From Streptomyces palmae (GTDB lineage: Bacteria; Actinomycetota; Actinomycetes; Streptomycetales; Streptomycetaceae): a stretch of 64,000 nt of DNA. The stretch is taken from assembly GCF_004684805.1 (NCBI RefSeq), contig NZ_SRID01000002.1, positions 1 to 64,000 of the forward strand. Reading direction: 5' to 3'. Numbering within the stretch: position 1 is the stretch's first letter; the number at the start of each line of letters is the position of its first letter. This document shows positions 1-64,000 of this stretch, piece by piece. The notes below the pieces were generated by a model, which was given only the letters and a program-made list of their open reading frames with translations, did not search any database and was not told the origin of the DNA. A program made the position numbers and the translations under genes.

Positions 1-83
1 GCGGCAGGGTGCGGGGCGGGTCGGGCACGACCGCGGACGGCCCGGGTGCGGGACGGTCGCGCCGGGTGGCCGGCGCGGGCGGG

Positions 84-647
84 TCAGCCGCGGCCCTCCC
101 TGCCCTCGTCCGAGGCGTTCGACATGGTGAGCGAATCGATGTAGACGGCCAGCAGATTGGCGAACCACTCGCCCTCGGCCAGGGGGTCGGCGCCGATGAC
201 GTCCAGGGGGTGGGGCGAGCCGAGGTCCCGGTCCGTCTCGCCGCGGTCCCGATCGACGGTGCCGAGGTCCCGTGCGGCGTCCAGGTCCCGACTCATGGCG
301 CCCAGCTCCCGGCCCACGGTCCCGAGGTCCCGGCCAGGGGCGCCGAGCTCCCGCCCCGCGGTGCCGAACTCCCGCACCGGGGTCCCGAGGTCCCGCCCCG
401 CGGTGCCGAACTCCCGGACGCCGGCGCCCCGCTCCCGACCGGGGGTGCCGGCGTCCCGGGTGGTGGGGCCGAGGTCCCGGTCGAGGGCGTCGAGGTCCCG
501 ACCGGTGGCGCCGAGGTCCTGGCCGGTGGCGCCGGGGTCACTGCCCGTCCGGTCACCGGATCGGGCGCGCTCGTGCCAGTGCTGGCAAACGGCGCAAGGC
601 TCGGGGCCCAGGTCGGTGCCCGGGTCGGTGCGCAGGTCGGTGCTCAT
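84..647 (-). CDS. Repeat-rich hypothetical protein (187 aa), last gene of the left operon
   Basis: I do not recognise a family for this protein. The N-terminus has a CAVCQHWH element (possible metal or thiol site). The middle, about residues 38-145, is a run of imperfect seven-residue repeats of the form RDLGTxG, RELGAPG or REFGTAG. The C-terminus, from about residue 155, is ordinary sequence ending in WFANLLAVYIDSLTMSNASDE. The repeats are rich in Arg, Asp and Gly and probably disordered or extended. The ATG at 647 follows a GGAAAGG-type ribosome site. The gene sits 75 bases after the FAD oxidoreductase on the same strand, so it likely belongs to that operon. The repeated DNA also keeps false frames open on the other strand. 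Confidence 0.6.
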   Translation of the reverse strand: MSTDLRTDPGTDLGPEPCAVCQHWHERARSGDRTGSDPGATGQDLGATGRDLDALDRDLGPTTRDAGTPGRERGAGVREFGTAGRDLGTPVREFGTAGRELGAPGRDLGTVGRELGAMSRDLDAARDLGTVDRDRGETDRDLGSPHPLDVIGADPLAEGEWFANLLAVYIDSLTMSNASDEGREGRG

Positions 648-722
648 GGTGTCGCCGCCTTTCCGCGAGTGCCGCCGGGGCCCGGCCCGCCCGGGCCCCG
701 GTCGGCTGGTGCGTGTCTCCGG

Positions 723-2453
723 TCAGTCCATACGGGCCAGCCCGCGGGCCGACCGCCGGTCCTTGCCGCGGGAGACCACCACCGGGTCCCAGTCCGCGCC
801 GCGCTCCGGGAGCAGGCTCGGGTCACCGACCACCGCGCCGTTGTGCACCTCGTTCATCAGCGGGCGCTCCAGGATGGACGCCGCGGCGGCCAGGCCACCG
901 ACCATGACGCCGGTGATGCCGCTGCCGTAGCGGGTGGACTGGCCCACCATGTGCAGCCCGGAGATGCTGGTGCCGGTGCCCGGCTTGGTGCCGGCGCGGC
1001 CCCAGCGGGCCAGACCGAAGGGGGTACCGCCGGTGGAGAGGGTATAGCGCTCCTGGGTCAGCGGCGTGGCCAGTTCGCAATGGACCAGATTGTCCCGGAA
1101 GGGGCCCAGGACCCGCTCGGCGGCGGTCAGCATCGCCTCGGTGAAGCGCTCCTTCTCCGCCTTGTAGGCGTCCAGGCGGCGGTAGCGGGTGCCGTCGGCC
1201 GGCCCGGTCTCCACACCCCAGGGGGCGTAGCTGGGCGGGCACAGGGTCATCAGCTGGAAGTTGCTGTGGCCGGGCGGGCAGGTGTGCCGGTTGGTGCGGT
1301 CCTTGAGCGAGCCGAAGGAGATGAAGAGGAACTTCACGTCCTCGGGCTGCTTCCCCGCGGCCAGGTCGCGGTAGTAGGCGTCGATGTCGTCGGTGTCGTA
1401 CCACCAGACGTTCGCCTCGTTGCGGTCCGCCTCCAGCTCGCGGTCCAGGGCCACGTAGAGGGTGACGAACGGCAGGCCCATCTCGGCCTGCTCGGTGTTG
1501 CGGATGATGCTCTTGCCCAGGTGGTCCGGGCCGACCAGGTCCAGCACGGTGCGCCGGTAGTCGGCGTTGGAGACGACCAGCGGGGCGTCGTACTCGGTGC
1601 CGTCCGCCAGCACCACGCCGCGTACCTGCTTGTCCTCCACCTTGATGCGCTGGACCAGGCTGCGGGTGCGCAGCATGCCGCCGTTGGCCTCCAGCACCTC
1701 GACCAGGGTCGCGGCGAGCATCTGGCCGCCGCCGGCCGGGAAGTAGGCGCCGCGGATGTAGTGGTCGGTGACGATGGCGTGGATGGAGACGGTGGCCTGG
1801 TCCGGGCCGACGCCGTAGTTGGGCGACTGGGCGGCCAGTACGGTACGGGCCCGCGGCGACAGCTCGCAGTGGTCGAACAGCTCGGTGAGCGAGCGGCGGC
1901 CCCAGGCCTGGGTGGTGGGCGTGCCGGCGACGATCTCCGGGACCGAGATGTCGGCCGGGGCGAGCAGGGTGTTGCGCTGCTCCTCGCCCATCGTCTCGAT
2001 GACGTCGCAGAAGGCGTCCAGGCCCGCGGAGTCCTCGGGCAGCGCCTTCTTCAGCCGGGCCCGGTACTCCGGCCAGCTGGCCGGCACGTCCACGGCCACC
2101 TCGGGCAGCACGACCTTGTCGAAGCAGTCCGGGTCCAGCTCCAGGAACTCGACGCGGTCGCGGGCGCCGAGGCCGCCGAGGATGGCGGGCACGATGCCGT
2201 CCGGGCCGCAGTCGCCGACGTAGTGCACACCCACGTCGAACTCGTACTTGCGGCGGCGCCGGAAGACATGGCTGTTGCCGCCGGCGATGTCGTGCTGCTC
2301 CAGCAGCAGGACCCGCCGGCCGGCCGCCGCGAGGTAGGCGGCGCAGGTCAGGCCGCCGAGTCCGGCGCCTACGACGATGGCGTCCCACGTCTGGGGGACG
2401 CTGTTGCTCTGGTCCATCTCACCCGTCTCGCTTGGGTCGGTGATCGTGGTCAT
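723..2453 (-). CDS. CrtI/phytoene desaturase-like FAD-dependent oxidoreductase
   Basis: A 576-residue flavoprotein. The Rossmann motif GAGLGG is at residues 29-34, followed by the acidic end of the second strand (LLLEQHDIAGG), as in phytoene desaturase/CrtI-type enzymes. A second FAD-contact region near the C-terminus reads GLHMVGQSTRYGSGITG. Such enzymes oxidise C-C bonds in isoprenoids. In some highly reducing type II PKS pathways a CrtI-like enzyme has been linked to aromatising a polyene into a benzene ring, so polyene oxidation is my inference here. The ATG at 2453 was chosen because it overlaps the stop of the upstream SRPBCC gene (ATGA) and follows GGGAG. An in-frame extension upstream lies inside that gene and is unlikely. 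Confidence 0.85.
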   Translation of the reverse strand: MTTITDPSETGEMDQSNSVPQTWDAIVVGAGLGGLTCAAYLAAAGRRVLLLEQHDIAGGNSHVFRRRRKYEFDVGVHYVGDCGPDGIVPAILGGLGARDRVEFLELDPDCFDKVVLPEVAVDVPASWPEYRARLKKALPEDSAGLDAFCDVIETMGEEQRNTLLAPADISVPEIVAGTPTTQAWGRRSLTELFDHCELSPRARTVLAAQSPNYGVGPDQATVSIHAIVTDHYIRGAYFPAGGGQMLAATLVEVLEANGGMLRTRSLVQRIKVEDKQVRGVVLADGTEYDAPLVVSNADYRRTVLDLVGPDHLGKSIIRNTEQAEMGLPFVTLYVALDRELEADRNEANVWWYDTDDIDAYYRDLAAGKQPEDVKFLFISFGSLKDRTNRHTCPPGHSNFQLMTLCPPSYAPWGVETGPADGTRYRRLDAYKAEKERFTEAMLTAAERVLGPFRDNLVHCELATPLTQERYTLSTGGTPFGLARWGRAGTKPGTGTSISGLHMVGQSTRYGSGITGVMVGGLAAAASILERPLMNEVHNGAVVGDPSLLPERGADWDPVVVSRGKDRRSARGLARMD

Positions 2454-3010
2454 ACCGCGCCGCTCCCCGGGCCGCGTTCCGCGGCCGGGCGCTGGTGGCG
2501 CTGTACGGCGGCCCGCAGCCATTCCTTGCGGGTCATACCGCTGCCCAGCCGGATGAAGATCCAGCTGATCCTGGTCAGGGCGGCGCCCGCCCCGCTGGTC
2601 GCCTGACCGCGGGTCAGGGTGTGCAGGGCGCCGCCGGTGTGGCAGAAATTGAAGACGAGCCGGAGGTGTCCGGGCTTGTCGAAGGCCTTGAAGGCGTCCA
2701 GCACCGAGTCCTCGGCCGAGACATAGGGGACCGGCGACATGGCCGGGAGCTTGAGTACGGTCCCGAGCACCAGCTCGTCCTCGGTGCGGACCAGCTCGCG
2801 GAAGCCCAGCTGGGCGGCCATCTCGTCGAAGACGAGGGTGTCCAGCTTGTCCTTGCCGATCCGCATCAGCTTGCGGGTGAGCGGCACCTCGCGCCAGGTC
2901 ACCTCGGCGGCGGCGGCGATCACCCGCTCCGGCTCGCCGGCCGCGGCCATGCGGTGCCGCTCGCTCAGGTGCGTGCTGGGCAGGATCTCCTCGATCAGCA
3001 TCCGGATCAC
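2450..3010 (-). CDS. SRPBCC (START/cyclase-like) family protein
   Basis: A 186-residue protein with the pattern of actinobacterial SRPBCC lipid-binding proteins: PERVIAAAAEVTWREVPLTR near residues 27-46, ELVLGTVLKLP near 79, FDKPGHLRLVFNF near 110, then an SGMTRKEWLRAAVQR tail. SRPBCC folds enclose hydrophobic ligands, and polyketide cyclases are one branch. The GTG at 3010 overlaps the stop of the MMPL gene (GTGA), and the 3' end overlaps the FAD gene, so the three are translationally coupled. An ATG nine bases downstream is a possible alternative start. A role in binding or cyclising the polyene is inference. Confidence 0.65.
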   Translation of the reverse strand: MIRMLIEEILPSTHLSERHRMAAAGEPERVIAAAAEVTWREVPLTRKLMRIGKDKLDTLVFDEMAAQLGFRELVRTEDELVLGTVLKLPAMSPVPYVSAEDSVLDAFKAFDKPGHLRLVFNFCHTGGALHTLTRGQATSGAGAALTRISWIFIRLGSGMTRKEWLRAAVQRHQRPAAERGPGSGAV

Positions 3011-5280
3011 CTCGTCGATACGGGGGTCGGGTGGCGGTCGGGCTCGTCCGCCGGCTCGGAGCTCTCCTTGACGCCGTAGGCGGCGTAGAAGCGGGCCATC
3101 GGACCGGGCGCCCACCAGGCGGCGCGCCCCATCAGCCGCAGGATCGCGGGCACCAGCAGCATCCGGACGATGGTGGCGTCCAGCAGGATGATGATGAACA
3201 GGCCGACCGCCAGGAACTTCAGGTCCTTCACGCCCACCAGCACGAAGGAGCCGATGGTGACGGCCAGCAGCACCGCGGCGCTGGTGATGATCCCGCCGGT
3301 GCGCTGCACCCCGGCGACCACCGAGTGCGGGGCGTCCTGGGTGCGGTCCCACTCCTCGCGGATGCGGGAGAGCAGGAAGACCGAGTAGTCCATGGACAGG
3401 CCGAAGGCGAAGGCGAGCATCATCACCGGTTCCATCGCGGTGATGAAGCCGGTGGTGGTGAAGTCCAGCACCCCGGACAGATGGCCGCTCTGGAAGATCC
3501 AGATGATCGGGCCGAAGGCGGCGGCGATGGAGACGATGTTGAGCACCACGGACATCAGCGGCACCAGCAGCGAGCCGAAGGCCAGGAACATGAAGAGCAC
3601 CGTGACCACGATGATGATGCCGGCCATCAGCGGCAGATGGTCGCGCAGCGAGCCCAGCTGGTCCCTGAGGTCCGCGGCCAGGCCGCCGACCAGCACCTCG
3701 GTGCCCTCGGGGCGGTCCAGGGCGCGGATGTCGCCGACCACCCGGCGGGCCTCCTCGGAGGTCCACTCGCCGTGGTGGGTGGCGGTGAGCACCACGGAGG
3801 TGGTCGGTTTCCCGTCCACCGTGCGGTCCTTGGCCGCGGTCAGCAGGACCGAGTCGCGGTCGACGCCCGGCACGCCCTTGATCCGCTCGGCGAACTCCCG
3901 GGCCCGGGTGACGGTCTCCTGGCCGGTGCCGGGTTCGCCGGAGACCAGGACGTAGATCGACTTGCGGGCGTCGATGGTGAACTCGTCGGTGAGCCGCTCG
4001 GCGACCACCCGGCTGGCCGCGTCCTTGGGCAGCGACCGCTCGTCGCTGGTGCCGAAGTGGACGCCCAGCAGCGGGGTGGCCAGCAGCACCAGTCCGACCA
4101 CGGTGGCCGCGGTGACGGCGAAGGGGTGCCGCATCACCTTGCCGGCCACCGTGCCCCAGCCGCCCTGGGCCGCGGTGCCCTGGGCCGCCCGGGCGGCGCG
4201 CCGCCGGTCGCCGGGCAGCGGCACCCGCAGCGCGTCCACCTTGCGGCCCAGTACGGCGAGGAAGGCGGGGAGCACGGTGAGCGAGGCGAGCATCGCCAGC
4301 ACCACGGCGACCAGGCCGCCGTAGGCCATCGAGCGGACGTACGCCTGGGGGAAGACCAGCAGGCCGGTGAGGGCCAGGGTGACGGTGACGCCGGAGACCA
4401 GCACGGTGCGGCCGGCGGTCTGCATGGTGCGGGCGATGGCACGCGGCACCTCGTGGCCCTGGGCCAGCTCCTCGCGGAACCGGCTGACCATGAACAGTCC
4501 GTAGTCCACGGCCAGTCCCAGGGCCATGAACATCAGCACGTTGAGGGCGAACACCGAGATGCTGGTGAACTCGTTGAGCACCCGCAGCAGCACCAGGCCG
4601 CCGATCAGCGCCAGGATCGCGATCACGATCGGCACGGTGGCGGCGACCACGCTGCGGAAGACGAACAGCAGCAGCACGAAGAGCGCCGGGATGGTGATGA
4701 ACTCGATGGTGGCGGCGCCGTCGCTGATGCCGCTGTTGAGGTCGTCGAACATCGGGCGGATGCCGCCGAGTTCGGTGTGCGCCGCGGCGCTGTCCACCAC
4801 CAGCGGGTTGCCGCCCTTCGCGTCCTTCAGGGCGGTGTAGGACCGCATCCGCTGGTCGTCGTCCTCGCCCTTGAGCTGGACCACGGCGTAGGTGGCGTGC
4901 CGGTCCTCGGAGACCAGGGCGCCCCGGGCGGGGCCGGCCAGGTTCCGGTCGTAGTAGGAGTCGATGTGCTCCACCCGGGGGTCGCGGCGCGCCGCCTCCA
5001 GCGCGGAGACCACCTCGGTGCGGAACGCGGCCTGGTCCACGGTGCCGCGCGGATTGGTGTAGAGCACCAGGACGTCGGCGTCCTGCCGCCCCACCTCGTT
5101 CTTGATCCGGTCCATGGCCCGGTAGGACTCGCTGGCGCGGTCCTCCAGACCGCCCTGGCTCAGCACCCCATCCTCGGTGACCCCGGTTCCCCACACGCCG
5201 CCCACGGCGACCAGTACCACCGCCGCGATCAGTACCGCGCGGCGCGCGGTGACGACGACTCTCCCCAGCCAACCGAACAC
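3007..5280 (-). CDS. MMPL/RND-family transporter
   Basis: 757 residues with the MMPL layout: one N-terminal membrane helix, a large extracytoplasmic loop (about residues 45-180), five to six helices, a second loop (about 400-540), and a second helix bundle that includes FLAFGSLLVPLMSVVLN and a GLSMDYSVFLLSRIREEW loop; the first half has the matching GLAVDYGLFMVSRFREE. This duplicated GxxxDYxxFxxSRxRE signature is typical of the family. MMPL proteins use the proton gradient to move lipids or hydrophobic metabolites, so this is the likely exporter or resistance pump. The GTG start follows GGGGGAG. It may start its own transcript, because a hairpin lies just upstream. Confidence 0.9.
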   Translation of the reverse strand: MFGWLGRVVVTARRAVLIAAVVLVAVGGVWGTGVTEDGVLSQGGLEDRASESYRAMDRIKNEVGRQDADVLVLYTNPRGTVDQAAFRTEVVSALEAARRDPRVEHIDSYYDRNLAGPARGALVSEDRHATYAVVQLKGEDDDQRMRSYTALKDAKGGNPLVVDSAAAHTELGGIRPMFDDLNSGISDGAATIEFITIPALFVLLLFVFRSVVAATVPIVIAILALIGGLVLLRVLNEFTSISVFALNVLMFMALGLAVDYGLFMVSRFREELAQGHEVPRAIARTMQTAGRTVLVSGVTVTLALTGLLVFPQAYVRSMAYGGLVAVVLAMLASLTVLPAFLAVLGRKVDALRVPLPGDRRRAARAAQGTAAQGGWGTVAGKVMRHPFAVTAATVVGLVLLATPLLGVHFGTSDERSLPKDAASRVVAERLTDEFTIDARKSIYVLVSGEPGTGQETVTRAREFAERIKGVPGVDRDSVLLTAAKDRTVDGKPTTSVVLTATHHGEWTSEEARRVVGDIRALDRPEGTEVLVGGLAADLRDQLGSLRDHLPLMAGIIIVVTVLFMFLAFGSLLVPLMSVVLNIVSIAAAFGPIIWIFQSGHLSGVLDFTTTGFITAMEPVMMLAFAFGLSMDYSVFLLSRIREEWDRTQDAPHSVVAGVQRTGGIITSAAVLLAVTIGSFVLVGVKDLKFLAVGLFIIILLDATIVRMLLVPAILRLMGRAAWWAPGPMARFYAAYGVKESSEPADEPDRHPTPVSTR

Positions 5281-5308
5281 GCGCTCTCCCCCGTCCTCAT
5301 CCTCTGAG

Positions 5309-5337
5309 CACCCGGGACCGATGGCCGGTCCCGGGTG
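5309..5337 (-). terminator. Hairpin between dehydratase subunit and MMPL gene
   Basis: A perfect 12-bp stem (CACCCGGGACCG with its complement) around a 5-base loop, in the 98-base gap between the dehydratase stop and the MMPL start. It lacks a clear U tract, as is common in Streptomyces, and may separate or attenuate two transcripts. Confidence 0.55.
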
Positions 5338-5378
5338 TCCGTCAGTGGGCCGGATGCGCTCCGGCCGCTGTCAGCCGT

Positions 5379-5882
5379 TCAGTGCTGTCCTTCCGGTACA
5401 CGGCCACTGCCCAGCACCTGGGCGGGGCGCCGCACCACGAGCCCGTGTCCGACGGTGAGGACCCGGTCCTCGCCGACGAAGCTCTCCCCCGTGAGGACCA
5501 TGGACTCGTTGTGTTCCTGTTCGATACGGATGTGGTGCACCATCGTCTCGCCGGGCAGCACGGGGCGGCCGAAGCGGACGTTGTTGTAGGTGCCGAGCAT
5601 CGGCACACCCGCCTCCAGCACCCCGGTGCTGAAGCTGCGCCAGGTCGTCATCACCAGGACCGCGCAGGCCTGGTTGAACGACTCCAGCAGCGCCGCGTGC
5701 GGGTAGGCGTGGTGCTCCGGGGCGGCCTCGCGCACCCCCGGACGCTGGTACCAGCGCTCCTCGATGCTCACGGTCTTGGCGACCACCGCGCGCTCCCCGG
5801 GCACCACCTCCAGCACCTTGTCCACCAGCAGCATGGTGTCGCGGTGCGGGATCAGCTCGGCCGGATCCGATGAGAAGGTCAT
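5379..5882 (-). CDS. Hotdog-fold dehydratase-like subunit (ApeP/FabZ-like partner)
   Basis: A 167-residue hotdog protein. It starts with a FabZ-type N-terminal motif (LIPHRDTMLLVDKV, residues 10-23) and has PHAALLESFNQA in the place of the FabZ helix that carries the glutamate. The usual GHFP histidine segment is not recognisable, so alone it may be inactive. It overlaps the next gene upstream, which has the full FabZ dyad, by ATGA. Aryl-polyene systems use such heterodimeric dehydratases (ApeI/ApeP). Inferred role: one half of the dehydratase that converts 3-hydroxyacyl-ACP to the enoyl chain. The ATG at 5882 is set by the overlap. Confidence 0.8.
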   Translation of the reverse strand: MTFSSDPAELIPHRDTMLLVDKVLEVVPGERAVVAKTVSIEERWYQRPGVREAAPEHHAYPHAALLESFNQACAVLVMTTWRSFSTGVLEAGVPMLGTYNNVRFGRPVLPGETMVHHIRIEQEHNESMVLTGESFVGEDRVLTVGHGLVVRRPAQVLGSGRVPEGQH

Positions 5883-6295
5883 GCCGACTCCCCCCACTCG
5901 TAGGCCAGTCGGACGCGGGCGCTGGGCCCGCGCTCGGTGCTCAGGACCGTACGGCAGCGCCACCCGTCCTCGGTGCGCTCCCACTTCAGCTCGACCGTGA
6001 CCGCCTCGCCCGGGAAGACCGGGTCCTGGAAGCGGGCCGCCTCCACGGCGGCCAGCCGGGCCCGCCCGGCCGCCGGAGCGGGCGGCAGGGCGGCCATCGC
6101 GGTGCGGTGCGCCAGCTCGATCAGGCAGACTCCGGGAAGGATCGCGAAGCCCCGGTAGTGCCCGTCGAAGGCCGGCTCGTCCGCCCCGACGACCACCCGA
6201 GCGGTGGCCTGCGGAGGCTGCCCGTCCGCCTGGTCCCCGGCGGACAGGATCTCGACCTCGCCGAAGACCGTCCGGGCGGTCTCGTCGCTGATCAC
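5879..6295 (-). CDS. FabZ/FabA-like 3-hydroxyacyl-ACP dehydratase, catalytic subunit
   Basis: A 138-residue hotdog protein containing GHYRGFAILPGVCLIE at residues 45-60. His46 and Glu60 are 14 residues apart, the same spacing as the FabZ catalytic His/Glu pair, so this subunit should be active. The GTG at 6295 overlaps the stop of the ACP gene (GTGA), and its stop overlaps the partner subunit. The order ACP - DH - DH' therefore forms one coupled unit, supplying dehydration in each elongation round of the reducing type II PKS. Confidence 0.82.
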   Translation of the reverse strand: MISDETARTVFGEVEILSAGDQADGQPPQATARVVVGADEPAFDGHYRGFAILPGVCLIELAHRTAMAALPPAPAAGRARLAAVEAARFQDPVFPGEAVTVELKWERTEDGWRCRTVLSTERGPSARVRLAYEWGESA

Positions 6296-6543
6296 GCCTG
6301 GCTCAGCCGGTTCTGCAGCAGGGTGTGGGCGTCCTGGAAGGTGGTGATGGTGCGGAACTCCTCCTCGGTCAGCTTGACGCCGTACTTCTGCTCCAGCTGC
6401 ACCATGACCTCCAGGGACATCAGCGAGTCCACGCCCAGGTCCTCGACGAAGTTGGCGGTGTCGGTGATCTTGGCCTGCGGGATGTCCAGGGCGTCGGCCA
6501 TGACGCTCCGCAGCTCTTCCCGGTCGATGGTGGCGGCAGACAT
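6292..6543 (-). CDS. Acyl carrier protein (ACP 1)
   Basis: An 83-residue ACP. The phosphopantetheine site is Ser40 in LGVDSLMSLEVM, within the usual four-helix length. The ATG at 6543 is preceded by GGGAC; an in-frame ATG at 6555 would add four residues and is less well placed. Together with the ACP at 14241, it differs from the two HGADSL-type ACPs at 20194 and 20834, so it may serve a distinct step such as starter loading or dehydration-linked shuttling (inference). Confidence 0.92.
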   Translation of the reverse strand: MSAATIDREELRSVMADALDIPQAKITDTANFVEDLGVDSLMSLEVMVQLEQKYGVKLTEEEFRTITTFQDAHTLLQNRLSQA

Positions 6544-6626
6544 GTGATGTCCCAATCTGGTGGTGGTCGGGTGGAGATGGGCCGGAGTTCCGGCCGGTGC
6601 GGCCAGGCCGCCGGCGGGTCGGCGGG

Positions 6627-7724
6627 TCAGGCCGTCGCGCCGTCGAGCAGACGCAGCAGGGCGCAGCCCAGTGCGCCGTCCCGGTCCACCGCGGTGACCA
6701 GCGCCAGCCGTCCCGCCAGGGCGGGGCGGTGCTGGGCCGACACGAGGACCGAGACGATCTGGAAGGCGGCGGCGGCCGCCGAGGTGTCACCGATCAGTTC
6801 GGTGCAGGAGACGCGTTCGGGGGCGGCGCCGGCCAGGACCTCGTCCAGCGCGGCCAGCTCCTGTTCGCCCAGCACGCCGGCGGCCTCCCCGGGGGCCACC
6901 AGGGCCAGGTCCCCGGGGGCGGCCTCGGCGGTGGCCAGCGCGCGGCGCACGCAGTCGGCCAGTGCCGGGCGGATGCCCTCGGCGTCCGCGTACACGCCCA
7001 TCTGCACGGTCAGCACCTCGGCGAGGCCGGGGCGCTCGGGGCCGCCCGCGCCGGCCGGCTCGATCAGCATCATGGCGCAGCCCTCGCCGAGCACCGCCGC
7101 CTCCTCGCCGGTGTCCCGGGAGTGGTGGCCGAGCCAGGCACGGGCGTGGCTGTACTCCTCGGCGGCACCGCACAGCACCGAGCCGGCGCGGCCGGTCAGC
7201 TGGAGGCGGCGCGCGTAGTTGAGGGCCAGCAGGCCCGCGGTGCGGCCGCCGCCGATGGTGGCGTTGGGGCCCTTGAGCTGGTAGCGGATGGCGCAGGCGC
7301 CGGCCGCGCAGTTCATCACGGTGTTGGGGAAGCGCGCCGGGTCCACGAAGAACGGCTTGTCCTCGGTGAGCGAGCTGCGGGTGAAGTCCATCATGCTCTG
7401 CGCGCTGCCGGTGGTGGTGCCCAGGACGACCGAGCGGCGCGGGTCCGGGGCGTCGTCGGCGGCCGGGGCGTCCAGGCCGGGCGCGGTGGCCAGCAGTTCG
7501 CCGACGGTGGCGGCGGCCAGCGCGGTGACCCGGTCCATGGAGCGGGTGCCCTTCTTGCCCAGCACGGCGCGGGGGTCGAAGTCCGGCACGGTGAAGGCGG
7601 CCTTGTCCGGCCCGGCCGGCTCGCCGGCGGCTGCCGGCCGGCCGGCCAGCAGCCCGTCCTGGAAGACCTGGCGGCCGATGCCGAACGGGGATACCGCGGC
7701 CCACGCGGAGATGACGGTGTTCAC
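6627..7724 (-). CDS. Chain length factor (KS-beta), pair 1
   Basis: A 365-residue ketosynthase-fold protein. Where FabF-type enzymes have the nucleophilic Cys after YxLKGPN, this reads LKGPNATIGGGRTAG with no Cys, which marks a CLF. It is translated from a GTG overlapping the stop of the KS upstream (GTGA). CLFs pair with KS subunits and set chain length by shaping the tunnel. It is a clear paralogue of the CLF at 22395 (same length; shared VLGKKGTR, MDRVT, CGAAEEY and DRDGALGCALLR segments). Confidence 0.88.
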   Translation of the reverse strand: MNTVISAWAAVSPFGIGRQVFQDGLLAGRPAAAGEPAGPDKAAFTVPDFDPRAVLGKKGTRSMDRVTALAAATVGELLATAPGLDAPAADDAPDPRRSVVLGTTTGSAQSMMDFTRSSLTEDKPFFVDPARFPNTVMNCAAGACAIRYQLKGPNATIGGGRTAGLLALNYARRLQLTGRAGSVLCGAAEEYSHARAWLGHHSRDTGEEAAVLGEGCAMMLIEPAGAGGPERPGLAEVLTVQMGVYADAEGIRPALADCVRRALATAEAAPGDLALVAPGEAAGVLGEQELAALDEVLAGAAPERVSCTELIGDTSAAAAAFQIVSVLVSAQHRPALAGRLALVTAVDRDGALGCALLRLLDGATA

Positions 7725-9001
7725 GACTGGTAGCTCCCGAAGATCACCACGGCGTTGTTGCCGCCGAAGGCCAGGCCGTTGTTCTGCACGATGCGCAGGT
7801 CCGCCTCGACCGCCTCGTTGGGTACGCAGTCCACCGCGCACTCCGGGTCGGTCTGGACGTGGTTGATGGTCGGCGGGATGAAGCCTTCCTTGATGGCCAG
7901 GGCGCAGCCGATGGCGGCGAGCGCGCTGGCCGCGCCCATGGCGTGCCCCAGCATCGACTTCATCGAGATGGTGCGCGGCACGGCGTCGCCGAAGACCGAG
8001 CGGATGGCCCCGACCTCGGTGGTGTCGTTGGCCTTGGTGCCGGTGCCGTGCGCGGAGATGAAGTCCACCTCCTCGGGCTTGACGCCGGCGTCGTCCAGGG
8101 CCAGCCGCATGCAGTCGGCCACGCTCTCGCCGAACGGGGCGACCTGGTGGTAGGCGTCGCAGTTGAGGCCGTAGCCGAGCACCTCGGCGTAGATCCGGGC
8201 GCCGCGCGCCAGGGCCGACTCCAGGCTCTCCAAGACCAGGATGCCGGCGCCCTCGCCGGTGAGGATGCCCTTCCGGTCGGCGTCGAAGGGCTGGCACTTC
8301 TCGGGTGCGATGGTGCCCAGCCGGTAGAAGCCGGTGAAGGTCTTGCGGCAGACGGCGTCCGCGCCGCCGCACAGCGCGATGTCGGCCTCGCCGATGCGGA
8401 TGGCGTCCAGGCCGTAGCCGATGGCGTAGTTGCCGGCCGCGCAGGCGGTGGGCACGGTGACGGCCTCGGCCCGGGTGAGTTCGAACTCACGGGCCACCGC
8501 GGTCGACAGGTGCCCCACGGGAACCCTGCGGGCGGTGATGGCGTCCATGTGCTCGGGGCCCTCGGCGACCTCGGTCTCCACCAGCCGGTCGAGGTCGTGC
8601 GACTCGCCGTCGGTGGTGCCGACCGAGATCAGGCAGCGGCCGGCGTCCAGCGCCTCCGCGGTCAGTCCGGCGTCGGCGACCGCCATCCGGGCGGCGGCCA
8701 CCGAGAACTGGGTGGCCCGGCCCAGGCGTTGCGGGTCCAGGGTGCGAATATGGCGTTCCGGCTGGAACCCGACGACCTCGGCTCCATTTGCATACTCAAA
8801 GCCGGTGGTGTCATAGAGTGAAATCGGCCGGACTCCGCTGCGACCGGACCGCAGTCCATCGCGGAATTCCTCGACACCGATCCCAATGCTGGACACGGCA
8901 CCGAGTCCGGTCAGTACGACCCTTCTCCCTCGGCCGCGACCTTGAGGTTCCAGCACCTCAGACCCCCCATTGGCTGTGCGTTCCGCTATTGCGCCAGACA
9001 T
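7721..9001 (-). CDS. Ketosynthase alpha (KS), pair 1
   Basis: A 426-residue beta-ketoacyl synthase with a complete triad: Cys187 in VPTACAAGNYA, His318 in ISAHGTGTKAND and His353 in MLGHAMGA. It catalyses decarboxylative condensation of malonyl-ACP with the growing chain together with its CLF. The ATG at 9001 has no obvious ribosome site; a GTG at 8953 preceded by GGGGGG fits better and would shorten the N-terminus by 16 residues. It faces the oxoamine synthase gene across a shared promoter region. It is very close in sequence to the KS at 21133. Confidence 0.92.
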   Translation of the reverse strand: MSGAIAERTANGGSEVLEPQGRGRGRRVVLTGLGAVSSIGIGVEEFRDGLRSGRSGVRPISLYDTTGFEYANGAEVVGFQPERHIRTLDPQRLGRATQFSVAAARMAVADAGLTAEALDAGRCLISVGTTDGESHDLDRLVETEVAEGPEHMDAITARRVPVGHLSTAVAREFELTRAEAVTVPTACAAGNYAIGYGLDAIRIGEADIALCGGADAVCRKTFTGFYRLGTIAPEKCQPFDADRKGILTGEGAGILVLESLESALARGARIYAEVLGYGLNCDAYHQVAPFGESVADCMRLALDDAGVKPEEVDFISAHGTGTKANDTTEVGAIRSVFGDAVPRTISMKSMLGHAMGAASALAAIGCALAIKEGFIPPTINHVQTDPECAVDCVPNEAVEADLRIVQNNGLAFGGNNAVVIFGSYQS

Positions 9002-9215
9002 TAGGGTCCGGCGATCGCCCCGGCCAAGCCCGGGACAACGAACTGCCAGCGGTCACTTTAATCTGTGACGAAGGGTCCCCTTTTCTCTACGCAGCGTCAT
9101 GGCGACCGCCGGCCTTCAGGCACCAACTTGCCAATCTGTGACGACACTTCGAAGTACGTCCAGAGTGGGCCGATACGGTCACCGGCAACGATTGCCACGA
9201 GAAGGTTGGGGGACC
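9002..9215. promoter_or_regulatory. Divergent promoter region with a 12-bp direct repeat
   Basis: This 214-base gap separates the leftward KS operon from the rightward oxoamine synthase gene, so it must hold two promoters. The 12-mer AATCTGTGACGA occurs at 9060-9071 and 9133-9144, 73 bases apart (about seven helical turns) and in the same orientation. This is a plausible operator pair for a cluster regulator. I could not assign -35/-10 elements with confidence. Confidence 0.5.
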
Positions 9216-10661
9216 ATGACAATCGATGCAGCCGGAGCGCCGACCATGTCACTGCGCGCGGAAGGCGTGTCCGAGGCGGTCAACGGGGGCGCCGCGGATC
9301 CGCTGACCAGCAATGACACCAGCCCTCTTTCCCATATAGCGGAGAGTGCGGCGGCCGACGAGCGGGACAACGACCGCCTCGCCAAACTGCTGCGACTGCT
9401 GGAGCAGCTCGGCGACGACCAGGCGGACGAGCTGCTGCGCTATGGCTCCTCCCTGAAATGGCAGTTCAGCCAGTTCGCCGAGGGACTGCGCCGCTTCGGT
9501 GTCACCAACGTGCCGTTCACCGAGGGCATGTCGGGTGTTCCCGAGGTCACGATGGACGGCCGCAGCCTTGTCAACTTCGCGCCGGTCAACTTCCTCAACC
9601 TGCACAGCAGGCCGGATGTCATGGACCATTTCGTGAACGCGGCCCGCACCTTCGGCCTGGCCACCGGCGGCGCCCGGATCAGCCAGGGCGTGACCCGTCC
9701 GCACCTGGACATGGAGGCCGAACTCTGCCGCATCCTGGGCAAGGAGCGGGCGATCAGCTACGCCACCGGCACGCTGGCCAACATCGGTTTCGTCCACGCC
9801 ATGACGAACCGGCAGGCCTGGTCGGAGGATATGCAGATCGACCACACCGACGTGGTCTTCGTCTACGACCGGGACAACCACTGGAGCCTGTGGAAGGCCG
9901 CCGAGAAGCTCGAATACGGCAGGCAGCTCTTCTCCTTCAAGCACAACGACGTCGCGCACCTGGAATCGATCCTCAAGCGCCTCCAGCGCAAGCGGGTCGT
10001 GGTGGTGTTCGAGAGCGTCTACTCGGTGGACGGCTCGGTCGCCCCGATGCACGAAATCGTCGATCTGTGCGAACGCTACGGCGCACTCACCTATGTGGAT
10101 GACGCCAACGGATTCCTGGTGTACGGCGCCGAGCACCGGCCCTTCGCCAAGGAGTACGCGGGCATGCTCCGCGCGGACTTCATCATGGTGTCGCTGAAGA
10201 AGTCGGTGGGCCTGGAGGGCGGCATGATCGCCGGCCCGAACGACGCCATCTGGGCCATGGAGGCACTGGGCATGGCCTCGGTCTTCAGCGCCCAGGTGCA
10301 GCCGCCGACGGCGGCCACCGCGGCCTACACCATGAAGCTGCTGACCCAGCACGAGCCGGAGATCGTCGACAACTACCTGGCGAAGGTCGCCGATTTCCGC
10401 CAACTGCTCACCGACGAGGGCTTCCAGCTCAATCCGACGCCCTCCATCATGACCTCGATCGATGTCGGCCCGGAGTCCAAGGGCATGGCCATCAGGGACG
10501 CGTTCCTGGAGCGCGGATACCGCATTCCGGTGTATCTCTTCCCGGCCGCCCGCCGCAACCACGCCACGATGCGGCTCATCCTCAACGCCACCCACACCGA
10601 CGAGCACATCCTGGGCTTCCTGGGGCTGATGAAGGAGTTCCGCGACAAGTTCGACATCTGA
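9216..10661 (+). CDS. PLP-dependent alpha-oxoamine synthase family enzyme
   Basis: A 481-residue fold-type I PLP enzyme related to 8-amino-7-oxononanoate synthase, 5-aminolevulinate synthase and serine palmitoyltransferase. The lysine motif is SLKKSVGLEGG, with Lys329 the likely Schiff-base residue. Asp295 in VDDANG should bind the pyridine nitrogen, but the usual His two residues after the DD/DE is Asn298. FKHNDVAHLE matches the family HND element. The family couples an amino acid to an acyl thioester with loss of CO2. Inferred role: release of the polyketide from ACP as an alpha-amino ketone. About 85 extra N-terminal residues precede the catalytic fold. The ATG at 9216 follows GGGGGA. It is monocistronic, with a strong terminator after it. 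Confidence 0.88.
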   Translation: MTIDAAGAPTMSLRAEGVSEAVNGGAADPLTSNDTSPLSHIAESAAADERDNDRLAKLLRLLEQLGDDQADELLRYGSSLKWQFSQFAEGLRRFGVTNVPFTEGMSGVPEVTMDGRSLVNFAPVNFLNLHSRPDVMDHFVNAARTFGLATGGARISQGVTRPHLDMEAELCRILGKERAISYATGTLANIGFVHAMTNRQAWSEDMQIDHTDVVFVYDRDNHWSLWKAAEKLEYGRQLFSFKHNDVAHLESILKRLQRKRVVVVFESVYSVDGSVAPMHEIVDLCERYGALTYVDDANGFLVYGAEHRPFAKEYAGMLRADFIMVSLKKSVGLEGGMIAGPNDAIWAMEALGMASVFSAQVQPPTAATAAYTMKLLTQHEPEIVDNYLAKVADFRQLLTDEGFQLNPTPSIMTSIDVGPESKGMAIRDAFLERGYRIPVYLFPAARRNHATMRLILNATHTDEHILGFLGLMKEFRDKFDI

Positions 10662-10673
10662 TAATGGCTCTTC

Positions 10674-10705
10674 CGTAATCCCCGGTGGGCTCACCGGGGA
10701 TTACG
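10674..10705 (+). terminator. Terminator of the oxoamine synthase gene
   Basis: A perfect 14-bp stem (CGTAATCCCCGGTG and its complement) with a GGCT loop, 12 bases after the stop codon. Confidence 0.85.
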
Positions 10706-10754
10706 CAATGCGCCATGCCGGTCGGCCGGGCACCGGCCGGTGGGATGCAAAGCA

Positions 10755-10793
10755 CGGCTGCGGGGCCCCTGGATGCCAGGGGCCCCGCAGCCG
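10755..10793 (-). terminator. Terminator of the leftward PKS operon (20448-10811)
   Basis: A perfect 18-bp GC-rich stem with an ATG loop, starting 18 bases past the stop of the leftward CLF gene. With the hairpin at 10674 it forms a back-to-back terminator pair between convergent genes. Confidence 0.85.
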
Positions 10794-10810
10794 TATGAGC
10801 GATGGCAAAC

Positions 10811-11782
10811 TCAGCGCGCGGTGGGCCGAATACGGGCCAGCGTCACCTGGCCGCTGCCGCCCGCCGCGACCACCAGGCACTCCTCGCCGTCCCGCAGCGC
10901 CCGCGCCACCTCGGTCATCGGTCCCAGGCAGCCCGGTCCGGCGTGCGTCCGGTCCAACCGGCCGCCCTGCGCGCCGAGCGCGGCGGCCAGCGCGTCGGCC
11001 ACCGGGGAGGCGTCGGCCACCAGCCGTACCGGCAGCCCGGCGGCGCCCTGGTCCGGCAGCCCGAGCGCGGCCAGCGCCCCGGCCAGCAGCCGCTCGGTGT
11101 GCCCGGCCGCCCGCGCCGGATCCGCCGCCGCGGTGGGCGACAGGAAGAAACCGCGGGCCGCCACCCGGCCGTACTCCGTCGCGCCCCGCTCCCGGACCCG
11201 CTCGGCCGGCTCCAGGACCAGCACCACCGCGCCGTCCTCGGAGCTCGCCGCCTCCGGCTCCACCGGGTCCAGCGGCTCCTCGGTGACCCCGAGCACCAGC
11301 CAGGACGCCCGGCCCAGGGCGACCGCGCGCAGCCCCGTCTCGATCGACTCCAGACCGGCCACCCGGGGGGTGTGCAGCGCCAGGCTGAAGCCCTTGAGCC
11401 CGTGCTCGATGGCCAGCTTGCTGAGGAAGAGGTTGACCGAGAAGTACGGGGCGGTGGTGGGCCGCAGCCCGCCCAGCCCCTTCTCCAGCACCGCCCGGTC
11501 GATGACGCCGTGCAGGTCGGAGGCGCAGTTGTTGGACCCCAGCGCCACCCCGCAGTCCAGCCCGCGCTGCTCCGGCACCTCGGCCAGGGCCGCGTCCGCC
11601 AGCGCCCGCTTGCCGGCGCCCAGCAGATAGCGGGAGGAGCGCGGCACGTACTTGTAGCCGGACGGGCCCAGCTCGGTGCGGTAGTCGAACCACTCCCGCT
11701 CCGCGTCCGCGGGCGGCAGCACCTCGCCGATCCCGGAGACGACGAGCTCGGTGGCGTCGGTGTGCCCCGTCGTGGTCGCCAT
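10811..11782 (-). CDS. Chain length factor (KS-beta), pair 2
   Basis: A 323-residue ketosynthase-fold protein, shorter than usual for a CLF. The active-site segment reads GFSLALHTPRVAGLES, so the Cys is absent and the protein is a CLF-like partner rather than a condensing enzyme. The ATG at 11782 starts 2 bases after the stop of the partner KS. It is the last gene of the long leftward operon. It is strongly diverged from pairs 1 and 4, which suggests a different step or chain-length window. Confidence 0.8.
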   Translation of the reverse strand: MATTTGHTDATELVVSGIGEVLPPADAEREWFDYRTELGPSGYKYVPRSSRYLLGAGKRALADAALAEVPEQRGLDCGVALGSNNCASDLHGVIDRAVLEKGLGGLRPTTAPYFSVNLFLSKLAIEHGLKGFSLALHTPRVAGLESIETGLRAVALGRASWLVLGVTEEPLDPVEPEAASSEDGAVVLVLEPAERVRERGATEYGRVAARGFFLSPTAAADPARAAGHTERLLAGALAALGLPDQGAAGLPVRLVADASPVADALAAALGAQGGRLDRTHAGPGCLGPMTEVARALRDGEECLVVAAGGSGQVTLARIRPTAR

Positions 11783-11784
11783 GG

Positions 11785-12990
11785 TCAGTCCCGCCCTTCC
11801 GCCTGCTCGACGCCCTCGAAGAGCAGCGAGATGTTGTGCCCGCCGAAGGCGAAGGCGTTGATCATCACCAGCCGCCCCCGCGGGGTGGTCGGCTCGGTCG
11901 GCAGCCACACCTCGCACTCCGGGTCCAGGTCGTCCACCGGCAGGTTCGGCGGCAGCTGCCCGTGTTCCAGCGCCAGCACCGCGGCCACCGCGGACAGCGC
12001 TCCGGAGGCACCGCCGGTGTGCCCGAGCAGCGCCTTGAGGCTGTACAGCGGCACCTTGGCGGCGTCCGGGCCGAACACCTGGCGCAGCGCGGCGCACTCG
12101 GTGACATCGCTGAGCTGGGTGCCGGTGGCGTGCGGCAGCACGGCCGAGACCTGGTCGGCGGTGCGTCCGGCGGCCTCCAGGGCCAGCCGCATGGCGCGGG
12201 CGATCTGCACGCCGCTGGGGTCCGGGGCGGTGGGGTGGTGGGCGTCGCAGGTCCAGCCGGAGCCCACCAGGCGGGCCAGCGGGCGGGCGCCCCGGGCCCG
12301 GGCGGACTCCTCCGACTCCAGGACCATCGCCGCGGCGCCCTCGGCCTGCCCGGTACCGCGCCGCAGCCGGTGGAAGGGGCGGCAGCCGTCCGGGTCCACG
12401 GCGCCCAGCCGCTGGAAGCTGCCCATGGTGACCCGGGAGTACATCTCCACCCCGCCGGCGATCACCACGTCCGCGTCCCCGGCCCGGATCAGGTCCGCGC
12501 CCATGGCCAGCGCGTAGGCGCCGCCCGCGCAGGCGTTGGAGAGGCTGCCGGCCGCCGCCTGCGCCCCGTACTCCTCGGCGAGCACCGCGGCGGTGGCGTA
12601 GCCGGGCACCCAGCCCTCGGTCGGGGTGGCGGTGCCGGCCCGCCACTCCTCCACCTGCTGGGCGTCGGAGACCCCGCTGGCGAAGAACACCGCGGTCCGT
12701 CCGGCCGGCGCGCCCGGCACCAGCCCGGCCTGGGCGGCGGCCTCCGCCGCGGCCTGCCGGGCGGCCCGGGTGGCCCGGCCCAGCGGCAGGCCCAGCGCCC
12801 GTCGCGGCTGATCCGGCACGACCCCGTCCGGCACCATCTGGCATAAGGTCAGCGGTGTCAGCTCCGGCCCGAGCTCCTCGGCCGGAGTGGGCGCCGTTCT
12901 GCGGCGCTCGCGCATGGCGTCCCAGAACGCCGCCGTACCGCCACCGAAGGACGACAGCGCCCCCGTCCCGGTGACCACGATCCCGGTCAT
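11785..12990 (-). CDS. Ketosynthase alpha (KS), pair 2
   Basis: A 401-residue KS with an intact triad: Cys154 in SNACAGGAYA, His287 in LPHATGTQLSD and His324 in LLGHTGGASG. The ATG at 12990 is preceded by GAGGGGGAAAG; a TTG one codon upstream is less likely. The NACAGG environment and overall sequence differ from the TACAAG type of pairs 1 and 4, so it probably accepts a different acyl substrate. About 110 non-coding bases separate it from the DsrE-like trio upstream. Confidence 0.9.
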   Translation of the reverse strand: MTGIVVTGTGALSSFGGGTAAFWDAMRERRRTAPTPAEELGPELTPLTLCQMVPDGVVPDQPRRALGLPLGRATRAARQAAAEAAAQAGLVPGAPAGRTAVFFASGVSDAQQVEEWRAGTATPTEGWVPGYATAAVLAEEYGAQAAAGSLSNACAGGAYALAMGADLIRAGDADVVIAGGVEMYSRVTMGSFQRLGAVDPDGCRPFHRLRRGTGQAEGAAAMVLESEESARARGARPLARLVGSGWTCDAHHPTAPDPSGVQIARAMRLALEAAGRTADQVSAVLPHATGTQLSDVTECAALRQVFGPDAAKVPLYSLKALLGHTGGASGALSAVAAVLALEHGQLPPNLPVDDLDPECEVWLPTEPTTPRGRLVMINAFAFGGHNISLLFEGVEQAEGRD

Positions 12991-13102
12991 CAAGCTTTCC
13001 CCCTCTTATCGCGCCCGTACCCCCGCCGCACCGGACGGGGCCGGGCTGGTCAAGCGCGTAAGCCGCGGGCCGGCCCCCTCGCCGGTCCGCGGTGTGCGCC
13101 CC

Positions 13103-13486
13103 TCACAGGAACCACACGTGCTGGTAGGTGTCCCAGCTCAGCGCCAGCCGCGTGCTGTCCACGCAGCGCACCCCCGGCAGCAGCCGGTCCTCGTCCAGGC
13201 CGAGGGCGGTCAGGCCGTGCCGGTCCACGTAGACCGCCACGCCCTCCTCGACCAGGGTGGCCACCGAAGCGCGCGGGTCAGGCGCGGTGATCTCCGGCAG
13301 GCCGGCCAGCTTCAGCCGGGGTGGTGCGGACTCGGCGGTCACCGCGGCGGTCACCGCGGTGCCGCGCAGCACCAGGTCGATGGTGCCGAGCTGGCCGCGG
13401 AAGGCCAGCACGCCGTAGAGCGCGTCGAAGAACTGGGCCTCCAGCGTGCCCCGGTAGCCGCGGTCGATCACGGCCAGGTACGTCAT
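13103..13486 (-). CDS. DsrF/TusC-like small protein, third of a DsrE-family trio
   Basis: A 127-residue alpha/beta protein. The N-terminus (MTYLAVIDRGYRGTLEAQ), the mid-segment LVEEGVAVYVDRHGLTALGL and the end (SWDTYQHVWFL) follow the plan of DsrF/TusC, which close with a YDxxxxF-type strand. It has one Cys, outside the catalytic position of DsrE, as expected for a non-catalytic TusC-type subunit. It starts 3 bases after the stop of the Cys-containing DsrE-like gene. Family members form DsrE2F2H2/TusBCD hexamers that carry persulfide sulfur. Function in this cluster is unknown. The assignment is from pattern only. Confidence 0.6.
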   Translation of the reverse strand: MTYLAVIDRGYRGTLEAQFFDALYGVLAFRGQLGTIDLVLRGTAVTAAVTAESAPPRLKLAGLPEITAPDPRASVATLVEEGVAVYVDRHGLTALGLDEDRLLPGVRCVDSTRLALSWDTYQHVWFL

Positions 13487-13489
13487 CGC

Positions 13490-13903
13490 TCAGGCTCCCC
13501 CGATGTACACGGTCCGGTCGGCCGCGGCGACCGTGGCGGCCAGCCGGGCGTCGGACCTGAGCCGGACCTCGGGGATGTGCCGGCCCGCGCCGCGCTCGGC
13601 GCTGCACGCGGTGCAAACGATCCAGGCCAGCCGCTTCTCGGAGGCGTCGATCATGCCGCGGATGACGGCGGCGGCCGAGGGCGCGACCACCCGCGGGTCG
13701 AGCAGGTGGGCCGGCTTGCGGTCGCCCAGCGACTCCTGGGTGAGCATGGTGTTGTAGCCGCAGGCCCAGATCCGTACCGTCCGCCCCTGGTCGAGGACGG
13801 CCTGGGCGAGCCGCAGCGCGGTGGTGAGCGCGTCGTTCACATGCGGCGGGGCGGTCAGGACGATCAGCAGGTCCCAGTGCCTGCGGGCGACGGTGGCCGC
13901 CAT
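13490..13903 (-). CDS. DsrE/TusD-like protein with candidate sulfur-carrier cysteine
   Basis: A 137-residue protein with a DsrE/TusD outline: LLIVLTAPPHVNDALTTALR (residues 12-31) matches the opening strand and helix, RTVRIWACGYNT the second strand, and LAWIVCTACSAERG (about 92-105) the strand-loop where DsrE/TusD carry the persulfide cysteine. It is thus the likely catalytic member of the trio. The ATG at 13903 overlaps the upstream stop by one base. No TusE, cysteine desulfurase or ThiS/MoaD partner is visible nearby, so any sulfur source would lie elsewhere. Both a sulfur-transfer and a purely structural role remain possible. Confidence 0.65.
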   Translation of the reverse strand: MAATVARRHWDLLIVLTAPPHVNDALTTALRLAQAVLDQGRTVRIWACGYNTMLTQESLGDRKPAHLLDPRVVAPSAAAVIRGMIDASEKRLAWIVCTACSAERGAGRHIPEVRLRSDARLAATVAAADRTVYIGGA

Positions 13904-14244
13904 CAGTGCCACACCACCCGGGTGCCGGCCGCGGTCAGTTCGGCCGCCACCCGGTCCATGTCCACCACGCTCGCCGCGTCGGCGAGGACCCGCCGCGGGA
14001 TGGCGCGCTGGGCGAGGGTGAATCCGTCCACCCACAGCTCGCCGCCGGCCGCGGTGAAGGCCGCGACCGGCTCACTGGCGCCGCGCACGGCGGCGGCGAC
14101 GGCGTCCGCCACCAGGAACAGGCGCACCCGCCCGCCCGCCGCCGCCAGCGCCAGCGCGTCGCCGACGAACCGCTCCGAGGCATGGCCGACCTGCGATTCC
14201 ACCAGCAGGTACGACATGGTCGGCGCGGTCATCGGCCGGGTCAC
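13903..14244 (-). CDS. DsrE-family small protein without cysteine, first of the trio
   Basis: 113 residues. ERFVGDALALAAAGGRVRLFLVADAV, abbreviated here as the FVGDALAL and RVRLFLVADAV segments, matches the DsrE-family strand-helix-strand core. A GGELWVDGFTLAQRAI loop occupies the place where many DsrE-like proteins have a CPxC motif; no Cys remains. It ends TAAGTRVVWH. The GTG at 14244 overlaps the stop of the ACP gene (GTGA); an ATG at 14217 is a good alternative start. Direct coupling to an ACP is the clue that the trio acts on, or with, a carrier-bound intermediate (inference). Confidence 0.58.
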   Translation of the reverse strand: MTRPMTAPTMSYLLVESQVGHASERFVGDALALAAAGGRVRLFLVADAVAAAVRGASEPVAAFTAAGGELWVDGFTLAQRAIPRRVLADAASVVDMDRVAAELTAAGTRVVWH

Positions 14245-14492
14245 ACGCTCGCGAGCTTCCGCTGCAGCAGCTCGTGGACATCGCGCAGCCGCTGCACGTC
14301 GGTGATCTCGTGCGACTCGATCTTGATCTCGTAGGTGCGCTCCAGGATCACCGCCATCTCCAGCGCCAGCAGCGAGTCCGCGCCCAGGTCCTCGATGAAG
14401 TGGGCGTCCTCGGTCACCTCGTCCGAGGCGATGTCCAGAACGTCGGCGATCAGCTCGCGCAGCTCACCGATCTCGATGCTCTTCTCGGCCAT
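14241..14492 (-). CDS. Acyl carrier protein (ACP 2), coupled to the DsrE-like trio
   Basis: An 83-residue ACP with phosphopantetheine Ser40 in LGADSLLALEMA. The ATG at 14492 has an AAGGAG ribosome site. It is the first gene of the block ACP - DsrE-like x3, and its stop overlaps the next start. It is distinct from the HGADSL ACPs, so it is a dedicated carrier candidate for whatever the trio does. Confidence 0.92.
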   Translation of the reverse strand: MAEKSIEIGELRELIADVLDIASDEVTEDAHFIEDLGADSLLALEMAVILERTYEIKIESHEITDVQRLRDVHELLQRKLASV

Positions 14493-14540
14493 AGCCCTGT
14501 TTCTCCTTGCTTGTATCGATGTACGGCGGTACCGCGCTCT

Positions 14541-14640
14541 CAGGGGGCGCTGGGCGTCCCCCCGGACGGAGTCTGGGGGAGGAACTGCGCGACAAGCCAC
14601 AAACAGACCCGCAGCCGAACGACCACGAACCCCTGCGGCC
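14541..14640. repeat. Streptomyces-type intergenic repeat element
   Basis: The non-coding gap between the ACP and the DsbA-like gene contains the phrases CCCCGGACGGAGTCTGGGGG and GAACTGCGCGACAAGCCACA followed by ACCCGCAGCC. I recall near-identical phrases as a common dispersed intergenic element in Streptomyces genomes. It is non-coding and may form a hairpin around the first phrase. Its presence in the middle of the operon suggests an insertion after the operon was assembled. Confidence 0.5.
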
Positions 14641-14654
14641 CTCAAGCGGAGCGC

Positions 14655-15380
14655 CTACGCACAGCCGCCCGCGATGCCGCCGTCGCCACCCGGGGTGACC
14701 AGTTCCGGCAGCTCGATGAACTCGCCCAGCCAGGACTGGTCGATGTCGCCCTCCACCGGGTCCTCGCCGCGGACCGCCGCCACATAGGGCTTGAGCCGGT
14801 CCACCCCGAAGAACTTGTTGAAGCCATGCACGAAGAACGGCACGCCGAACAGGCCGTCCTTGTACGAGCGGGTCAGCGCCGCGGCGCCGCGGGCGCGGAT
14901 CTCGTCGTCGTCCGAGGCGTTGGCCACGGCGTCCGCGTCCAGGCCCAGCTGCTCGGCCACCGCGGCGATGGTCGCCCGCTCGGTGATGTCCTTGCCCTCG
15001 ATCCACCGGGCCCGGTAGACCGCGTCGATGTACTCGCGGCCCTTGCCGGCGTCCTGGGCCACCAGGTAGCCCAGGTGGGAGATCTCCCAGTTGGGGTCGC
15101 GGTCCACCGGGACGGTCATCTCGAAGCCGCGCAGCTTCGACAGGCGGCGCAGGTCCTGGAGGATGTAGAAGTTCTTCGCCCGCGACATCGGGACGATGGG
15201 CAGCTCCACCCCGTCCGCGTCGAGCAGCTTCTGGGTCACCGCGTCCGGCTCCCAGAACGGGATCCACTCGATGGCGTCGGCGACGTCCGGGTAGCGCTCG
15301 GTCAGGTCCCGGTAGGCGAAGTAGGCGTAGGGGCTGCGCAGCGAGAAGTACCAGCGCGGCTGCTTCTTGGGCTTGGCCAT
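14655..15380 (-). CDS. DsbA-fold (HCCA isomerase/GST-kappa-like) protein
   Basis: A 241-residue thioredoxin-fold protein. [15 protein letters not shown] at residues 13-27 matches the 2-hydroxychromene-2-carboxylate isomerase pattern with Ser in place of the DsbA cysteine. [21 protein letters not shown] near residues 180-200 gives the cis-Pro substrate-binding loop and C-terminal contact. The family isomerises double bonds, usually with glutathione. Related proteins occur in highly reducing type II PKS clusters, so cis/trans isomerisation of a polyenoyl-ACP is the likely role (inference). The ATG at 15380 follows AAGGAG. Confidence 0.8.
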
Positions 15381-15399
15381 GGGTCTGCTCTCCTTCCGG

Positions 15400-16161
15400 T
15401 CAGAGGTGGATGCCGCCGTCGATCTGCAGGACGGCGCCGGTGATGTACGAGGAGCGGTCGGCCACCAGGTACGAGACGAGGTCGGCGACCTCCTCCGCCC
15501 GCCCGACCCGCCGCAGCGGGATCTGGGTCTTGGCCTGCTCGATGACCTTGTCGCTGAGCGCGCTGGTCATGTCGGTCTCGATGAAGCCGGGGGCGACCAC
15601 GTTGGCGCGGATGCCGTACCGGCCCACCTCCTTGGCCAGCGACTTGGTGAAGCCGATGATCCCGGCCTTGGAGGCGGCGTAGTTGGTCTGGGTGGCGTTG
15701 CCGTAGACGCCGGCCACCGAGGAGAGGTTCACGATGACGCCGGACTTCCGCTTCATCATCTCGTAGATGACGGTGCGGCAGACGTTGTACGTGCCGTCGA
15801 GGTTGACCTGGATGACCCGCTGCCAGTCCTCGTCCTTCATCAGCAGCAGCGGGTTGTCCCGGGTGATGCCGGCCGAGGTGACCACCGCGTCGATCGGGCC
15901 GAGCGCCGCCTCCACCTCGCCGACCAGGGCGCGGACCTGTGCCATGTCGGAGACGTCGGTCTGCTTGACGAAGGCGCGCCGGCCCAGGTCCACCACCTCC
16001 TTCTCCAGCGAGGCGGCGGCTTCGGCGTTGCCCGCGTAGCAGATCGCCACGTCGAAGCCGTCCGCGGCCAGCCGCAGCGCGACCGCCCGGCCGATGCCCC
16101 GGCTGCCGCCGGTGACCAGCGCGACCTTGGCGGTCTCCGCCGCCTGTTCGGTCGCGGTCAC
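15400..16161 (-). CDS. FabG-type 3-oxoacyl-ACP reductase (ketoreductase)
   Basis: A 253-residue SDR enzyme. The NADPH motif TGGSRGIG is at 17-24, and the catalytic residues Asn120, Ser148, Tyr161 and Lys165 are all present (YAASK motif). Its FabG-like length and closing GAVLQIDGG motif are typical. It is the only ketoreductase in the cluster, so it probably serves every elongation cycle. The GTG at 16161 overlaps the stop of the double-hotdog gene (GTGA). Confidence 0.93.
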
Positions 16162-17159
16162 TTGGCGTCACCCTCACCGCGGAAGGCTCGGGCGACCCGC
16201 TCGTCCCACTCGACCAGGCGGCCCTTCTTGCCGTTCTCCACCACACCGTAGGCGTGGGTGATCTCGCCGGTGGCGGTCTTCACCAGGCGGCCGTCGCGGA
16301 CCACGTAGTAGTCCAGGCGGGAGGTGTAGAGCAGGTTCTTGAAGATGTTGTCGACCGTGTAGACGACGTACAGGTCCTCTTCCAGGTGCGCCTCGTCCAG
16401 CAGCGTGACGTGCGAACGGGTCACTGCCGGGATCCAGTTGGACTCGTCCAGCAGGGCGCGGATGGAGATGCCCCGGGCGTCCACGAAGCGGTGCTTGGCC
16501 TCCTCCATCAGGCGCAGGTAGCCGGACATCGGCATGCGCTCGAAGAAGTGGACGTAGGGGTAGGGGATGCGGAACTTCCAGGCGTAGGCGTTCTCACCGG
16601 CGGTGAGCTGCTCCAGCACCGGGTCGCGGTCCACGGAGCCGCCGGAGATCAGGGTCTCCGCACCCAGCTCGGCGACCTCGGCGCCCGGCTCGGCGCCGCC
16701 GATGCGCGCCTTGACGAAGCGCTCCAGGCCGGCCGGGACCGGCTTGCGCTCCAGCATCCGGCGGTCGTCCTCGTCGTACCGGAGCACCGCGCGGGCCTTG
16801 GAGGAGACGGCCTTGTTGGGCTCGCCGTCGCGCTCCACGGTGATGGAGACCTTGAAGGTCAGCTCGTCGTCGCCGTCCTTGGTGACCGGCTTGACCTCGA
16901 TGGAGGCCTGGTCGTCCACGATCAGCGCGGTGTTCAGGCGGGAGTCGAGGAAGGTGAGGTCGAAGCCCAGGCCGCACTCCTCGTAGAGCGCGCCGACCGG
17001 CAGGCCGCTGACCCGGAAGTGGTCGATGATGGCCTTCTCGACCAGGTAGTTGACGTGCTTGAAGCCGATGATGGTGCCGATGTTGGCACCCTCGTAGCCG
17101 GGGCTGTGCACCACCGTGGTGGTCTCGGACAGCAGGCGCTTGACAGCGGTATCGGTCAT
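16158..17159 (-). CDS. Double-hotdog acyl thioesterase-like protein
   Basis: 333 residues containing two hotdog units. The first is about residues 20-135 ([20 protein letters not shown] helix region, then [20 protein letters not shown] and [10 protein letters not shown] strands). The second is about 205-330 ([20 protein letters not shown] helix, then [19 protein letters not shown]). Both resemble 4-hydroxybenzoyl-CoA thioesterase/YbgC-type domains. Possible roles are acyl-ACP hydrolysis, editing, or dehydration. The ATG at 17159 overlaps the hydrolase stop (ATGA), so both are made together. Confidence 0.75.
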
Positions 17160-18031
17160 GATCGGTCTCCCATGCAGGCGGAAGGGGCGACGGTCTCGCC
17201 CCGGGTGCGGATCCGGTCGGCGAAGCCGTCGACCAGTGCCGCGAAGTGTTCGCTGTGCTCGGTCATCGGGAAGTGGCCGCAGTCCTCCAGGGTGTGGAGT
17301 TCGGCCTGCGGCAGGAGGCGGGCGAGGGTGGCGGCCTCCTCGGTCGGGGCCATCCGGTCCCCGGCACCGGTGATCACCAGTACCGGCAGGTCCAGCCGGG
17401 CCAGGTCGGCCCAGGGGCTGCGCAGGTACTGCTCGAAGAAGCGGGTCCAGCCGTACGGGCCGACCAGTTCGGCCAGCCGCAGCGCCATGGCCTGGCGCAG
17501 CGCCGGGTTGCCGCGGCCCTGGGACATCACCGCCAGGGAGTCGGCCGTGTGCTCCTGGATCCGGCCCAGCATGCCGGTGAAGGTGGCGTAGTCGAAGTCC
17601 TGCGGCGCGGCCCGGTAGAACGGCGAGACCAGGACCAGGCCGCGGATGCCCCACCGTTCGGGCAGCTCCCGGTCCGGCGCGGTGCCCGGTTCGGCGCCGC
17701 CCAGCAGGTTCAGCAGCAGCAGCGCCGAGAAGGAGTGGGCGACCACGATCTCGCAGCCGCCGGCCGGCTCGGCCGCGGCGTCCAGCGCCTGCCGTATCCA
17801 GTCCAGGGCCGCCGGGTGGTGGTACCAGTTCCCGACACCGCCGCCGCGCCAGGGCAGCTCGGCGGCCCGTACCGGACCGCCCGCGGCGCTGTGGGACAGA
17901 TAGGAGTCCCACAGCGTCGCGCTGTTGGCCAGCCCGTGCAGCATGAGCAGACCGGGCTCCCCGGGGCCGCCCGCTCGCTTGGGGAGCAGTCGGACCGGGG
18001 GCTGCCCGCTCGGCCGCACCGGCTGTGCCAT
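17156..18031 (-). CDS. Alpha/beta hydrolase (possible release or editing thioesterase)
   Basis: A 291-residue alpha/beta hydrolase. The nucleophile is Ser100 in VAHSFSA (an AxSxS elbow variant of GxSxG), with Asp225 in ITGAGDRMAP and His253 in EDCGHFPM. The oxyanion loop is LMLHGLANS. It is coupled to the double-hotdog gene, and 4 bases separate it from the CLF upstream. A type II thioesterase or off-loading role is likely, but an ester or amide hydrolase acting on the product cannot be excluded. Confidence 0.85.
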   Translation of the reverse strand: MAQPVRPSGQPPVRLLPKRAGGPGEPGLLMLHGLANSATLWDSYLSHSAAGGPVRAAELPWRGGGVGNWYHHPAALDWIRQALDAAAEPAGGCEIVVAHSFSALLLLNLLGGAEPGTAPDRELPERWGIRGLVLVSPFYRAAPQDFDYATFTGMLGRIQEHTADSLAVMSQGRGNPALRQAMALRLAELVGPYGWTRFFEQYLRSPWADLARLDLPVLVITGAGDRMAPTEEAATLARLLPQAELHTLEDCGHFPMTEHSEHFAALVDGFADRIRTRGETVAPSACMGDRS

Positions 18032-18035
18032 GGCG

Positions 18036-19004
18036 TCAGTCCTGTCCGGGCCGTATCAGGACGCCGGCCACACCGTCGTCCTCGGCGCCGCAGACCGCCA
18101 GCACCGGGCCGCGCTCACCGGTCTGGTAGCGGCCGGCGGCGGAGGCGAGCTGGAGCACGCCCAGCGCGCCGGAGGTGGTGCCGAACACCGGGGCCAGGTC
18201 CAGCCGGTCGGCGCCGGGCAGCAGCTCCTGGTCCACCTCGGCGCCGCCCTCGGGCAGGTACCAGGCCGCGGGCCGCTCGCCGCCGGCGGTCAGCGCGGCC
18301 GTGCAGGCGGCCACCGAGGAGGTGCGCACCGCACGGACGCACTCGGCCAGCGCCGGGGCCTCGCGCTCGGCCGCGTCGGCCGGACGCTCCAGCACCAGGG
18401 CCGCCGCGCCGTCCAGCACCCGGTCCCCGCCGACCAGCTTGCGGACCACCGGGTTGTCCGGCTCGACACCCACCACCAGGACGTAGCGGGCGCGTCCGGC
18501 GCGCAGCCAGGACAGCGCCCAGCCGACCGCGTCCAGACCGCCGGTGGCGCCGTTGCACACGGTGAGGTTGGGCCCGCGCAGGGTGTACCGGATCGCCACC
18601 TCGGAGGCGACGATGTTGCTGGACAGGTTGGGCGTGACGATCGGGCTGACCAGCCGGGAGCTGCACTCCTTGGCGATGGTGTCCACGACCTCGACGACCG
18701 AGTCCAGGTTGCCGAAGTTGGAGCTGACCACCACGGCGACCTCTTCCGGGGCCACCTTGAGGCTGGTCTTCAGGCCGTGGCCGTCCAGCAGGCCGGCGGC
18801 GATCAGCGCGTCGTGCGCGGCCACCAGGCCGAGCTGGGTGGCCCGGTCCTTGTAGCGCAGGCCCTTCTTGCCGATCCGGGCCGCCGGGTCGACCGGCTCG
18901 GGGGCCGGGTCGACGGTGCTGAGCAGGTCCTTGGCGGAGTCCACGCCGGGGAGGGCGAGCCCCACCCCGGTGATGACCGCGCTGCTGGTCACGGAAGTGG
19001 TCAC
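18036..19004 (-). CDS. Chain length factor (KS-beta), pair 3
   Basis: A 322-residue KS-fold protein. After LRGPN the sequence is LTVCNGATGGLDAVG; the position of the catalytic Cys is Gly, so it is a CLF-type subunit. RIGKKGLRYKDR near residue 43 resembles the GKKGTRxMDR segment of the other CLFs. The GTG at 19004 overlaps the stop of its KS (GTGA). Confidence 0.83.
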   Translation of the reverse strand: MTTSVTSSAVITGVGLALPGVDSAKDLLSTVDPAPEPVDPAARIGKKGLRYKDRATQLGLVAAHDALIAAGLLDGHGLKTSLKVAPEEVAVVVSSNFGNLDSVVEVVDTIAKECSSRLVSPIVTPNLSSNIVASEVAIRYTLRGPNLTVCNGATGGLDAVGWALSWLRAGRARYVLVVGVEPDNPVVRKLVGGDRVLDGAAALVLERPADAAEREAPALAECVRAVRTSSVAACTAALTAGGERPAAWYLPEGGAEVDQELLPGADRLDLAPVFGTTSGALGVLQLASAAGRYQTGERGPVLAVCGAEDDGVAGVLIRPGQD

Positions 19005-20155
19005 GACGCGGCCTCCACAATCGCGACGGCGTTGATGCCGCCGAATCCGAACGCGTTGATCTGGGCGAGCGAGACCTTCGCGGAGGCCTCCTTGTCACGG
19101 ACGATGCGGAAGGTCTCCACCTCGTCCATCGGGTCGTCGAGCGTGATGGTGGGCGCGATCCGACCGGTGCGCATGCTGCCCAGCGCGGTGATCAGCGAGT
19201 GCAGCCCGGAGCCGCCCGAGGTGTGACCGGTCATCGACTTCATGGCGGTCATCACCGGCGAGGTCACGTCCTCGCCGAACACCTCGCCCATGGCCTGCGC
19301 CTCGCCGAGGTCGTTGGCCGGGGTCCCGGTGCCGTGCAGCATCACCAGGTCGATCTCGGCCGGGGCCACCCCCGCCCGGCGGTGGGTCTCCCGCATCACC
19401 TGGGCGATCATCCCGGCGTCCGGGGCGGTGGCGTGGATGGCGTCGCAGTTGACGCCCACCCCGCGCACCCAGCCGCGCGGCGCCGCGCCGTCCCGCGGCG
19501 CGCGACGCAGCACCACGGCCGCGGCGCCCTCGCCCAGGATGGTGCCCATCCGGTTGCGGTCGAAGGGGCGCACCGCGCCGGGCGGTACGGACTGCACCCG
19601 GTCGGCGATGCCGAACATGCTCTCGGTGATCGAGTCGGTGCCGGCCACCACCACGACCTCCGGGCCCGCCTCGTCGGCCAGCAGGTCGGTGGCGAGGGAG
19701 AGCGCGTACAGCGAGGCCGAGCACGCGTTGGAGAAGGTGTGGGTGTTGCTGGCGTTGAACCGCTCCCGCAGCGCGGCACCGAAGTGCAGCCCGGCCGCGG
19801 TCAGCGGGTCGCCGTCACGCCACCAGCGCTCCACCGAACGCAGCTCGCGCAGCCCGGTGCCGACGAGCACCGGGATGTCGCCCAGGTCCTCGTCCATGCC
19901 GGCGTCGGCCAGCGCCTGCGCGACGGCGTCCAGCAGGAAGCCGGTCGCGCGCTGTGCCGTGCTGGGCTGCCCGGCCGCGTCCTTGGTGTCCGCCTGGATC
20001 TCGTACAGCTCACCGGCGGTGTACCAGTCCTTGGTGAACTCGCGCATCGGCGCGAGCCCGGTCCGTCCCGCGCAGAGGCTCTCGAAGATCTCCTCGGCGG
20101 TACGGCCGACGCTGGCCACCGCGCCCACCCCGGTGATGGGCCACCGCTCGGTCAT
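19001..20155 (-). CDS. Ketosynthase alpha (KS), pair 3
   Basis: A 384-residue KS with Cys145 in SNACSASLYA, His274 in LHGTGTPAND and His311 in MTGHTSGGSG, so it is catalytically complete. It is diverged from pairs 1, 2 and 4. The ATG at 20155 lies 38 bases after the HGADSL ACP stop, in the same leftward operon. It could act in starter formation or late elongation (unknown). Confidence 0.92.
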   Translation of the reverse strand: MTERWPITGVGAVASVGRTAEEIFESLCAGRTGLAPMREFTKDWYTAGELYEIQADTKDAAGQPSTAQRATGFLLDAVAQALADAGMDEDLGDIPVLVGTGLRELRSVERWWRDGDPLTAAGLHFGAALRERFNASNTHTFSNACSASLYALSLATDLLADEAGPEVVVVAGTDSITESMFGIADRVQSVPPGAVRPFDRNRMGTILGEGAAAVVLRRAPRDGAAPRGWVRGVGVNCDAIHATAPDAGMIAQVMRETHRRAGVAPAEIDLVMLHGTGTPANDLGEAQAMGEVFGEDVTSPVMTAMKSMTGHTSGGSGLHSLITALGSMRTGRIAPTITLDDPMDEVETFRIVRDKEASAKVSLAQINAFGFGGINAVAIVEAAS

Positions 20156-20193
20156 GCTCTACCCCCTGGGTTCCGCTGGTTGCGTTCGGCGGG

Positions 20194-20448
20194 TTACTTG
20201 GCGTCCATGGACTCGCCGACGACCTCGGCGACACCCTTGAGGTTGACCATGCGGGAGAGCTCCGCCTGGTCGATGGTGATCTTGAACTCCTTCTCGAGGG
20301 AGGCCAGGATCTCGATGGCGCGCAGCGAGTCGGCGCCGTGGTCCTCGCGGAACAGGCTGGTCTCGGTGACCTCGTCCTCTTCCAGCTCGAGGATCTCGCA
20401 GACGATCTCCTTGATTTGCTCGAACTGCTCGTCGGTGATGGCAGGCAT
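20194..20448 (-). CDS. Acyl carrier protein (ACP 3), HGADSL type
   Basis: An 84-residue ACP with Ser41 in HGADSLRAIEIL and strong GGAGG before the ATG. It is nearly identical over residues 12-70 to the divergent ACP at 20834, including the whole KEIVCEILELEEDEVT segment, which indicates a recent duplication. First gene of the long leftward operon that runs to 10811. Confidence 0.94.
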   Translation of the reverse strand: MPAITDEQFEQIKEIVCEILELEEDEVTETSLFREDHGADSLRAIEILASLEKEFKITIDQAELSRMVNLKGVAEVVGESMDAK

Positions 20449-20833
20449 GGGAGACCTCCGCGGCCAATTGGGAATACGGAAGATTCCTGCCGCCGAATGC
20501 GCCTCCGGACAGCGCCGGAAGTCTGGCGGTTCGGCAGATCAGGAAAAGTGGATTCACCGGAACGATAGAGGTGGCGGGGGAGTGCTCCCGACCATCCCGA
20601 CAGGAAGATGCCACCCCCACCCGGCCCTGGGAGTATGCGCCGCCGACGGTTCGGCAGGTGGGTGTCAGACCCATCAATCGGTGCAACGTCCCCGGTCGCG
20701 CAGCACGTTGACAGGTTGGGACAGCCGACGCGGCGTCACATGACAACTTCCTGCGAATGCGGTTGCCGCGCGGTTCGACGCCTCCCTACTGTCCCCCGGG
20801 AAATACCCAGGTAATTCTGAAAGGTTGACCACC
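20449..20833. promoter_or_regulatory. Divergent promoter region between the two twin ACP genes
   Basis: This 385-base gap has no supported gene. It must carry the promoters of the leftward (ACP 3 onward) and rightward (ACP 4, KS 4, CLF 4) operons. The segment next to ACP 4 includes CGTCACATGACAAC and AATACCCAGGTAATTCTG, more AT-rich than its surroundings. I cannot assign promoter boxes reliably, and I did not find the 12-mer seen at 9060. Confidence 0.45.
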
Positions 20834-21085
20834 ATGGCCAATGTCACGGCTGAGCAGGCTGCCACCATCAAGGAGATCGTCTGCGAGATCCTCGAGCTCG
20901 AAGAGGACGAGGTCACCGGCGAGAGCCTGTTCCGTGAGGACCACGGCGCCGACTCGCTGCGCGCCATCGAGATCCTGGCGTCGCTGGAGAAGGAATTCAA
21001 GGTGACGATCGACCAGGCCGAGCTCTCCCGCATGGTCAACCTGAACGGCGTTTACGAGGTCCTGGCCGAGTCCGCCGGCTGGTAG
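20834..21085 (+). CDS. Acyl carrier protein (ACP 4), HGADSL type
   Basis: An 83-residue ACP with Ser41 in HGADSLRAIEIL. The ATG at 20834 follows GAAAGG; a TTG three codons upstream is unlikely. It is the twin of ACP 3 and differs mainly at both ends (AEQAAT and YEVLAESAGW). It lies 47 bases before KS 4, forming a minimal ACP-KS-CLF set read rightward. Confidence 0.94.
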   Translation: MANVTAEQAATIKEIVCEILELEEDEVTGESLFREDHGADSLRAIEILASLEKEFKVTIDQAELSRMVNLNGVYEVLAESAGW

Positions 21086-21132
21086 CAGCCCGATCCATCC
21101 ACCGCCGCGCCCGATCCACTTGGGGGGAAGCC

Positions 21133-22377
21133 ATGACGACTAATCCAGCCGGCGGCGTACACGACGCCGCACGCAGAGTGGTGCTGACCGGATTCGGAGT
21201 CTTCTCCAGCATCGGAGTGGGCGCCGCAGAGTTCGCCGAGGGCCTGCGCTCGGGACGGAGCGGCGCCAAGCCGATCACCGTCTTCGACACCGAGGGGTTC
21301 GAGCACACCAACGGGTGCGAGATCCGCGGTTTCGAACCCGAGCGCTGGATCCGCAACCTGGACGCGGCCCAGCTCGGCCGGGCCAGCCAGTTCTCGGTCG
21401 CGGCGGCCCGGATGGCCGTCCAGGACGCCGGTCTGGACCCGGCGGACCTGCGCGAGCAGCGCGGCCTGATCTCCATCGGCACCACCGACGGCGAGTCCTG
21501 GGACCTGGACCGCCTGGTGGCCAGCCAACTCGCCAAGGGCTCCGCCGAGATGGACCGCTCCATCGCCGGCCGGATCCGCGCCGGACGGCTGTCCGCCAGC
21601 ATCGCCCAGGAGCTGGGCCTGACCGACGTCGAGGCCGTCACCATCCCGACCGCCTGCGCGGCCGGCAACTACGCCATCGGCTACGGCTTCGACGCGGTGC
21701 GCTCCGGTGAGGCGGACTACGCGCTGTGCGGCGGGGCCGACGCCATGTGCCGCAAGACCTTCGCCGGCTTCTACCGGCTGGGCACCATCGCGCCCGAGCG
21801 CTGCCAGCCCTTCGACATCGACCGCAAGGGCCTGCTCACCGGCGAGGGCGCCGGGGTGCTGCTGCTGGAGACCCTGGAGTCCGCGCTGGCCCGCGGCGCC
21901 CGGATCTACGCCGAGGTGCTCGGCTACGGCCTCAACTGCGACGCCGACCACCAGGTGGCGCCGCTGGAGTCCAGCGTCGCCCGCTGCATGGAGCTGGCGC
22001 TGGAGAACGCGGGCGTCAAGCCCGAGGAGGTCGACCTGATCTCCGCCCACGGCACCGGCACCAAGGCCAACGACGTCACCGAGTCCCGGGCCATCCGCTC
22101 GGTGTACGGCACCACCCCGCCGCGCACCGTCTCGGTGAAGTCCATGCTCGGGCACACCATGGGCGCGGCCAGCGCACTGGCGGCGATCGCCTGCTCGCTG
22201 GCGATCACCCACGGGTTCATCCCGCCCACCATCAACCATGCCTCCACCGACCCCGAGTGCGAGATCGACTGCGTGCCCAACGAGGCCGTCGAGGCCGATC
22301 TGCGGATCGTGCAGAACAACGGGCTGGCCTTCGGGGGCAACAACGCCGTGGTCCTCCTCGGCAGGTACGAGGCGTGA
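21133..22377 (+). CDS. Ketosynthase alpha (KS), pair 4
   Basis: A 414-residue KS with Cys175 in IPTACAAGNYA, His306 in ISAHGTGTKAND and His341 in MLGHTMGA. It shares long stretches with KS 1 (for example TFxGFYRLGTIAPE and ARGARIYAEVLGYGLNCDA), so the two pairs are paralogues within one cluster. The ATG at 21133 is preceded by GGGGGGAAG. Probably one of the two main elongating KSs. Confidence 0.93.
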   Translation: MTTNPAGGVHDAARRVVLTGFGVFSSIGVGAAEFAEGLRSGRSGAKPITVFDTEGFEHTNGCEIRGFEPERWIRNLDAAQLGRASQFSVAAARMAVQDAGLDPADLREQRGLISIGTTDGESWDLDRLVASQLAKGSAEMDRSIAGRIRAGRLSASIAQELGLTDVEAVTIPTACAAGNYAIGYGFDAVRSGEADYALCGGADAMCRKTFAGFYRLGTIAPERCQPFDIDRKGLLTGEGAGVLLLETLESALARGARIYAEVLGYGLNCDADHQVAPLESSVARCMELALENAGVKPEEVDLISAHGTGTKANDVTESRAIRSVYGTTPPRTVSVKSMLGHTMGAASALAAIACSLAITHGFIPPTINHASTDPECEIDCVPNEAVEADLRIVQNNGLAFGGNNAVVLLGRYEA

Positions 22378-22394
22378 GAGGGAGCGTGAGCAGC

Positions 22395-23492
22395 ATGACC
22401 GGACCACTGATCACCGACTGGTCGGCGGTCTCGCCGTACGGCATCGGCCGCGCGGCGTTCGAGGAGGGCTTCCGCTCCGGCCGGACCACCTCGGTGCCGC
22501 TGGAGAACGAGGACTGGCTGGTCGGCGAGCGCGCCGACACCGAGGCCTGCCTGGTCCCCGGCTTCGTCATCAAGGAGGTGCTCGGCAAGAAGGGCACCCG
22601 CGCCATGGACCGGGTCACCGGCCTGGTGGTCACCACGGTCGGCAGGCTGCTGGACACCACCGGCGGCCCGCTGCCCTCCGAGGACCCCGACGAGGACACC
22701 GCGCTGGTGCTGGGCACCACCCACGGCAGCCACAAGAGCATGGTGGACATCACCCGGGACACCCTCACCGACGAGAAGCCGTACTACATCAACACCGCGC
22801 ACATCCCCAACGCCATCGGCAACGCCTCGGCCGGCATGTGCGCCATCTGGTACGGGCTCAAGGGCCCCAACGCCACCATCGCGGCCGGCCGCAACTCCGG
22901 TATCGCCACCCTCAACTACGGCCGCCGGCTGCTGGCCACCGGCCGCGCCCGGACCGTCCTGTGCGGCGCCGCCGAGGAGTACACCACCGACCGCTCCTGG
23001 CTGGAGTGGCACACCCGGGGCGCCGACGAGACCGGCACCGTGCTGGGCGAGGGCTGCGCCATGGTCCAGCTGCGCGCGCCGGCCGCGGACGGCAGGGGTG
23101 ACGACGACGCGCTCGCCGAGGTGCTCGGCGTGAGCAGCGGGATCACCGGCCCGGACGGGGTGGCCGCCGGACTGGAGACCGTGGTGGGCAACGCGCTCAG
23201 GCGGGCCGGCATCGGCCGCGAGGAGGTGTGGGCGGTCTCCGCCTCCGCCCCGGCGGGCGAGGCGGGACGGCAGGAGCTCAAGGCCCTGGACGCCCTCTTC
23301 GGCGACCTGGACCCGCTGACCCTGGGCCGGCCCGGGCAGATCGGCGACACCGGCGCGGCCACCTCCGCGTTCCAGGTGGTCGCCACGCTCACCGCGGCCC
23401 AGGACTCGGCCCGTGCCGCGGGCCGGGTGGCCGTGCTCACCTCGGTCGACCGGGACGGTGCGCTGGGCTGCGCGCTGCTGCGGATGCGCTGA
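22395..23492 (+). CDS. Chain length factor (KS-beta), pair 4
   Basis: 365 residues, the same length as CLF 1. The segment LKGPNATIAAGRNSGIATL lacks the catalytic Cys. The ATG at 22395 has GAGAGGGAG about 10 bases upstream; the GTG at 22386 is too close to that site. It is the last gene of the rightward operon and is followed by a hairpin terminator. Confidence 0.88.
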   Translation: MTGPLITDWSAVSPYGIGRAAFEEGFRSGRTTSVPLENEDWLVGERADTEACLVPGFVIKEVLGKKGTRAMDRVTGLVVTTVGRLLDTTGGPLPSEDPDEDTALVLGTTHGSHKSMVDITRDTLTDEKPYYINTAHIPNAIGNASAGMCAIWYGLKGPNATIAAGRNSGIATLNYGRRLLATGRARTVLCGAAEEYTTDRSWLEWHTRGADETGTVLGEGCAMVQLRAPAADGRGDDDALAEVLGVSSGITGPDGVAAGLETVVGNALRRAGIGREEVWAVSASAPAGEAGRQELKALDALFGDLDPLTLGRPGQIGDTGAATSAFQVVATLTAAQDSARAAGRVAVLTSVDRDGALGCALLRMR

Positions 23493-23527
23493 CCGCGCGG
23501 CCTCTCCGCGGGGCGTGCCCGAGATCA

Positions 23528-23562
23528 GGTGGCCGGTGTCCTCCCGGGGGACACCGGCCACC
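23528..23562 (+). terminator. Terminator after CLF 4
   Basis: A perfect 14-bp stem (GGTGGCCGGTGTCC and its complement) with a 7-base loop, 35 bases after the stop codon. Confidence 0.8.
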
Positions 23563-23643
23563 GCCGCATGCCACGCCCCGGCACGCGGATACGCCGAAGC
23601 CGGCCGAGCCAAGGGGCCCCGCGCCCGAGCAGAACGGACTTGC

Positions 23644-23945
23644 CGCGTCGGTCGGTTCAGGGCACACGCCAGGACGGCGAACGAAACACCGACCGCCGCC
23701 GTACGCCACCGGTCAGGCATGCCAAAAGGTCCATGTCAGTCGCCTCGCCCTGGCCGGATGGCCTTACCGCGTCGGCCAGTTCAGGTCCGGTCCAGGACGG
23801 CGAACGAACACCGACCACCGCCGTACGCCACCGGTCAGGCATGCCAAAAGGTCCGCGTCAGTCGCCTCACCACTGCCGTACGGCGTCACCGCGTGGGCCA
23901 GTTCGCCGGATCGCGACCGGGCCGCGCCAGGACGGCGTGCGGGAA
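23644..23945. repeat. Tandem direct repeat, about 123 bp, two full copies plus a degenerate third
   Basis: Non-coding tract between the convergent CLF 4 and IclR genes. GGTCAGGCATGCCAAAAGGT occurs at 23711 and 23834, and AGGACGGCGAACGA at 23671 and 23794, both 123 bases apart. A weaker third copy begins near 23890 (CGCGTGGGCCAGTTCGCC) with AGGACGGCG at 23929. No gene is supported here although several frames stay open. See findings. Confidence 0.75.
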
Positions 23946-24024
23946 GACTCATCACCGCCGCAGGCCGTCGCCCCGCGGGCGGGCACGCCGGAGCGGCGCC
24001 ACACCCCGGCCGGACGGCCACTCG

Positions 24025-24762
24025 TCAGCGGTGCAGGCCGCCGCCGCTGAGCCGGAGCGCCGCGTCGATCACCGCACTGCCGTACAGCCGGCCCGGGGTG
24101 CTGCTCATCTCGGTCACCGGTCCGGAGATGGACAGCGCGGCCATCACCCGGCCGCCCGGGCCGCGGACCGGCGCCGCCACCGCGGCGATGCCGTGCTCCC
24201 GTCCGCCGATGCTCTGCGCCCAGCCCTGCCGCCGCACCCCGGAGAGGGTGGCCGCGTTGAACTGCGCCCCGCGCAGGCACTCGTAGAGCTCGTCCGGCCG
24301 CTCCCAGGCCAGCAGCACCTGGGAGACCGGTCCGGCGTTCATCGGCAGCGCGGCGCCCACCGGCACCCGGTCCCGGGGACCGGGGTCGCCCGGTGCGGCC
24401 ACCTCCGCCACGCAGACCCGCATGTTGCCGCGGCGCCGGTAGAGCCGGGCGCTGGCGCCGGTGATGTCCCGCAGCTCGCCCAGCACCGGCTCGGCGGACA
24501 GCACCAGATGGTCCCGGCACGCCTCCATGGCCATCAGCCCCAGCCGGGGCCCCAGGATGAACCGGCCCTGTGCGTCCCGGGCGAGCAGCCGCAGCCGCTC
24601 CAGCGCGAGGACCAGCCGATGCACCGTGGGGCGCTTCAACCCGGTGTCCGAGACCAGTCTCGACAGCGAGGCCGGTCCGCCTTCCAGCACGCCGAGCAGG
24701 AGCGACGCCTTGTCGAGAACACCGACTCCGCTCAGTGCCTGTTCCGGAGTTGAGGTCGTCAT
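24025..24762 (-). CDS. IclR-family transcriptional regulator
   Basis: 245 residues. The N-terminal winged helix is about residues 14-75 (SLSRLVSDTGLKRPTVHRLV is the HTH core). The C-terminal IclR effector domain is about 85-245, including the GHGIAAVAAPV-type strand (here REHGIAAVAAPVRGPGGRV). IclR proteins bind small acids and usually repress neighbouring operons. The ATG at 24762 follows GAGGAG. It lies at the right edge of the PKS genes and is a candidate cluster repressor. The ligand is unknown. Confidence 0.88.
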   Translation of the reverse strand: MTTSTPEQALSGVGVLDKASLLLGVLEGGPASLSRLVSDTGLKRPTVHRLVLALERLRLLARDAQGRFILGPRLGLMAMEACRDHLVLSAEPVLGELRDITGASARLYRRRGNMRVCVAEVAAPGDPGPRDRVPVGAALPMNAGPVSQVLLAWERPDELYECLRGAQFNAATLSGVRRQGWAQSIGGREHGIAAVAAPVRGPGGRVMAALSISGPVTEMSSTPGRLYGSAVIDAALRLSGGGLHR

Positions 24763-25019
24763 GGATGTGTCTCCTCGTCGGACGGGCGGAGGCCCGGCGT
24801 GGCTGGGGAGGGTATCCCGAACCTCCGCGCCGGCGACCCGCGCGGGGATGAGGGCCACCGGGGAATTCATCATCCAACTCCCTGAAGTGGGTTGAGAATT
24901 CCTATGGTCATGTCTAGTCGCCGCCGCCAAACACCCGCAACGACGACTACAGGAACCTGCCAGCCCCGCCGGGCGCGCCGTCGCCTTCCGGTCTCCTGAC
25001 TATTTGTTGAAGTGCGGCC
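24763..25019. promoter_or_regulatory. Upstream region of the IclR gene
   Basis: No gene is seen. The block 24860-24915 is more AT-rich, with two GAATTC sites flanking an imperfect inverted repeat (CCAACTCC ... GTGGGTTG). That makes it the best candidate for the IclR promoter and its own operator. Confidence 0.35.
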
Positions 25020-25077
25020 GTCCCGTCACCCGTGGCGAGCTTTGGAGGCTCACTGAATCCACCACGGATGACGGGAC
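25020..25077 (-). terminator. Terminator after the first LuxR-type regulator gene
   Basis: A 16-bp stem with one mismatch (GTCCCGTCACCCGTGG pairing with CCACGGATGACGGGAC) and a 26-base loop, 20 bases after the stop of the gene ending at 25097. Confidence 0.65.
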
Positions 25078-25096
25078 GTGCCCTGGGCCGCCGCGC

Positions 25097-25966
25097 TCAG
25101 CGCCGCAGCTGCGGTGGCTCCTGGGAGGGCGCAATGGGCAGCAGACCCAGCTCCGCCGCCCGAACTCCGGCCTGGAAACGGGAGTTCGCCCCCAGGAGGG
25201 CCATGATTTCGGCCACGTACCGGCGATACGTGCGCACCGAGACGGACAGTTCCCGGGCGGCCACCTCGTCGGTGACGCCCAGCCGCAACCACTCCAGGAT
25301 CGGCCGGACCATGTCGGTCCGGGCCCGGTCGCCGAAGTCGATGCGCTCGGTCACCTGGAGCGCGTTGCGCCAGATGCCGTCGAACAGCGTCTGCAGGGTC
25401 TCGATGACCCCCGGGTCGCGGATCGCCGAGGCCCGCCGGCCCACCGCCGAGTCGGCGCAGACCAGCGCGGAGCGGCCGTCCGCGATCAGGGCGGCCAGCA
25501 GCGGGATGCGGGCGACCCGCACCTCCAACGGCTGGCCGTCCCCGGTGTGCCGCTGCACGAATTGCCAGTCCAGCGTGGACTGGGCGCACAGCATCCGGGT
25601 CCTGACCGTGATGCCTTCCTCGGTGAGCCATTCACTCAGTACGGAATGGATGACGCGGGCGTGCGCGGCTTCCGCCGCGAGTACCACGTCAACGGTTTCC
25701 GAGGCCTGCGCGAGCAATTCTCGAGCAGCCCGGAGAATTTCCCTGTCCTCGGTTTCGACGGCAGCCACCCAGGAATTGCGGGACTGCCGGTCGCGGTGCT
25801 TGACCACCGTCGACTCAATGAGCTCGCGAACCGCGAGGAGTTCCTGCGCTATGTCATCTTCGACATGCGCATGACTGAATTCGCTACTTTCGATGCCGGC
25901 GGCACCATCAGCCCCGCCCTCGTTTCCCCAGCCGGTACCCGCCCCGGACAGTGCGGGATCTTTCAA
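25097..25966 (-). CDS. LuxR-type HTH regulator A with TrmB/PLD-like N-terminal region
   Basis: 289 residues with a C-terminal LuxR-type HTH (LRLGVTDEVAARELSVSVRT, then YRRYVAEIMALLGANSRFQA). The N-terminal 200 residues show a repeated helical start and an alpha/beta region (VDVVLAAEAAHARVIHS) seen in Streptomyces orphan LuxR regulators related to TrmB-like sensor domains. The start is probably TTG at 25966 behind GGTGAGG; no in-frame ATG or GTG is found near the N-terminus. It lies 40 bases from a paralogue, regulator B, in the same orientation. Probably a cluster-situated activator. Confidence 0.75.
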   Translation of the reverse strand: MKDPALSGAGTGWGNEGGADGAAGIESSEFSHAHVEDDIAQELLAVRELIESTVVKHRDRQSRNSWVAAVETEDREILRAARELLAQASETVDVVLAAEAAHARVIHSVLSEWLTEEGITVRTRMLCAQSTLDWQFVQRHTGDGQPLEVRVARIPLLAALIADGRSALVCADSAVGRRASAIRDPGVIETLQTLFDGIWRNALQVTERIDFGDRARTDMVRPILEWLRLGVTDEVAARELSVSVRTYRRYVAEIMALLGANSRFQAGVRAAELGLLPIAPSQEPPQLRR

Positions 25967-26006
25967 CTACCTCACCCCGTGACATCTATCAGCCGATCAG
26001 CCCAAG

Positions 26007-26777
26007 TCAGTCACATTGCGACAGAAGCCCCAGCTCAACGGCGCGAACCCCCGCCTGGAAGCGGGAGTTGGCGCCGACGTCGCGCATGATGGCCGCCACA
26101 TGGCGGCGGTAGGTGCGGAGAGACACCTGGATCTCCTTGGCCGCCACGTCGTCCGTGTGGCCGGCGCGCAGCCGCTCCAGGATGAGCCGCACCGCCTCGG
26201 TTCGCAGCCGCTCCGCCAGCCGCAGGTGCTCGGCAAGCGGAATGGCGCTCCCCCAGATGCCCGCGAACATCAGGTCCAGCGCCCGTACCGCGGCCGGGTC
26301 GCTGATGACCGAGGCGTAACGGCCGTTGCGCTCCGGGCCGGTGCGGCCGAAGGACCGACGCCCGTCCACGATGATCGCGCCCTGCAGATCGACCTCGGTG
26401 ACCCGCACCTCGTACCCCGGAACGCCCCGCCGGGCGGCTCCCAGGATCCCCAGCGGCGCCAGCACCTCCGGCGAGCACAGCACCCGTACCGCGACCCCCG
26501 AGCCCCCCAGCGCGCTCAGCTTGCCCAGTAACGGAATGATCGGCTTGGCACGCTCGAAGCTGCCCGGCACGATCACGCAGACGCTCCGCTTGGCCTGGGA
26601 CAGCAGCCGCGCGATCTCCCGGCGCACCGCCGGGACATCCGAGGTCAGTACCATCGGCGAGCGCTGCGCCGGCGCACTGCGGTGCATCGACACCGCGGAC
26701 TCGATGAGCCGGCGCGCCCGCATCAGGGCGTCCTCCACACCGTCCGCGCTATCGGCCGTTTTCGACAGCTCTGTCAT
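26007..26777 (-). CDS. LuxR-type HTH regulator B, contains a TTA codon
   Basis: 256 residues. The C-terminal HTH (LRAGHTDDVAAKEIQVSLRT, then YRRHVAAIMRDVGANSRFQA) is clearly paralogous to regulator A. The N-terminal domain has VCVIVPGSFERAKPIIPLL, a PLD/TrmB-like strand-helix. Leu83 is encoded by TTA (26531-26529), so translation should depend on the bldA tRNA, tying the cluster to developmental control. The ATG at 26777 follows GGGGGAG. Confidence 0.8.
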   Translation of the reverse strand: MTELSKTADSADGVEDALMRARRLIESAVSMHRSAPAQRSPMVLTSDVPAVRREIARLLSQAKRSVCVIVPGSFERAKPIIPLLGKLSALGGSGVAVRVLCSPEVLAPLGILGAARRGVPGYEVRVTEVDLQGAIIVDGRRSFGRTGPERNGRYASVISDPAAVRALDLMFAGIWGSAIPLAEHLRLAERLRTEAVRLILERLRAGHTDDVAAKEIQVSLRTYRRHVAAIMRDVGANSRFQAGVRAVELGLLSQCD

Positions 26778-27662
26778 GACTCCCCCATGTGGCGCGCGCC
26801 CTCGCGATCGCGCACCCGTCGATTACCGTCGAACACCCAGGTGGACAGGGGTCACCGAAACTGATCATCGATACCCGAATCCGCTAATTGAATCCGCAAT
26901 TAAATGTCCGTCTCACGGCGACTCCGGTGTCCACCCGTACGCCACCGACTCTTAACTCGCGAGTAAGAACTCGCAGGTCGGCCATGCTTTGACTTCGAAA
27001 CTCGTCACCAGCACTTGACGCGCGAGATTAGTTCGCTGGTTCCAACCCAGTCAACGCGCGACTACTGGTAAAGGTCAAGCAAAACCCCCCTTGCGCACAA
27101 GGTCTCCCATAAGCGGAGCCCATAACGTTGGCGGGATTGACATCAAGCTGCACTCCAAGCCCGAAACCGACCCCGCACGGCCACCCCGCGCATGCACAGC
27201 GCAGCCGTTCCACGACGCTGGGCTATCGCAGACGCCCCCGTTGGCCTGTTGTTGACAGCTCCCGGAGCGTCTGCAAACGACCTGTCCGATCGTCTCGTAC
27301 GGGTCTTACCGATCTATCCCGGGCATGTCACCAAACCGCCACACACGCCCCACGCCCCCGGGACGACCCGACGACCGAAACGGCCGCGGCGCCGCCGGCA
27401 CCGGAGCGAGGGAGTACGGCCCACCCCGGACCCACCGGCGGCGCCACACCGCCCCGCCCCAGGAGAAGCTCGAGAGGACCGATGAGGAGTCCGGCCGGCC
27501 CCCTCCCGGATGGCGACGATCCTTCCCACCCGGTCCGGCGCCGGGTGTCCCGCCCCCTCACTCGTCCGCCGCGTACGCGAAACGGCCCCGGACCGGTGTC
27601 CGAGGCCGTGAGGGACGCCTCCCCCGGAGATGGAGCGTCCAGGGCGGGGCGGTGGTGCACAG
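26778..27662. promoter_or_regulatory. Long AT-richer intergenic region with palindromes
   Basis: 885 bases without a supported gene between the regulators and tRNA-Thr. TAATTG-N6-CAATTA at 26885-26902 is a perfect spaced palindrome about 110 bases upstream of regulator B. ACTCGCGAGT at 26955-26964 is a 10-bp palindrome with a second AACTCGC 14 bases further on. These are candidate operators. The part from about 27300 onward is GC-rich with several open frames but no credible start, ribosome site or domain. Confidence 0.45.
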
Positions 27663-27735
27663 AGCCGACTGTCGGGTTCGAACCGACGACCTTCGCTTTA
27701 CAAGAGCGGTGCTCTACCAGCTGAGCTAAGTCGGC
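27663..27735 (-). tRNA. tRNA-Thr (anticodon UGU)
   Basis: The reverse complement folds as a 73-base tRNA: 7-bp acceptor stem (GCCGACT/AGTCGGC), D arm with AGCTGGTAGA, anticodon loop CTTGTAA giving UGU (reads ACA), and T arm GTCGG-TTCGAAC-CCGAC. The first pair of the anticodon stem is C-A mismatched. The 3' CCA is not encoded. It sits where the metabolite cluster meets the conserved core. Confidence 0.93.
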
Positions 27736-27967
27736 GAGTCCTCTGCAGTGTACCCATCACCGTGACCCGTCCGAGCCCCATCCGCCGCATCCCCGGCCGG
27801 TTCGGCCGAACCGCCCCCTCGGCGCGGCGGGGCGGAAGGCACCCCTCCCTACTGACACGGGGGGATCCGCCGGGTACCGTCACGGCAGGTTCGCGCGAGT
27901 GGACCGGAAACATCCACCTTTACTCGGATCGTCCGGCACGTTCCTGCCGGTGAAGGGATGCATCACC

Positions 27968-29098
<1,131 letters not shown>

Positions 29099-29123
29099 CC
29101 TCGCCCGGTACGACCCGAGCGCC

Positions 29124-29167
29124 CGACGGCGCCGCCCTCCGCTCACCGCGGCGGGGCGGCGCCGTCG
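29124..29167 (+). terminator. Terminator of msiK
   Basis: A 13-bp perfect stem (CGACGGCGCCGCC and its complement) with an 18-base loop, 26 bases after the msiK stop. Confidence 0.7.
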
Positions 29168-29367
29168 CCGTTTCCCCACCCCGCGCTCCCTGTCTCGATA
29201 AGTACTGCGACAGAACGGGCAATTCACCGCGAGATGTCAACGCAGCACAGATAACTACCCTTTCGCCATCCCTCATCAGGGTGACTCAATGTCGCCATCT
29301 CATCACTCCTCGCTACGATCTCGGCGTCATCGCAGTTCCCTCCCCGAACGTCCACGAGGAAGTCCCT

Positions 29368-29784
29368 GTGAACACCGCCACCCGCCACATCGGCAGAACT
29401 CTCGCGCTGGTCCTCCCCGTCGTCCTGGTGCTCTCCGGCACCCTCGCGGTCGCCCGCGTGCCCTGGGCGAACCCCCACGCGGAATCGCAGATCCTCACCG
29501 CCTCCTCCGGTCGGGCCTCCACCCACGCGGCCCCGCGCGCCGCCCACGAGGTGCTGCGCGACCAGCTGCTGGCCGAACTCCAGCGAAGGGATCCCGGGGT
29601 GGCGCTGACCCACCTCCAGATGGCCACCGACCGCCGCCCCTCGCTGGCCAAGCACTGCGCCACCATCGCCCGCGCGCTGGGCCGGGCCGCGGTGGCCAAG
29701 TACGGCTCCGCACAGCGCGCCCAGGCGTACTCGCGGCCGGTCTGCGACACCTCCTTCGCCAGCGGGGTCTCCCAGATCCACTGA
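29368..29784 (+). CDS. Small secreted or membrane-anchored hypothetical protein
   Basis: 138 residues starting at a GTG behind GAGGAAG. The N-terminus (about residues 6-32) is a typical export signal: basic ATRHIGRT, then hydrophobic LALVLPVVLVLSGTLAV. The mature part is mainly helical (AAHEVLRDQLLAELQRR) with two cysteines (CATIARALG and RPVCDTSF) that could form a disulfide. I recognise no domain. Likely extracytoplasmic. Confidence 0.6.
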   Translation: MNTATRHIGRTLALVLPVVLVLSGTLAVARVPWANPHAESQILTASSGRASTHAAPRAAHEVLRDQLLAELQRRDPGVALTHLQMATDRRPSLAKHCATIARALGRAAVAKYGSAQRAQAYSRPVCDTSFASGVSQIH

Positions 29785-30058
29785 CTCCGCGGGTCCCGCC
29801 GTCCCTCACCCCACCCCAGCCCGACGCGTCGCACGGTGCCGCGGGCCGTACCGCACGCCGGATGCGCGCGTCGGGCGCCGCCATGTGCCGCCCTGTGCCG
29901 TCATGCGGGTCGTACGCCGGTACGCGGGTGGGTGCCGCGCCGTGCTCGCGGCCTCGCGGCGTACGCCGGGCACCCGAGGCGCCGCCTCGCCCTCACCCCG
30001 TACGGCGGACGCACCCACGCCGCAAGGGCGGCGCCCCGTACCGCATAAGGTGCGGACC

Positions 30059-30838
30059 ATGACAGGTGACGCCCGAACCGCCCCTCAGCCGCACGCCCAT
30101 CCGGTACGGCCCACCCAGGCCGTCGTCCTGGCCGGAGGCCAGGGCTCGCGACTGCGCCCGTACACCGACGACCGGCCCAAGCCGATGGTCGAGATCCCCG
30201 GCACCGGCACGCCGATCATCGGCCATCAACTGTCCTGGCTGGCGGCCGAGGGCGTCACCGATGCCGTGATCTCCTGCGGCCACCTCGCCGACGTCCTCCA
30301 GGAGTGGTTGGACTCCGCCGACCTCCCGCTGCGGGTGACCACCGTGGTGGAGACCGAGCCGCTGGGACGCGGCGGCGGCCTGAAGTACGCCGCCGCCTCA
30401 CTGCCCCACCCCGACCAGCCCTGGTACGCCACCAACGGCGACATCTGGACCCGCTTCTCGCTGCGCGACATGGCCGACTTCCACCGCGAGCGGGACGCGG
30501 TCGCCACCCTCGCCCTGGCCCGGCCGCGGATTCCCTGGGGAGCCGTGGAGACCGACGAGTTCGGGCACGTCCTGGACTTCATCGAGTCGCCGCCCTCGCC
30601 GTACCTGATCAACGCGGGCGTCTACGTCTTCTCCGCGGCCTTCACCGCGCTGCTCCCGGACCGCGGCGACCATGAGCGCACCACCTTCCCCCGGCTGGCC
30701 AGGGAACGCCGCTTGGCCGGATTCCCGCTGCCGCACGGGGCGTACTGGCGGGCCATCGACACCGCCAAGGACCTCACCGAGGCCGCCAAGGAACTCGCCG
30801 GCACCGCCGCCGCACCCGGCCTCCCGGAACCCCGCTGA
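30059..30838 (+). CDS. Sugar-phosphate nucleotidyltransferase family protein
   Basis: 259 residues. AVVLAGGQGSRLRPYTDDRPKPMVEI at the N-terminus, best summarised as the GGxGxRLxP...KP signature, identifies an NTP-transferase of the RmlA/GlmU N-terminal type. NGDIWTRFSL carries the metal-binding Asp. Such enzymes make NDP-sugars from sugar 1-phosphates. At about 260 residues it is a single catalytic domain with no acyltransferase half. The substrate is not predictable. The ATG at 30059 follows AAGGTG. Confidence 0.85.
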   Translation: MTGDARTAPQPHAHPVRPTQAVVLAGGQGSRLRPYTDDRPKPMVEIPGTGTPIIGHQLSWLAAEGVTDAVISCGHLADVLQEWLDSADLPLRVTTVVETEPLGRGGGLKYAAASLPHPDQPWYATNGDIWTRFSLRDMADFHRERDAVATLALARPRIPWGAVETDEFGHVLDFIESPPSPYLINAGVYVFSAAFTALLPDRGDHERTTFPRLARERRLAGFPLPHGAYWRAIDTAKDLTEAAKELAGTAAAPGLPEPR

Positions 30839-31010
30839 CGGACACCGCCCGGCGAGACTCCCGAAAGCCGAACGGAAGCCGGACCCCAACGCCGGCGGCA
30901 GCCAGACGAATCAGGACCGGGAGCCGGACCGGAATCCGGACTGGCAGCCGGTCACCAAGGCCGCTCCAGGGCCGGACCTTGGTGCCCGGGCCGGAAGCCG
31001 GTACGCCACA

Positions 31011-31050
31011 CGGGCCCGTACGGAGCGTCGGATCGCTCCGTACGGGCCCG
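31011..31050. terminator. Bidirectional terminator between convergent genes
   Basis: A perfect 17-bp stem (CGGGCCCGTACGGAGCG and its complement) with a TCGGAT loop, between the nucleotidyltransferase (+) and the DoxX-like gene (-). Confidence 0.85.
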
Positions 31051-31094
31051 CGGTCGCTGCCGTGGCGGGAAGCGCCACCGGTCCGGGCGGTCGG

Positions 31095-32765
31095 TCAGCC
31101 GAGCAGGCCGCCCAGGGCTCCTCCGCCGCCGGAGGTGGAGCCGGAGCCGCCGGAGGCCGAGCCGCCGCCACCGCCGGAGGCGGACCCGCTCGGGGTCCCG
31201 CCGCCCGCCGAGGTGGTGGGCCCGGAGGGGGCCGCCGGGGGTGCGACGGGCCGCCGGGGAGCCTGCGGCCGGGTGCCCTGGGGGACGCTCTGCGTCTGGC
31301 TGGGCACGCCGCCGGCCCCGCCGGTGCCCGTGGGAGCCGCCTCCCTGGTCGACCGCGGCGCCGCGGGGGACGCCGAGGTGGACGGGCTCGCCGAGCGTTG
31401 GGCCGCCGAGGGGGAACCTCCCACGTGCGCGGGGCGCTTGGCGTGATGGCGGGTGCTGTGCCCGGAGGGCTGGGGCAGCGGCGAGCCGGGCAGGCTGTTG
31501 TGCGGCGAGTCACCGTGGTGCGGAGCGTGGACCGGGTGCGAGGAGCGCACCGCCCCGCCGAGCATCGCGCCGAACAGCAGCGTCAGCCCGCACACCACGG
31601 CCGCGGTCAGCCCGCCGCGGCGCAGCACCCGCCGCCGCAGCTGCCACAGTTCGACCCGCGGGCCCAGCCGTCGCCAGGCCTCGCCGGTCAACCGGGCGTC
31701 CATCGAGTAGACCGGGGCGCCGGCGATGATCAGCGGGCTCCAGGCGGCCAGATAGATGATGTCCGGTGCGTCGTAGGCCGGCAGGGTCCGCCAGCTCACG
31801 GTGACCAGCAGCGCGGCCGACAGCGCCGCCCCGAACCCGGCGGCGACCCGCTGCCAGAGCCCCATGACGGTGAGCACGCCGACCACCACCTGGATGAACG
31901 CCACGCTCAGCCCGGCACCCACCGGGTGGTTCAGCGCGAAGTCGCGCAGTGGCTCGGCGACCGGCCACGGGTCCAGGGACCGCAGCCACTTGACCATGGA
32001 GCCGCGCTCGCCGCCGTCGAAGTAGACCGGGTCGGCGAGCTTGCCCAGGCCCGCGTAGACCGAGATCAGGCCGAGGAAGATCCGCATCGGCAGCAGCACG
32101 ATGCCCAGGTTGAGGCGGCGGGCGGGGTAGTACGCGTGCCGCACCCCGGCGTTCGCGTTCGCCGCGCCCGCGGTGCGCCCGCGCCGGTGGCCGGGCTGCG
32201 GCTCACCGCCGGGCGCGTCGTCCGGGTCGCCGTCCCGCTCCGGGTCCGGTCCGCCGGGCAGGCCCGCCCCGGGGGTGCCGGGCGTGCCCGGGCGGGCACC
32301 GCCGTACGCCGGCCGGCCGGGGCGTACCACCGGGAGCCGCTCGGTGCCGTCCTGGGACAACCGGGGCTTGATGACCAGGGTGGGCGGGTCCTGGAGCGCC
32401 ACCCGGGGGATGACCCGGGTGGCCCCGGCCGGCTCCTCGCCCTCGGCACCCGCGGCCCAGGTGCGGCCGGACTGCCGCACCGCCTGGAGCAGCTGTGCGG
32501 CCGGGTCGCCGCCCGGCACGGTGTGCCCGCTCCAGACCACCGGCGCCCGGCGGCGGCGCGCGCCCGGCGGTTGGCCCGTCCGCGCGGCGTCCACCCGCGA
32601 GCGGCCCCGGACCGGGCGGGCGAGCTGCACCCGGAAGCTCGCGTGACTGACGATGACCTGCGCTGGGTCGCATGGCACCTTGGCCATGTTCAGCAGCGGC
32701 TCCTCATCGAACCCGGGCGAGCTTCCCCCCGACGGCGAGCGGGGTGTTCTGGTGTCCACGCTCAT
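31095..32765 (-). CDS. DoxX-like membrane protein with long low-complexity tails
   Basis: 556 residues. The N-terminal ~215 residues are polar and Pro/Gly-rich. Residues about 220-400 contain a DoxX-type four-helix membrane block (NLGIVLLPMRIFLGLISVY, then FIQVVVGVLTVMGLW and further helices), plus another helix near 405-425 (GLTAAVVCGLTLLFGAMLGG). The last ~130 residues are a Ser/Gly/Pro/Thr-rich extracytoplasmic tail ending in a GSASGGGG-type run. DoxX proteins link to quinone or redox reactions, but many are uncharacterised. The ATG at 32765 was chosen as the first start of the frame. Confidence 0.75.
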   Translation of the reverse strand: MSVDTRTPRSPSGGSSPGFDEEPLLNMAKVPCDPAQVIVSHASFRVQLARPVRGRSRVDAARTGQPPGARRRRAPVVWSGHTVPGGDPAAQLLQAVRQSGRTWAAGAEGEEPAGATRVIPRVALQDPPTLVIKPRLSQDGTERLPVVRPGRPAYGGARPGTPGTPGAGLPGGPDPERDGDPDDAPGGEPQPGHRRGRTAGAANANAGVRHAYYPARRLNLGIVLLPMRIFLGLISVYAGLGKLADPVYFDGGERGSMVKWLRSLDPWPVAEPLRDFALNHPVGAGLSVAFIQVVVGVLTVMGLWQRVAAGFGAALSAALLVTVSWRTLPAYDAPDIIYLAAWSPLIIAGAPVYSMDARLTGEAWRRLGPRVELWQLRRRVLRRGGLTAAVVCGLTLLFGAMLGGAVRSSHPVHAPHHGDSPHNSLPGSPLPQPSGHSTRHHAKRPAHVGGSPSAAQRSASPSTSASPAAPRSTREAAPTGTGGAGGVPSQTQSVPQGTRPQAPRRPVAPPAAPSGPTTSAGGGTPSGSASGGGGGSASGGSGSTSGGGGALGGLLG

Positions 32766-33055
32766 CTAACCGAGTGACGCCCGGTTAAGACACTGCCCGG
32801 ACCGCCATTAGCTGTCCGAGGCCCGTCAAGTCAAGATCAACACGGTGTGTTCCCGCCGGTCAGCGCCGAATGCCGTACGCACCCGACACCGCCGACACCC
32901 GACGGCGCCACGGCACCCCGCGCACGGCCGCCACCAGGCGGCGCACTCCCAGGCGCGGGCTCCCGCACCACGGCCCCCGACCCGGAACCGCACCGCAGCC
33001 CGACGGCGGCGCGGGTGGGGACGGCGTCACCCACCCGCCCAGCGGTCAACGCTCA

Positions 33056-33301
33056 GCCACCCCGCCCGGCAGGGCACAGCGCACCCGCACACCCGCCCGG
33101 CAGGGGCGATCCCGCACGGCGGCGCGAGGCCTCGTGGCACCACGCCAGCCGCGCGACACCCGCGATGGGCCGCACCATGCCACCCCGCCCGGCAGGGCAC
33201 AGCGCACTCCGGAGACCCGCCCGGCAGGGCGGTCAGGCTCGGCGGCGGGAGGCCTCGTAGAGGACGACACCGGCCGCGACACCCGCGTTGAGCGACTCCG
33301 C
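33056..33301. repeat. 123-bp tandem duplication overlapping the 3' end of rlmB
   Basis: The 28-mer beginning GCCACCCCGCCCGGCAGGGC is found at 33056 and again at 33179, and GGCCTCGT with its flanks at 33128 and 33251, all 123 bases apart. Copy B includes the last ~70 bases of rlmB; copy A lies downstream and is a decayed version of that gene end. The rest of 32766-33055 shows no gene. Confidence 0.75.
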
Positions 33302-34186
33302 GCCACCCGGCATCGGGATCCGCACCCGCAGGTCGCAGGTCTCACCGACCAGGCGGGACAGGCCCTTGCCCTCGCTGCCGACCACGATCACCACCGGGCC
33401 GTCGAGGACCTCCAGCTCATGCAGCTCGACCTCGCCGTCGGCGGCCAGTCCGACCACGGTCAGCCCGGCCTTCTGGTAGGACTCCAGCGCCCGGGTGAGG
33501 TTGGTGGCCCGGGCCACCGGCGTACGGGCCGCGGTGCCCGCCGAGGTCTTCCAGGCGCCCGCGGTCATCCCGGCCGCGCGCCGCTCGGGCACCACCACGC
33601 CATGCCCGCCGAAGGCGGAGACCGAGCGCACCACGGCACCCAGGTTGCGCGGGTCGGTGACCCCGTCCAGGGCCACGATCAGCGGGTCCTCGCCCTCGTC
33701 CGCGGCACCGTCCAGCAGGTCCTCAGGGTGCGCGTAGTCGTACGGCGGGACCTGGAGCACCAGGCCCTGGTGGTTGAGGCCGTTGGTCATCCGGTCCAGC
33801 TCGGGGCGGGGCGCCTCCATGAGGTTGATGCCGCCGCGCTCGGCGGCCAGCTGCAGCGCCTCGCGCACCCGCTCGTCGTTGTCGATGAACTGCTGGACGT
33901 AGAGGGTGTTGGCCGGCACGCCCTCGCGCAGCGCCTCGACCACCGGGTTGCGGCCCACCACCAGTTCGTTGGTGCCCTTGGGGCCGCCGCGGCGGGGCGC
34001 CGGACGGCGGGTCGCCGCCTTGGCGCGGGCGTTCGCCACGCGCTGCTTGACGTGTCCCTTGCGCATCTCCGCGGGCGGGGTCGGGCCCTTGCCCTCCAGG
34101 CCGCGGCGGCGCTTGCCGCCGCTGCCGACGGTGGCGCCCTTCTTGTTGCTGGTACGGCGGTTCCTGCGCTGGCTGTTGCCGGCCAT
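33233..34186 (-). CDS. rlmB: 23S rRNA (guanosine-2'-O)-methyltransferase RlmB (SpoU/TrmH family)
   Basis: 317 residues. A basic N-terminal extension of about 65 residues ([11 protein letters not shown]) precedes the SpoU substrate-binding domain ([14 protein letters not shown]) and the SPOUT knot: [35 protein letters not shown] and [16 protein letters not shown], the three family motifs. It methylates the ribose of G2251-type positions in 23S rRNA using SAM. The ATG at 34186 was chosen over 34210 because MAGNSQRRN is the usual Streptomyces start. It follows cysS on the same strand. Confidence 0.9.
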
Positions 34187-34283
34187 GAATGTCACACCTG
34201 TTCTGTTCATTGCTCAGCACTGCTCAGCAAACGTACGTCTGTCATCCAGTGTGCCGCCCCGGGAGGCCGGACGGCACACGGCT

Positions 34284-34311
34284 GCGCGGACGGGCCGGGG
34301 CCCGTCCGCGC
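34284..34311 (-). terminator. Hairpin downstream of cysS
   Basis: An 11-bp perfect stem (GCGCGGACGGG and its complement) with a 6-base loop, 13 bases past the cysS stop. Confidence 0.6.
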
Positions 34312-34323
34312 GTCACGGCCGGG

Positions 34324-35721
34324 TCAGCGCGAGCCGAGCTCCCAGCGCGGTCCGGACGGGGTGTCCTCGATCACCAGCCCGGACTGCTGGAGCTGGTCGC
34401 GGATGGCGTCCGCGGTGGCGTAGTCCTTGCGCGCGCGGGCGGCCTGCCGCTGCTCCAGCACCAGCTGGACCAGCGAGTCCACCACACCGTGCAGGTCCTC
34501 GCCGCGCTCGCCGGCGCCCGCCCACTGCTCGTCCAGCGGGTCCAGGCCGAGCACCCCGAGCATGGCGCGCACCTCGGCCAGCCGGGCCACCGCGGTCTCC
34601 TTGTCGTCCGCGGTGAGGGCCGAGTTGCCCTGCCGGACGGCGTTGTGCAGCACCGCCAGCGCCTGCGGGACGCCCATGTCGTCGTCCATCGCCTCGGCGA
34701 AGGCCGGCGGCACCTCGGCGGCCGGCTCCACGGGCTGGCCGGCCTTCTCGGTGGCCCGCTGCACGAAGCCCTCGATACGGGCGAAGGCGGACTCCGCCTC
34801 GCGCAGCGCCTCCTCGCTGTACTCGATCGTCGAGCGGTAGTGCGGGGTGCCCAGGTAGTAGCGGAGCACGATGGGCCGCCACCGCTGGAGCATGTCGGCG
34901 ACCAGCACCGAGTTGTCCAGCGACTTGGACATCTTCTCGCCGCTCATGGTGACCCAGTGGTTGTGCAGCCAGAAGTTGGCGAAGTCGTCGCCGAAGGCCT
35001 TGGCCTGCGCGATCTCGTTCTCGTGGTGGGGGAAGATCAGGTCGAGCCCGCCGCCGTGGATGTCGAAGGCCGCGCCCAGGTACTTGTGCGCCATGGCCGA
35101 GCACTCCAGGTGCCAGCCGGGGCGCCCGCGGCCCCAGGGGGTCTCCCAGCTGGGCTCGCCCGGCTTGCTCGCCTTCCACATGGCGAAGTCGCGCGGGTCC
35201 CGCTTGCCGGCCTCGACGTCCCCGGCGGCCTGGAGGTTCTCCAGCTGCTGGTTGGACAGCTCCAGGTAGTCGGGGTGGGAGCGCACGTCGAAGTAGACGT
35301 TGCCCTCGGCGGCGTAGGCGTGGCCGCGCTCGATCAGGCCGCGCATCATCTCGATCATCTCGGGGACGTGCCCGGTGGCCCGCGGCTCGTAGGTCGGCGG
35401 CAGGCAGCCGAGACCGTCGTAGGCCGCGTTGAAGGCGCGCTCGTTCTCGTAGCCGATCGCCCACCACGGGCGGTCCTGCTCGGCCGACTTCCGGATGATC
35501 TTGTCGTCGATGTCGGTGACGTTCCGGATGAAGGTCACCTGGTAGCCGCGGTACACGAACCAGCGGCGCATGATGTCGAAGTTGAGGTTGGACCTGATGT
35601 GCCCGATGTGCGGGGCACCCTGCACGGTGGCGCCACACAGGTAGATCGAGACACAGCCCGGCCGCAGCGGGGTGAAATCACGGATCTGCCGGGCGCTGGT
35701 GTCGTACAGGCGAATCGTCAC
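34324..35721 (-). CDS. cysS: Cysteinyl-tRNA synthetase
   Basis: 465 residues, a class I synthetase. [18 protein letters not shown] includes the zinc Cys and the HIGH motif, and [10 protein letters not shown] is the KMSKS motif. The zinc site residues WHLECSAMA and HHENEIAQ follow the family. It charges tRNA-Cys in the cytoplasm. It sits between rlmB and ispF as in other Streptomyces. Confidence 0.96.
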
Positions 35722-35832
35722 GCATCAAGGGTAGACGCAGCACGCCAGTGCCCCGCGACCGAATGGCCGCAGGGTCACCGAAGTGTGATACCGCGGATCT
35801 CCCACCGCGCCGGGCGGGTCCGGCGCCGGGCC

Positions 35833-36243
35833 TCAGCCCAGGCCCATGCCGACCACCTTGCGCGGCTGGATCCGTACCACCACCCGCTGGGCGTCGTTGA
35901 CGGAGTCCGGGTTGAAGTCGCGGTAGTCCTTGCCGGTGTACTTCCGGGAGAGCCGGTCGATCAGCTCGTCCCCGCCCTCGGTGGTGAGCGTGGCGGTGCC
36001 GCGGATCTCCGCGTAGTTGTAGGGCGCGTCGGCGGGCTGCACCAGCACCGTCACCCGCGGGTCCCGGCGCAGGTTCCGCTCCTTGCGCCGGCCGACCGTG
36101 GTGGAGAAGAGCACGTCGTCGCCGTCGTGGGTGACCCAGACCGGGGACAGCTGCGGGCTGCCGTCCGGCTGCAGGGTGGCCACGATGATGAAGACGGGCG
36201 TGTCGAGGAGCTCCTTGAGCTTGTCGGAGAGCTCGGCGGCCAT
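35833..36243 (-). CDS. PPOX-class F420/FMN-dependent split-barrel oxidoreductase
   Basis: 136 residues with the pyridoxamine-oxidase-like split barrel: FIIVATLQPDGSPQLSPVWV, then VLFSTTVGRRKERNLRRDPR and VVRIQPRKVVGMG. In actinobacteria, proteins of this length commonly use F420 (or FMN). The substrate is unknown. The ATG at 36243 has GGAGGACC upstream. It is probably monocistronic between cysS and ispF. Confidence 0.85.
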   Translation of the reverse strand: MAAELSDKLKELLDTPVFIIVATLQPDGSPQLSPVWVTHDGDDVLFSTTVGRRKERNLRRDPRVTVLVQPADAPYNYAEIRGTATLTTEGGDELIDRLSRKYTGKDYRDFNPDSVNDAQRVVVRIQPRKVVGMGLG

Positions 36244-36425
36244 GGGTCCTCCCGGACGGGTCGGTGCGGATGGTCGGTGCGGGGCGCGGGCGCGGCGGGT
36301 ACGGGTCCCTCCCGGGAATCCGTACCACGCCGCACGCTCCACTTAGCCGCCATGCCCCCTGGCGGGTGACCCATGCGCGCGCCACCCGGGATGGACCCGC
36401 GAGGACCACCCGGGGTGCCGGGCGC

Positions 36426-36971
36426 TCAGCCGGCGGCGCCCTCGGGGGCGCGGTAGACCAGTGCCGTGGCGATCGCGGTCAGCCCCTCCGCGCGGCCGGG
36501 GTAGCCCAGGCCGTCGGTGGTGGCCCCGGAGAGCGAGACCGGGGCGCCGATGGTGTCGGAGAGCAGCCGCTGGGCCTCGTCCCGGCGCTTGCCGATCTTC
36601 GGCCGGGCGCCGACCACCTGGACCGCGACGTTCCCGATCTCGAAGCCGGCGGCGCGTACGATCCGGGCCGCCTCGGTCAGCAGGGTCACCCCGGAGGCAC
36701 CCGCCCACTCGGGGCGGCCGGTGCCGAAGTGGGCGCCCAGGTCGCCCAGGCCGGCCGCGGAGAACAGCGCGTTGCAGGCGGCGTGCGCCACCACATCGGC
36801 GTCCGAGTGCCCGGCCAGGCCGTGCCCGGCGTTCTCCGGGTCGTCCCAGAGCAGGCCCGCGCACCACAGCTCGCGGCCCTCCTCGAAGGCATGGGTGTCG
36901 GTGCCGATCCCGACCAGCGGGACGACCGGGACCACCGGGGCCCCCGGATTCGCTGCGCGATCAGAAGCCAT
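36426..36971 (-). CDS. ispF: 2-C-methyl-D-erythritol 2,4-cyclodiphosphate synthase
   Basis: 181 residues. GIGTDTHAF and [10 protein letters not shown] provide the zinc-binding Asp/His residues, and GHFGTG-type (here [11 protein letters not shown]) and [10 protein letters not shown] segments match IspF. It forms the cyclic diphosphate in the non-mevalonate isoprenoid pathway. The ATG at 36971 overlaps the end of ispD by 11 bases, so the two are coupled. Confidence 0.95.
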
Positions 36972-37734
36972 CGGTGGCCCTCCGGCGGGCGATGACGGCC
37001 TCGGCCAGCACCAGGTCCAGCGGCCGGGTGACCTTGAACGCCTCCTCGTGGCCGGGTACGACCACCACCGGCACGCCGAGCCGCTCGACCATCCCGGCGT
37101 CGTCGGTGGCTCCCTCGCCCTCCAGGCGTACCGTCTCGTGCGCCTCGACGAGCGTGCGGCGGTCGAAGCCCTGCGGCGTCTGGACGGCGCGCAGCAACGC
37201 CCGCTCCGGAGTGCCGACCACCGGTTCGGGCTCACCGGCCCGCTCGCCGGTGCGCGGTTCGACCTGCTTGACGGTGTCGGCCAGCGGCAGCGCCGGGACG
37301 ACCGCGGGGGCGCCCTCGTGGACCGCGGCGACCACCGAGTCCACGGTGTCCACCGGGACCAGCGGGCGGGCCGCGTCATGCACCAGCACGGTGGTGACGT
37401 CCTGGGGCAGGGCGGCCAGCCCGAGCCGGACGGACTCCTGGCGGGTGGCTCCGCCGGGGACCACCACCGCCTCGGTGGTGCCGGGCAGCGGATGCTCGTC
37501 CAGCATGCGGCGGACCTCCGCGACGCCGTCGGCGGGTGCCACCACCACGACGAGGGAGACCGCGCGGGACGCGGCCATCGCCCGTACGGCGTGCACCAGC
37601 ATGGGGACGCCGCTGAGCGTGCGGAGTGCCTTGGGGGTTCCGGGGCCGAGGCGCACGCCACGGCCGGCCGCGGGGATGACCGCGGCGGTGCGGGTGGACC
37701 GCTCCGAGGGCTCCGCACCCTGGGAGGCGGACAT
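36961..37734 (-). CDS. ispD: 2-C-methyl-D-erythritol 4-phosphate cytidylyltransferase
   Basis: 257 residues. [20 protein letters not shown] is the CTP-binding signature, VHDAARPLV the IspD motif, and [10 protein letters not shown] and [12 protein letters not shown] the C-terminal motifs. It makes CDP-ME in the MEP pathway and is followed directly by ispF. Residues 143-163 ([12 protein letters not shown]) form a short extra linker. Confidence 0.95.
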
Positions 37735-38170
37735 TGCGTTGGCGTTCAGGTTTGCTTCCTCGGCTCGAATGGGTATGGCCTGGAGGTACCCCGCTCGTGA
37801 GGGCTTGGGGTGCCCGGGCGCGATGCCCCGACCAGACCCTTCCGTGACGGCTGGTCGCGCCGGCGGTCCGGGCCCGGCACCCCGGGCACGATGGGGTGCC
37901 CGAAGAGCATCGGCGCGGTGCGGTGCGTGAAGAGCATCGCAGAGCGCCGGGGTTCAGGGCTACCGTGCGGCGCCCTGTTCGGGGCGCGGAGTGGCCTCGG
38001 CCGTGCGCCGCGGGGCGGGAGCGGCCGGAGCGCGAAATGCCGCAGCGCCCGGCGACTGTGGACACGGATCGGATCGTCACCATGTCGGGTCGCGGGCGCC
38101 GCGGCATCACTGCTGTGGCATCTCACTGCTGTGGATCGAGCACCGCGTCAGACGGGTGGATCCGCTGGGG
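37735..38170. promoter_or_regulatory. Intergenic region between carD and ispD with short direct repeats
   Basis: 436 bases with no supported gene. GAAGAGCATCG occurs at 37902 and 37929 within a roughly 27-base imperfect tandem repeat, and CACTGCTGTGG-type repeats occur near 38108. It must contain the ispD promoter unless carD is co-transcribed. Confidence 0.4.
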
Positions 38171-38653
38171 TCAGGACGCGAGAACCTCGTCGAGCAGGGC
38201 CTCGGCCTTGTCCTCGTTGGTGCTCTCGGCAAGCGCCAGCTCGCTCACCAGGATCTGCCGGGCCTTCGCCAGCATGCGCTTCTCACCTGCGGAGAGGCCG
38301 CGCTCACGCTCGCGGCGCCACAGGTCGCGGACCACCTCGGCGACCTTGATCACATCACCTGAGGCGAGCTTCTCCAGATTCGCCTTGTAGCGCCGGGACC
38401 AGTTCGTGGGCTCCTCGGCGTACGGTGCGCGCAGCACCTCGAAGACCCGGTCCAGCCCGTCCTGGCCGACCACATCGCGGACACCGACGAACTCCGCATT
38501 GTCCGCCGGCACACGAACCGTGAGGTCGCCCTGTGCGACCTTCAGCACCAAGTAGGTCTTGTCCACGCCTTTGATCTGGCGAGTTTCGATGGCCTCGATC
38601 AGCGCGGCCCCGTGATGGGGATAGACCACGGTGTCGCCAACCTTGAACGTCAT
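38171..38653 (-). CDS. carD: CarD-family RNA polymerase-binding transcription regulator
   Basis: 160 residues. The N-terminal RNAP-interaction domain reads [20 protein letters not shown], and the C-terminal helical DNA-binding domain includes [16 protein letters not shown]. CarD stabilises open complexes, mainly at rRNA and housekeeping promoters, and is essential in mycobacteria. The ATG at 38653 follows a GGGGTACC context; the gene appears monocistronic. Confidence 0.95.
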
Positions 38654-39165
38654 GTGACAGGTACCCCTTCCGTGGCTATCCAGGGTAACACGGCAACGCT
38701 CTGTTCTGAATGGCGTTTTCGCAGGTCAGGGCATATCTCGGGGCTTGACAACAACGGCCGTAACGTGCTTCGAGGGGTCTCCGGAACGGGGTATTCGCAG
38801 GTGGGAGCGGCTGTTCGGGCGAAGCGAAAGGCGCACGTTACAGCTTCCGGTCGACCCGCGCGAGTGGCTGAACGTCCCGTTTTGCCGGACTCCTTCAGCG
38901 GTACTTCCGGTACTCCGTTCGGTCGCCGGAGGCTACATCGCGAGCGATTCGCGAATTGATCACGCCACAGATGATCGCAGGGGTGATCAAATTCCCCTGG
39001 TGGCTCATCGCATTCCTTACCGATAATCCGCCGACCGGCCGCCGGGAAGATATTCCGACCTGCGGGAGATCGTCTGGGGCGGGTCGGGTGCGGCGCGCCG
39101 AGGGTGGCTCGGTAACCTAAGCGCGCTGATCCAACCTTTACTTCGTCCTAGGAGATGCCGCCGCC
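38654..39165. promoter_or_regulatory. Divergent promoter region, carD and lipoprotein gene
   Basis: 512 bases with no supported gene, of lower GC than the surroundings. It should hold both promoters. TTGACA at 38745 is a good -35 match, but no -10 at proper spacing was found. Confidence 0.4.
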
Positions 39166-39879
39166 GTGAGCAGCGACCTTCGACGCGGCGCCCTCGCCGC
39201 CACCGCCCTCGTGCTCTCGATCGCCTCGCTCTCCGCCTGCGCGGCCGGAAACGATGCGCAGAGCCTGGAGATCAAGCCGGACAACGCCGCCACCTCCGTC
39301 GGCGACATCGCGGTGCAGAACGCCACGATCATCACCCAGCCGGACCGCAACGCCACGGGCCCGGCGGTGGTCAACGCCCGGATCTTCAACAACGGCACCA
39401 GCGACCAGACCCTGAAGTCCATCACCGTCGCCGGGCACCCCGTGAAGCTCTCCCCGGCCAAGGGATCGGGTCCGGTCGTGGTGCCGAAGGGCTACGCGAT
39501 CACCATCGGCGGCAAGGGCAACGCGTCCGCAGTGCTCGAGAAGGGCCGGGAGGCCGCCGAGGACGGTTCGGCGCAGACCGTGGCCTTCGACTTCAGCACC
39601 ACCGGCGAGGTCAAGCTGGACGCCTTCGTCGTCCCGGCCACCAGCTACTTCGACAAGTGGGGCCCGTCCGAGATGCCGAGCGCCCCGGCCCAGTCCGGCC
39701 CGCCGGCGCAGAAGCCGAGCGACAAGGCGAGCGACGTGCCGGCCGGCGAGCACGACGCGGGTCAGCCCGCCGACAAGCCGAGCGGCCAGGCGGCCGACAA
39801 GCCCGCCGACAAGCCCGCCGACCGGCAGGGCGTGGCGACCGGCGAGCCCAACCCGAACGGGCAGACCGCCGGCCACTGA
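39166..39879 (+). CDS. Secreted lipoprotein with copper-chaperone/DUF461-like body and PADKP tail
   Basis: 237 residues from a GTG behind GGAG. The signal peptide ends in the lipobox LSAC (Cys25). The body, about residues 40-165, is a beta-rich domain (AVVNARIFNNGTSDQTLKSI; GYAITIGGKGN; AFDFSTTGEVKL) typical of streptomycete lipoproteins of the copper chaperone (PCu(A)C) neighbourhood, but without an obvious metal-binding Met/His set. The tail is a disordered run of PADKP-like repeats, probably a cell-wall spacer. Confidence 0.75.
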   Translation: MSSDLRRGALAATALVLSIASLSACAAGNDAQSLEIKPDNAATSVGDIAVQNATIITQPDRNATGPAVVNARIFNNGTSDQTLKSITVAGHPVKLSPAKGSGPVVVPKGYAITIGGKGNASAVLEKGREAAEDGSAQTVAFDFSTTGEVKLDAFVVPATSYFDKWGPSEMPSAPAQSGPPAQKPSDKASDVPAGEHDAGQPADKPSGQAADKPADKPADRQGVATGEPNPNGQTAGH

Positions 39880-40115
39880 GCGGAGGCGCCTTGGGCGGGT
39901 CGGCCGACCTGAGCCGAGGTGCCCTTGGGCGGGTCGCCGCGGCCTGCGCGGAGGCGTCGTTCGCGGGCCGGCGCGGGGCCTGGGCGGAACCGCTCGGGCC
40001 GGCGCGGGCCTGAGCGGGACCGCGGCTTGGCCGGTCCGTGGCTGAGCGGAGGCGCCGCGGTCCGGCACCCCGAGCGGGCCCGCACCGTGGCGCGGCCGAG
40101 AGTAGGACATGCGCG

Positions 40116-40151
40116 AGGGCGGCCGTCCGGAGGATTCCGGACGGCCGCCCT
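40116..40151. terminator. Bidirectional terminator between lipoprotein and phoP genes
   Basis: A perfect 16-bp stem (AGGGCGGCCGTCCGGA and its complement) with a GGAT loop, followed by TTT on the plus strand. Between 39880 and 40115 there is no gene; CCTTGGGCGGGTCG occurs twice, 34 bases apart. Confidence 0.8.
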
Positions 40152-40180
40152 TTGCACAGTGCTCGCGGGTGCGGCGCCGA

Positions 40181-40861
40181 TCAGGGCTCGAACTTGTAGC
40201 CGAGGCCGCGGACCGTGACCAGGTAGCGGGGCGCGCCCGGGTCCGGCTCGATCTTCGCGCGCAGCCGCTTGACGTGGACGTCCAGGGTCTTGGTGTCGCC
40301 GACGTAGTCCGCGCCCCAGACCCGGTCGATCAGCTGCATGCGGGTGAGCACCCGGCCCGCGTTGCGCAGCAGCATCTCCAGCAGGTCGAACTCCTTCAGC
40401 GGCAGGTCCACCTTGCCGCCGCCGACCGTCACCACGTGCCGGTCCACGTCCATCCGCACCGGTCCGGCCTCCAGCGCGGCGGGGGCCACCTCCTCCGGCA
40501 CGCCGCGGCGGCGCAGGACGGCACGGATGCGGGCGACCAGCTCGCGGGAGGAGAAGGGCTTGGTGACGTAGTCGTCGGCTCCTATCTCCAGACCGACGAC
40601 CTTGTCGATCTCGCTGTCCTTGGCGGTCACCATGATGACCGGGACGTTGGAGCGGCTGCGGAGCTGGCGGCAGACCTCGGTGCCGGGCAGCCCCGGCAGC
40701 ATCAGATCGAGCAGCACCAGGTCGGCGCCGTTGCGCTCGAACTCGTCCAGGCCCTCGGGCCCGGTAGTCGCGATCGCGACCTCGAAGCCCTCCTTGCGGA
40801 GCATGTACGACAACGCGTCGCTGAACGACTCTTCGTCCTCGACGACGAGCACTCGGGTCAC
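40181..40861 (-). CDS. phoP: Phosphate response regulator PhoP (OmpR family)
   Basis: 226 residues. The receiver domain has the acidic pair Glu8-Asp9, phospho-Asp52 in LVLLDLMLPG and Lys in YVTKPFSSREL. The winged-helix domain, about 130-226, contains DTKTLDVHVKRLRAKIEPD and the closing VRGLGYKFEP. PhoP activates phosphate scavenging and represses antibiotic production in Streptomyces. The GTG at 40861 overlaps the phoR stop (GTGA). Identity rests on sequence plus the phoU neighbour and PHO boxes. Confidence 0.93.
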   Translation of the reverse strand: MTRVLVVEDEESFSDALSYMLRKEGFEVAIATTGPEGLDEFERNGADLVLLDLMLPGLPGTEVCRQLRSRSNVPVIMVTAKDSEIDKVVGLEIGADDYVTKPFSSRELVARIRAVLRRRGVPEEVAPAALEAGPVRMDVDRHVVTVGGGKVDLPLKEFDLLEMLLRNAGRVLTRMQLIDRVWGADYVGDTKTLDVHVKRLRAKIEPDPGAPRYLVTVRGLGYKFEP

Positions 40862-42213
40862 GGAAGGACCTCCGGGGAGAGTGGATCGTTGGTGAAGGTC
40901 TCGTACGCCCGGTCCTGGTCCTCGCCTTCGAGGTCCTCGGGACCGAGCAGTGAGCGGCTGCCGTGGCGGCCCTCGCGGGCCGCCTCGGCTTCGGCGCGGT
41001 CCCGGGCACTGCCGGGTTCCGGGAGTCGCAGGGTGAACGTGGAGCCCTGGCCTTCGGCGCTCCACACCGTGACCTCCCCGCCGTGCGAGGCGGCCACGTG
41101 CTTGACGATGGCGAGACCGAGGCCGGTCCCGCCGGTCTGCCGCGAGCGGGCCGGATCGACGCGGTAGAACCGCTCGAAGATCCGCTCGCGGTCCTTCTCC
41201 GAGATGCCGATCCCCTGGTCGGTGACCGCGATCTCGATCATTCCGGCGGGGCCGCCGGCCGGGCCGGGGATGCGGCGGGCGGCGATGCCCACCCGGGTAC
41301 GGGCCGGGCTGTAGTTGACGGCGTTCTCCACCAGGTTGCCCAGGGCCGCCGCGAGCTGGCCGCGGTTGCCCCAGACCCGCAGGTCCTCGGTGCCCTGCCG
41401 CCCGCCGCCCTCGGAGGAGTGCCCCGCGGGGGCCACCACGTTGGTGGCCATGGTGATCTGCTTGGTACCCGCCTGGTGGCGGCAGCGGTCGATGGCCTCG
41501 GCCACCAGCTCGTCCACCCGGACCGGCTCCGCGTCCTCCAGTGGGTCGTCGTTCTGCACCCGCGAGAGGTCGATCAGCTCCTGCACCAGGTTGGTCAGCC
41601 GGGTGGCCTCGATCTGCATCCGGCCGGCGAACCGGGTGACCGCCTCGGGGTCGTCGGAGGCGTCCATCACGGCCTCGGAGAGCAGCGACAGCGCGCCCAC
41701 CGGGGTCTTGAGCTCATGGCTGACGTTGGCCACGAAGTCGCGGCGGACCGCTTCGATCCGCCGGGCCTCCGTGAGGTCCTCGACCAGCAGCAGCACCAGC
41801 CGGGAGCCGAGCGGGGCCACGCGGGCGGAGACCGCCAGCGCCTCGCCCCCGCGGCCGGTGCCGCGGCGCGGCAGGTCCAGTTCGATCTGGCGTATCTCGC
41901 CGTCCCTGCGGGTGTCGCGGGCCATCGCGAGCATCGGCTCCACCGCGAGCTTCCCACCGCGCACCAGTCCGAGGGCGTACGCGGCGGAGCTGGCCTTGAC
42001 CACCGCGTCCGCCTCGTCCAGCACCACCGCCGAGGAGCGCAGCACCGAGAGCACGGTGTCCACGCCGGGCGGCAGGGCGGCCTCGGTGTGCAGGGAGGAA
42101 CGGGTGGGCCTGGCCTGGTCGCGCTCGCTCCAGCGGAACGCCAGCATGGCGATGACACCGGTGCACAGACCGGCGACCGCTGCCAGTGCGGCGACCGCCG
42201 CGTCCACGTTCAT
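40858..42213 (-). CDS. phoR: Phosphate sensor histidine kinase PhoR
   Basis: 451 residues. One N-terminal membrane helix (about 5-27), then a PAS-like region (55-155), HisKA with phospho-accepting His166 in VANVSHELKTP, and a HATPase domain with the N box NLVENAVNYS, GIGISEKDRERIF and TGLGLAIVKHV. The tail after about 400 is highly charged. It phosphorylates PhoP when phosphate is low. It is read away from phoU, with PHO boxes upstream. Confidence 0.93.
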   Translation of the reverse strand: MNVDAAVAALAAVAGLCTGVIAMLAFRWSERDQARPTRSSLHTEAALPPGVDTVLSVLRSSAVVLDEADAVVKASSAAYALGLVRGGKLAVEPMLAMARDTRRDGEIRQIELDLPRRGTGRGGEALAVSARVAPLGSRLVLLLVEDLTEARRIEAVRRDFVANVSHELKTPVGALSLLSEAVMDASDDPEAVTRFAGRMQIEATRLTNLVQELIDLSRVQNDDPLEDAEPVRVDELVAEAIDRCRHQAGTKQITMATNVVAPAGHSSEGGGRQGTEDLRVWGNRGQLAAALGNLVENAVNYSPARTRVGIAARRIPGPAGGPAGMIEIAVTDQGIGISEKDRERIFERFYRVDPARSRQTGGTGLGLAIVKHVAASHGGEVTVWSAEGQGSTFTLRLPEPGSARDRAEAEAAREGRHGSRSLLGPEDLEGEDQDRAYETFTNDPLSPEVLP

Positions 42214-42286
42214 GCGTCCAGGTTATGCACGGAATGCGAGGGCTCCACAGCCTCGGAAGCGATCGCTCGAACAGACGTTGCCGAGA

Positions 42287-42319
42287 GTTCACCGAGGGGT
42301 CGGCCCTGATTCACTCCGC
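42287..42319 (+). promoter_or_regulatory. PHO box 1 (PhoP-binding direct repeats) in the phoR-phoU gap
   Basis: Three consecutive 11-base units, GTTCACCGAGG, GGTCGGCCCTG and ATTCACTCCGC, fit the known Streptomyces PHO-box layout of 11-base direct repeats with a GTTCACC core. It lies 74 bases upstream of phoR, so it probably serves the phoRP promoter. Confidence 0.85.
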
Positions 42320-42451
42320 ACGACCCGTGTACCGCCCAGGCATACCGCCGGTTTCCCGTGATCCCGCCGCTCTGACCGCCTCCGGCGCAGGTCGGAGGGT
42401 TGTGAGCAGCGCCACCCGCCGAGACGCCGGGGGGAACGTGCGTTACCCAGA

Positions 42452-42484
42452 GTTCACCGAGGGGACCATCCCGATTCACACGAG
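42452..42484 (+). promoter_or_regulatory. PHO box 2 (PhoP-binding direct repeats) in the phoR-phoU gap
   Basis: A second 33-base site, GTTCACCGAGG, GGACCATCCCG and ATTCACACGAG, in the same orientation and with the same first unit as box 1. It is 235 bases upstream of phoU. The remainder of 42214-42718 holds no gene. Confidence 0.85.
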
Positions 42485-42718
42485 GTGCTGGAGCCCGACG
42501 TGTTCCCACTCGAGCGTGGGACCGTGGGGAGGGGCGCGCGACCAGTCCGGCGCGCTCCCCGCACCGCGTAGCCGTCAACACCCTGCCCACCAGGCACCCC
42601 GGACGTGCGGGAGCACCTGCGGGGACGCGTGCAGGGAACAGGGTGCGCAGGATGAGTACGCGGGACACACCACGGACACCGAACGCCCCCGGGGCGCGAG
42701 AGCGAGAGAAGGTCACTG

Positions 42719-43396
42719 ATGCGGGACGCCTACCACGAGGAGCTCGATTCGATCGGCGAAGACCTGGTCGAGATGGCCCGGCTGGTCGGTTCGGCCATCG
42801 GCCGCGCCACCACGGCGATGCTCGACGCGGACCTCAAGCTCGCGGAGAGCGTCATAGCCGCCGACGAGAAGGTCGACGACCTCCAGCGCGACCTGGAGCA
42901 GCGCGCGATAACCCTGCTGGCCCGCCAGCAGCCGGTCGCCACCGATCTGCGGATCGTCGTCACCAGCCTGCGGATGAGCGCCGACCTGGAGCGCTCCGGC
43001 GACCTGGCCCAGCACGTCGCCAAGCTGGCCCGGCTCCGCTTCCCGGCCTCCGCCGTCCCGGGCGACCTGCACGCCACCATGCTGGAGATGGGCCAGCTCG
43101 CCCAGCGCCTGATGGCCAAGGCCGCCGAGGTGATCATCACCAAGGACATCGACCTGGCGATGCAGCTGGAGCACGACGACGACGCGATGGACCTGCTGCA
43201 CCGCACGCTCTTCCAGCACCTGATGGACGACCGCTGGAAGCACGGCATAGAGACCGCCGTGGACGTGACCCTGCTGGGCCGCTACTACGAGCGCTTCGCC
43301 GACCACGCGGTGTCCGTCGCCAAGCGGGTGGTCTACCTGGTCACCGGCGAACACGCGGACGAACTCCCCACCCCCGAGCCGGTCGAGGGCACCTGA
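42719..43396 (+). CDS. phoU: PhoU-family phosphate regulator
   Basis: 225 residues, all-helical, with two PhoU repeats: residues about 5-95 (EDLVEMARLVGSAIGRATTA ... LEQRAITLLARQQPVATDLR) and 105-210 (MGQLAQRLMAKAAEVIITKD ... GRYYERFADHAVSVAKRV). The paired D/E-x-x-R-x-A-D metal motifs are visible as DLERSGDLAQH and YYERFADHAV. PhoU mediates signalling between phosphate transport and PhoR. The ATG at 42719 follows GAGAGAAGG. Confidence 0.95.
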   Translation: MRDAYHEELDSIGEDLVEMARLVGSAIGRATTAMLDADLKLAESVIAADEKVDDLQRDLEQRAITLLARQQPVATDLRIVVTSLRMSADLERSGDLAQHVAKLARLRFPASAVPGDLHATMLEMGQLAQRLMAKAAEVIITKDIDLAMQLEHDDDAMDLLHRTLFQHLMDDRWKHGIETAVDVTLLGRYYERFADHAVSVAKRVVYLVTGEHADELPTPEPVEGT

Positions 43397-43623
43397 CCAC
43401 CCACGCGCCCGCTGGTGCGGTACGGGTTGGGGGGTGGCCGGCCCTCCTGCCGTAGAGGATGGTCCGGGGCGGGATGCGGGCGCCCGCGCCGGGCCGCGCC
43501 CCCGCCGCGCGCCGTTGGTGCGCGGGAGCGCACCTCGGGTGCGCCGCGGACGCGCCGTTGATGCGCCGGGGCCCCCAGGAGTGCAATGGACGGCAGGACC
43601 GAGCCGATCCCAGGAGGTCACCG

Positions 43624-43749
43624 ATGCCTACCGCACATCCGGCCAGCCCCACGTCCCACGCCACCTCGAGCAACTGCTCCTGCGGCCCCGGCTGCTCCTG
43701 CGGCTGCCAGTCCGGCGGCTCGTGCAGCTGCGGCGGAGGCTGCGGCTGA
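43624..43749 (+). CDS. 41-residue cysteine-rich metallothionein-like peptide
   Basis: A very short but well supported gene: ATG at 43624 with a perfect AGGAGGT ribosome site 5 bases upstream. The last 24 residues hold eight cysteines in CSC, CSCGC and CSC patterns with many glycines (for example NCSCGPGCSCGC), while the first 17 are Ser/Thr/Pro-rich. Such CxC clusters bind Zn, Cu or Cd in metallothioneins. It is probably a cytoplasmic metal buffer. It lies 227 bases after phoU, on the same strand. A RiPP precursor is a less likely alternative, as no modifying enzyme is adjacent. Confidence 0.75.
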   Translation: MPTAHPASPTSHATSSNCSCGPGCSCGCQSGGSCSCGGGCG

Positions 43750-43996
43750 ACGACGCGCCCGCACCCACCGAAGGGCCCTCGACCGGACACTACCGGCCGG
43801 GGGCCCCGCCGGTGCCGAGCCGCGTCCACCGCCGCCCGACCCCGGGTGTACCCCTACGCCCACTTCCACCACACCTAGGGGCTGCCTCCCCCCGCATCCC
43901 TCCCGAGACGGACCCGCAGACCGATCGTGCGGGGGATCTCCGCCACGGGCACGTGATGGGACGCTGTGATCAGCGAGCACCATCGAGGGGGAAGTG

Positions 43997-44737
43997 ATGA
44001 TCCACCGTTCGGCAGTCCGCCTGCTCAGCGCCGCCGGCGCCGCCACCACCGCGGTCGCGCTGCTCTCCGCCTGCTCCATGCTGGGGCCGGACAAGCACCG
44101 CGAGGTCAGCTACGAGGTGGGCGCACCGGTGCACAAGCTGGTCATCAAGGGGGGCACCGGGGACATACGGGTGGTCGGCGGCGGTTCGGCGGTCAACGTC
44201 ACCGAGAAGCAGAACTACAAGAGCTCCGCACCGCACACCACCCACACCACCGCCGACGGCACACTGACCCTGACCTACGACTGCCATGACTGCGGCGTCG
44301 ACTACGACGTACGGGTTCCGACCGGTACGACGGTCTCCGTCACCACGGACACCGGCGACGTGTCACTCACCGGGGTGAGCGGCTCGGCGACGGCCAGGAC
44401 CGACACCGGCGATGTGTCACTCACCGCGATGGGCGGCCCGGTGACGGCCGGCAGCAACACCGGCGACGTCTCCGGGATCCGGCTCAAGGCCGCACGGGCA
44501 CGTTTGAGCACGCAGACCGGCGGTGTCCGGGCGACGTTCAGCAACGCCCCGTCCGCCGTCCACGCCACCAGCCAGACCGGCGGAGTCCGTATCGCCGTCC
44601 CACCTGGCGCGCCGTACGCGGTCCGGGCCGAGGCTCAGACCGGCAAGGTCGACGTACGGATCGAGCAGGATGACAACAGCCCACACACCATCACGGCGAA
44701 GACCCAGACCGGCGACGTCACGGTCGAGCGGACGTGA
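43997..44737 (+). CDS. DUF4097-like beta-helix lipoprotein
   Basis: 246 residues. Signal peptide with lipobox LSAC (Cys about 26), then a repetitive beta-strand domain in which TDTGDVSLT and QTGGVRIAV-type motifs recur every ~20 residues (DUF4097/adhesin-like beta-helix). Such proteins sit on the outer face of the membrane; their role is unknown. The ATG at 43997 follows GAGGGGG. Confidence 0.82.
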   Translation: MIHRSAVRLLSAAGAATTAVALLSACSMLGPDKHREVSYEVGAPVHKLVIKGGTGDIRVVGGGSAVNVTEKQNYKSSAPHTTHTTADGTLTLTYDCHDCGVDYDVRVPTGTTVSVTTDTGDVSLTGVSGSATARTDTGDVSLTAMGGPVTAGSNTGDVSGIRLKAARARLSTQTGGVRATFSNAPSAVHATSQTGGVRIAVPPGAPYAVRAEAQTGKVDVRIEQDDNSPHTITAKTQTGDVTVERT

Positions 44738-45013
44738 GCCCGTCAGGCGTCATCCTGTGAGATGAGGCTCCGGACCGGCCCGATGACGGTGCCGGGGCGA
44801 CGGTGAACAGGCCGTCGGCGGCGGACTCGGTGGGGATCACCCCGTCCGGGCGGTCGGCCCGTGCGCCTCGTGGCCGCCATCCTTGTTCCCGCTCCGCGGC
44901 GCGGGTGCAATCCCCTCGGGCGTCCTTTGCGTATGACTTCACAAACAGCAATGGGGTTTCACCACCCATCTCGGCCCCCGCCTTCTCCCTCCGCAAGAAC
45001 ACCTGGAGTCATC

Positions 45014-45577
45014 ATGAACTCCGCCTCTGTCGCCGACGTCACCCTGCGGGGCCTGGGGGTCTGCTGCGCCGTGGGAAATGTGGTGCTGCACGGTCTCCTC
45101 GTCCCCGATCACCTTGAGGAGAAGTTCTACATCGGCCTCCTGTTCGCCGTGGGCAGTGCCGTCATGCTGGTGGTGACGGTGGGGCTGGTGACCTTGAAAC
45201 GCCCGATGGGCGCCTGGCTGACTGGCGCCTTCGTCAGCCTCGGCATGATCGTCGGTTTTCTGCTGTCGCGCACCGTCGGCCTGCCGGGCGGCTACTACGA
45301 ACCCGGTTGGGAGCTGCCATACGGCCCCCTGTCCTTGATCGTCGAGGCGGGCTTCATCCTCGCCTTTCTCGCCTGGGCGGGGCAGAGGTCGCGGCCCCGT
45401 ACTGTCCGGAGGCCGTCGGAGGCACCAGACCGTACGCGCATCGCGCCGGGTCGTCGGAGTGGAAGCACTGAGGCCGACGCCTTTCCGATCGACGTCCGAT
45501 CGGCGACGCGTCGGCGATCGGACGTCGATCGGAAACGCGCCACGTCGTCCGGCAGCTCGAGCCGAGCCGTGTTCTGA
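45014..45577 (+). CDS. Four-helix membrane protein with palindrome-encoded C-terminus
   Basis: 187 residues. Hydrophobic segments at about 9-27, 38-60, 66-88 and 98-120 give a four-helix membrane protein of unknown function. Residues after about 125 are Arg/Ser-rich and cytoplasmic; part of this tail (PIDVRSATRRRSDVDRK) is encoded by a 54-bp palindrome that seems to be inserted DNA, so the original C-terminus may have been different. The ATG at 45014 follows TGGAG. Confidence 0.6.
   Translation: MNSASVADVTLRGLGVCCAVGNVVLHGLLVPDHLEEKFYIGLLFAVGSAVMLVVTVGLVTLKRPMGAWLTGAFVSLGMIVGFLLSRTVGLPGGYYEPGWELPYGPLSLIVEAGFILAFLAWAGQRSRPRTVRRPSEAPDRTRIAPGRRSGSTEADAFPIDVRSATRRRSDVDRKRATSSGSSSRAVF
45482..45535. 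repeat. 54-bp near-perfect palindrome
   Basis: The arms TTTCCGATCGACGTCCGATC and reverse complement surround CGACGCGTCG; only one symmetric base pair (G opposite G) breaks full symmetry over 54 bases. It lies inside the 3' end of the membrane-protein gene. Much longer than typical operators, it resembles a REP-like or inserted palindromic unit. Confidence 0.85.
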
Positions 45578-45607
45578 CGGCCCACAGGCGGCCCCAGGGC
45601 AGTGCAG

Positions 45608-45644
45608 AGCCCCCCATCCGCGGCGAAACCGCGGGTGGGGGGCT
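45608..45644. terminator. Bidirectional terminator between convergent genes
   Basis: A 16-bp stem (AGCCCCCCATCCGCGG with CCGCGGGTGGGGGGCT, one G-U pair) and a CGAAA loop, between the membrane protein (+) and phosphoglycerate mutase (-). Confidence 0.85.
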
Positions 45645-45657
45645 TGACCGCTGCTGC

Positions 45658-46419
45658 CTACTTCTTCTTGCCCTGGTTCTTGACCGCTTCGATGGCGGCC
45701 TTGGCGGCCTCCGGGTCGAGGTAGGTGCCGCCGGGGACGACGGGGCGGAAGTCCGCGTCCAGCTCGTAGGAGAGCGGGATGCCGGTGGGGATGTTCAGGC
45801 CCGCGATGTCCGCGTCGGAGATCCCGTCGAGGTGCTTGACCAGCGCGCGGAGGCTGTTGCCGTGCGCGGCCACCAGGACCGTGCGGCCGGCCAGCAGGTC
45901 CGGGAGGATGCCGTCGTACCAGTACGGCAGCATGCGGTCGACGACGTCCTTGAGGCACTCGGTGCGCGGGCGCAGCTCGCTGGGGATCGACGCGTAGCGC
46001 GGGTCCTCGCTCTGCGACCACTCGGTGCCGTCCGCCAGCGCCGGCGGCGGGGTGTCGTACGAGCGGCGCCACAGCATGAACTGCTCCTCGCCGAACTCGG
46101 CCAGGGTCTGCGCCTTGTCCTTGCCCTGGAGCGCACCGTAGTGGCGCTCGTTCAGCCGCCAGGAGCGGTGGACCGGGATCCAGTGGCGGTCGGCGGTCTC
46201 CAGGGCCAGCTGCGCGGTGCGGATGGCGCGCTTCAGCAGGGAGGTGTGGAGCACGTCGGGGAGCAGGCCGGCCTCCTTGAGCAGCTCACCGCCGCGGATC
46301 GCCTCCTTCTCGCCCTTCTCGTTGAGGTTGACGTCCACCCAGCCGGTGAACAGGTTCTTCGCGTTCCATTCGCTCTCGCCGTGGCGGAGGAGGATCAGCT
46401 TGTACGGTGCGTCGGCCAT
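45658..46419 (-). CDS. gpmA: 2,3-bisphosphoglycerate-dependent phosphoglycerate mutase
   Basis: 253 residues. [18 protein letters not shown] starts the catalytic site, with phospho-His13; [18 protein letters not shown] and [18 protein letters not shown] follow the family. It interconverts 3- and 2-phosphoglycerate in glycolysis. The ATG at 46419 gives the standard MADAPYKL start. Confidence 0.95.
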
Positions 46420-46671
46420 GCCTCTGAGCGTAGATGACACCCCGCGGGCGACCGCTGCCAGGCCGCCGGGGCCCGCCGCCGCGCCGTCCGGTGTGCGCGG
46501 CCGGTATTCCCACCGTCGGGACGTTTGACGGGTCGCGTCAATTGACTGGCGTGCGAGGAACACCGGAGCGTAAGTTACGCAGGCCGTTGGAGCCACTTAC
46601 ACCCGTCGCCGACCTGCACGGCTTCCCGTCGTGCCGATCGAGCGCGCCCGCATACCAGGGGGAGAGAACCC

Positions 46672-48021
46672 ATGTCCGCAGCCGCCGTCAGACGGGCCCT
46701 GCGAGAGAGTGTCTCGGGGCTCCCCCGGGACTTCTGGTGGCTGTGGACCAGCACCCTGATCAACCGGCTGGGCGCCTTCGTGGCCACCTTCCTGGCCCTG
46801 TACCTGACCGTGGAGCGCGGCTACTCCGCCACCTACGCCGGACTGGTCGCCGCCCTGCACGGTCTGGGCGGGGTGATCTCCTCGCTGGGTGCCGGGGTGA
46901 TGGCGGACCGGCTGGGACGCCGGCCCACCCTGCTGATCTCCCAGAGCGCGACCGCCGCCGCGGTGGCCGCGCTCGGCTTCGTCCAGCACCCGATGGCCAT
47001 CGCCGGTGTCGCCTTCCTGGTCGGCATGGCCTCCAACGCCTCCCGCCCGGCGGTCCAGGCGATGATGGCCGACATCGTGGCCCCCGAGGACCGGGTGCGG
47101 GCCTTCTCCCTGAACTACTGGGCGATCAACCTGGGCTTCGCCATCTCCTCCACCGCGGCGGGCTTCATCGCCCAGTACAGCTACCGGGCCGGCTTCCTCG
47201 GCGAGGCCGTGATGACGCTGGCCTGCGCGGTGCTGGTCTTCATCAAGCTGCCCGAGTCCCGCCCCGAGCGGGCCCCGGTCGCCGGCCCCGCCGCCGAGCC
47301 GGAGACCGGCCTGGGCACCGTGCTGCGGGACGGCCGCTTCATGAGCGTGGTGGGCCTCTCCTTCCTGATCGCCCTGATCTTCCAGCAGTCCTCGGTGGCG
47401 CTCCCGGTGACCATGGGCCTGGAGGGCTTCTCCAGCTCCGACTACGGCATGGTGATCGCGGTCAACGGCGTCCTGATCGTGGCCCTGCAACTCCCCATCA
47501 CCCGGATCATCGAACGCCGCGACGCCCGCCTGACGCTGATGGTCTCCGCGCTGCTCGCCGGATACGGCTTCGGGCTCACCGCCTTCGCGGGCTCGCTGGG
47601 CGTGTACGCGCTCACCGTCGCCGTCTGGACCCTCGCCGAGATCATCAACTCCCCCACCCAGATGGGCCTGGTGGTACGGCTCTCCCCCACCCATGCCCGC
47701 GGTCGCTACCAGGGCGTCTACACCATGTCCTGGTCGGTGGCGGCGCTGGCCGCGCCGCTGATGTCCGGTCAGATCATCGACCGCTTCGGCGCCGCCTGGC
47801 TGTGGGCCGCCTGCGCCGCGATCGGCACCCTCGCCGCCGCCGGCTACTGGCTCCTCCTGCGCACCCTGCCGACCGAACCGCGCGGGAAGGCCGCGGGTAC
47901 GGGGGCCGGTGCCGGTACGGAGGCCGGTACGGGTGCGGAGACCGGTCCCGGCAAGGAGGCCGGCGGCGCGCCGGAGGCCGGGGACGGTACCCGGTCGGAC
48001 TCGGCGTCCATGGCCTCCTGA
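46672..48021 (+). CDS. MFS transporter, drug/multidrug type
   Basis: 449 residues with 12 predicted helices. The loop between helices 2 and 3 has GVMADRLGRRPTLLI, matching the MFS GxLaDrxGrr signature, and RAFSLNYWAINLGFAI matches helix 5 of DHA1-type exporters. A roughly 60-residue Ala/Gly/Thr-rich tail follows helix 12. The substrate is unknown. The ATG at 46672 follows GGGGGAGAG. Confidence 0.9.
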   Translation: MSAAAVRRALRESVSGLPRDFWWLWTSTLINRLGAFVATFLALYLTVERGYSATYAGLVAALHGLGGVISSLGAGVMADRLGRRPTLLISQSATAAAVAALGFVQHPMAIAGVAFLVGMASNASRPAVQAMMADIVAPEDRVRAFSLNYWAINLGFAISSTAAGFIAQYSYRAGFLGEAVMTLACAVLVFIKLPESRPERAPVAGPAAEPETGLGTVLRDGRFMSVVGLSFLIALIFQQSSVALPVTMGLEGFSSSDYGMVIAVNGVLIVALQLPITRIIERRDARLTLMVSALLAGYGFGLTAFAGSLGVYALTVAVWTLAEIINSPTQMGLVVRLSPTHARGRYQGVYTMSWSVAALAAPLMSGQIIDRFGAAWLWAACAAIGTLAAAGYWLLLRTLPTEPRGKAAGTGAGAGTEAGTGAETGPGKEAGGAPEAGDGTRSDSASMAS

Positions 48022-48063
48022 CGGGCACCAGCCGCCGGTCGGTGGCATCACCCACGCATGAGA

Positions 48064-48103
48064 GGCGCCCCCGCCCGGCCCGCACGGCCCGGGCGGGGGC
48101 GCC
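48064..48103. terminator. GC-rich bidirectional terminator
   Basis: A perfect 15-bp stem (GGCGCCCCCGCCCGG and its complement) with a 10-base loop, between the MFS gene (+) and the small gene ending at 48107 (-). Confidence 0.8.
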
Positions 48104-48106
48104 GCC

Positions 48107-48361
48107 TCAACGGCGGCTTCGGTGGTCCGGCGACCGACCACGGGCATGCCGCCCGCGCCCCGGCGGGATCCGGGGTGCGATCTCGACACGGACAGGGGCC
48201 TGCCAGCACAGACAGGTGTAGGTGCCCCCGGGCTCGTCCAACGGCGGCGTGACACCGCGCTGCCCACTGGGCATCCAGGCGAAGAGCGCGACCAGGACGA
48301 GGAGGCTGACGCAGATCGCGACGACCATGCACGTCAGCAGGAAGCCGTCAGTACTCGTCAT
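48107..48361 (-). CDS. Small single-pass membrane protein, coupled to HATPase gene
   Basis: 84 residues. One hydrophobic helix near the N-terminus (FLLTCMVVAICVSLLVLVAL), then a Pro/Arg-rich cytoplasmic part with two Cys (YTCLCWQ). The ATG at 48361 lies inside the end of the HATPase gene (14-base overlap), suggesting coupled translation. Function unknown. Similar HATPase-small-protein arrangements near XRE/DUF397 genes are common in Streptomyces. Confidence 0.55.
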   Translation of the reverse strand: MTSTDGFLLTCMVVAICVSLLVLVALFAWMPSGQRGVTPPLDEPGGTYTCLCWQAPVRVEIAPRIPPGRGRHARGRSPDHRSRR

Positions 48362-48821
48362 CGGCCCTCCCGTTCGCGACGGAATCCAGCAGGAACCACA
48401 CGGACTTGCGCTCCGGGGCCGCACGGCCGTAGATGGTGGTGCCCCACAGATCGGCGTACCTGCTGACCAGCCGCAGTCCTCGGCCGTGCTCGGGGATGTC
48501 ACTCTCGTTCGCCTGCGGCACCACGACGCCTTCGGGCATGTCGTCGTGAACGTGCACGGTCAGCCTGCCGGCGGCGAGTAGGGCCTCGACCGTGATCACG
48601 GTGGTGGCGGTGTGCTTGTGCGCGTTCGCGACAAGCTCCGTCACGCACAACTTCGCAGCCTCGACAGGTTTCTCGGCGACACCCGCCGACAGCAGAAGGT
48701 TCGCGAGGAACAAGCGGGCGAGTCCCGCCATGGTCGGACTGCTCGGCCCCGTCAACGAGTAGGCGTGAAGCGGCAGTTCAGGTGGCGCCGACGGCGCCGT
48801 TAAGGCAGATGTGATCTTCAT
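48348..48821 (-). CDS. HATPase (anti-sigma/RsbW-like) regulatory kinase
   Basis: 157 residues of a GHKL ATPase domain only: N box ELVANAHKHT, G1 VHDDMPEGV and G2 GRGLRLVSRYADLWG. Such single-domain proteins act as serine kinases or anti-sigma factors in Streptomyces. The ATG at 48821 has GGGAGAGG. It is divergent from the XRE regulator across about 250 bases. Confidence 0.85.
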   Translation of the reverse strand: MKITSALTAPSAPPELPLHAYSLTGPSSPTMAGLARLFLANLLLSAGVAEKPVEAAKLCVTELVANAHKHTATTVITVEALLAAGRLTVHVHDDMPEGVVVPQANESDIPEHGRGLRLVSRYADLWGTTIYGRAAPERKSVWFLLDSVANGRADDEY

Positions 48822-49069
48822 TCGACCTCTCCCAACGCGGGTACGGCTCGCGCCGCTCACCACCGTGGCCCGGTCACCCCCCAGGGGCGCCCCACAAGAG
48901 GGCACGCGGATGACTGCACTGCGGACTTACTGGCGTGCGACGCGGTGCTGGGAAGCACCGTAGCGCGCCCGTCTCACAAGTTGTACCCCTCGGAAGCAGA
49001 AGTGATACGAGGTGGACCACTCCGAGGTACCAGGCCAAACTGAGAAGCCACATGAGAAGGGGAGGCCAG

Positions 49070-49924
49070 ATGCCACCGAGGAAGGCGCCGACCGCTCGTC
49101 AACGACGGCTGGCCGCGGAGCTTCGGAAGATGCGCGAACACGCCGGGCTCACCATAGGCGACGCCGCTCAACTCCTCAGCACAGACCGAACCACAATAAG
49201 CAATATCGAATCTGGCCGCTTTGGCGTGAGTGCCGATCGAGTGCGCACATGGTCGACGAACTACGCCTGCCCCGACGCAGCGTATGTAAATGCACTCGCC
49301 AGCATGGCCGAGGAGCGGGGAAAAGGGTGGTGGGAGCAGCACCGCACCACGCTGTCGACAAGCGCGCTTGACCTCGCCGAACTCGAATATCACGCCCGGA
49401 GCCTCACCGTTTTTCAGGTGGTATACGTCCCCGGCTTGCTTCAAACCGAGGAGTACGCACGCGCACTGTTCAGCCAGACGGTTCCCGAACTCTCCGCCAT
49501 AGAGGTCCAGCGACGAGTGTCGCATCGAATGCAACGAAAGTGCATCCTCGAGCGCTCCCCGCAAGGCACCGAGTGCACCTTCATCATCCACGAGGCAGCA
49601 CTGCGGATGCTCTTCGCGGGCCAGGATGGCCAGCGGCGCCAACTCGATCGACTCGCTGAACTCAGCGAACAAGATCGCATCACCATTCGCATCATCCCGT
49701 TCTCGGCGGGAGCGTTCCCTGGCGCGAACAGTTCCCTCACGTACGCCTCCGGACCGGTCCCGCAACTCGACACGGTATCACTCGACACGGCGCACGGATC
49801 GCTTTTCCTGGATGCCGAAAACCACCTGGAGAATTACCGCAGCATCCTGCGCCGAACGCTAAAGGTTTCCCTGGCTCCAAACGAGTCACGGGATTTCATT
49901 CACACCATGGCCAAACAACTGTGA
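49070..49924 (+). CDS. XRE-family regulator with DUF5753 domain
   Basis: 284 residues. HTH at about 14-70 (LRKMREHAGLTIGDAAQLLS ... ISNIESGRFG), then the DUF5753 effector domain 95-275 (FQVVYVPGLLQTEEYARALF; ITIRIIPFSAGAFPG). The next gene encodes the DUF397 partner, a pair known from WhiJ-type regulators of development. The ATG at 49070 follows GGGGAGG. GC is somewhat lower than in the neighbours. It probably controls the downstream RiPP operon (inference). Confidence 0.9.
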   Translation: MPPRKAPTARQRRLAAELRKMREHAGLTIGDAAQLLSTDRTTISNIESGRFGVSADRVRTWSTNYACPDAAYVNALASMAEERGKGWWEQHRTTLSTSALDLAELEYHARSLTVFQVVYVPGLLQTEEYARALFSQTVPELSAIEVQRRVSHRMQRKCILERSPQGTECTFIIHEAALRMLFAGQDGQRRQLDRLAELSEQDRITIRIIPFSAGAFPGANSSLTYASGPVPQLDTVSLDTAHGSLFLDAENHLENYRSILRRTLKVSLAPNESRDFIHTMAKQL

Positions 49925-49933
49925 AGGCACCCA

Positions 49934-50125
49934 ATGTCTGAGATCAACTGGCAAAAGTCCTCTTTTTCGGGTGACAGGGATGACTGCGTCGAGGTGGGGC
50001 AGGCCGGCGACAGCATCCTCATGCGTGAAAGCGATGAACCCCACGCGGTCATCACCACCACGCGCGAAAAGCTCGCCGCGTTTATCCTCGGAGCAAAAGC
50101 AGGCGAATTCGATCATCTGATCTAA
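49934..50125 (+). CDS. DUF397 protein, partner of the XRE regulator
   Basis: 63 residues: WQKSSFSGDRDDCVEVG and the closing AAFILGAKAGEFDHL are the DUF397 signature. It begins 9 bases after the XRE stop. Members modulate the linked WhiJ-like repressor. Confidence 0.92.
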   Translation: MSEINWQKSSFSGDRDDCVEVGQAGDSILMRESDEPHAVITTTREKLAAFILGAKAGEFDHLI

Positions 50126-50167
50126 CGCTCACCCGCCGGGACGAGCCCGGCCTGCATACGCCCGTGA

Positions 50168-50227
50168 CCCGTATCAACTGTTGGCATATGCCGTCTCTCG
50201 GATTAGACGTACAACTATTGATACGGG
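50168..50227. promoter_or_regulatory. Spaced inverted repeat upstream of the RiPP precursor gene
   Basis: CCCGTATCAA at 50168-50177 and its exact complement TTGATACGGG at 50218-50227, with 40 bases between, about 150 bases upstream of the precursor start. Candidate operator of the adjacent XRE regulator. The rest of 50126-50379 has no gene. Confidence 0.55.
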
Positions 50228-50379
50228 CCCGCGAAGAGCGCTACGGTCGCTCCACGTGCCGCCTGGGCGACCGACTGTCAGTCCTCCCCCTGCCCGAGGC
50301 ATGTGTGCCTGCGGGCAGTTCGCAGGGCCGCTCCGCTTGGACAACAGTGGGGCAACCGACAGCGAGAGGAGCACCACCA

Positions 50380-50679
50380 GTGTTAGCCGCGCTCGCCCAC
50401 CCTCTTGAGGGGTTCCCCCTCACCGCCGAAGGCGGATCCCTTCCGTACAGCAGCGAGGCCCCCACCGGCCCGAACACCCGTCCGTGGATTCTCCGCCACG
50501 TCCAGCGCCCGGACGCCACCCAGGCCATCGTCAAGCCGGCCGCGGTCTACGACGAGCAGGCGCAGATGTCCATCAGCATCTACGACGGTCCGCTGCCCTA
50601 CATGGCCACCCACAGCCCGACAGTGCCGGACGGAAACGTCAAGAATCCGCCGCCGCTGGACGAGGGCGCCAAGGACTGA
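50380..50679 (+). CDS. ATP-grasp-modified RiPP precursor peptide (graspetide family, TgmA-like)
   Basis: 99 residues. The leader contains NTRPWILRHVQRPDATQAI, typical of the region recognised by TgmB-type enzymes, and VYDEQAQMSISIYDG precedes the core. The C-terminus after about residue 74 is rich in Thr/Ser/Lys acceptors and Asp/Glu donors (THSPTVPDGNVKN, PPPLDEGAKD). GTG at 50380 follows GAGAGGA at proper spacing. Codon 2 is TTA, implying bldA control. Directly followed by its maturase. Confidence 0.88.
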   Translation: MLAALAHPLEGFPLTAEGGSLPYSSEAPTGPNTRPWILRHVQRPDATQAIVKPAAVYDEQAQMSISIYDGPLPYMATHSPTVPDGNVKNPPPLDEGAKD

Positions 50680-50680
50680 C

Positions 50681-51646
50681 ATGGGCAACATCCTCGTGAT
50701 CGCCGCCCGTGACGACTGGCCGACGGACCGCGTCGTCAAGGTGCTGGCGGACCGAGGCGCGGAGGTGTTCCGCATGGACGCCGCAGAGTTCCCGCAGCAA
50801 CTCACCCTCGCCGGGCGTATCGACGCCCGGCGAGGGTGGACCGGCGGACTCACCAACGCACACCGCGCCGTCGACCTCGCCGACATCCAGGCTGCCTACT
50901 ACCGCAGGCCCACCGCGTTCCAGCTGCCCAAGGGCATGTCCGAACCCGAGCGCAGGTTCGCCGCCGCCCAGGCGCGCGCCGGACTCGGCGGCATCATCAC
51001 CGCCCTTGACTGCCGATGGGTCTCCGACCCCGCCGCCATGTCCCGCGCCGAGTACAAGCCACTCCAGCTCGCCACCGCCCGACAGTGCGGACTCGCCGTA
51101 CCCCCGACCCTCATCACCAACAGCCCCGACGCCGTCCGGGCATTCGCCGGCGACATTGCCGGCCCGATCATCTGTAAGCCGGTCGCCTCGCCCGTACTCA
51201 TCGAGGACGACGAGCTGAAAGTCGCCTACACCCGCCGCATCACTGAGGACGACCTCGCCGACCTGCGCGGCATCGACACCACCGCCCACCTGTTCCAAGC
51301 CTGGATCGAGAAGGCATACGAGGTGCGCCTCACCGTGGCCGGCGACCGCCTGCTCGCCGCAGAAATCCACAGCACCACCAGCGCCGGCCAGACCGACTGG
51401 CGTAGCGACTACCAGTCCCTCTCCTACCGGGTCACCGACACACCGCCCGTGATCGGTGACGCGGTGCGCCGCCTCATGCGCAGGCTCAACCTCCGGTTCG
51501 GTGCCCTCGACTTCATCGTGTCTCCTGACGGGCAGTGGACGTTCCTCGAGGTCAACCCGTGCGGCGAATGGGACTGGATACAACACCGGACAGGACTACC
51601 CATCGCGGAAGCCATCGCCGACGAACTGCAAGGAGTACCCGCGTGA
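50681..51646 (+). CDS. ATP-grasp ribosomal peptide maturase (TgmB-like)
   Basis: 321 residues of the graspetide ligase type. N-terminal domain (ILVIAARDDWPTDRVVKVLA), central ATP-grasp lid (PIICKPVASPVLIEDDELKV), and a C-terminal metal site in FLEVNPCGEWDWIQHRTGLP. It links acidic side chains of the precursor to Ser/Thr/Lys side chains as esters or amides, using ATP. The ATG is one base after the precursor stop; its own stop overlaps the methyltransferase start. Confidence 0.92.
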   Translation: MGNILVIAARDDWPTDRVVKVLADRGAEVFRMDAAEFPQQLTLAGRIDARRGWTGGLTNAHRAVDLADIQAAYYRRPTAFQLPKGMSEPERRFAAAQARAGLGGIITALDCRWVSDPAAMSRAEYKPLQLATARQCGLAVPPTLITNSPDAVRAFAGDIAGPIICKPVASPVLIEDDELKVAYTRRITEDDLADLRGIDTTAHLFQAWIEKAYEVRLTVAGDRLLAAEIHSTTSAGQTDWRSDYQSLSYRVTDTPPVIGDAVRRLMRRLNLRFGALDFIVSPDGQWTFLEVNPCGEWDWIQHRTGLPIAEAIADELQGVPA

Positions 51647-52824
51647 GTACCGACCCCACGCTTGCCGACGTTCGGCCGCGACTCGGCGCTCTGGTCGACG
51701 AGCTGAGCACCGCCGGCGCGATCCGCACCCCCCGGTGGGCCGAAGTCTTCGCCTCCGTGCCACGCCACCCGTTCGTACCCCGCTGGTACAGCCAGGAGAC
51801 CAACGACAGGGGACTCACCGTCTGGCGCCTGCACTCCGCGGCTGAGGACCGCGACGCCTGGCTCGCGGCCGTCTACAGCGACCAGACCCTCGTGACCGCC
51901 CTTGACCCCGAAACCGCCGAGCAGGTGGACGAGCACGCGTGGACGGGCGTGCCCACCTCTTCCGGCACCATGCCGAGTCTGCTCGCCGGCATGGTCGAAG
52001 AACTCCTGGTCCATGACGGTCACCGGGTATGGGACGTGGGTACCGGCACCGGCTACCTCACCGCCCTACTGTGCTCCCGCGTCGGCGCTGATCTCGTCTA
52101 CTCCTCCGACGTCGATCCCCAGCTCGTCGACGCCGCCCGAGGGCGCCTCGCTCAGCTCGGCTACGAGCCGCACCTCGCAGCCTGCGACGCACGCGACGGC
52201 CATCCCGGTCCGGACGACGTCCAGTTCGACCGCACCATCGCCACCTGCTCAGTACCTGCCATCCCACAGGCATGGATCGAGCAGACGCGGCCCGGCGGCC
52301 TCATCGTGACCGACATCGCGCTCGGTATCGAAGGAGGTCTCGTCCGCGTCAGGGTCGACAAGGAACACGCCTCAGGCGCCTTCACCATCACAGGTGGCCG
52401 CTTCATGGCTGCCCGCGGCAACGCCACCACCTACCCGGCGAAGCACCGCGCCCCGTACGCGTCGGCCGTCGACACTCGCCGCACCGACGTCACGGCAGCG
52501 GACATCCGTGCGCACTACCCGTTCCGTCTCCTCCTCGCGTTCCACTTCCCGGCCGCCGAACTCGTCTACAGCATCGACGACGACACAGGCGCCATGGCTC
52601 TTCAGCTACAGCTGCCTGACGGCACCTGGGCCCGCACGCCGCTCTCCGGAGCGCAGACAGTCACCTACGGAGGGTCACCCGGGCTCTGGCAGGAGGTCGA
52701 GGAGGCGTGGCGGTGGTGGAACGAGCAGGACCGCCCCACACAAGACCGGTTCTGCTACCACCGCGACGCCGACGGCTGCGCCCACGTTCGCCACCTCCCG
52801 ACCCGCCGCCGCTGGGCACTGTGA
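51643..52824 (+). CDS. PIMT-like O-methyltransferase of the graspetide operon
   Basis: 393 residues. The N-terminal half carries a protein-L-isoaspartate methyltransferase domain with SAM motif VWDVGTGTGYLTALL at about 128-142 and an SSGTMPSLLAGM region before it. The C-terminal extension (about 250-393) is typical of the RiPP-associated class. Homologues in fuscimiditide-like pathways methylate an Asp of the grafted peptide, which then closes to an aspartimide. The GTG at 51643 overlaps the maturase stop (GTGA). Confidence 0.88.
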   Translation: MSTDPTLADVRPRLGALVDELSTAGAIRTPRWAEVFASVPRHPFVPRWYSQETNDRGLTVWRLHSAAEDRDAWLAAVYSDQTLVTALDPETAEQVDEHAWTGVPTSSGTMPSLLAGMVEELLVHDGHRVWDVGTGTGYLTALLCSRVGADLVYSSDVDPQLVDAARGRLAQLGYEPHLAACDARDGHPGPDDVQFDRTIATCSVPAIPQAWIEQTRPGGLIVTDIALGIEGGLVRVRVDKEHASGAFTITGGRFMAARGNATTYPAKHRAPYASAVDTRRTDVTAADIRAHYPFRLLLAFHFPAAELVYSIDDDTGAMALQLQLPDGTWARTPLSGAQTVTYGGSPGLWQEVEEAWRWWNEQDRPTQDRFCYHRDADGCAHVRHLPTRRRWAL

Positions 52825-52853
52825 CCAGCAACCAGGCCGGTCGGCCCGGTGGG

Positions 52854-53240
52854 TCAGAGCAGGGGGCCCAGGGGGCCGAGGTCCAGGTTGAGGTCGTCCA
52901 TGGTCAGCCCGTATCGGTCGCACAGTTCGGCCATCCGGTCGTGGAGGAGCATCAGGGTGAGGCCCAGGCGCTCCTCCTGCTCCTCGGTGAGGCCGCCCGC
53001 GTCGACCCGGTGCAGTGCCTGCCGTTCCATGAGCTGGCGCAGCAGCTCCACGATGGTGAGCACCAGGCGCACCAGGTCCCGCTCCACGGTGTCCGGGTCG
53101 CTGTGCAGCCGCTCGGCCAGCGAGCCGGGGTGGGGGTGCAGCTCGTCGGGGCGCGCGGGGGACATCGACAGCGCGCGGGCGGCGGCCTGGGCGGCCTCCC
53201 GTACGGGGTCGGGGGACGGGCGATCAGTAGGGTTCGGCAC
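52854..53240 (-). CDS. gvpK: Gas vesicle protein GvpK
   Basis: 128 residues with the GvpK helical core (DTVERDLVRLVLTIVELLRQ, LMERQALHRVDAGGLT) and MDDLNLDLGPLGPLL at the end. Needed for gas vesicle assembly in other systems. The GTG at 53240 is best spaced from GAGGAC; a GTG at 53249 is possible. It overlaps gvpS. Confidence 0.9.
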   Translation of the reverse strand: MPNPTDRPSPDPVREAAQAAARALSMSPARPDELHPHPGSLAERLHSDPDTVERDLVRLVLTIVELLRQLMERQALHRVDAGGLTEEQEERLGLTLMLLHDRMAELCDRYGLTMDDLNLDLGPLGPLL

Positions 53241-53490
53241 GGTCGGCACCGTCCTCGGCGGAGCTGGTGGGCAGTTCGAGCGTCCAGGTCCGTTCGGCTT
53301 CCTCGCGGATGGCCACCACCACGGCCCGCAGGGAGACGCGGACCAGGTCGATGTCGGCGATCGACAGGATGAGGTCGCCGGTCAGCACGGCACCACCGCT
53401 GAGCAGGCGGTCCAGCAGGTCGATCAGGGCGACCTGCGGCTGCACCAGGGGGCGATCCCCGGGCTCCGCGCCCGCCGCGTGCCTGGTCAT
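53224..53490 (-). CDS. gvpS: GvpA-related gas vesicle protein GvpS
   Basis: 88 residues. VALIDLLDRLLSGGAVLTGD, then LILSIADIDLVRVSLRAVVV, is the GvpA/J/S-type amphipathic core. A minor structural or nucleating paralogue of GvpA. Its start codon overlaps the gvpL stop. Confidence 0.88.
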   Translation of the reverse strand: MTRHAAGAEPGDRPLVQPQVALIDLLDRLLSGGAVLTGDLILSIADIDLVRVSLRAVVVAIREEAERTWTLELPTSSAEDGADRAEPY

Positions 53491-54299
53491 GGCGCCGGCG
53501 CCTCCTCCGGGGCACCCAGGCGACTGAAGGAGTACGGGGCCCAGGGGCCGGTGATGTCCACCCGGACGCCGGGGCGGCCCTCGGCTGCGCGCAGCACCCG
53601 GTCACGGAACTCCTCGGCCAGGTCGTGGGGGACGAGGTAGGCGTCGTTCGCGACGTTCTCGCCGGAGGTGTCGGCCAGCCGGCCCTGCTGCGGCCGGTGG
53701 CGGGCGTGCTCGGAGACCACCTCCCGGACCCCGGCGTCGATCCGGCGCACCACCTCTTCCGCGGTGTGCCAGACATCCTGGCGTTCCTGGTGGTGGTGGC
53801 GGCGTTGGCGCAGATAGGCCCGGCCCGGATCAGCCGCCTCCGCGGCGGGCGTGGTCGCCTGGGGTTCCGGCGCGGCGGGAGTGCTGACGTAGACCTTCAC
53901 GCCCCACTCCGCCTGTCCGGCCAGCCGGTCCAGCAGGGCGGCGAAGGTCTGGTGGCCCTCGCGCAGCATCTGCGCCACGCGCTCCTCGTCGAGGTAGACG
54001 GTGGCCAGCCGGAGCGGCAGGACCGTGGTGTGGGCGGCGAGGGAGTCGACGACCAGGTGGTGGGCCCTGGCCGTGCGCTCCAGCCAGTCGAGGTCCTCCA
54101 GGTGCGCGGTGAGGGCCGCCTGGGAGAAGTCGGTGTCGGGTACGGGGCTGACCGCCGCCGCCAGGTCCGCCGAGCGGACCAGGGTGACGGGTCCGTCGGC
54201 GACGCCACGGCAGCCGGCCAGCGCGCTGTGCTCCAGCGGATCGGAGTACCGCACTATGGCGTAGGCGTAGCTGAGGGTGCCGGCCATCGCTCCGGCCAT
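53487..54299 (-). CDS. gvpL: Gas vesicle protein GvpL (GvpF/L family)
   Basis: 270 residues. SYAYAIVRYSD start and WGVKVYVST core match GvpF/L, with an inserted His/Gln-rich RRHHHQERQ stretch near residue 170. The final GPWAPYSFSRL resembles the PPYSF ending of GvpF. GvpF/L proteins chaperone assembly. The ATG at 54299 has GGGAGGAG. A second ATG four codons in is possible. Confidence 0.9.
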   Translation of the reverse strand: MAGAMAGTLSYAYAIVRYSDPLEHSALAGCRGVADGPVTLVRSADLAAAVSPVPDTDFSQAALTAHLEDLDWLERTARAHHLVVDSLAAHTTVLPLRLATVYLDEERVAQMLREGHQTFAALLDRLAGQAEWGVKVYVSTPAAPEPQATTPAAEAADPGRAYLRQRRHHHQERQDVWHTAEEVVRRIDAGVREVVSEHARHRPQQGRLADTSGENVANDAYLVPHDLAEEFRDRVLRAAEGRPGVRVDITGPWAPYSFSRLGAPEEAPAP

Positions 54300-54408
54300 C
54301 GCTCCTCCCTGTTCCCTGTCGGTCTCGGTCAGTCGGTCTTCGTTCGGTCCCTGTCGGTCCCGGTCAGTCCCTGTCAGCCGGTCTTCGTTCGGTCCCTGTC
54401 AGTCCCTG

Positions 54409-54999
54409 TCAGTCCTCTTCTCGGTCCCGGGTGCGCCGCCTGCCACGGCTCGGTTCGGCCCCTCGGGAGCGGTCCGCCGCGCGTGGGCGTTCCGTCTCGC
54501 GGGGGCTTCGCGCGTCGCTCGGAGGTTCGGGGGTCTCGCGTGGGCGCTGCGCCTTGCGGGGACGTTCCGCCTCGCTCGTACTCTCCGCCTCGCGCGGGCT
54601 TTCCTCTTCAGGGGCCCGCTCGGTGACGGCCGGGGGCTCGGTGGTCTGCCTCCGCAGCTCCTGGACCTCGGCCCGCAGGCGCTCGTTCTGCTCTTCCAGG
54701 CTGCGCCGCTTCTCCTCGCGGGAGGACAGCTCCGGGTCCGCCCGCGAGGAGAGCGCCGGGTCGTGCTCCCACCAGTCGATGCCGATCTCCTTCGCCTTGT
54801 CCACGGAGGCCACCAGCAACCGGAGTTTGATGGTGAGGAGTTCGATGTCCAGGAGGTTGATCTTGATGTCGCCGACGATGACGATGCCCTTGTCGAGCAC
54901 CCGCTCAAGGATGTCGGCCAGGTTGGCGCCGCTCCCCGACCGCTCGGGTGGGTAGAACGATCGGGCGGGGCCCCCGGGGGAGGGAACGGGCTCGGTCAC
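54409..54999 (-). CDS. gvpJ: GvpJ, GvpA-like protein with charged tail
   Basis: 196 residues. Residues 25-75 are the GvpA-type core (LADILERVLDKGIVIVGDIK, INLLDIELLTIKLRLLVASV), then a coiled-coil start (LEEQNERLRAEVQELRRQ) and about 90 residues of Arg/Glu/Pro-rich disorder. GTG at 54999 follows GAGGAGG. Between 54300 and 54408 the DNA holds short repeats of the CGGTCCCTGTCAGT type. Confidence 0.9.
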   Translation of the reverse strand: MTEPVPSPGGPARSFYPPERSGSGANLADILERVLDKGIVIVGDIKINLLDIELLTIKLRLLVASVDKAKEIGIDWWEHDPALSSRADPELSSREEKRRSLEEQNERLRAEVQELRRQTTEPPAVTERAPEEESPREAESTSEAERPRKAQRPRETPEPPSDARSPRETERPRAADRSRGAEPSRGRRRTRDREED

Positions 55000-55020
55000 G
55001 GCGGGATCGACCTCCTCGGT

Positions 55021-56163
55021 TCATCGCCTGGATCGGCGGGGCCGCTCTTCCTCCTCGGGCTCCTCGTCCTCGTAGGCGTCCTCGGCGTCTTCCTCGAACG
55101 TGTCCTCGTACGGCTCGTCATCGCGCTGGCCGCGGCGCCGGCTCCGCGCCTCGGGCTGGTCGTGGGCCGCGTCGTCCTCCTCGTCCTCGTCGTCGTAGGA
55201 GTCCTCGCCGTCCTCGGCGCCCTCCTCTTCCTCGTCGCCCTCGCCGTACTCGTCCTCGTCGGCCCGCTGGTCCTGCTGCTCGCCGGACGCGGCCTCCTCG
55301 TCCTCCTCCGGCTCCCGGTCCTCCTCGGCCTCCTCGTCGGGCCCGCGGACCACCTCGCCGTCGCGGATCTCTCCGCCCCAGCCGCCGGTGGCCTCTCCGC
55401 GCATGGTCAGGAAGGACCGGTAGCGCTTCAGGTCGAGGCGGGCGCGGCGGCCCTGGGCGCGCCACAGGGCGCCGGTCTTCTCGACCAAACCGTGCGGGTA
55501 GTACTCCATGACCAGCAGCACCCTGGTCAGGTTCTCGCCGAGCGGGTGGAAGGTGACCACGCCCTTGGTGGTGCCCTTGGCCCCCTCGGAGGTCCACGCG
55601 ATGCGTTCGTCGGGCACCATCTCGGTGACCTTGCCCGTCCAGCTGCGGTTCGACTTGGCGATCTTCACATGCCACTGCGACTTGACGTCGTCCTCCCTTT
55701 CGACCTGCACGACGCCCTTGGCGAACCTGCTGAAGTGCTGGAACTGGGTCCACTGGTCGTACGCCTCGCGCACCGGGACACCGACGTCCACGTCCTCGAT
55801 CATCAACAGGCTCTTGCCGCCGGCACCGGACCGCTTCCCCCCGCCGCCCTTCTTGCCGGTGAGCCCCTTGACCTTGTCCATCAGCGAGTCCTTGGCCATG
55901 CCCAGGACGGCCGAGCCGGGAGAGGCGCCCGAGGCCAGCCGCTGGCCGCCCTTGCCGAGGGCCGACACCAACCCCTGCGGGGCCAGACCGCCCAAGTCCC
56001 CCTGGCCGAGCTTCTCGGCCGCGCCCTCCAGTCGGTGCGTCATGTCCCCCAGCCCCTTCTCCAGGCGCGCCTGGAGATATGCCTCGGCTTCCTCGACCAG
56101 GCGGCTGGTGCCCGGATTGTCCTGGAGCCGGTCTCGCAGACCGCGCGACTTCTGCTCAGCCAT
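55021..56163 (-). CDS. gvpZ: GvpZ: SRPBCC-domain protein with long acidic tail
   Basis: 380 residues. Helical N-terminus (about 1-115), then an SRPBCC/cyclase-like fold (118-255; DVDVGVPVREAYDQWTQFQH ... KVTEMVPDERIAWTSEG), then about 110 residues dominated by Glu/Asp. The position between gvpY and gvpJ matches the Streptomyces gvpOAFGYZJLSK order. Function unknown. The ATG at 56163 overlaps the gvpY stop. Confidence 0.8.
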   Translation of the reverse strand: MAEQKSRGLRDRLQDNPGTSRLVEEAEAYLQARLEKGLGDMTHRLEGAAEKLGQGDLGGLAPQGLVSALGKGGQRLASGASPGSAVLGMAKDSLMDKVKGLTGKKGGGGKRSGAGGKSLLMIEDVDVGVPVREAYDQWTQFQHFSRFAKGVVQVEREDDVKSQWHVKIAKSNRSWTGKVTEMVPDERIAWTSEGAKGTTKGVVTFHPLGENLTRVLLVMEYYPHGLVEKTGALWRAQGRRARLDLKRYRSFLTMRGEATGGWGGEIRDGEVVRGPDEEAEEDREPEEDEEAASGEQQDQRADEDEYGEGDEEEEGAEDGEDSYDDEDEEDDAAHDQPEARSRRRGQRDDEPYEDTFEEDAEDAYEDEEPEEEERPRRSRR

Positions 56164-56725
56164 CACCGGACCTCCTCGTCCTGCGCGGGCGCTCGGCCGA
56201 GGGGCGTTCGGCCGCACCGCCGTCCTTCCCGCCGCCGCGGCCCTCCCTGGAGCCGGAACCCTTGGAGCCGGACTCCTTGGAGCGCGGTGTCCGGCGCGTA
56301 CCCTCGCCTCCGCCGCGGGAGGGGGACTCGGTCCGGCGCCCGGACCGGCCGCCCGCCGCGGGCTTCTTCTCCCGGCCGTCCTCTGCCTCTTCCGCTTCCT
56401 CTTGCGCTTCCTCTTCCTCGGCCTCGTCCGGCGCCGACTCCTCGCGCAGCGCCGCCGTCCGGTCGTGCAGGGTGTCGGCCAGGCGCTCCGCGCTGGAGGT
56501 CATCACCGAGGTCGCCGCCGCCTTGCCCGCGGACAGCAACTCACCGCGTACCCGCTCGTCGACGCCGCCGAGGAGGGGAGCACGGCCGAGGGCGCCGCCG
56601 AGCTGCCCGGCTCTGATGTGGCGGCCGGCCAGCAGACTGCCGATACTCAGCGCGAGCTTCGCCTTCTTGGTACGCCCCAACACGTATCCCCCCAGCACAG
56701 CCGCGCCGATCTTGGCATTGCTCAT
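56156..56725 (-). CDS. gvpY: GvpY: small helical protein with disordered charged tail
   Basis: 189 residues. The first 100 contain a Gly-rich helix pair (AKIGAAVLGGYVLGRTKKAK, ALSIGSLLAGRH), and the remainder is low-complexity Glu then Arg/Gly/Ser. The name rests on position in the operon. ATG at 56725; a GTG three codons upstream is possible. Confidence 0.72.
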   Translation of the reverse strand: MSNAKIGAAVLGGYVLGRTKKAKLALSIGSLLAGRHIRAGQLGGALGRAPLLGGVDERVRGELLSAGKAAATSVMTSSAERLADTLHDRTAALREESAPDEAEEEEAQEEAEEAEDGREKKPAAGGRSGRRTESPSRGGGEGTRRTPRSKESGSKGSGSREGRGGGKDGGAAERPSAERPRRTRRSGDG

Positions 56726-56762
56726 CGTCTCCACCCTCGCTTTCCTTGCCGTCCGGTGGTCA

Positions 56763-56993
56763 TCACTGCCGTCCTGCCATCAGCTGGGCCAGCAGCTCCT
56801 CCTCCCGCTGACCGAACTCCTCCTCGCTGATACGGCCCTCGGACCGCGCCCGCTCCAGGGAGGCGAGTTCCTCCTGGAGCGCGGCGGGGTCGTCGAGTTC
56901 CTGCTCCGCCGCGAGGCGGACCTTGTCCACCACCCAGCCGACGCCCCTGACCGGGGCGAGGGGCAGCGTCAGAATCCCGGTGATCAGTCCCAC
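56763..56993 (-). CDS. gvpG: Gas vesicle protein GvpG
   Basis: 76 residues: GLITGILTLPLAPVRGVGWV then ALQEELASLERARSEGRISE and a short EEFGQREEELL helix, the usual GvpG pattern. GTG at 56993 follows GGGAGGAG. Confidence 0.92.
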   Translation of the reverse strand: MGLITGILTLPLAPVRGVGWVVDKVRLAAEQELDDPAALQEELASLERARSEGRISEEEFGQREEELLAQLMAGRQ

Positions 56994-57015
56994 GGCTCCT
57001 CCCTCACTCGGCTCG

Positions 57016-57729
57016 TCACGCGAAGCTGTACGGCGGCAGCGGGCCGCGCACCCGTACCTCCGCGGTCTCGCCGTACCGCTCGGCCAGCTCGTCGGCGGCC
57101 CGGACGAACTCCTCGGCCCGGTCCTCCTCGACGAGGAAGGACGCGTTGAGGAAGTACCGCTGGGAAGGCGGCGAGAGCTGCTGGGAGTGCACGAGCGGAC
57201 GCAGCGCCTCGACGATCTCCGCGGCCAGCGCCTCCTCGGTCGCCTGCACCTCCTGGGCGAGGAGCTCGCCCAGCGCCAGCCGGTCCTCGTAGCTACCGCC
57301 GCCCGCGCGGGTGGCCTCGTTGAGCCGGCGGGCCTGTTCGGAGCGGGACAGCACCGCGCGCAGCAGCCCGTCCTCGTTCTCCACGGCCTTGACGTTGAAC
57401 TCCACCCGGCCGGAGAGCGTCTCCAGGGTCTTGGAGAACTCCTCGGCCCGTTCCCGCAGCACCCCGCGCACGGCCTCCTCGTCCGCCGCCACATAGCCGA
57501 AGCTCAACGGCAGGATGCTGCCGTCGGCGCCCAGGCTCTGCTGGACGGCGTGGTGCGCCTCCAGGTCCCGCCGGGACATCGCGAGGTCCTCGGGGACCTC
57601 GCTCACCACGGCCCGCAGCGAGTCGCCACCGATCGTGTGCAGCGCGACGGGCGGGTCCCCCACTCCGTGGAGCTCCTCCAGACGCAGTGGGTGCGAGTCC
57701 GAGGTGATGGCGTAGACGTACACCGGCAT
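57016..57729 (-). CDS. gvpF: Gas vesicle protein GvpF
   Basis: 237 residues: MPVYVYAITSDSHPL start, ILPLSFGYVAADEEAVRGVL, VEFNVKAVENEDGLL and the closing GPLPPYSFA are GvpF/L family hallmarks. It binds GvpA during assembly. ATG at 57729, 6 bases from the gvpA stop. Confidence 0.93.
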   Translation of the reverse strand: MPVYVYAITSDSHPLRLEELHGVGDPPVALHTIGGDSLRAVVSEVPEDLAMSRRDLEAHHAVQQSLGADGSILPLSFGYVAADEEAVRGVLRERAEEFSKTLETLSGRVEFNVKAVENEDGLLRAVLSRSEQARRLNEATRAGGGSYEDRLALGELLAQEVQATEEALAAEIVEALRPLVHSQQLSPPSQRYFLNASFLVEEDRAEEFVRAADELAERYGETAEVRVRGPLPPYSFA

Positions 57730-57734
57730 GACGC

Positions 57735-58193
57735 TCAGTCCCCCCTCGATCGCGAGGAGCGGTGGGACCGGGGTTCCGGCTCCTCCTGCCGGGAGCGGCC
57801 GCGCCGCTCGGAGACGGTGTCCTCTTCGTCCTCGCCCTTGTGCAGCGAGTCGGTGATGGCCTCGACCGCGCCCGCGAGCGCTCCCTTGCCCTTGCCCTTG
57901 GCGACGCCTTCGGTGGTGTCCTGCACGATGTCGGTCAGCTGGGCGGGGGCCTTGCGGCCGGATTCGAGGTCGAGGCGGTTGCACGCCTCGGCGAAGCGGA
58001 GGTAGGTGTCGACGCTCGCCACCACCACGCGGGCGTCCACCTTCAGGATCTCGATGCCCACCAGGGAGACCCTGGCGAACACGTCGATCACCAAGCCGCG
58101 GTCCAGGACCAGGTCCAGCACGTCGTAGAGGTTCCCCGTACCCCGGCCGCCGCCTGCCGCCAGCCCACCGCCGCCTTGCGGAGTCACAGTCAC
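57735..58193 (-). CDS. gvpA: GvpA, main gas vesicle structural protein (extended form)
   Basis: 152 residues. [20 protein letters not shown] and [20 protein letters not shown] (about 21-62) are the GvpA core. Unlike the ~70-residue haloarchaeal or cyanobacterial protein it carries about 75 further residues of charged tail, common in Streptomyces. GTG at 58193 follows GGAAG. It follows gvpO by 44 bases. Confidence 0.93.
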
Positions 58194-58237
58194 GATCTTC
58201 TTCCTTTCACGAGGTCGTGACGTAGGGGCGTTCCTCG

Positions 58238-58552
58238 CTACCGGGCGTCCCTGTCCGTCTGCGCACGCGTGTAGCGACGTCCCCGCTCGTATCCCAGCAG
58301 TTGGCCGGCCGGACCCAGCACCACCTGGTAGCTGGCCATCACGCTGGTCGTCTCGGGGATCCGCTCCACCTCGACCACCTCGACCTGAGCCTCCCAGCCG
58401 TCCTCGGTGGGCCGCAGCGCGGAGACGGACTCGGGCCGGTGGCCCAGCAGCTCGGTCAACTGCTCGGCCGCGCTGCGCATCGCCTCCGCCGCGGACAGGC
58501 GCTCGGGCTCGCCTCCACCGTCGCGGTCACGGTCATCTTCGCGGTCGCGCAC
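58238..58552 (-). CDS. gvpO: Gas vesicle protein GvpO (first gene; start uncertain)
   Basis: The C-terminal part ([60 protein letters not shown]) is clear GvpO. The coordinates use GTG at 58552 (104 residues). The open frame continues 32 codons further to an ATC at 58648, which sits 5 bases after AAGGTG; that would give 136 residues starting xTNDREPKAARQ. The upstream part is charged and repetitive (RDRD, REREHE), fitting the disordered N-terminus of GvpO. See findings. Confidence 0.85.
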
Positions 58553-58972
58553 GCGCTCACTCTCGTGCTCGCGCTCGCGATCGCCCTCGTGGTCGCGGTC
58601 GCGCTTGCGGGGTTGCCTCGCCGCCTTGGGCTCACGGTCGTTCGTGATCTCTCACCTTCTTAGGCATGACATCCTAATTGTCCCTCTTGTCCCCGATGTG
58701 CGAAAGTCGCCCTCCCGGCCCATCGCCCCGGCGGGTTCTCCACGGGCCCGCGACGGGGCCGCCGGCCGCCTCCGGGCCTGGCCGAGGCGCCCTCCCAGCC
58801 GCACCGGGCACCCCGTCCCACGCGCCGCGCCTCCCTGCCCGGCCCCACACCGGGCGCCGCCCTTATGGGGCCCGCGCACATGCCCACCCGGGCGCCCCTT
58901 GCCTAGCGTGTGCGCCGCGCGGACATCGATCGGTACGGAGCCCTGGGGGCCAGGAGCGAAGGGGGTCAGGAC
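58553..58972. promoter_or_regulatory. Divergent promoter region, gvp operon and lipase gene
   Basis: The part up to 58648 may encode the GvpO N-terminus. An AT-richer patch at 58660-58690 (GACATCCTAATTGTCCC) is the best place for the gvp promoter. From 58700 to 58972 the DNA is GC-rich with open frames on both strands but no credible gene. Confidence 0.35.
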
Positions 58973-60265
58973 ATGCGATTCGGACGAGGCCGGCGGGGCT
59001 GGTGGCGGATGCTGCTCACGCTGTTGATCGGGGTGGCGGCGGGGCTGCCGGCCGCGGGGGGCACCGCGGTCGCCGCCGGGCCGCCCTCCTACCTCACCAT
59101 GGAGGCGAGCTACGGAGCCGGCACGGTGAGCAACGGCTGGGAGCGGGTGGAGCGTTACCTCGACACCACCAGCGGATTCCGCACCGAGGGCTTCCCCGCG
59201 GACGGCCGCGGCGACCAGGACGGCAAGCGGGTCACCTACTTCGGCGGCGTCGCCCGCCCGTACTCCGGCCGCTTCCTGCTCTACTCGGCCCCCGGCTGGG
59301 ACACCGGCAGCCGCGCCACCCCGGTCCTGCTGGTGCACGGCGCGAACGACACCGCGGACCGCGCCTGGGCCAACCCCGGCGAGTCCGGCGGCTACGGCTG
59401 CGGCGCCATGTCCTGCCCGTCCACCGGGCTGATGCAGTACCTGTCCGCGCGCGGCCACCGGGTCTTCGCGGTGGGCTTCGCGCACAAGCAGGGCGACAAC
59501 CTGATGCAGGCGCAGGTCGTCGGTGACGCCATCGCCGTGATCAAGGCGAAGCTGGGCGTCAGCAAGGTCGACCTGGTCGGCTGGAGCAAGGGCGAGATGT
59601 CGACCCGGGCGTATGTGTCCTCGGTCAAGCCGAGTTGGGGCCGGCCGTACGCGGGCGACGTCCGCAAGCTGATCACCGTCGGCGGCCCCAACGGCGGCTA
59701 CGACTACCCGTACGCGCACGGCTGGGCGCATGACTTCTCCATCTGGCCCGAGTGCGGCGGCAAGGTCAACGCCCCCTCCCCGCACGCCAAGATGACCTGC
59801 TACGGCACGTACACCGCCCACCCGGAGTTCTCCATGACGCCCTCCGGCGGCCAGGACAACTACCCCGGGCAGCGCCAGATGCTGGCGCGCTGGGACGGGG
59901 TGTACGGCGTGGACGGCGCCGCCCAGGACTGGTACACGACCTACTACGGCGGCCAGGGCTTCTACACCTCGGGCGACGGCATCCAGGCGGCCATCGACGC
60001 GGGCTCGCTGATCAAGCCGCTGCACCAGGCCGGGGTGCCCTCCTCCGTCACCACCTACCTGCTGGCCGGCGGCTCCCCGACCGTCGTGGGGATCTTCAAC
60101 GAGAACCGCGGGCCCAGCGACGGCGTCGTCTTCGTCTCCAGCGCGCTCGACACCACCGGCGTCGCCACGGTCGGCGGCAAGGCCACCGTCGCCGACGCCA
60201 ACCACCTGGAGCTGGGCTGGAAGAGCTCCTCCGCCTCCCAGATCGCGAGCTGGCTCGCCGCGTAG
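58973..60265 (+). CDS. Secreted lipase-like alpha/beta hydrolase
   Basis: 430 residues. The signal peptide (about 1-35) has a twin-arginine-like RRGWWRML start and ends AVAAG. The catalytic domain has PVLLVHGAND (oxyanion loop), the nucleophile in VDLVGWSKGEM (GxSxG) and a late VADANHLELGW His. Two Cys pairs (GYGCGAMSCPS and WPECGG ... MTCYG) suggest disulfides in an extracellular enzyme. The ATG at 58973 follows AGGGGG. The substrate (lipid or other ester) is unknown. Confidence 0.82.
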   Translation: MRFGRGRRGWWRMLLTLLIGVAAGLPAAGGTAVAAGPPSYLTMEASYGAGTVSNGWERVERYLDTTSGFRTEGFPADGRGDQDGKRVTYFGGVARPYSGRFLLYSAPGWDTGSRATPVLLVHGANDTADRAWANPGESGGYGCGAMSCPSTGLMQYLSARGHRVFAVGFAHKQGDNLMQAQVVGDAIAVIKAKLGVSKVDLVGWSKGEMSTRAYVSSVKPSWGRPYAGDVRKLITVGGPNGGYDYPYAHGWAHDFSIWPECGGKVNAPSPHAKMTCYGTYTAHPEFSMTPSGGQDNYPGQRQMLARWDGVYGVDGAAQDWYTTYYGGQGFYTSGDGIQAAIDAGSLIKPLHQAGVPSSVTTYLLAGGSPTVVGIFNENRGPSDGVVFVSSALDTTGVATVGGKATVADANHLELGWKSSSASQIASWLAA

Positions 60266-60383
60266 GCCGCCGGGGGCGGACCACCGGTCGTAGCACCGGC
60301 CCGCCCTCACGGATCACCGGCCGACCGGCACGGACCCCGAACCGAACCCCGCCGATCACCGGCACCGACCAGCCCCCACCGTT

Positions 60384-60420
60384 CACCAGCCGGCCCGCGC
60401 AGCTCGCGGGCCGGCTGGTG
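60384..60420 (+). terminator. Terminator of the lipase gene
   Basis: A perfect 16-bp stem (CACCAGCCGGCCCGCG and its complement) with a CAGCT loop. Confidence 0.8.
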
Positions 60421-60483
60421 TGATCGTCCGCCCACCCCCGTACCGCACCGAAGCTCGCCCGCCGAGCCCCACGAAGGACACCC

Positions 60484-61518
60484 ATGACCGCCGACCAGCT
60501 CCGCACCCGCCGGGTCCCCACCGACCGGCTGACCGTCCAGATCACCGAGACCGCCCGGGAGGAGGGCGAACCGGTGGTCTTCGTCCACGGCAACGTGTCC
60601 TCCGCCGCCTTCTGGCGCACCACGCTGCCCCTCCTCCCCGAGCGCTACCGCCCCATCGCCGTGGACCTGCGCGGCTTCGGCGGCACCGATCCGCTGCCGA
60701 TCGACGCCACCCGCGGGCTGCTCGACCACGTGGACGACCTCGCCGCGCTGCTGGCCGCCCTCGGGATCGAGCGGGCGCACCTGGTGGGCTGGTCGATGGG
60801 CGGCGGCGTCGTCATGCAGTACCTGCGCGAGCACCCGGCCGCGGTGCGCTCGCTGACCCTGGTCAACCCGGTCTCCCCGTACGGCTTCGGCGGTACGCAC
60901 GGGGTGGACGGGATCCTCAACTCCCCGGACGGGGCGGGCTCGGGCGCCGGGACCGCCAACCCGGAGTTCGTCGCCCGCCTGGCCCGGGGCGACCGGGGCG
61001 AGGACTCCCCGCTCTCCCCCCGCGCCGTCCTGGCCGCCTGCTACGTCAAGCCGCCGCTGCGCCCCGCGCACGAGGACGCGTACGTGGACGCCATGCTCAC
61101 CACCCGCACCGGCGAGGACCACTACCCGGGCGACAGCGCGGGTAGCGAGGCGTGGCCCGGCGTGGCGCCCGGCGGCCGAGGGGTGCTCAACTCCCTCTCC
61201 CCGCTCCACTTCCGGATCGACGACCTGCATCTGGTCGACCCCAAGCCGCCGGTGCTCTGGATACGCGGCGAGGACGATGTCATCGTGTCGGACACCTCGA
61301 TGTTCGACCTGGCGCACCTGGGCGCGATCGGCGCGGTACCGGGGTGGGACGGCACCCCGGCCCAGCCGATGGTGGCGCAGACCCGCCACGTCCTGGACCG
61401 CTACGCGGCGGCGGGCGGCGCGGTGCGGGAGGTCGCCCTTCCCGGTGCCGGGCACGCGGTGCACCTGGAGCGGCCCGAGGAGTTCGGTACGGCGCTCAAG
61501 GAGGTTCTGTCGGCATGA
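60484..61518 (+). CDS. Alpha/beta hydrolase
   Basis: 344 residues. VVFVHGNVSSAAFW oxyanion loop, nucleophile in HLVGWSMGGGV, acid in LWIRGEDDVIVSD and His in ALPGAGHAVHLE. A cap region about 150-230 lies between. Epoxide hydrolase/esterase-type fold; substrate unknown. ATG at 60484 follows GAAGGA. The stop overlaps the next esterase start (ATGA), so the two likely act in one pathway. Confidence 0.88.
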   Translation: MTADQLRTRRVPTDRLTVQITETAREEGEPVVFVHGNVSSAAFWRTTLPLLPERYRPIAVDLRGFGGTDPLPIDATRGLLDHVDDLAALLAALGIERAHLVGWSMGGGVVMQYLREHPAAVRSLTLVNPVSPYGFGGTHGVDGILNSPDGAGSGAGTANPEFVARLARGDRGEDSPLSPRAVLAACYVKPPLRPAHEDAYVDAMLTTRTGEDHYPGDSAGSEAWPGVAPGGRGVLNSLSPLHFRIDDLHLVDPKPPVLWIRGEDDVIVSDTSMFDLAHLGAIGAVPGWDGTPAQPMVAQTRHVLDRYAAAGGAVREVALPGAGHAVHLERPEEFGTALKEVLSA

Positions 61519-62966
61519 CGGTGCGCAGCACGCGGCAGGGGGCGGTCCGCGGTCGCCCCGGCCCGGACGGAGTGGTGTCCTTCCTCGGCATCCCGTACGC
61601 CGCCCCGCCCTTCGGCCCGCTGCGGTTTCGCCCGCCGGCCCCGCCCGAGCCCTGGACGGGGGTACGGGACGCCACCTCCTTCGGGCCGACCCCGCCCCGG
61701 GCCCCCTACGCGCCGCCCTTCGACGCCCTGATCCCGGAGGCGGTCCGGCCCGGCGAGCACTGCCTGAACCTCAACGTCTGGACCCCCTCCCCCGACCCGG
61801 ACGCCGGACTGCCGGTGATGGTGTGGCTGCACGGCGGGGCCTTCTCCAACGGCGCGGGCTCCACCTCCGCGTACGACGGCAGCGCCTTCGCCCGCAACGG
61901 GGTCGTCTGCGTCACCCTCGACTACCGGCTGGGGACCGACGGCTTCCTGCGGCTGCCCGACGCCCCGGACAACCGCGGGCTGCTGGACCAGGTGGCGGCC
62001 CTGCGCTGGGTCCGCGAGAACATCGCCTCCTTCGGCGGCGACCCGGACCGGGTGACGGTCTTCGGCGAGTCCTCGGGCGCGATGAGCATCGGCCACCTGC
62101 TCACCCAGGACGGGGCGCGCGGCCTGTTCCGGCGGGCGATCCTGCAGAGCGGCGCCTGCCACCACTTCCTGCGCCCCGCCTCGGCGGACCGGATCGCGGC
62201 GCACCTGGCGGCGAAACTCGGCATCGAGCCGACCGCGGAGGCGTTCGGCGCGGTTCCGCTCACCGAGCTGCTGCCCGCCCAGGGCGCCCTGCGCGCCGAG
62301 ATGGCCGCCTGCCCGGACCCGGAGCTGTGGGGCGAGGCGGTGCTCAACATCATGCCCTTCGAACCGGTGGCGCCCGAACTCTCGCTCCCCGGCCCCGACC
62401 TGGGCGTGGACCTGCTGATCGGCAGCAACCGCGAGGAGTACCGCCTGTTCCTGGTGCCCACCGAGCGGCTGGACGCCTTCCCCGAGGAGCGTCTGCGCGG
62501 CATGGCGGCGGCGTACGGGCTCGACCCGGACCAGGCGCTTCCGGTCTACCGCGCCACCCGCCCCACCGCGTCCCCGGGCGAACTGCTGGACGCGGTGGCG
62601 ACGGACTGGTTCTACCGCCTCCCCGCCGTGCGCCTGGCCGAGGCCGTCCCCGGCTCGTACGTGTACGAGTTCGCCTGGCGCTCCCCGCAGTACGGCGCCC
62701 GCCTCGGCGCCTGCCACGCGCTGGAGCTGCCCTTCGTCTTCGACCGCCTGCACGACCCGGCGTACGCCGCGATGCTCGGCCCCCGGCCGCCCCAGGCCGT
62801 CGCCGACGCGGTGCACCGCGCCTGGGTCGCCTTCGCCAGGACCGGCGACCCAGGCTGGCCCGCGTACGACACCGCCACCCGCGCCACCATGGCCTTCGGC
62901 ACCGAGCCGATCGTGGAGACCGACCCGCGCCCGGAGGAACGGAAGCTGTGGGAGGGCGTGCGCTGA
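61515..62966 (+). CDS. Type B carboxylesterase
   Basis: 483 residues. The family opening (SFLGIPYAAPPFGPLRF, residues 23-39), EHCLNLNVWTP, VMVWLHGGAFSNG, and nucleophile in TVFGESSGAMS (GxSxG) identify a type B carboxylesterase. Acid and His follow near NREEY and CHALELPFVF. Cytoplasmic, with no signal peptide. Coupled to the hydrolase upstream. Confidence 0.93.
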   Translation: MTVRSTRQGAVRGRPGPDGVVSFLGIPYAAPPFGPLRFRPPAPPEPWTGVRDATSFGPTPPRAPYAPPFDALIPEAVRPGEHCLNLNVWTPSPDPDAGLPVMVWLHGGAFSNGAGSTSAYDGSAFARNGVVCVTLDYRLGTDGFLRLPDAPDNRGLLDQVAALRWVRENIASFGGDPDRVTVFGESSGAMSIGHLLTQDGARGLFRRAILQSGACHHFLRPASADRIAAHLAAKLGIEPTAEAFGAVPLTELLPAQGALRAEMAACPDPELWGEAVLNIMPFEPVAPELSLPGPDLGVDLLIGSNREEYRLFLVPTERLDAFPEERLRGMAAAYGLDPDQALPVYRATRPTASPGELLDAVATDWFYRLPAVRLAEAVPGSYVYEFAWRSPQYGARLGACHALELPFVFDRLHDPAYAAMLGPRPPQAVADAVHRAWVAFARTGDPGWPAYDTATRATMAFGTEPIVETDPRPEERKLWEGVR

Positions 62967-62990
62967 GCCGACGGACGGGGGCGTGCGGCC

Positions 62991-63992
62991 CTAGGGCTGG
63001 GCCAGCTTCTGGAAGAGCGTGGTGATCTGGTCACCGGTCGCCACCAGCGGCAGGGTGTCGAAGTACAACTCCCATGCGCCGTCCGGGCCGAAGCGCTCCA
63101 CGATCCCGAACGGGATGTTCTCGCCCTTCTCGCCGGAGACCGTGCCGTGCCACTCCACGTATGTGGTGGTCGCGCCGATGGTGACCTGGCCCGCCTTGAA
63201 GCGGACGTCCGCCCTGTCGAAGAACCGCTTGAGGTAGGCCCGTTTGCCGGCCTGGGTGACCAGCGGCTCCGCGAGGCCGGGGCCGGAGAGCCGGGCGTCG
63301 GGCGCACGGGTCAGCAGGGCGTCGACGTCCTCGTCGTTCCACGCGGCCAGCCGGTCCGGGATCTCCGCCGCCCGGAACGGTTCCGGTTCGACCGGGGCGC
63401 CGGACGGCACCGGTCCGCTGTCCTCCACCCCGTGGAACAGCGCCTTGGGCACGTCCTTGGGGAGCGTGTCGCGGAACAGGACGTACCGGTCGTAGTAGCG
63501 GCGGGCCTGGATGGTCTTGCCGTCGTCGCCCAGCACATTCCGCGCGATCTGCGGATAGGCGACCGTACGGCCCTTGAGTGTCACCTCGTTCCACTGCCCG
63601 AACATCACCGAGCTGTTGTCGGCCACCACGTCCGTGCCCCGGTAGCGCAGGTCGGGCACGAGCCGCAGGGAGCCGGCGATGGAGGCCCCGATCACGTCAC
63701 GGCCGCGCTGCGGTTCGGCCCCCGCCTCCCAGAGGGTGGCGTCCTTGTCGAAGATGTCGAGGTACGCCTGCACCCGCGGGTGCTCCAGGTCCCCGGGGGC
63801 CGGCGGGGTGCCGGTCGGCAGCTCCCCGAAGGTGATCTGCCGCTTCATGAACGCGCAGGCGTTCGGGGTGATCCGCCCTTCCAGGCGCTCCACCTTGGCC
63901 CGCGCCTCGGGGCAGTCGCCGTCCGAGGCGTCCGCCGCACCGCGCGGTTGCGCCGCCGCGGATGCCATCACCCCCACGACAGCCATCGCCAC
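62991..63992 (-). CDS. Secreted protein with two SnoaL/NTF2-like domains (5' end may lie outside the window)
   Basis: At least 333 residues. The N-terminus is hydrophobic and Ala-rich (signal peptide ending near AAAQPRG), probably continued beyond the window since the frame stays open to the edge; GTG at 63992 is the last usable start seen. Two NTF2/SnoaL-like domains (about 55-175, VQAYLDIFDKDATLWEAG; and 200-330, AWNDEDVDALLTRAPDARLS) repeat the same fold. The role is unknown. Confidence 0.7.
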   Translation of the reverse strand: MAMAVVGVMASAAAQPRGAADASDGDCPEARAKVERLEGRITPNACAFMKRQITFGELPTGTPPAPGDLEHPRVQAYLDIFDKDATLWEAGAEPQRGRDVIGASIAGSLRLVPDLRYRGTDVVADNSSVMFGQWNEVTLKGRTVAYPQIARNVLGDDGKTIQARRYYDRYVLFRDTLPKDVPKALFHGVEDSGPVPSGAPVEPEPFRAAEIPDRLAAWNDEDVDALLTRAPDARLSGPGLAEPLVTQAGKRAYLKRFFDRADVRFKAGQVTIGATTTYVEWHGTVSGEKGENIPFGIVERFGPDGAWELYFDTLPLVATGDQITTLFQKLAQP

Positions 63993-64000
63993 CCCGATAC

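Follow-up and report, generated by a model that had tools for sequence, protein, structure and literature searches.

The DsrEFH and TusBCD heterohexamers are built from three neighboring DsrE-like subunits, one of which bears the cysteine. YchN of E. coli is one protein that was deposited as ‘hypothetical protein'. The three genes analyzed here, which we denote the trio, likewise are neighbors and encode DsrE-like subunits with one cysteine-bearing member, but are distinguished from DsrEFH/TusBCD by a CxxC motif accompanied by a third cysteine and by the location in a polyketide synthase (PKS) cluster, and from YchN by the presence of three paralogs in a biosynthetic operon. The gene order seems to differ from that of dsr as well, with a DsrH-like protein, as judged by weak matches, coming first.

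The trio and its coupling to an ACP gene

The trio is encoded on the reverse strand of a 64,000-nucleotide stretch of Streptomyces palmae DNA (hereinafter, the window). The first subunit, trioE (13903..14232; the start is uncertain, with GTG 14244, ATG 14232 and ATG 14220 as the candidates), is DsrH/TusB-like by weak sequence matches; the middle subunit, trioF (13490..13903), is DsrE/TusD/YchN-like and contains C48 and C97-x-x-C100 (WIVCTACSAERG); the third subunit is trioH (13103..13486). The candidate GTG start of trioE at 14244 overlaps the stop codon (14243-14241) of the ACP2 gene (14241..14492, reverse strand) in a GTGA, and the intergenic spacing is -1 base between trioE and trioF and +3 bases between trioF and trioH. 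The ORF coordinates confirm the overlap and the spacings reported in the preliminary description, and the coupling of the trio to an ACP that it proposed is supported, with an ACP gene located directly upstream of the trio also in WS9326A-type loci. The tight coupling is conserved, the E-F gap being -1 to +2 bases in all 68 of 68 loci by the start calls of this analysis. The correlations between the distance matrices of E and F, E and H, and F and H (0.68, 0.69 and 0.88, respectively) do not exceed the values for other pairs of cluster genes and, therefore, are uninformative beyond co-inheritance.

Profile searches, the check proposed for the DsrE-like outline of the three proteins, give a mixed result. 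Single-sequence matches of the window proteins to PF02635 (DsrE) are weak and all fall under the gathering score of 22.7 bits (14.2 bits, E 0.052 for trioE; 21.7 bits, E 2.4e-4 for trioF; 19.4 bits, E 1.2e-3 for trioH), whereas relatives and structural models support the fold. The predicted model of trioF (pLDDT 88, pTM 0.82) matches DsrE 2hy5_A, YchN and TusD with Z of 15.2, 14.5 and 14.3, and that of trioH (pLDDT 90) matches YchN and DsrH with Z of 14.9 and 13.1, in a search that lists one row per PDB entry, so that TusC and DsrF chains do not appear separately. On the strength of these models, the DsrE fold of trioF and trioH can be considered secure, even though just 8 of the 47 trioH family members match PF02635 at E<=0.1. 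For trioE, DsrE-likeness is suggested by weak sequence matches: at E<=0.1, PF02635 is matched by 34 of the 45 family members (best 3.2e-7) and DsrH by 16 (best 1.2e-4), and the best hits of the family profile in the PDB, YchN and DsrH, are non-significant (E 0.027 and 0.037; 0.081 and 0.089 in a second run). The outline perceived in the preliminary description is thus supported by models for two subunits and is probable, by sequence, for trioE. In a viral structure library, the single match at E<=0.001 is a giant-virus protein (TM 0.53).

The three cysteines of trioF (C48, C97 and C100) are invariant in 14 of 14 aligned sequences, and the family alignments of trioE and trioH contain no conserved cysteine, in agreement with the earlier observation that the middle subunit is the only one with a cysteine pair at the persulfide position. 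As a motif, the CxxC with a third invariant cysteine is of the redox or persulfide type. Among PDB sequences, YchN is the sole match of trioF at E values of up to 10 (E 4.5e-4), and the alignment with YchN pairs the motif with a similar C-x-x-C...RG stretch; any correspondence to Cys78 of TusD is putative. Given a score of 16.6 bits against the NCBIfam equivalog cut-off of 89.25 bits, trioF is not classified as TusD.

An optional module of reductive type II PKS clusters

Directly downstream of the trio, and on the same strand, are KS2, a ketosynthase (11785..12990; AmcF-like below the cut-off, 203 of 325 bits), and the KS-like subunit CLF2 (10811..11782). On the far side of ACP2, the reverse strand encodes a DsbA-like protein (14655..15380), which by position and family would correspond to the E/Z isomerases of cinnamoyl pathways (YsfG, GlaV, Sky27), a FabG-type SDR ketoreductase (KR) with the Y-x3-K signature (15400..16161), a 4HBT_2 hotdog protein (16158..17159), an alpha/beta hydrolase of the conserved PKS set (17156..17944), CLF1 (18036..19004), KS1 (19001..20155) and ACP1 (20194..20448), followed on the forward strand by ACP4 (20834..21085), KS4 (21178..22377) and CLF4 (22395..23492); KS1, which falls in the KS family, ACP1 and the latter three genes were assigned by BLAST clustering. 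Beyond CLF2 are an alpha-oxoamine synthase-like PLP enzyme on the forward strand (9246..10661; best NCBIfam match bioF, below the cut-off) and, on the reverse strand, KS3 (7721..8896), CLF3 (6627..7724), ACP3 (6292..6543; BLAST clustering), an ApeI-like hotdog dehydratase (5879..6295), a FabA/FabZ-like dehydratase (5379..5882), an MMPL-like exporter named by eye (3007..5280) and a CrtI-like FAD oxidoreductase (723..2453). When compared with the gene sets in the accessible parts of PMC6510318 and PMC9381841, the KS/CLF pairs, ACPs, KR, hotdog dehydratases and DsbA-like isomerase together amount to a cinnamoyl/polyene (highly reducing) type II PKS, the setting envisaged originally and supported also by related loci.

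The genome-neighborhood survey for the ACP-trio block indicates that the trio recurs in related clusters and is an optional but conserved component of type II PKS clusters of the reductive (cinnamoyl/polyene) kind, with ACP, CLF or a KS/CLF pair, and dehydratases as the usual neighbors. All three genes are present in 68 of the 69 named actinobacterial loci (in L102, the contig end cuts inside the trio), and a KS or CLF is found within 10 kb in 64 of the 69; no PKS gene was seen in the stretch read at three named loci (L088, L091 and L112) or at the trio of genome G346 (3.28 Mb). The patterns used to pick the named loci cover the CxxC and WxCG stretches, which makes motif conservation among these loci in part a product of the search. 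A whole-protein search yielded 29 loci, of which 24 have all three genes and five are false. A first genome search matched 27 of 297 genomes, reduced to 23 after four (G035, G093, G099, G114) were dropped on reading as unrelated, along with a second match in G023. Neighbor genes were labeled, mostly by eye, after a home-made gene caller and BLAST clustering, and a small gene, such as that for an ACP, can therefore be missed. Next to the trio of G188, KS and CLF were called as one gene, and L066 and L067 show two; an apparent trioH-CLF fusion in L086 turned out on reading to be a frameshift in trioH.

Within the genus of the window, the trio is present in 22 of 295 genomes and the DsbA-like E/Z isomerase of cinnamoyl-type type II PKS in 59, including all 22 with the trio (hypergeometric p 1e-17, without correction for kinship). 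However, for 48 of 68 isomerase loci, the contig shows no trio up to 60 kb away, with the provisos that several contigs are short and that some of the 68 matches, at 35-45% identity, may be other DsbA-like proteins. The trio-less count leaves out G443, where a whole-genome search places the trio 29 kb away, beyond the 20 kb view, and L162, L166 and L168, the isomerase halves of genomes with a trio of the WS9326A kind (G479, G482 and G313).

Described pathways and natural pairs

The preliminary description knew of no polyketide pathway that uses such a complex. This stands insofar as no published assignment was found: no title or abstract listed in searches for DsrE proteins in polyketide biosynthesis describes the trio, although full texts and supplements may differ, and no mention was found in the accessible parts of PMC10698177, PMC6510318, PMC7539972, PMC9321520, PMC11446937, PMC4598715, PMC9230751, PMC10608164, PMC12339860, PMC9381841, PMC6835768 and PMC13311259. 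It does not stand at the level of gene order, which equates the trio with cal10-12 of the WS9326A cluster and glaN-P of the globisporamic acid cluster of S. globisporus C-1027. The former placement, between ACP cal9 and dehydratase cal13, comes from the gene order of S. calvus T3018 and its relatives; the published WS9326A work, in its accessible part, assigns the cinnamoyl genes to cal24-cal40 only. In the latter case, gla letters A, B, D-G, J, K and Q-V match a S. californicus locus one to one, leaving N-O-P for the trio, which belongs to the CRFC, not the CTAC, subfamily. Unlike the window, the WS9326A cluster makes a peptide product, with no oxoamine synthase seen. Of the 295 genomes, 5 encode close homologs (E<1e-100) of the CLF of WS9326A-type loci, in every case at a distance of about 2 kb from a trio; four weaker matches (35-38% identity) are not near one.

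The skyllamycin and kitacinnamycin clusters include the same kinds of KS, CLF, DH, KR and isomerase genes. By published numbering only, as accessible, the skyllamycin order (KS Sky17, KR Sky26, isomerase Sky27) matches trio-less loci and leaves no room for the trio, and kitacinnamycin (kcn4-kcn15, KR kcn14) fits the trio-less order in length, although the KS named kcn7 does not coincide with a KS in that order. Type A loci have the trio-less gene order plus the trio. Paired regulators and L087 (S. viridosporus) suggest that these loci may resemble the atratumycin or cinnapeptin clusters; the accessible part of PMC6835768 yielded no numbering of the PKS genes of atratumycin.

Two relatives of the window form natural counterparts. 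G374, the closest relative cluster, has almost the same gene order as the window, with per-gene identities of 43.7-79.5%, and retains KS2/CLF2, but no trio was found anywhere in its genome. Conversely, G348 has a syntenic, reduced cluster that keeps the trio without the KR, the isomerase or the CrtI-like enzyme; the trio neighbors there are a fusion of the oxoamine synthase with a homolog of the window 4HBT_2 hotdog protein, two KS/CLF pairs, two ACPs and a double-hotdog dehydratase.

Possible roles of the trio

The trio probably acts on the growing chain through thiol-based chemistry and does not add sulfur to it. Our main, still tentative reading, with a probability of roughly 0.28, is that it is a thiol-redox complex with ACP-bound chains as substrates, its most likely reaction being the saturation of a C=C bond where no enoyl reductase is recognized. 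By analogy with DsrEFH/TusBCD, the three subunits would assemble into a heterohexamer that would dock acyl-ACP, and the trioF thiols would carry out redox chemistry on the carrier-bound chain, leaving no sulfur in the product. The complex would replace the missing enoyl reductase, or drive that reduction, in selected elongation cycles, possibly those yielding the saturated end of the pentenyl-cinnamoyl chain of WS9326A and a saturated segment from KS2-CLF2-ACP2 of the window; the substrate, electron donor and intermediate are guesses.

Several observations favor such a reduction. The tail of the (Z)-pentenylcinnamoyl chain of WS9326A is saturated, according to the accessible part of the published work, yet no enoyl reductase is recognized in the cluster, and the trio there is part of an additional CLF/KS/ACP/dehydratase set; G348 keeps the trio although no KR or enoyl reductase was seen in its cluster; and the trio-less order fits kitacinnamycin in length, the chain of which is an unsaturated propenyl in the accessible account. 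Other observations go against it. The gla-type clusters hold a FabL-like SDR with the Y-x6-K signature at the GlaL position, so that the saturation of globisporamic acid needs no trio, and this compound cannot serve as clean proof of an enoyl-reductase role; the FabL-like SDR is also present in trio-less clusters. Further redox genes that lack an assignment are present in the WS9326A-type cluster (an SDR at cal21, a FAD reductase and a CrtI-like protein), G374 has KS2/CLF2 but no trio, the FabI of fatty acid synthesis carries out a reduction of this kind in the cispentacin pathway, and primary metabolism could supply a butyryl starter. Should the type A loci be atratumycin-like or cinnapeptin-like, the trio would accompany an unsaturated chain, which for atratumycin is a 3-(2-methylphenyl)propenoyl group in the accessible account. 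No DsrE-fold protein is known to us to reduce C=C bonds, nor are we aware of a precedent for thiol-only reduction of an enoyl thioester. The skyllamycin chain is probably a propenyl. Contrary to this, PMC7539972, in its accessible part, finds the pentenylcinnamoyl moiety also in skyllamycins; if so, a trio-less cluster makes a saturated tail. Altogether, among the few products available, WS9326A fits an association of the trio with saturated chains, globisporamic acid is confounded by the FabL-like gene, and atratumycin may contradict it. A more specific and rather doubtful proposition is that the trio represents a new kind of enzyme of type II polyketide synthesis, a three-subunit DsrE-fold complex with a CxxC/three-cysteine center, the substrate of which would be a double bond, or else the beta-keto group, of the carrier-bound chain. 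In that case, a sulfur-relay scaffold would have been turned into a chain-editing reductase.

A possible alternative, itself tentative, is that the trio is a non-catalytic or semi-catalytic adaptor that docks a particular ACP to a KS/CLF pair or recruits the FabG/FabI of fatty acid synthesis, the cysteines being structural or regulatory. This would fit the adjacency of the trio to an ACP or CLF gene in most of the architectures seen, the G348 cluster, in which no KR or enoyl reductase was seen, and the cispentacin pathway, where, in the accessible account, FabI of primary metabolism acts on an ACP-bound intermediate, but the three invariant cysteines of trioF, including the CxxC, exceed the needs of docking alone.

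It appears unlikely that the trio is a thiol or redox helper of E/Z isomerization or ring aromatization that aids the DsbA-like isomerase or replaces the CrtI-like oxidase. Actinobacteria use small thiols other than glutathione. The isomerase accompanies the trio in every trio genome and the YsfG-type isomerase is described as glutathione-dependent, but the role in isomerization considered originally is weakened by the isomerase-less G348 cluster and the 48 isomerase loci with no trio nearby, and all four combinations of presence and absence of the trio and the CrtI-like gene occur, so that substitution for that oxidase is rejected.

Least probable, indeed improbable, is a true sulfur relay, with a persulfide passed to the carrier-bound chain or the oxoamine synthase product to give a sulfur-bearing metabolite: the DsrE-like fold with one cysteine-bearing subunit out of three is compatible with it, two TusA-like matches lie on other contigs of the genome and the product of the window might still carry sulfur, but WS9326A is sulfur-free by its formula, globisporamic acid is C20H30O2 in the accessible account even though its cluster carries the trio by gene order, DsrC/TusE (PF04358) has no match in the draft genome of the window (among 14 control genomes, E. 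coli alone matched), and no sulfurtransferase or desulfurase was seen among the neighbor families labeled mostly by eye, so that the sulfur insertion initially suggested is not supported as the main role.

An unassigned three-gene module found in dozens of biosynthetic clusters, including, by gene order, the published WS9326A and globisporamic acid clusters, now has a fold and a candidate active site, along with a place in the pathway that can be tested. The natural pairs, namely the window and G374, type A and the trio-less order, along with G348, make its role directly testable. If the trio indeed edits ACP-bound chains, saturated segments made by clusters without a recognized enoyl reductase could be explained, and this would be a second chemistry for a protein family known for sulfur movement.

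Genes and fold of the trio

The three ORFs that the preliminary description placed at 13103-14492 are present as claimed, all on the minus strand: in 5' to 3' order trioE (13903-14232, with alternative ATG starts at 14232 and 14220), trioF (13490-13903) and trioH (13103-13486), where the letters are position labels and do not imply orthology. The overlap with the upstream ACP gene also holds: a GTG codon at which trioE may begin shares bases with the stop codon of the ACP gene. Single trio sequences match Pfam DsrE weakly, under the gathering score. The trioF model, from an alignment with 13 relatives, is confident (pLDDT 88, pTM 0.82) and, in structure comparison, resembles DsrE (Z 15.2, 2.0 Å over 116 residues), YchN (Z 14.5) and TusD (Z 14.3); the trioH model (46 relatives, pLDDT 90) resembles YchN (Z 14.9) and DsrH (Z 13.1), and in sequence searches just 8 of the 47 trioH members match PF02635 at E<=0.1. 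For the trioE family, analyzed by sequence only, PF02635 is matched by 34 and DsrH by 16 of 45 members (E<=0.1), and the best matches of its profile in the PDB are YchN and DsrH, neither significant. As had been claimed, the conserved cysteines are confined to the middle subunit: trioF retains C48, C97 and C100 in 14/14 sequences, its CxxC lines up with YchN's CKTC, and no conserved cysteine is found in the trioE or trioH alignments.

Distribution and neighborhoods

Searched with whole proteins, 297 genomes of the family yielded matches in 27 cases, of which 23 were judged real; scanning one genome of each species for sequence patterns detected 69 loci, all actinobacterial by record title and 68 with all three genes. 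These fall into two subfamilies, CRFC/CQFC (47 loci) and CTAC (22), the latter including the WS9326A-type loci and having an ACP directly upstream of the trio in 18 cases. Within flanks of at most 10 kb, many cut by contig ends, KS or CLF is found at 64 of the 69 loci, any of KS, CLF, ACP or dehydratase at 66, NRPS genes at 37, and the DsbA-like E/Z isomerase of cinnamoyl-type clusters at 36. Among 295 Streptomyces genomes, 22 encode trioF (26 loci) and 59 the isomerase (68 loci at E<=1e-20); the 22 with trioF are all among the 59 with the isomerase (hypergeometric p 1e-17, not corrected for kinship). On the same contig, an isomerase lies within 40 kb of 20 of the 26 trio loci, the others being on isomerase-less contigs (four) or far away (two), and a trio lies within 60 kb of 20 of the 68 isomerase loci.

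In genome G346 (contig C3, ~3.28 Mb; L198, L199), the trio has genes for ABC transporters and for two very large NRPSs as its neighbors; the flanks read, ~100 kb in one direction and 39 kb in the other, contain nothing labelled KS, CLF or ACP. The window's genome contains a second trio on contig C781 (L046), next to another KS/CLF set, and its contig C338 carries one more fragment with an isomerase (L196); perhaps these are pieces of one globisporamic acid (gla)-type cluster split over contigs. In Streptomyces sp. NBC_00503 and NBC_00048 (L208, L209), trio-bearing type A clusters are plasmid-borne, the plasmids being large and linear. In the two plasmid record tables examined, every gene of the trio carries a hypothetical-protein annotation, as does trioF in 6/6 plasmid records found.

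Published clusters with and without the trio

In S. californicus (L113/L188), the order is AT, PPTase, P450 (the last two called from motifs by eye), ACP, KS, KS, CLF, hydrolase, hotdog, KS, CLF, SDR, hydrolase, trio, CLF, ACP, two dehydratases, KR, isomerase and hydrolase. This fits the GlaA to GlaW assignments in the accessible text of PMC9381841, with N, O and P as the letters that remain for the trio, which by gene order in S. californicus would be glaN-P of the S. globisporus C-1027 cluster.

In S. calvus T3018 (L066) and S. griseus BIG105 (L067), LysR, MbtH, TEII, membrane protein, CLF, KS, ACP and trio are followed by a dehydratase, a 265-aa protein without a Pfam match, ferredoxin, P450 and NRPS, and genome G188 extends this order as far as KS and KR. 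BIG105 is named as the holder of a cal-like cluster in the part of PMC6510318 available. Because the combined order matches the published numbers that we could access (MbtH Cal4, NRPS Cal17-19, trans A domains Cal22 and Cal23, KS Cal30, KR Cal37), gene order in T3018, BIG105 and G188 makes the trio cal10-12 of the WS9326A cluster; the cinnamoyl genes are assigned to cal24-cal40 in the accessible text of PMC7539972. Two hotdog dehydratases form a single ~310-aa product in the WS9326A-type locus (L067:10842-11771) and in G348, the reduced syntenic cluster with a trio (L202:13471-14415); the former in addition matches AmcE, a cyclising decarboxylase, with a score under the AmcE cut-off.

The trio is a removable module. 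Trio-less loci retain the order of the type A operon, ACP-KS-KS-CLF-hydrolase-4HBT-trio-CLF-ACP-DH-DH-KR-isomerase, minus the trio and, in some, the second ACP; absence within 60 kb was confirmed for L160, L161, L163, L164, L167, L169, L171 and L175. The skyllamycin numbers in the text available (KS Sky17, KR Sky26, isomerase Sky27) are in exact agreement with the trio-less order, and the kitacinnamycin run kcn4-kcn15 (KR kcn14), likewise from a partial source, fits in length, with KS kcn7 off any KS there.

The window's cluster, of cinnamoyl/polyene type with four KS/CLF pairs, includes an oxoamine synthase-like enzyme (9246-10661). Its closest relative, G374, is of the same type including this enzyme and nearly colinear (43.7-79.5% identity gene by gene), differing in the place of KS4/CLF4 and one extra FabZ-like gene; no trio was found in the whole G374 genome. 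G348, with a flank syntenic to the window's 24-48 kb, encodes a 788-aa fusion of alpha-oxoamine synthase and a 4HBT_2 hotdog protein (L202:17218-19584) whose end overlaps trioE, followed by trioF, trioH, KS and CLF. The cluster also has another KS/CLF, a pair of ACPs, a single double-hotdog dehydratase and an exporter-like gene. Neither a KR nor an isomerase, a hydrolase or a CrtI-like gene was seen in this cluster, so the trio does not depend on isomerase, KR or CrtI-like enzyme. Common to the trio loci of the window, of G348 and of the WS9326A type are a KS/CLF pair, an ACP and a dehydratase.

Candidate functions

Tentatively, with a probability of about 0.28, we propose that the trio would reduce a C=C bond on an ACP- or carrier-bound chain via thiol chemistry. 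We chose this reaction because the pentenyl end of WS9326A needs saturation and no enoyl reductase is recognised in its cluster, because the WS9326A-type trio belongs to an additional set of CLF, KS, ACP and dehydratase, and because the G348 trio is the sole non-canonical soluble candidate seen beside parts without reductases. We know of no chemical precedent. Several observations count against C=C reduction. The gla-type clusters have a FabL-like SDR (L113:7872-8666, adjoining KS2/CLF2; family present in 13 loci in all) with 139 bits against FabL, under the cut-off of 328, and a Y-x6-K signature; this SDR may be an overlooked enoyl reductase, an enzyme that the globisporamic acid paper calls absent. 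The WS9326A-type cluster has other redox genes without an assigned role (an SDR at cal21, a FAD reductase and a CrtI-like gene), and the atratumycin chain is an unsaturated methylphenyl-propenoyl; type A loci may be of the atratumycin kind. The skyllamycin chain is probably a propenyl one. Also against this reaction, the accessible part of PMC7539972 states that the pentenylcinnamoyl group occurs in skyllamycins too, and that of PMC10698177 indicates, for cispentacin, that primary FabI can serve such pathways.

An adaptor role of the trio is about as likely as C=C reduction. Sulfur insertion, suggested in the preliminary description, is disfavoured because globisporamic acid is C20H30O2, WS9326A is sulfur-free, and no DsrC/TusE was found in the window's genome by a profile search that matched the E. 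coli control; thiol chemistry on carrier-bound chains, as C=C reduction would be, is then the remaining reading.

A search of titles and abstracts found no published description of the trio's setting or probable task; the fold and subunit plan are already known. The trio is not a one-off, its function, judged from sequences and models, is a candidate one, and the finding is of real interest because the trio lies in published clusters and is easily testable.
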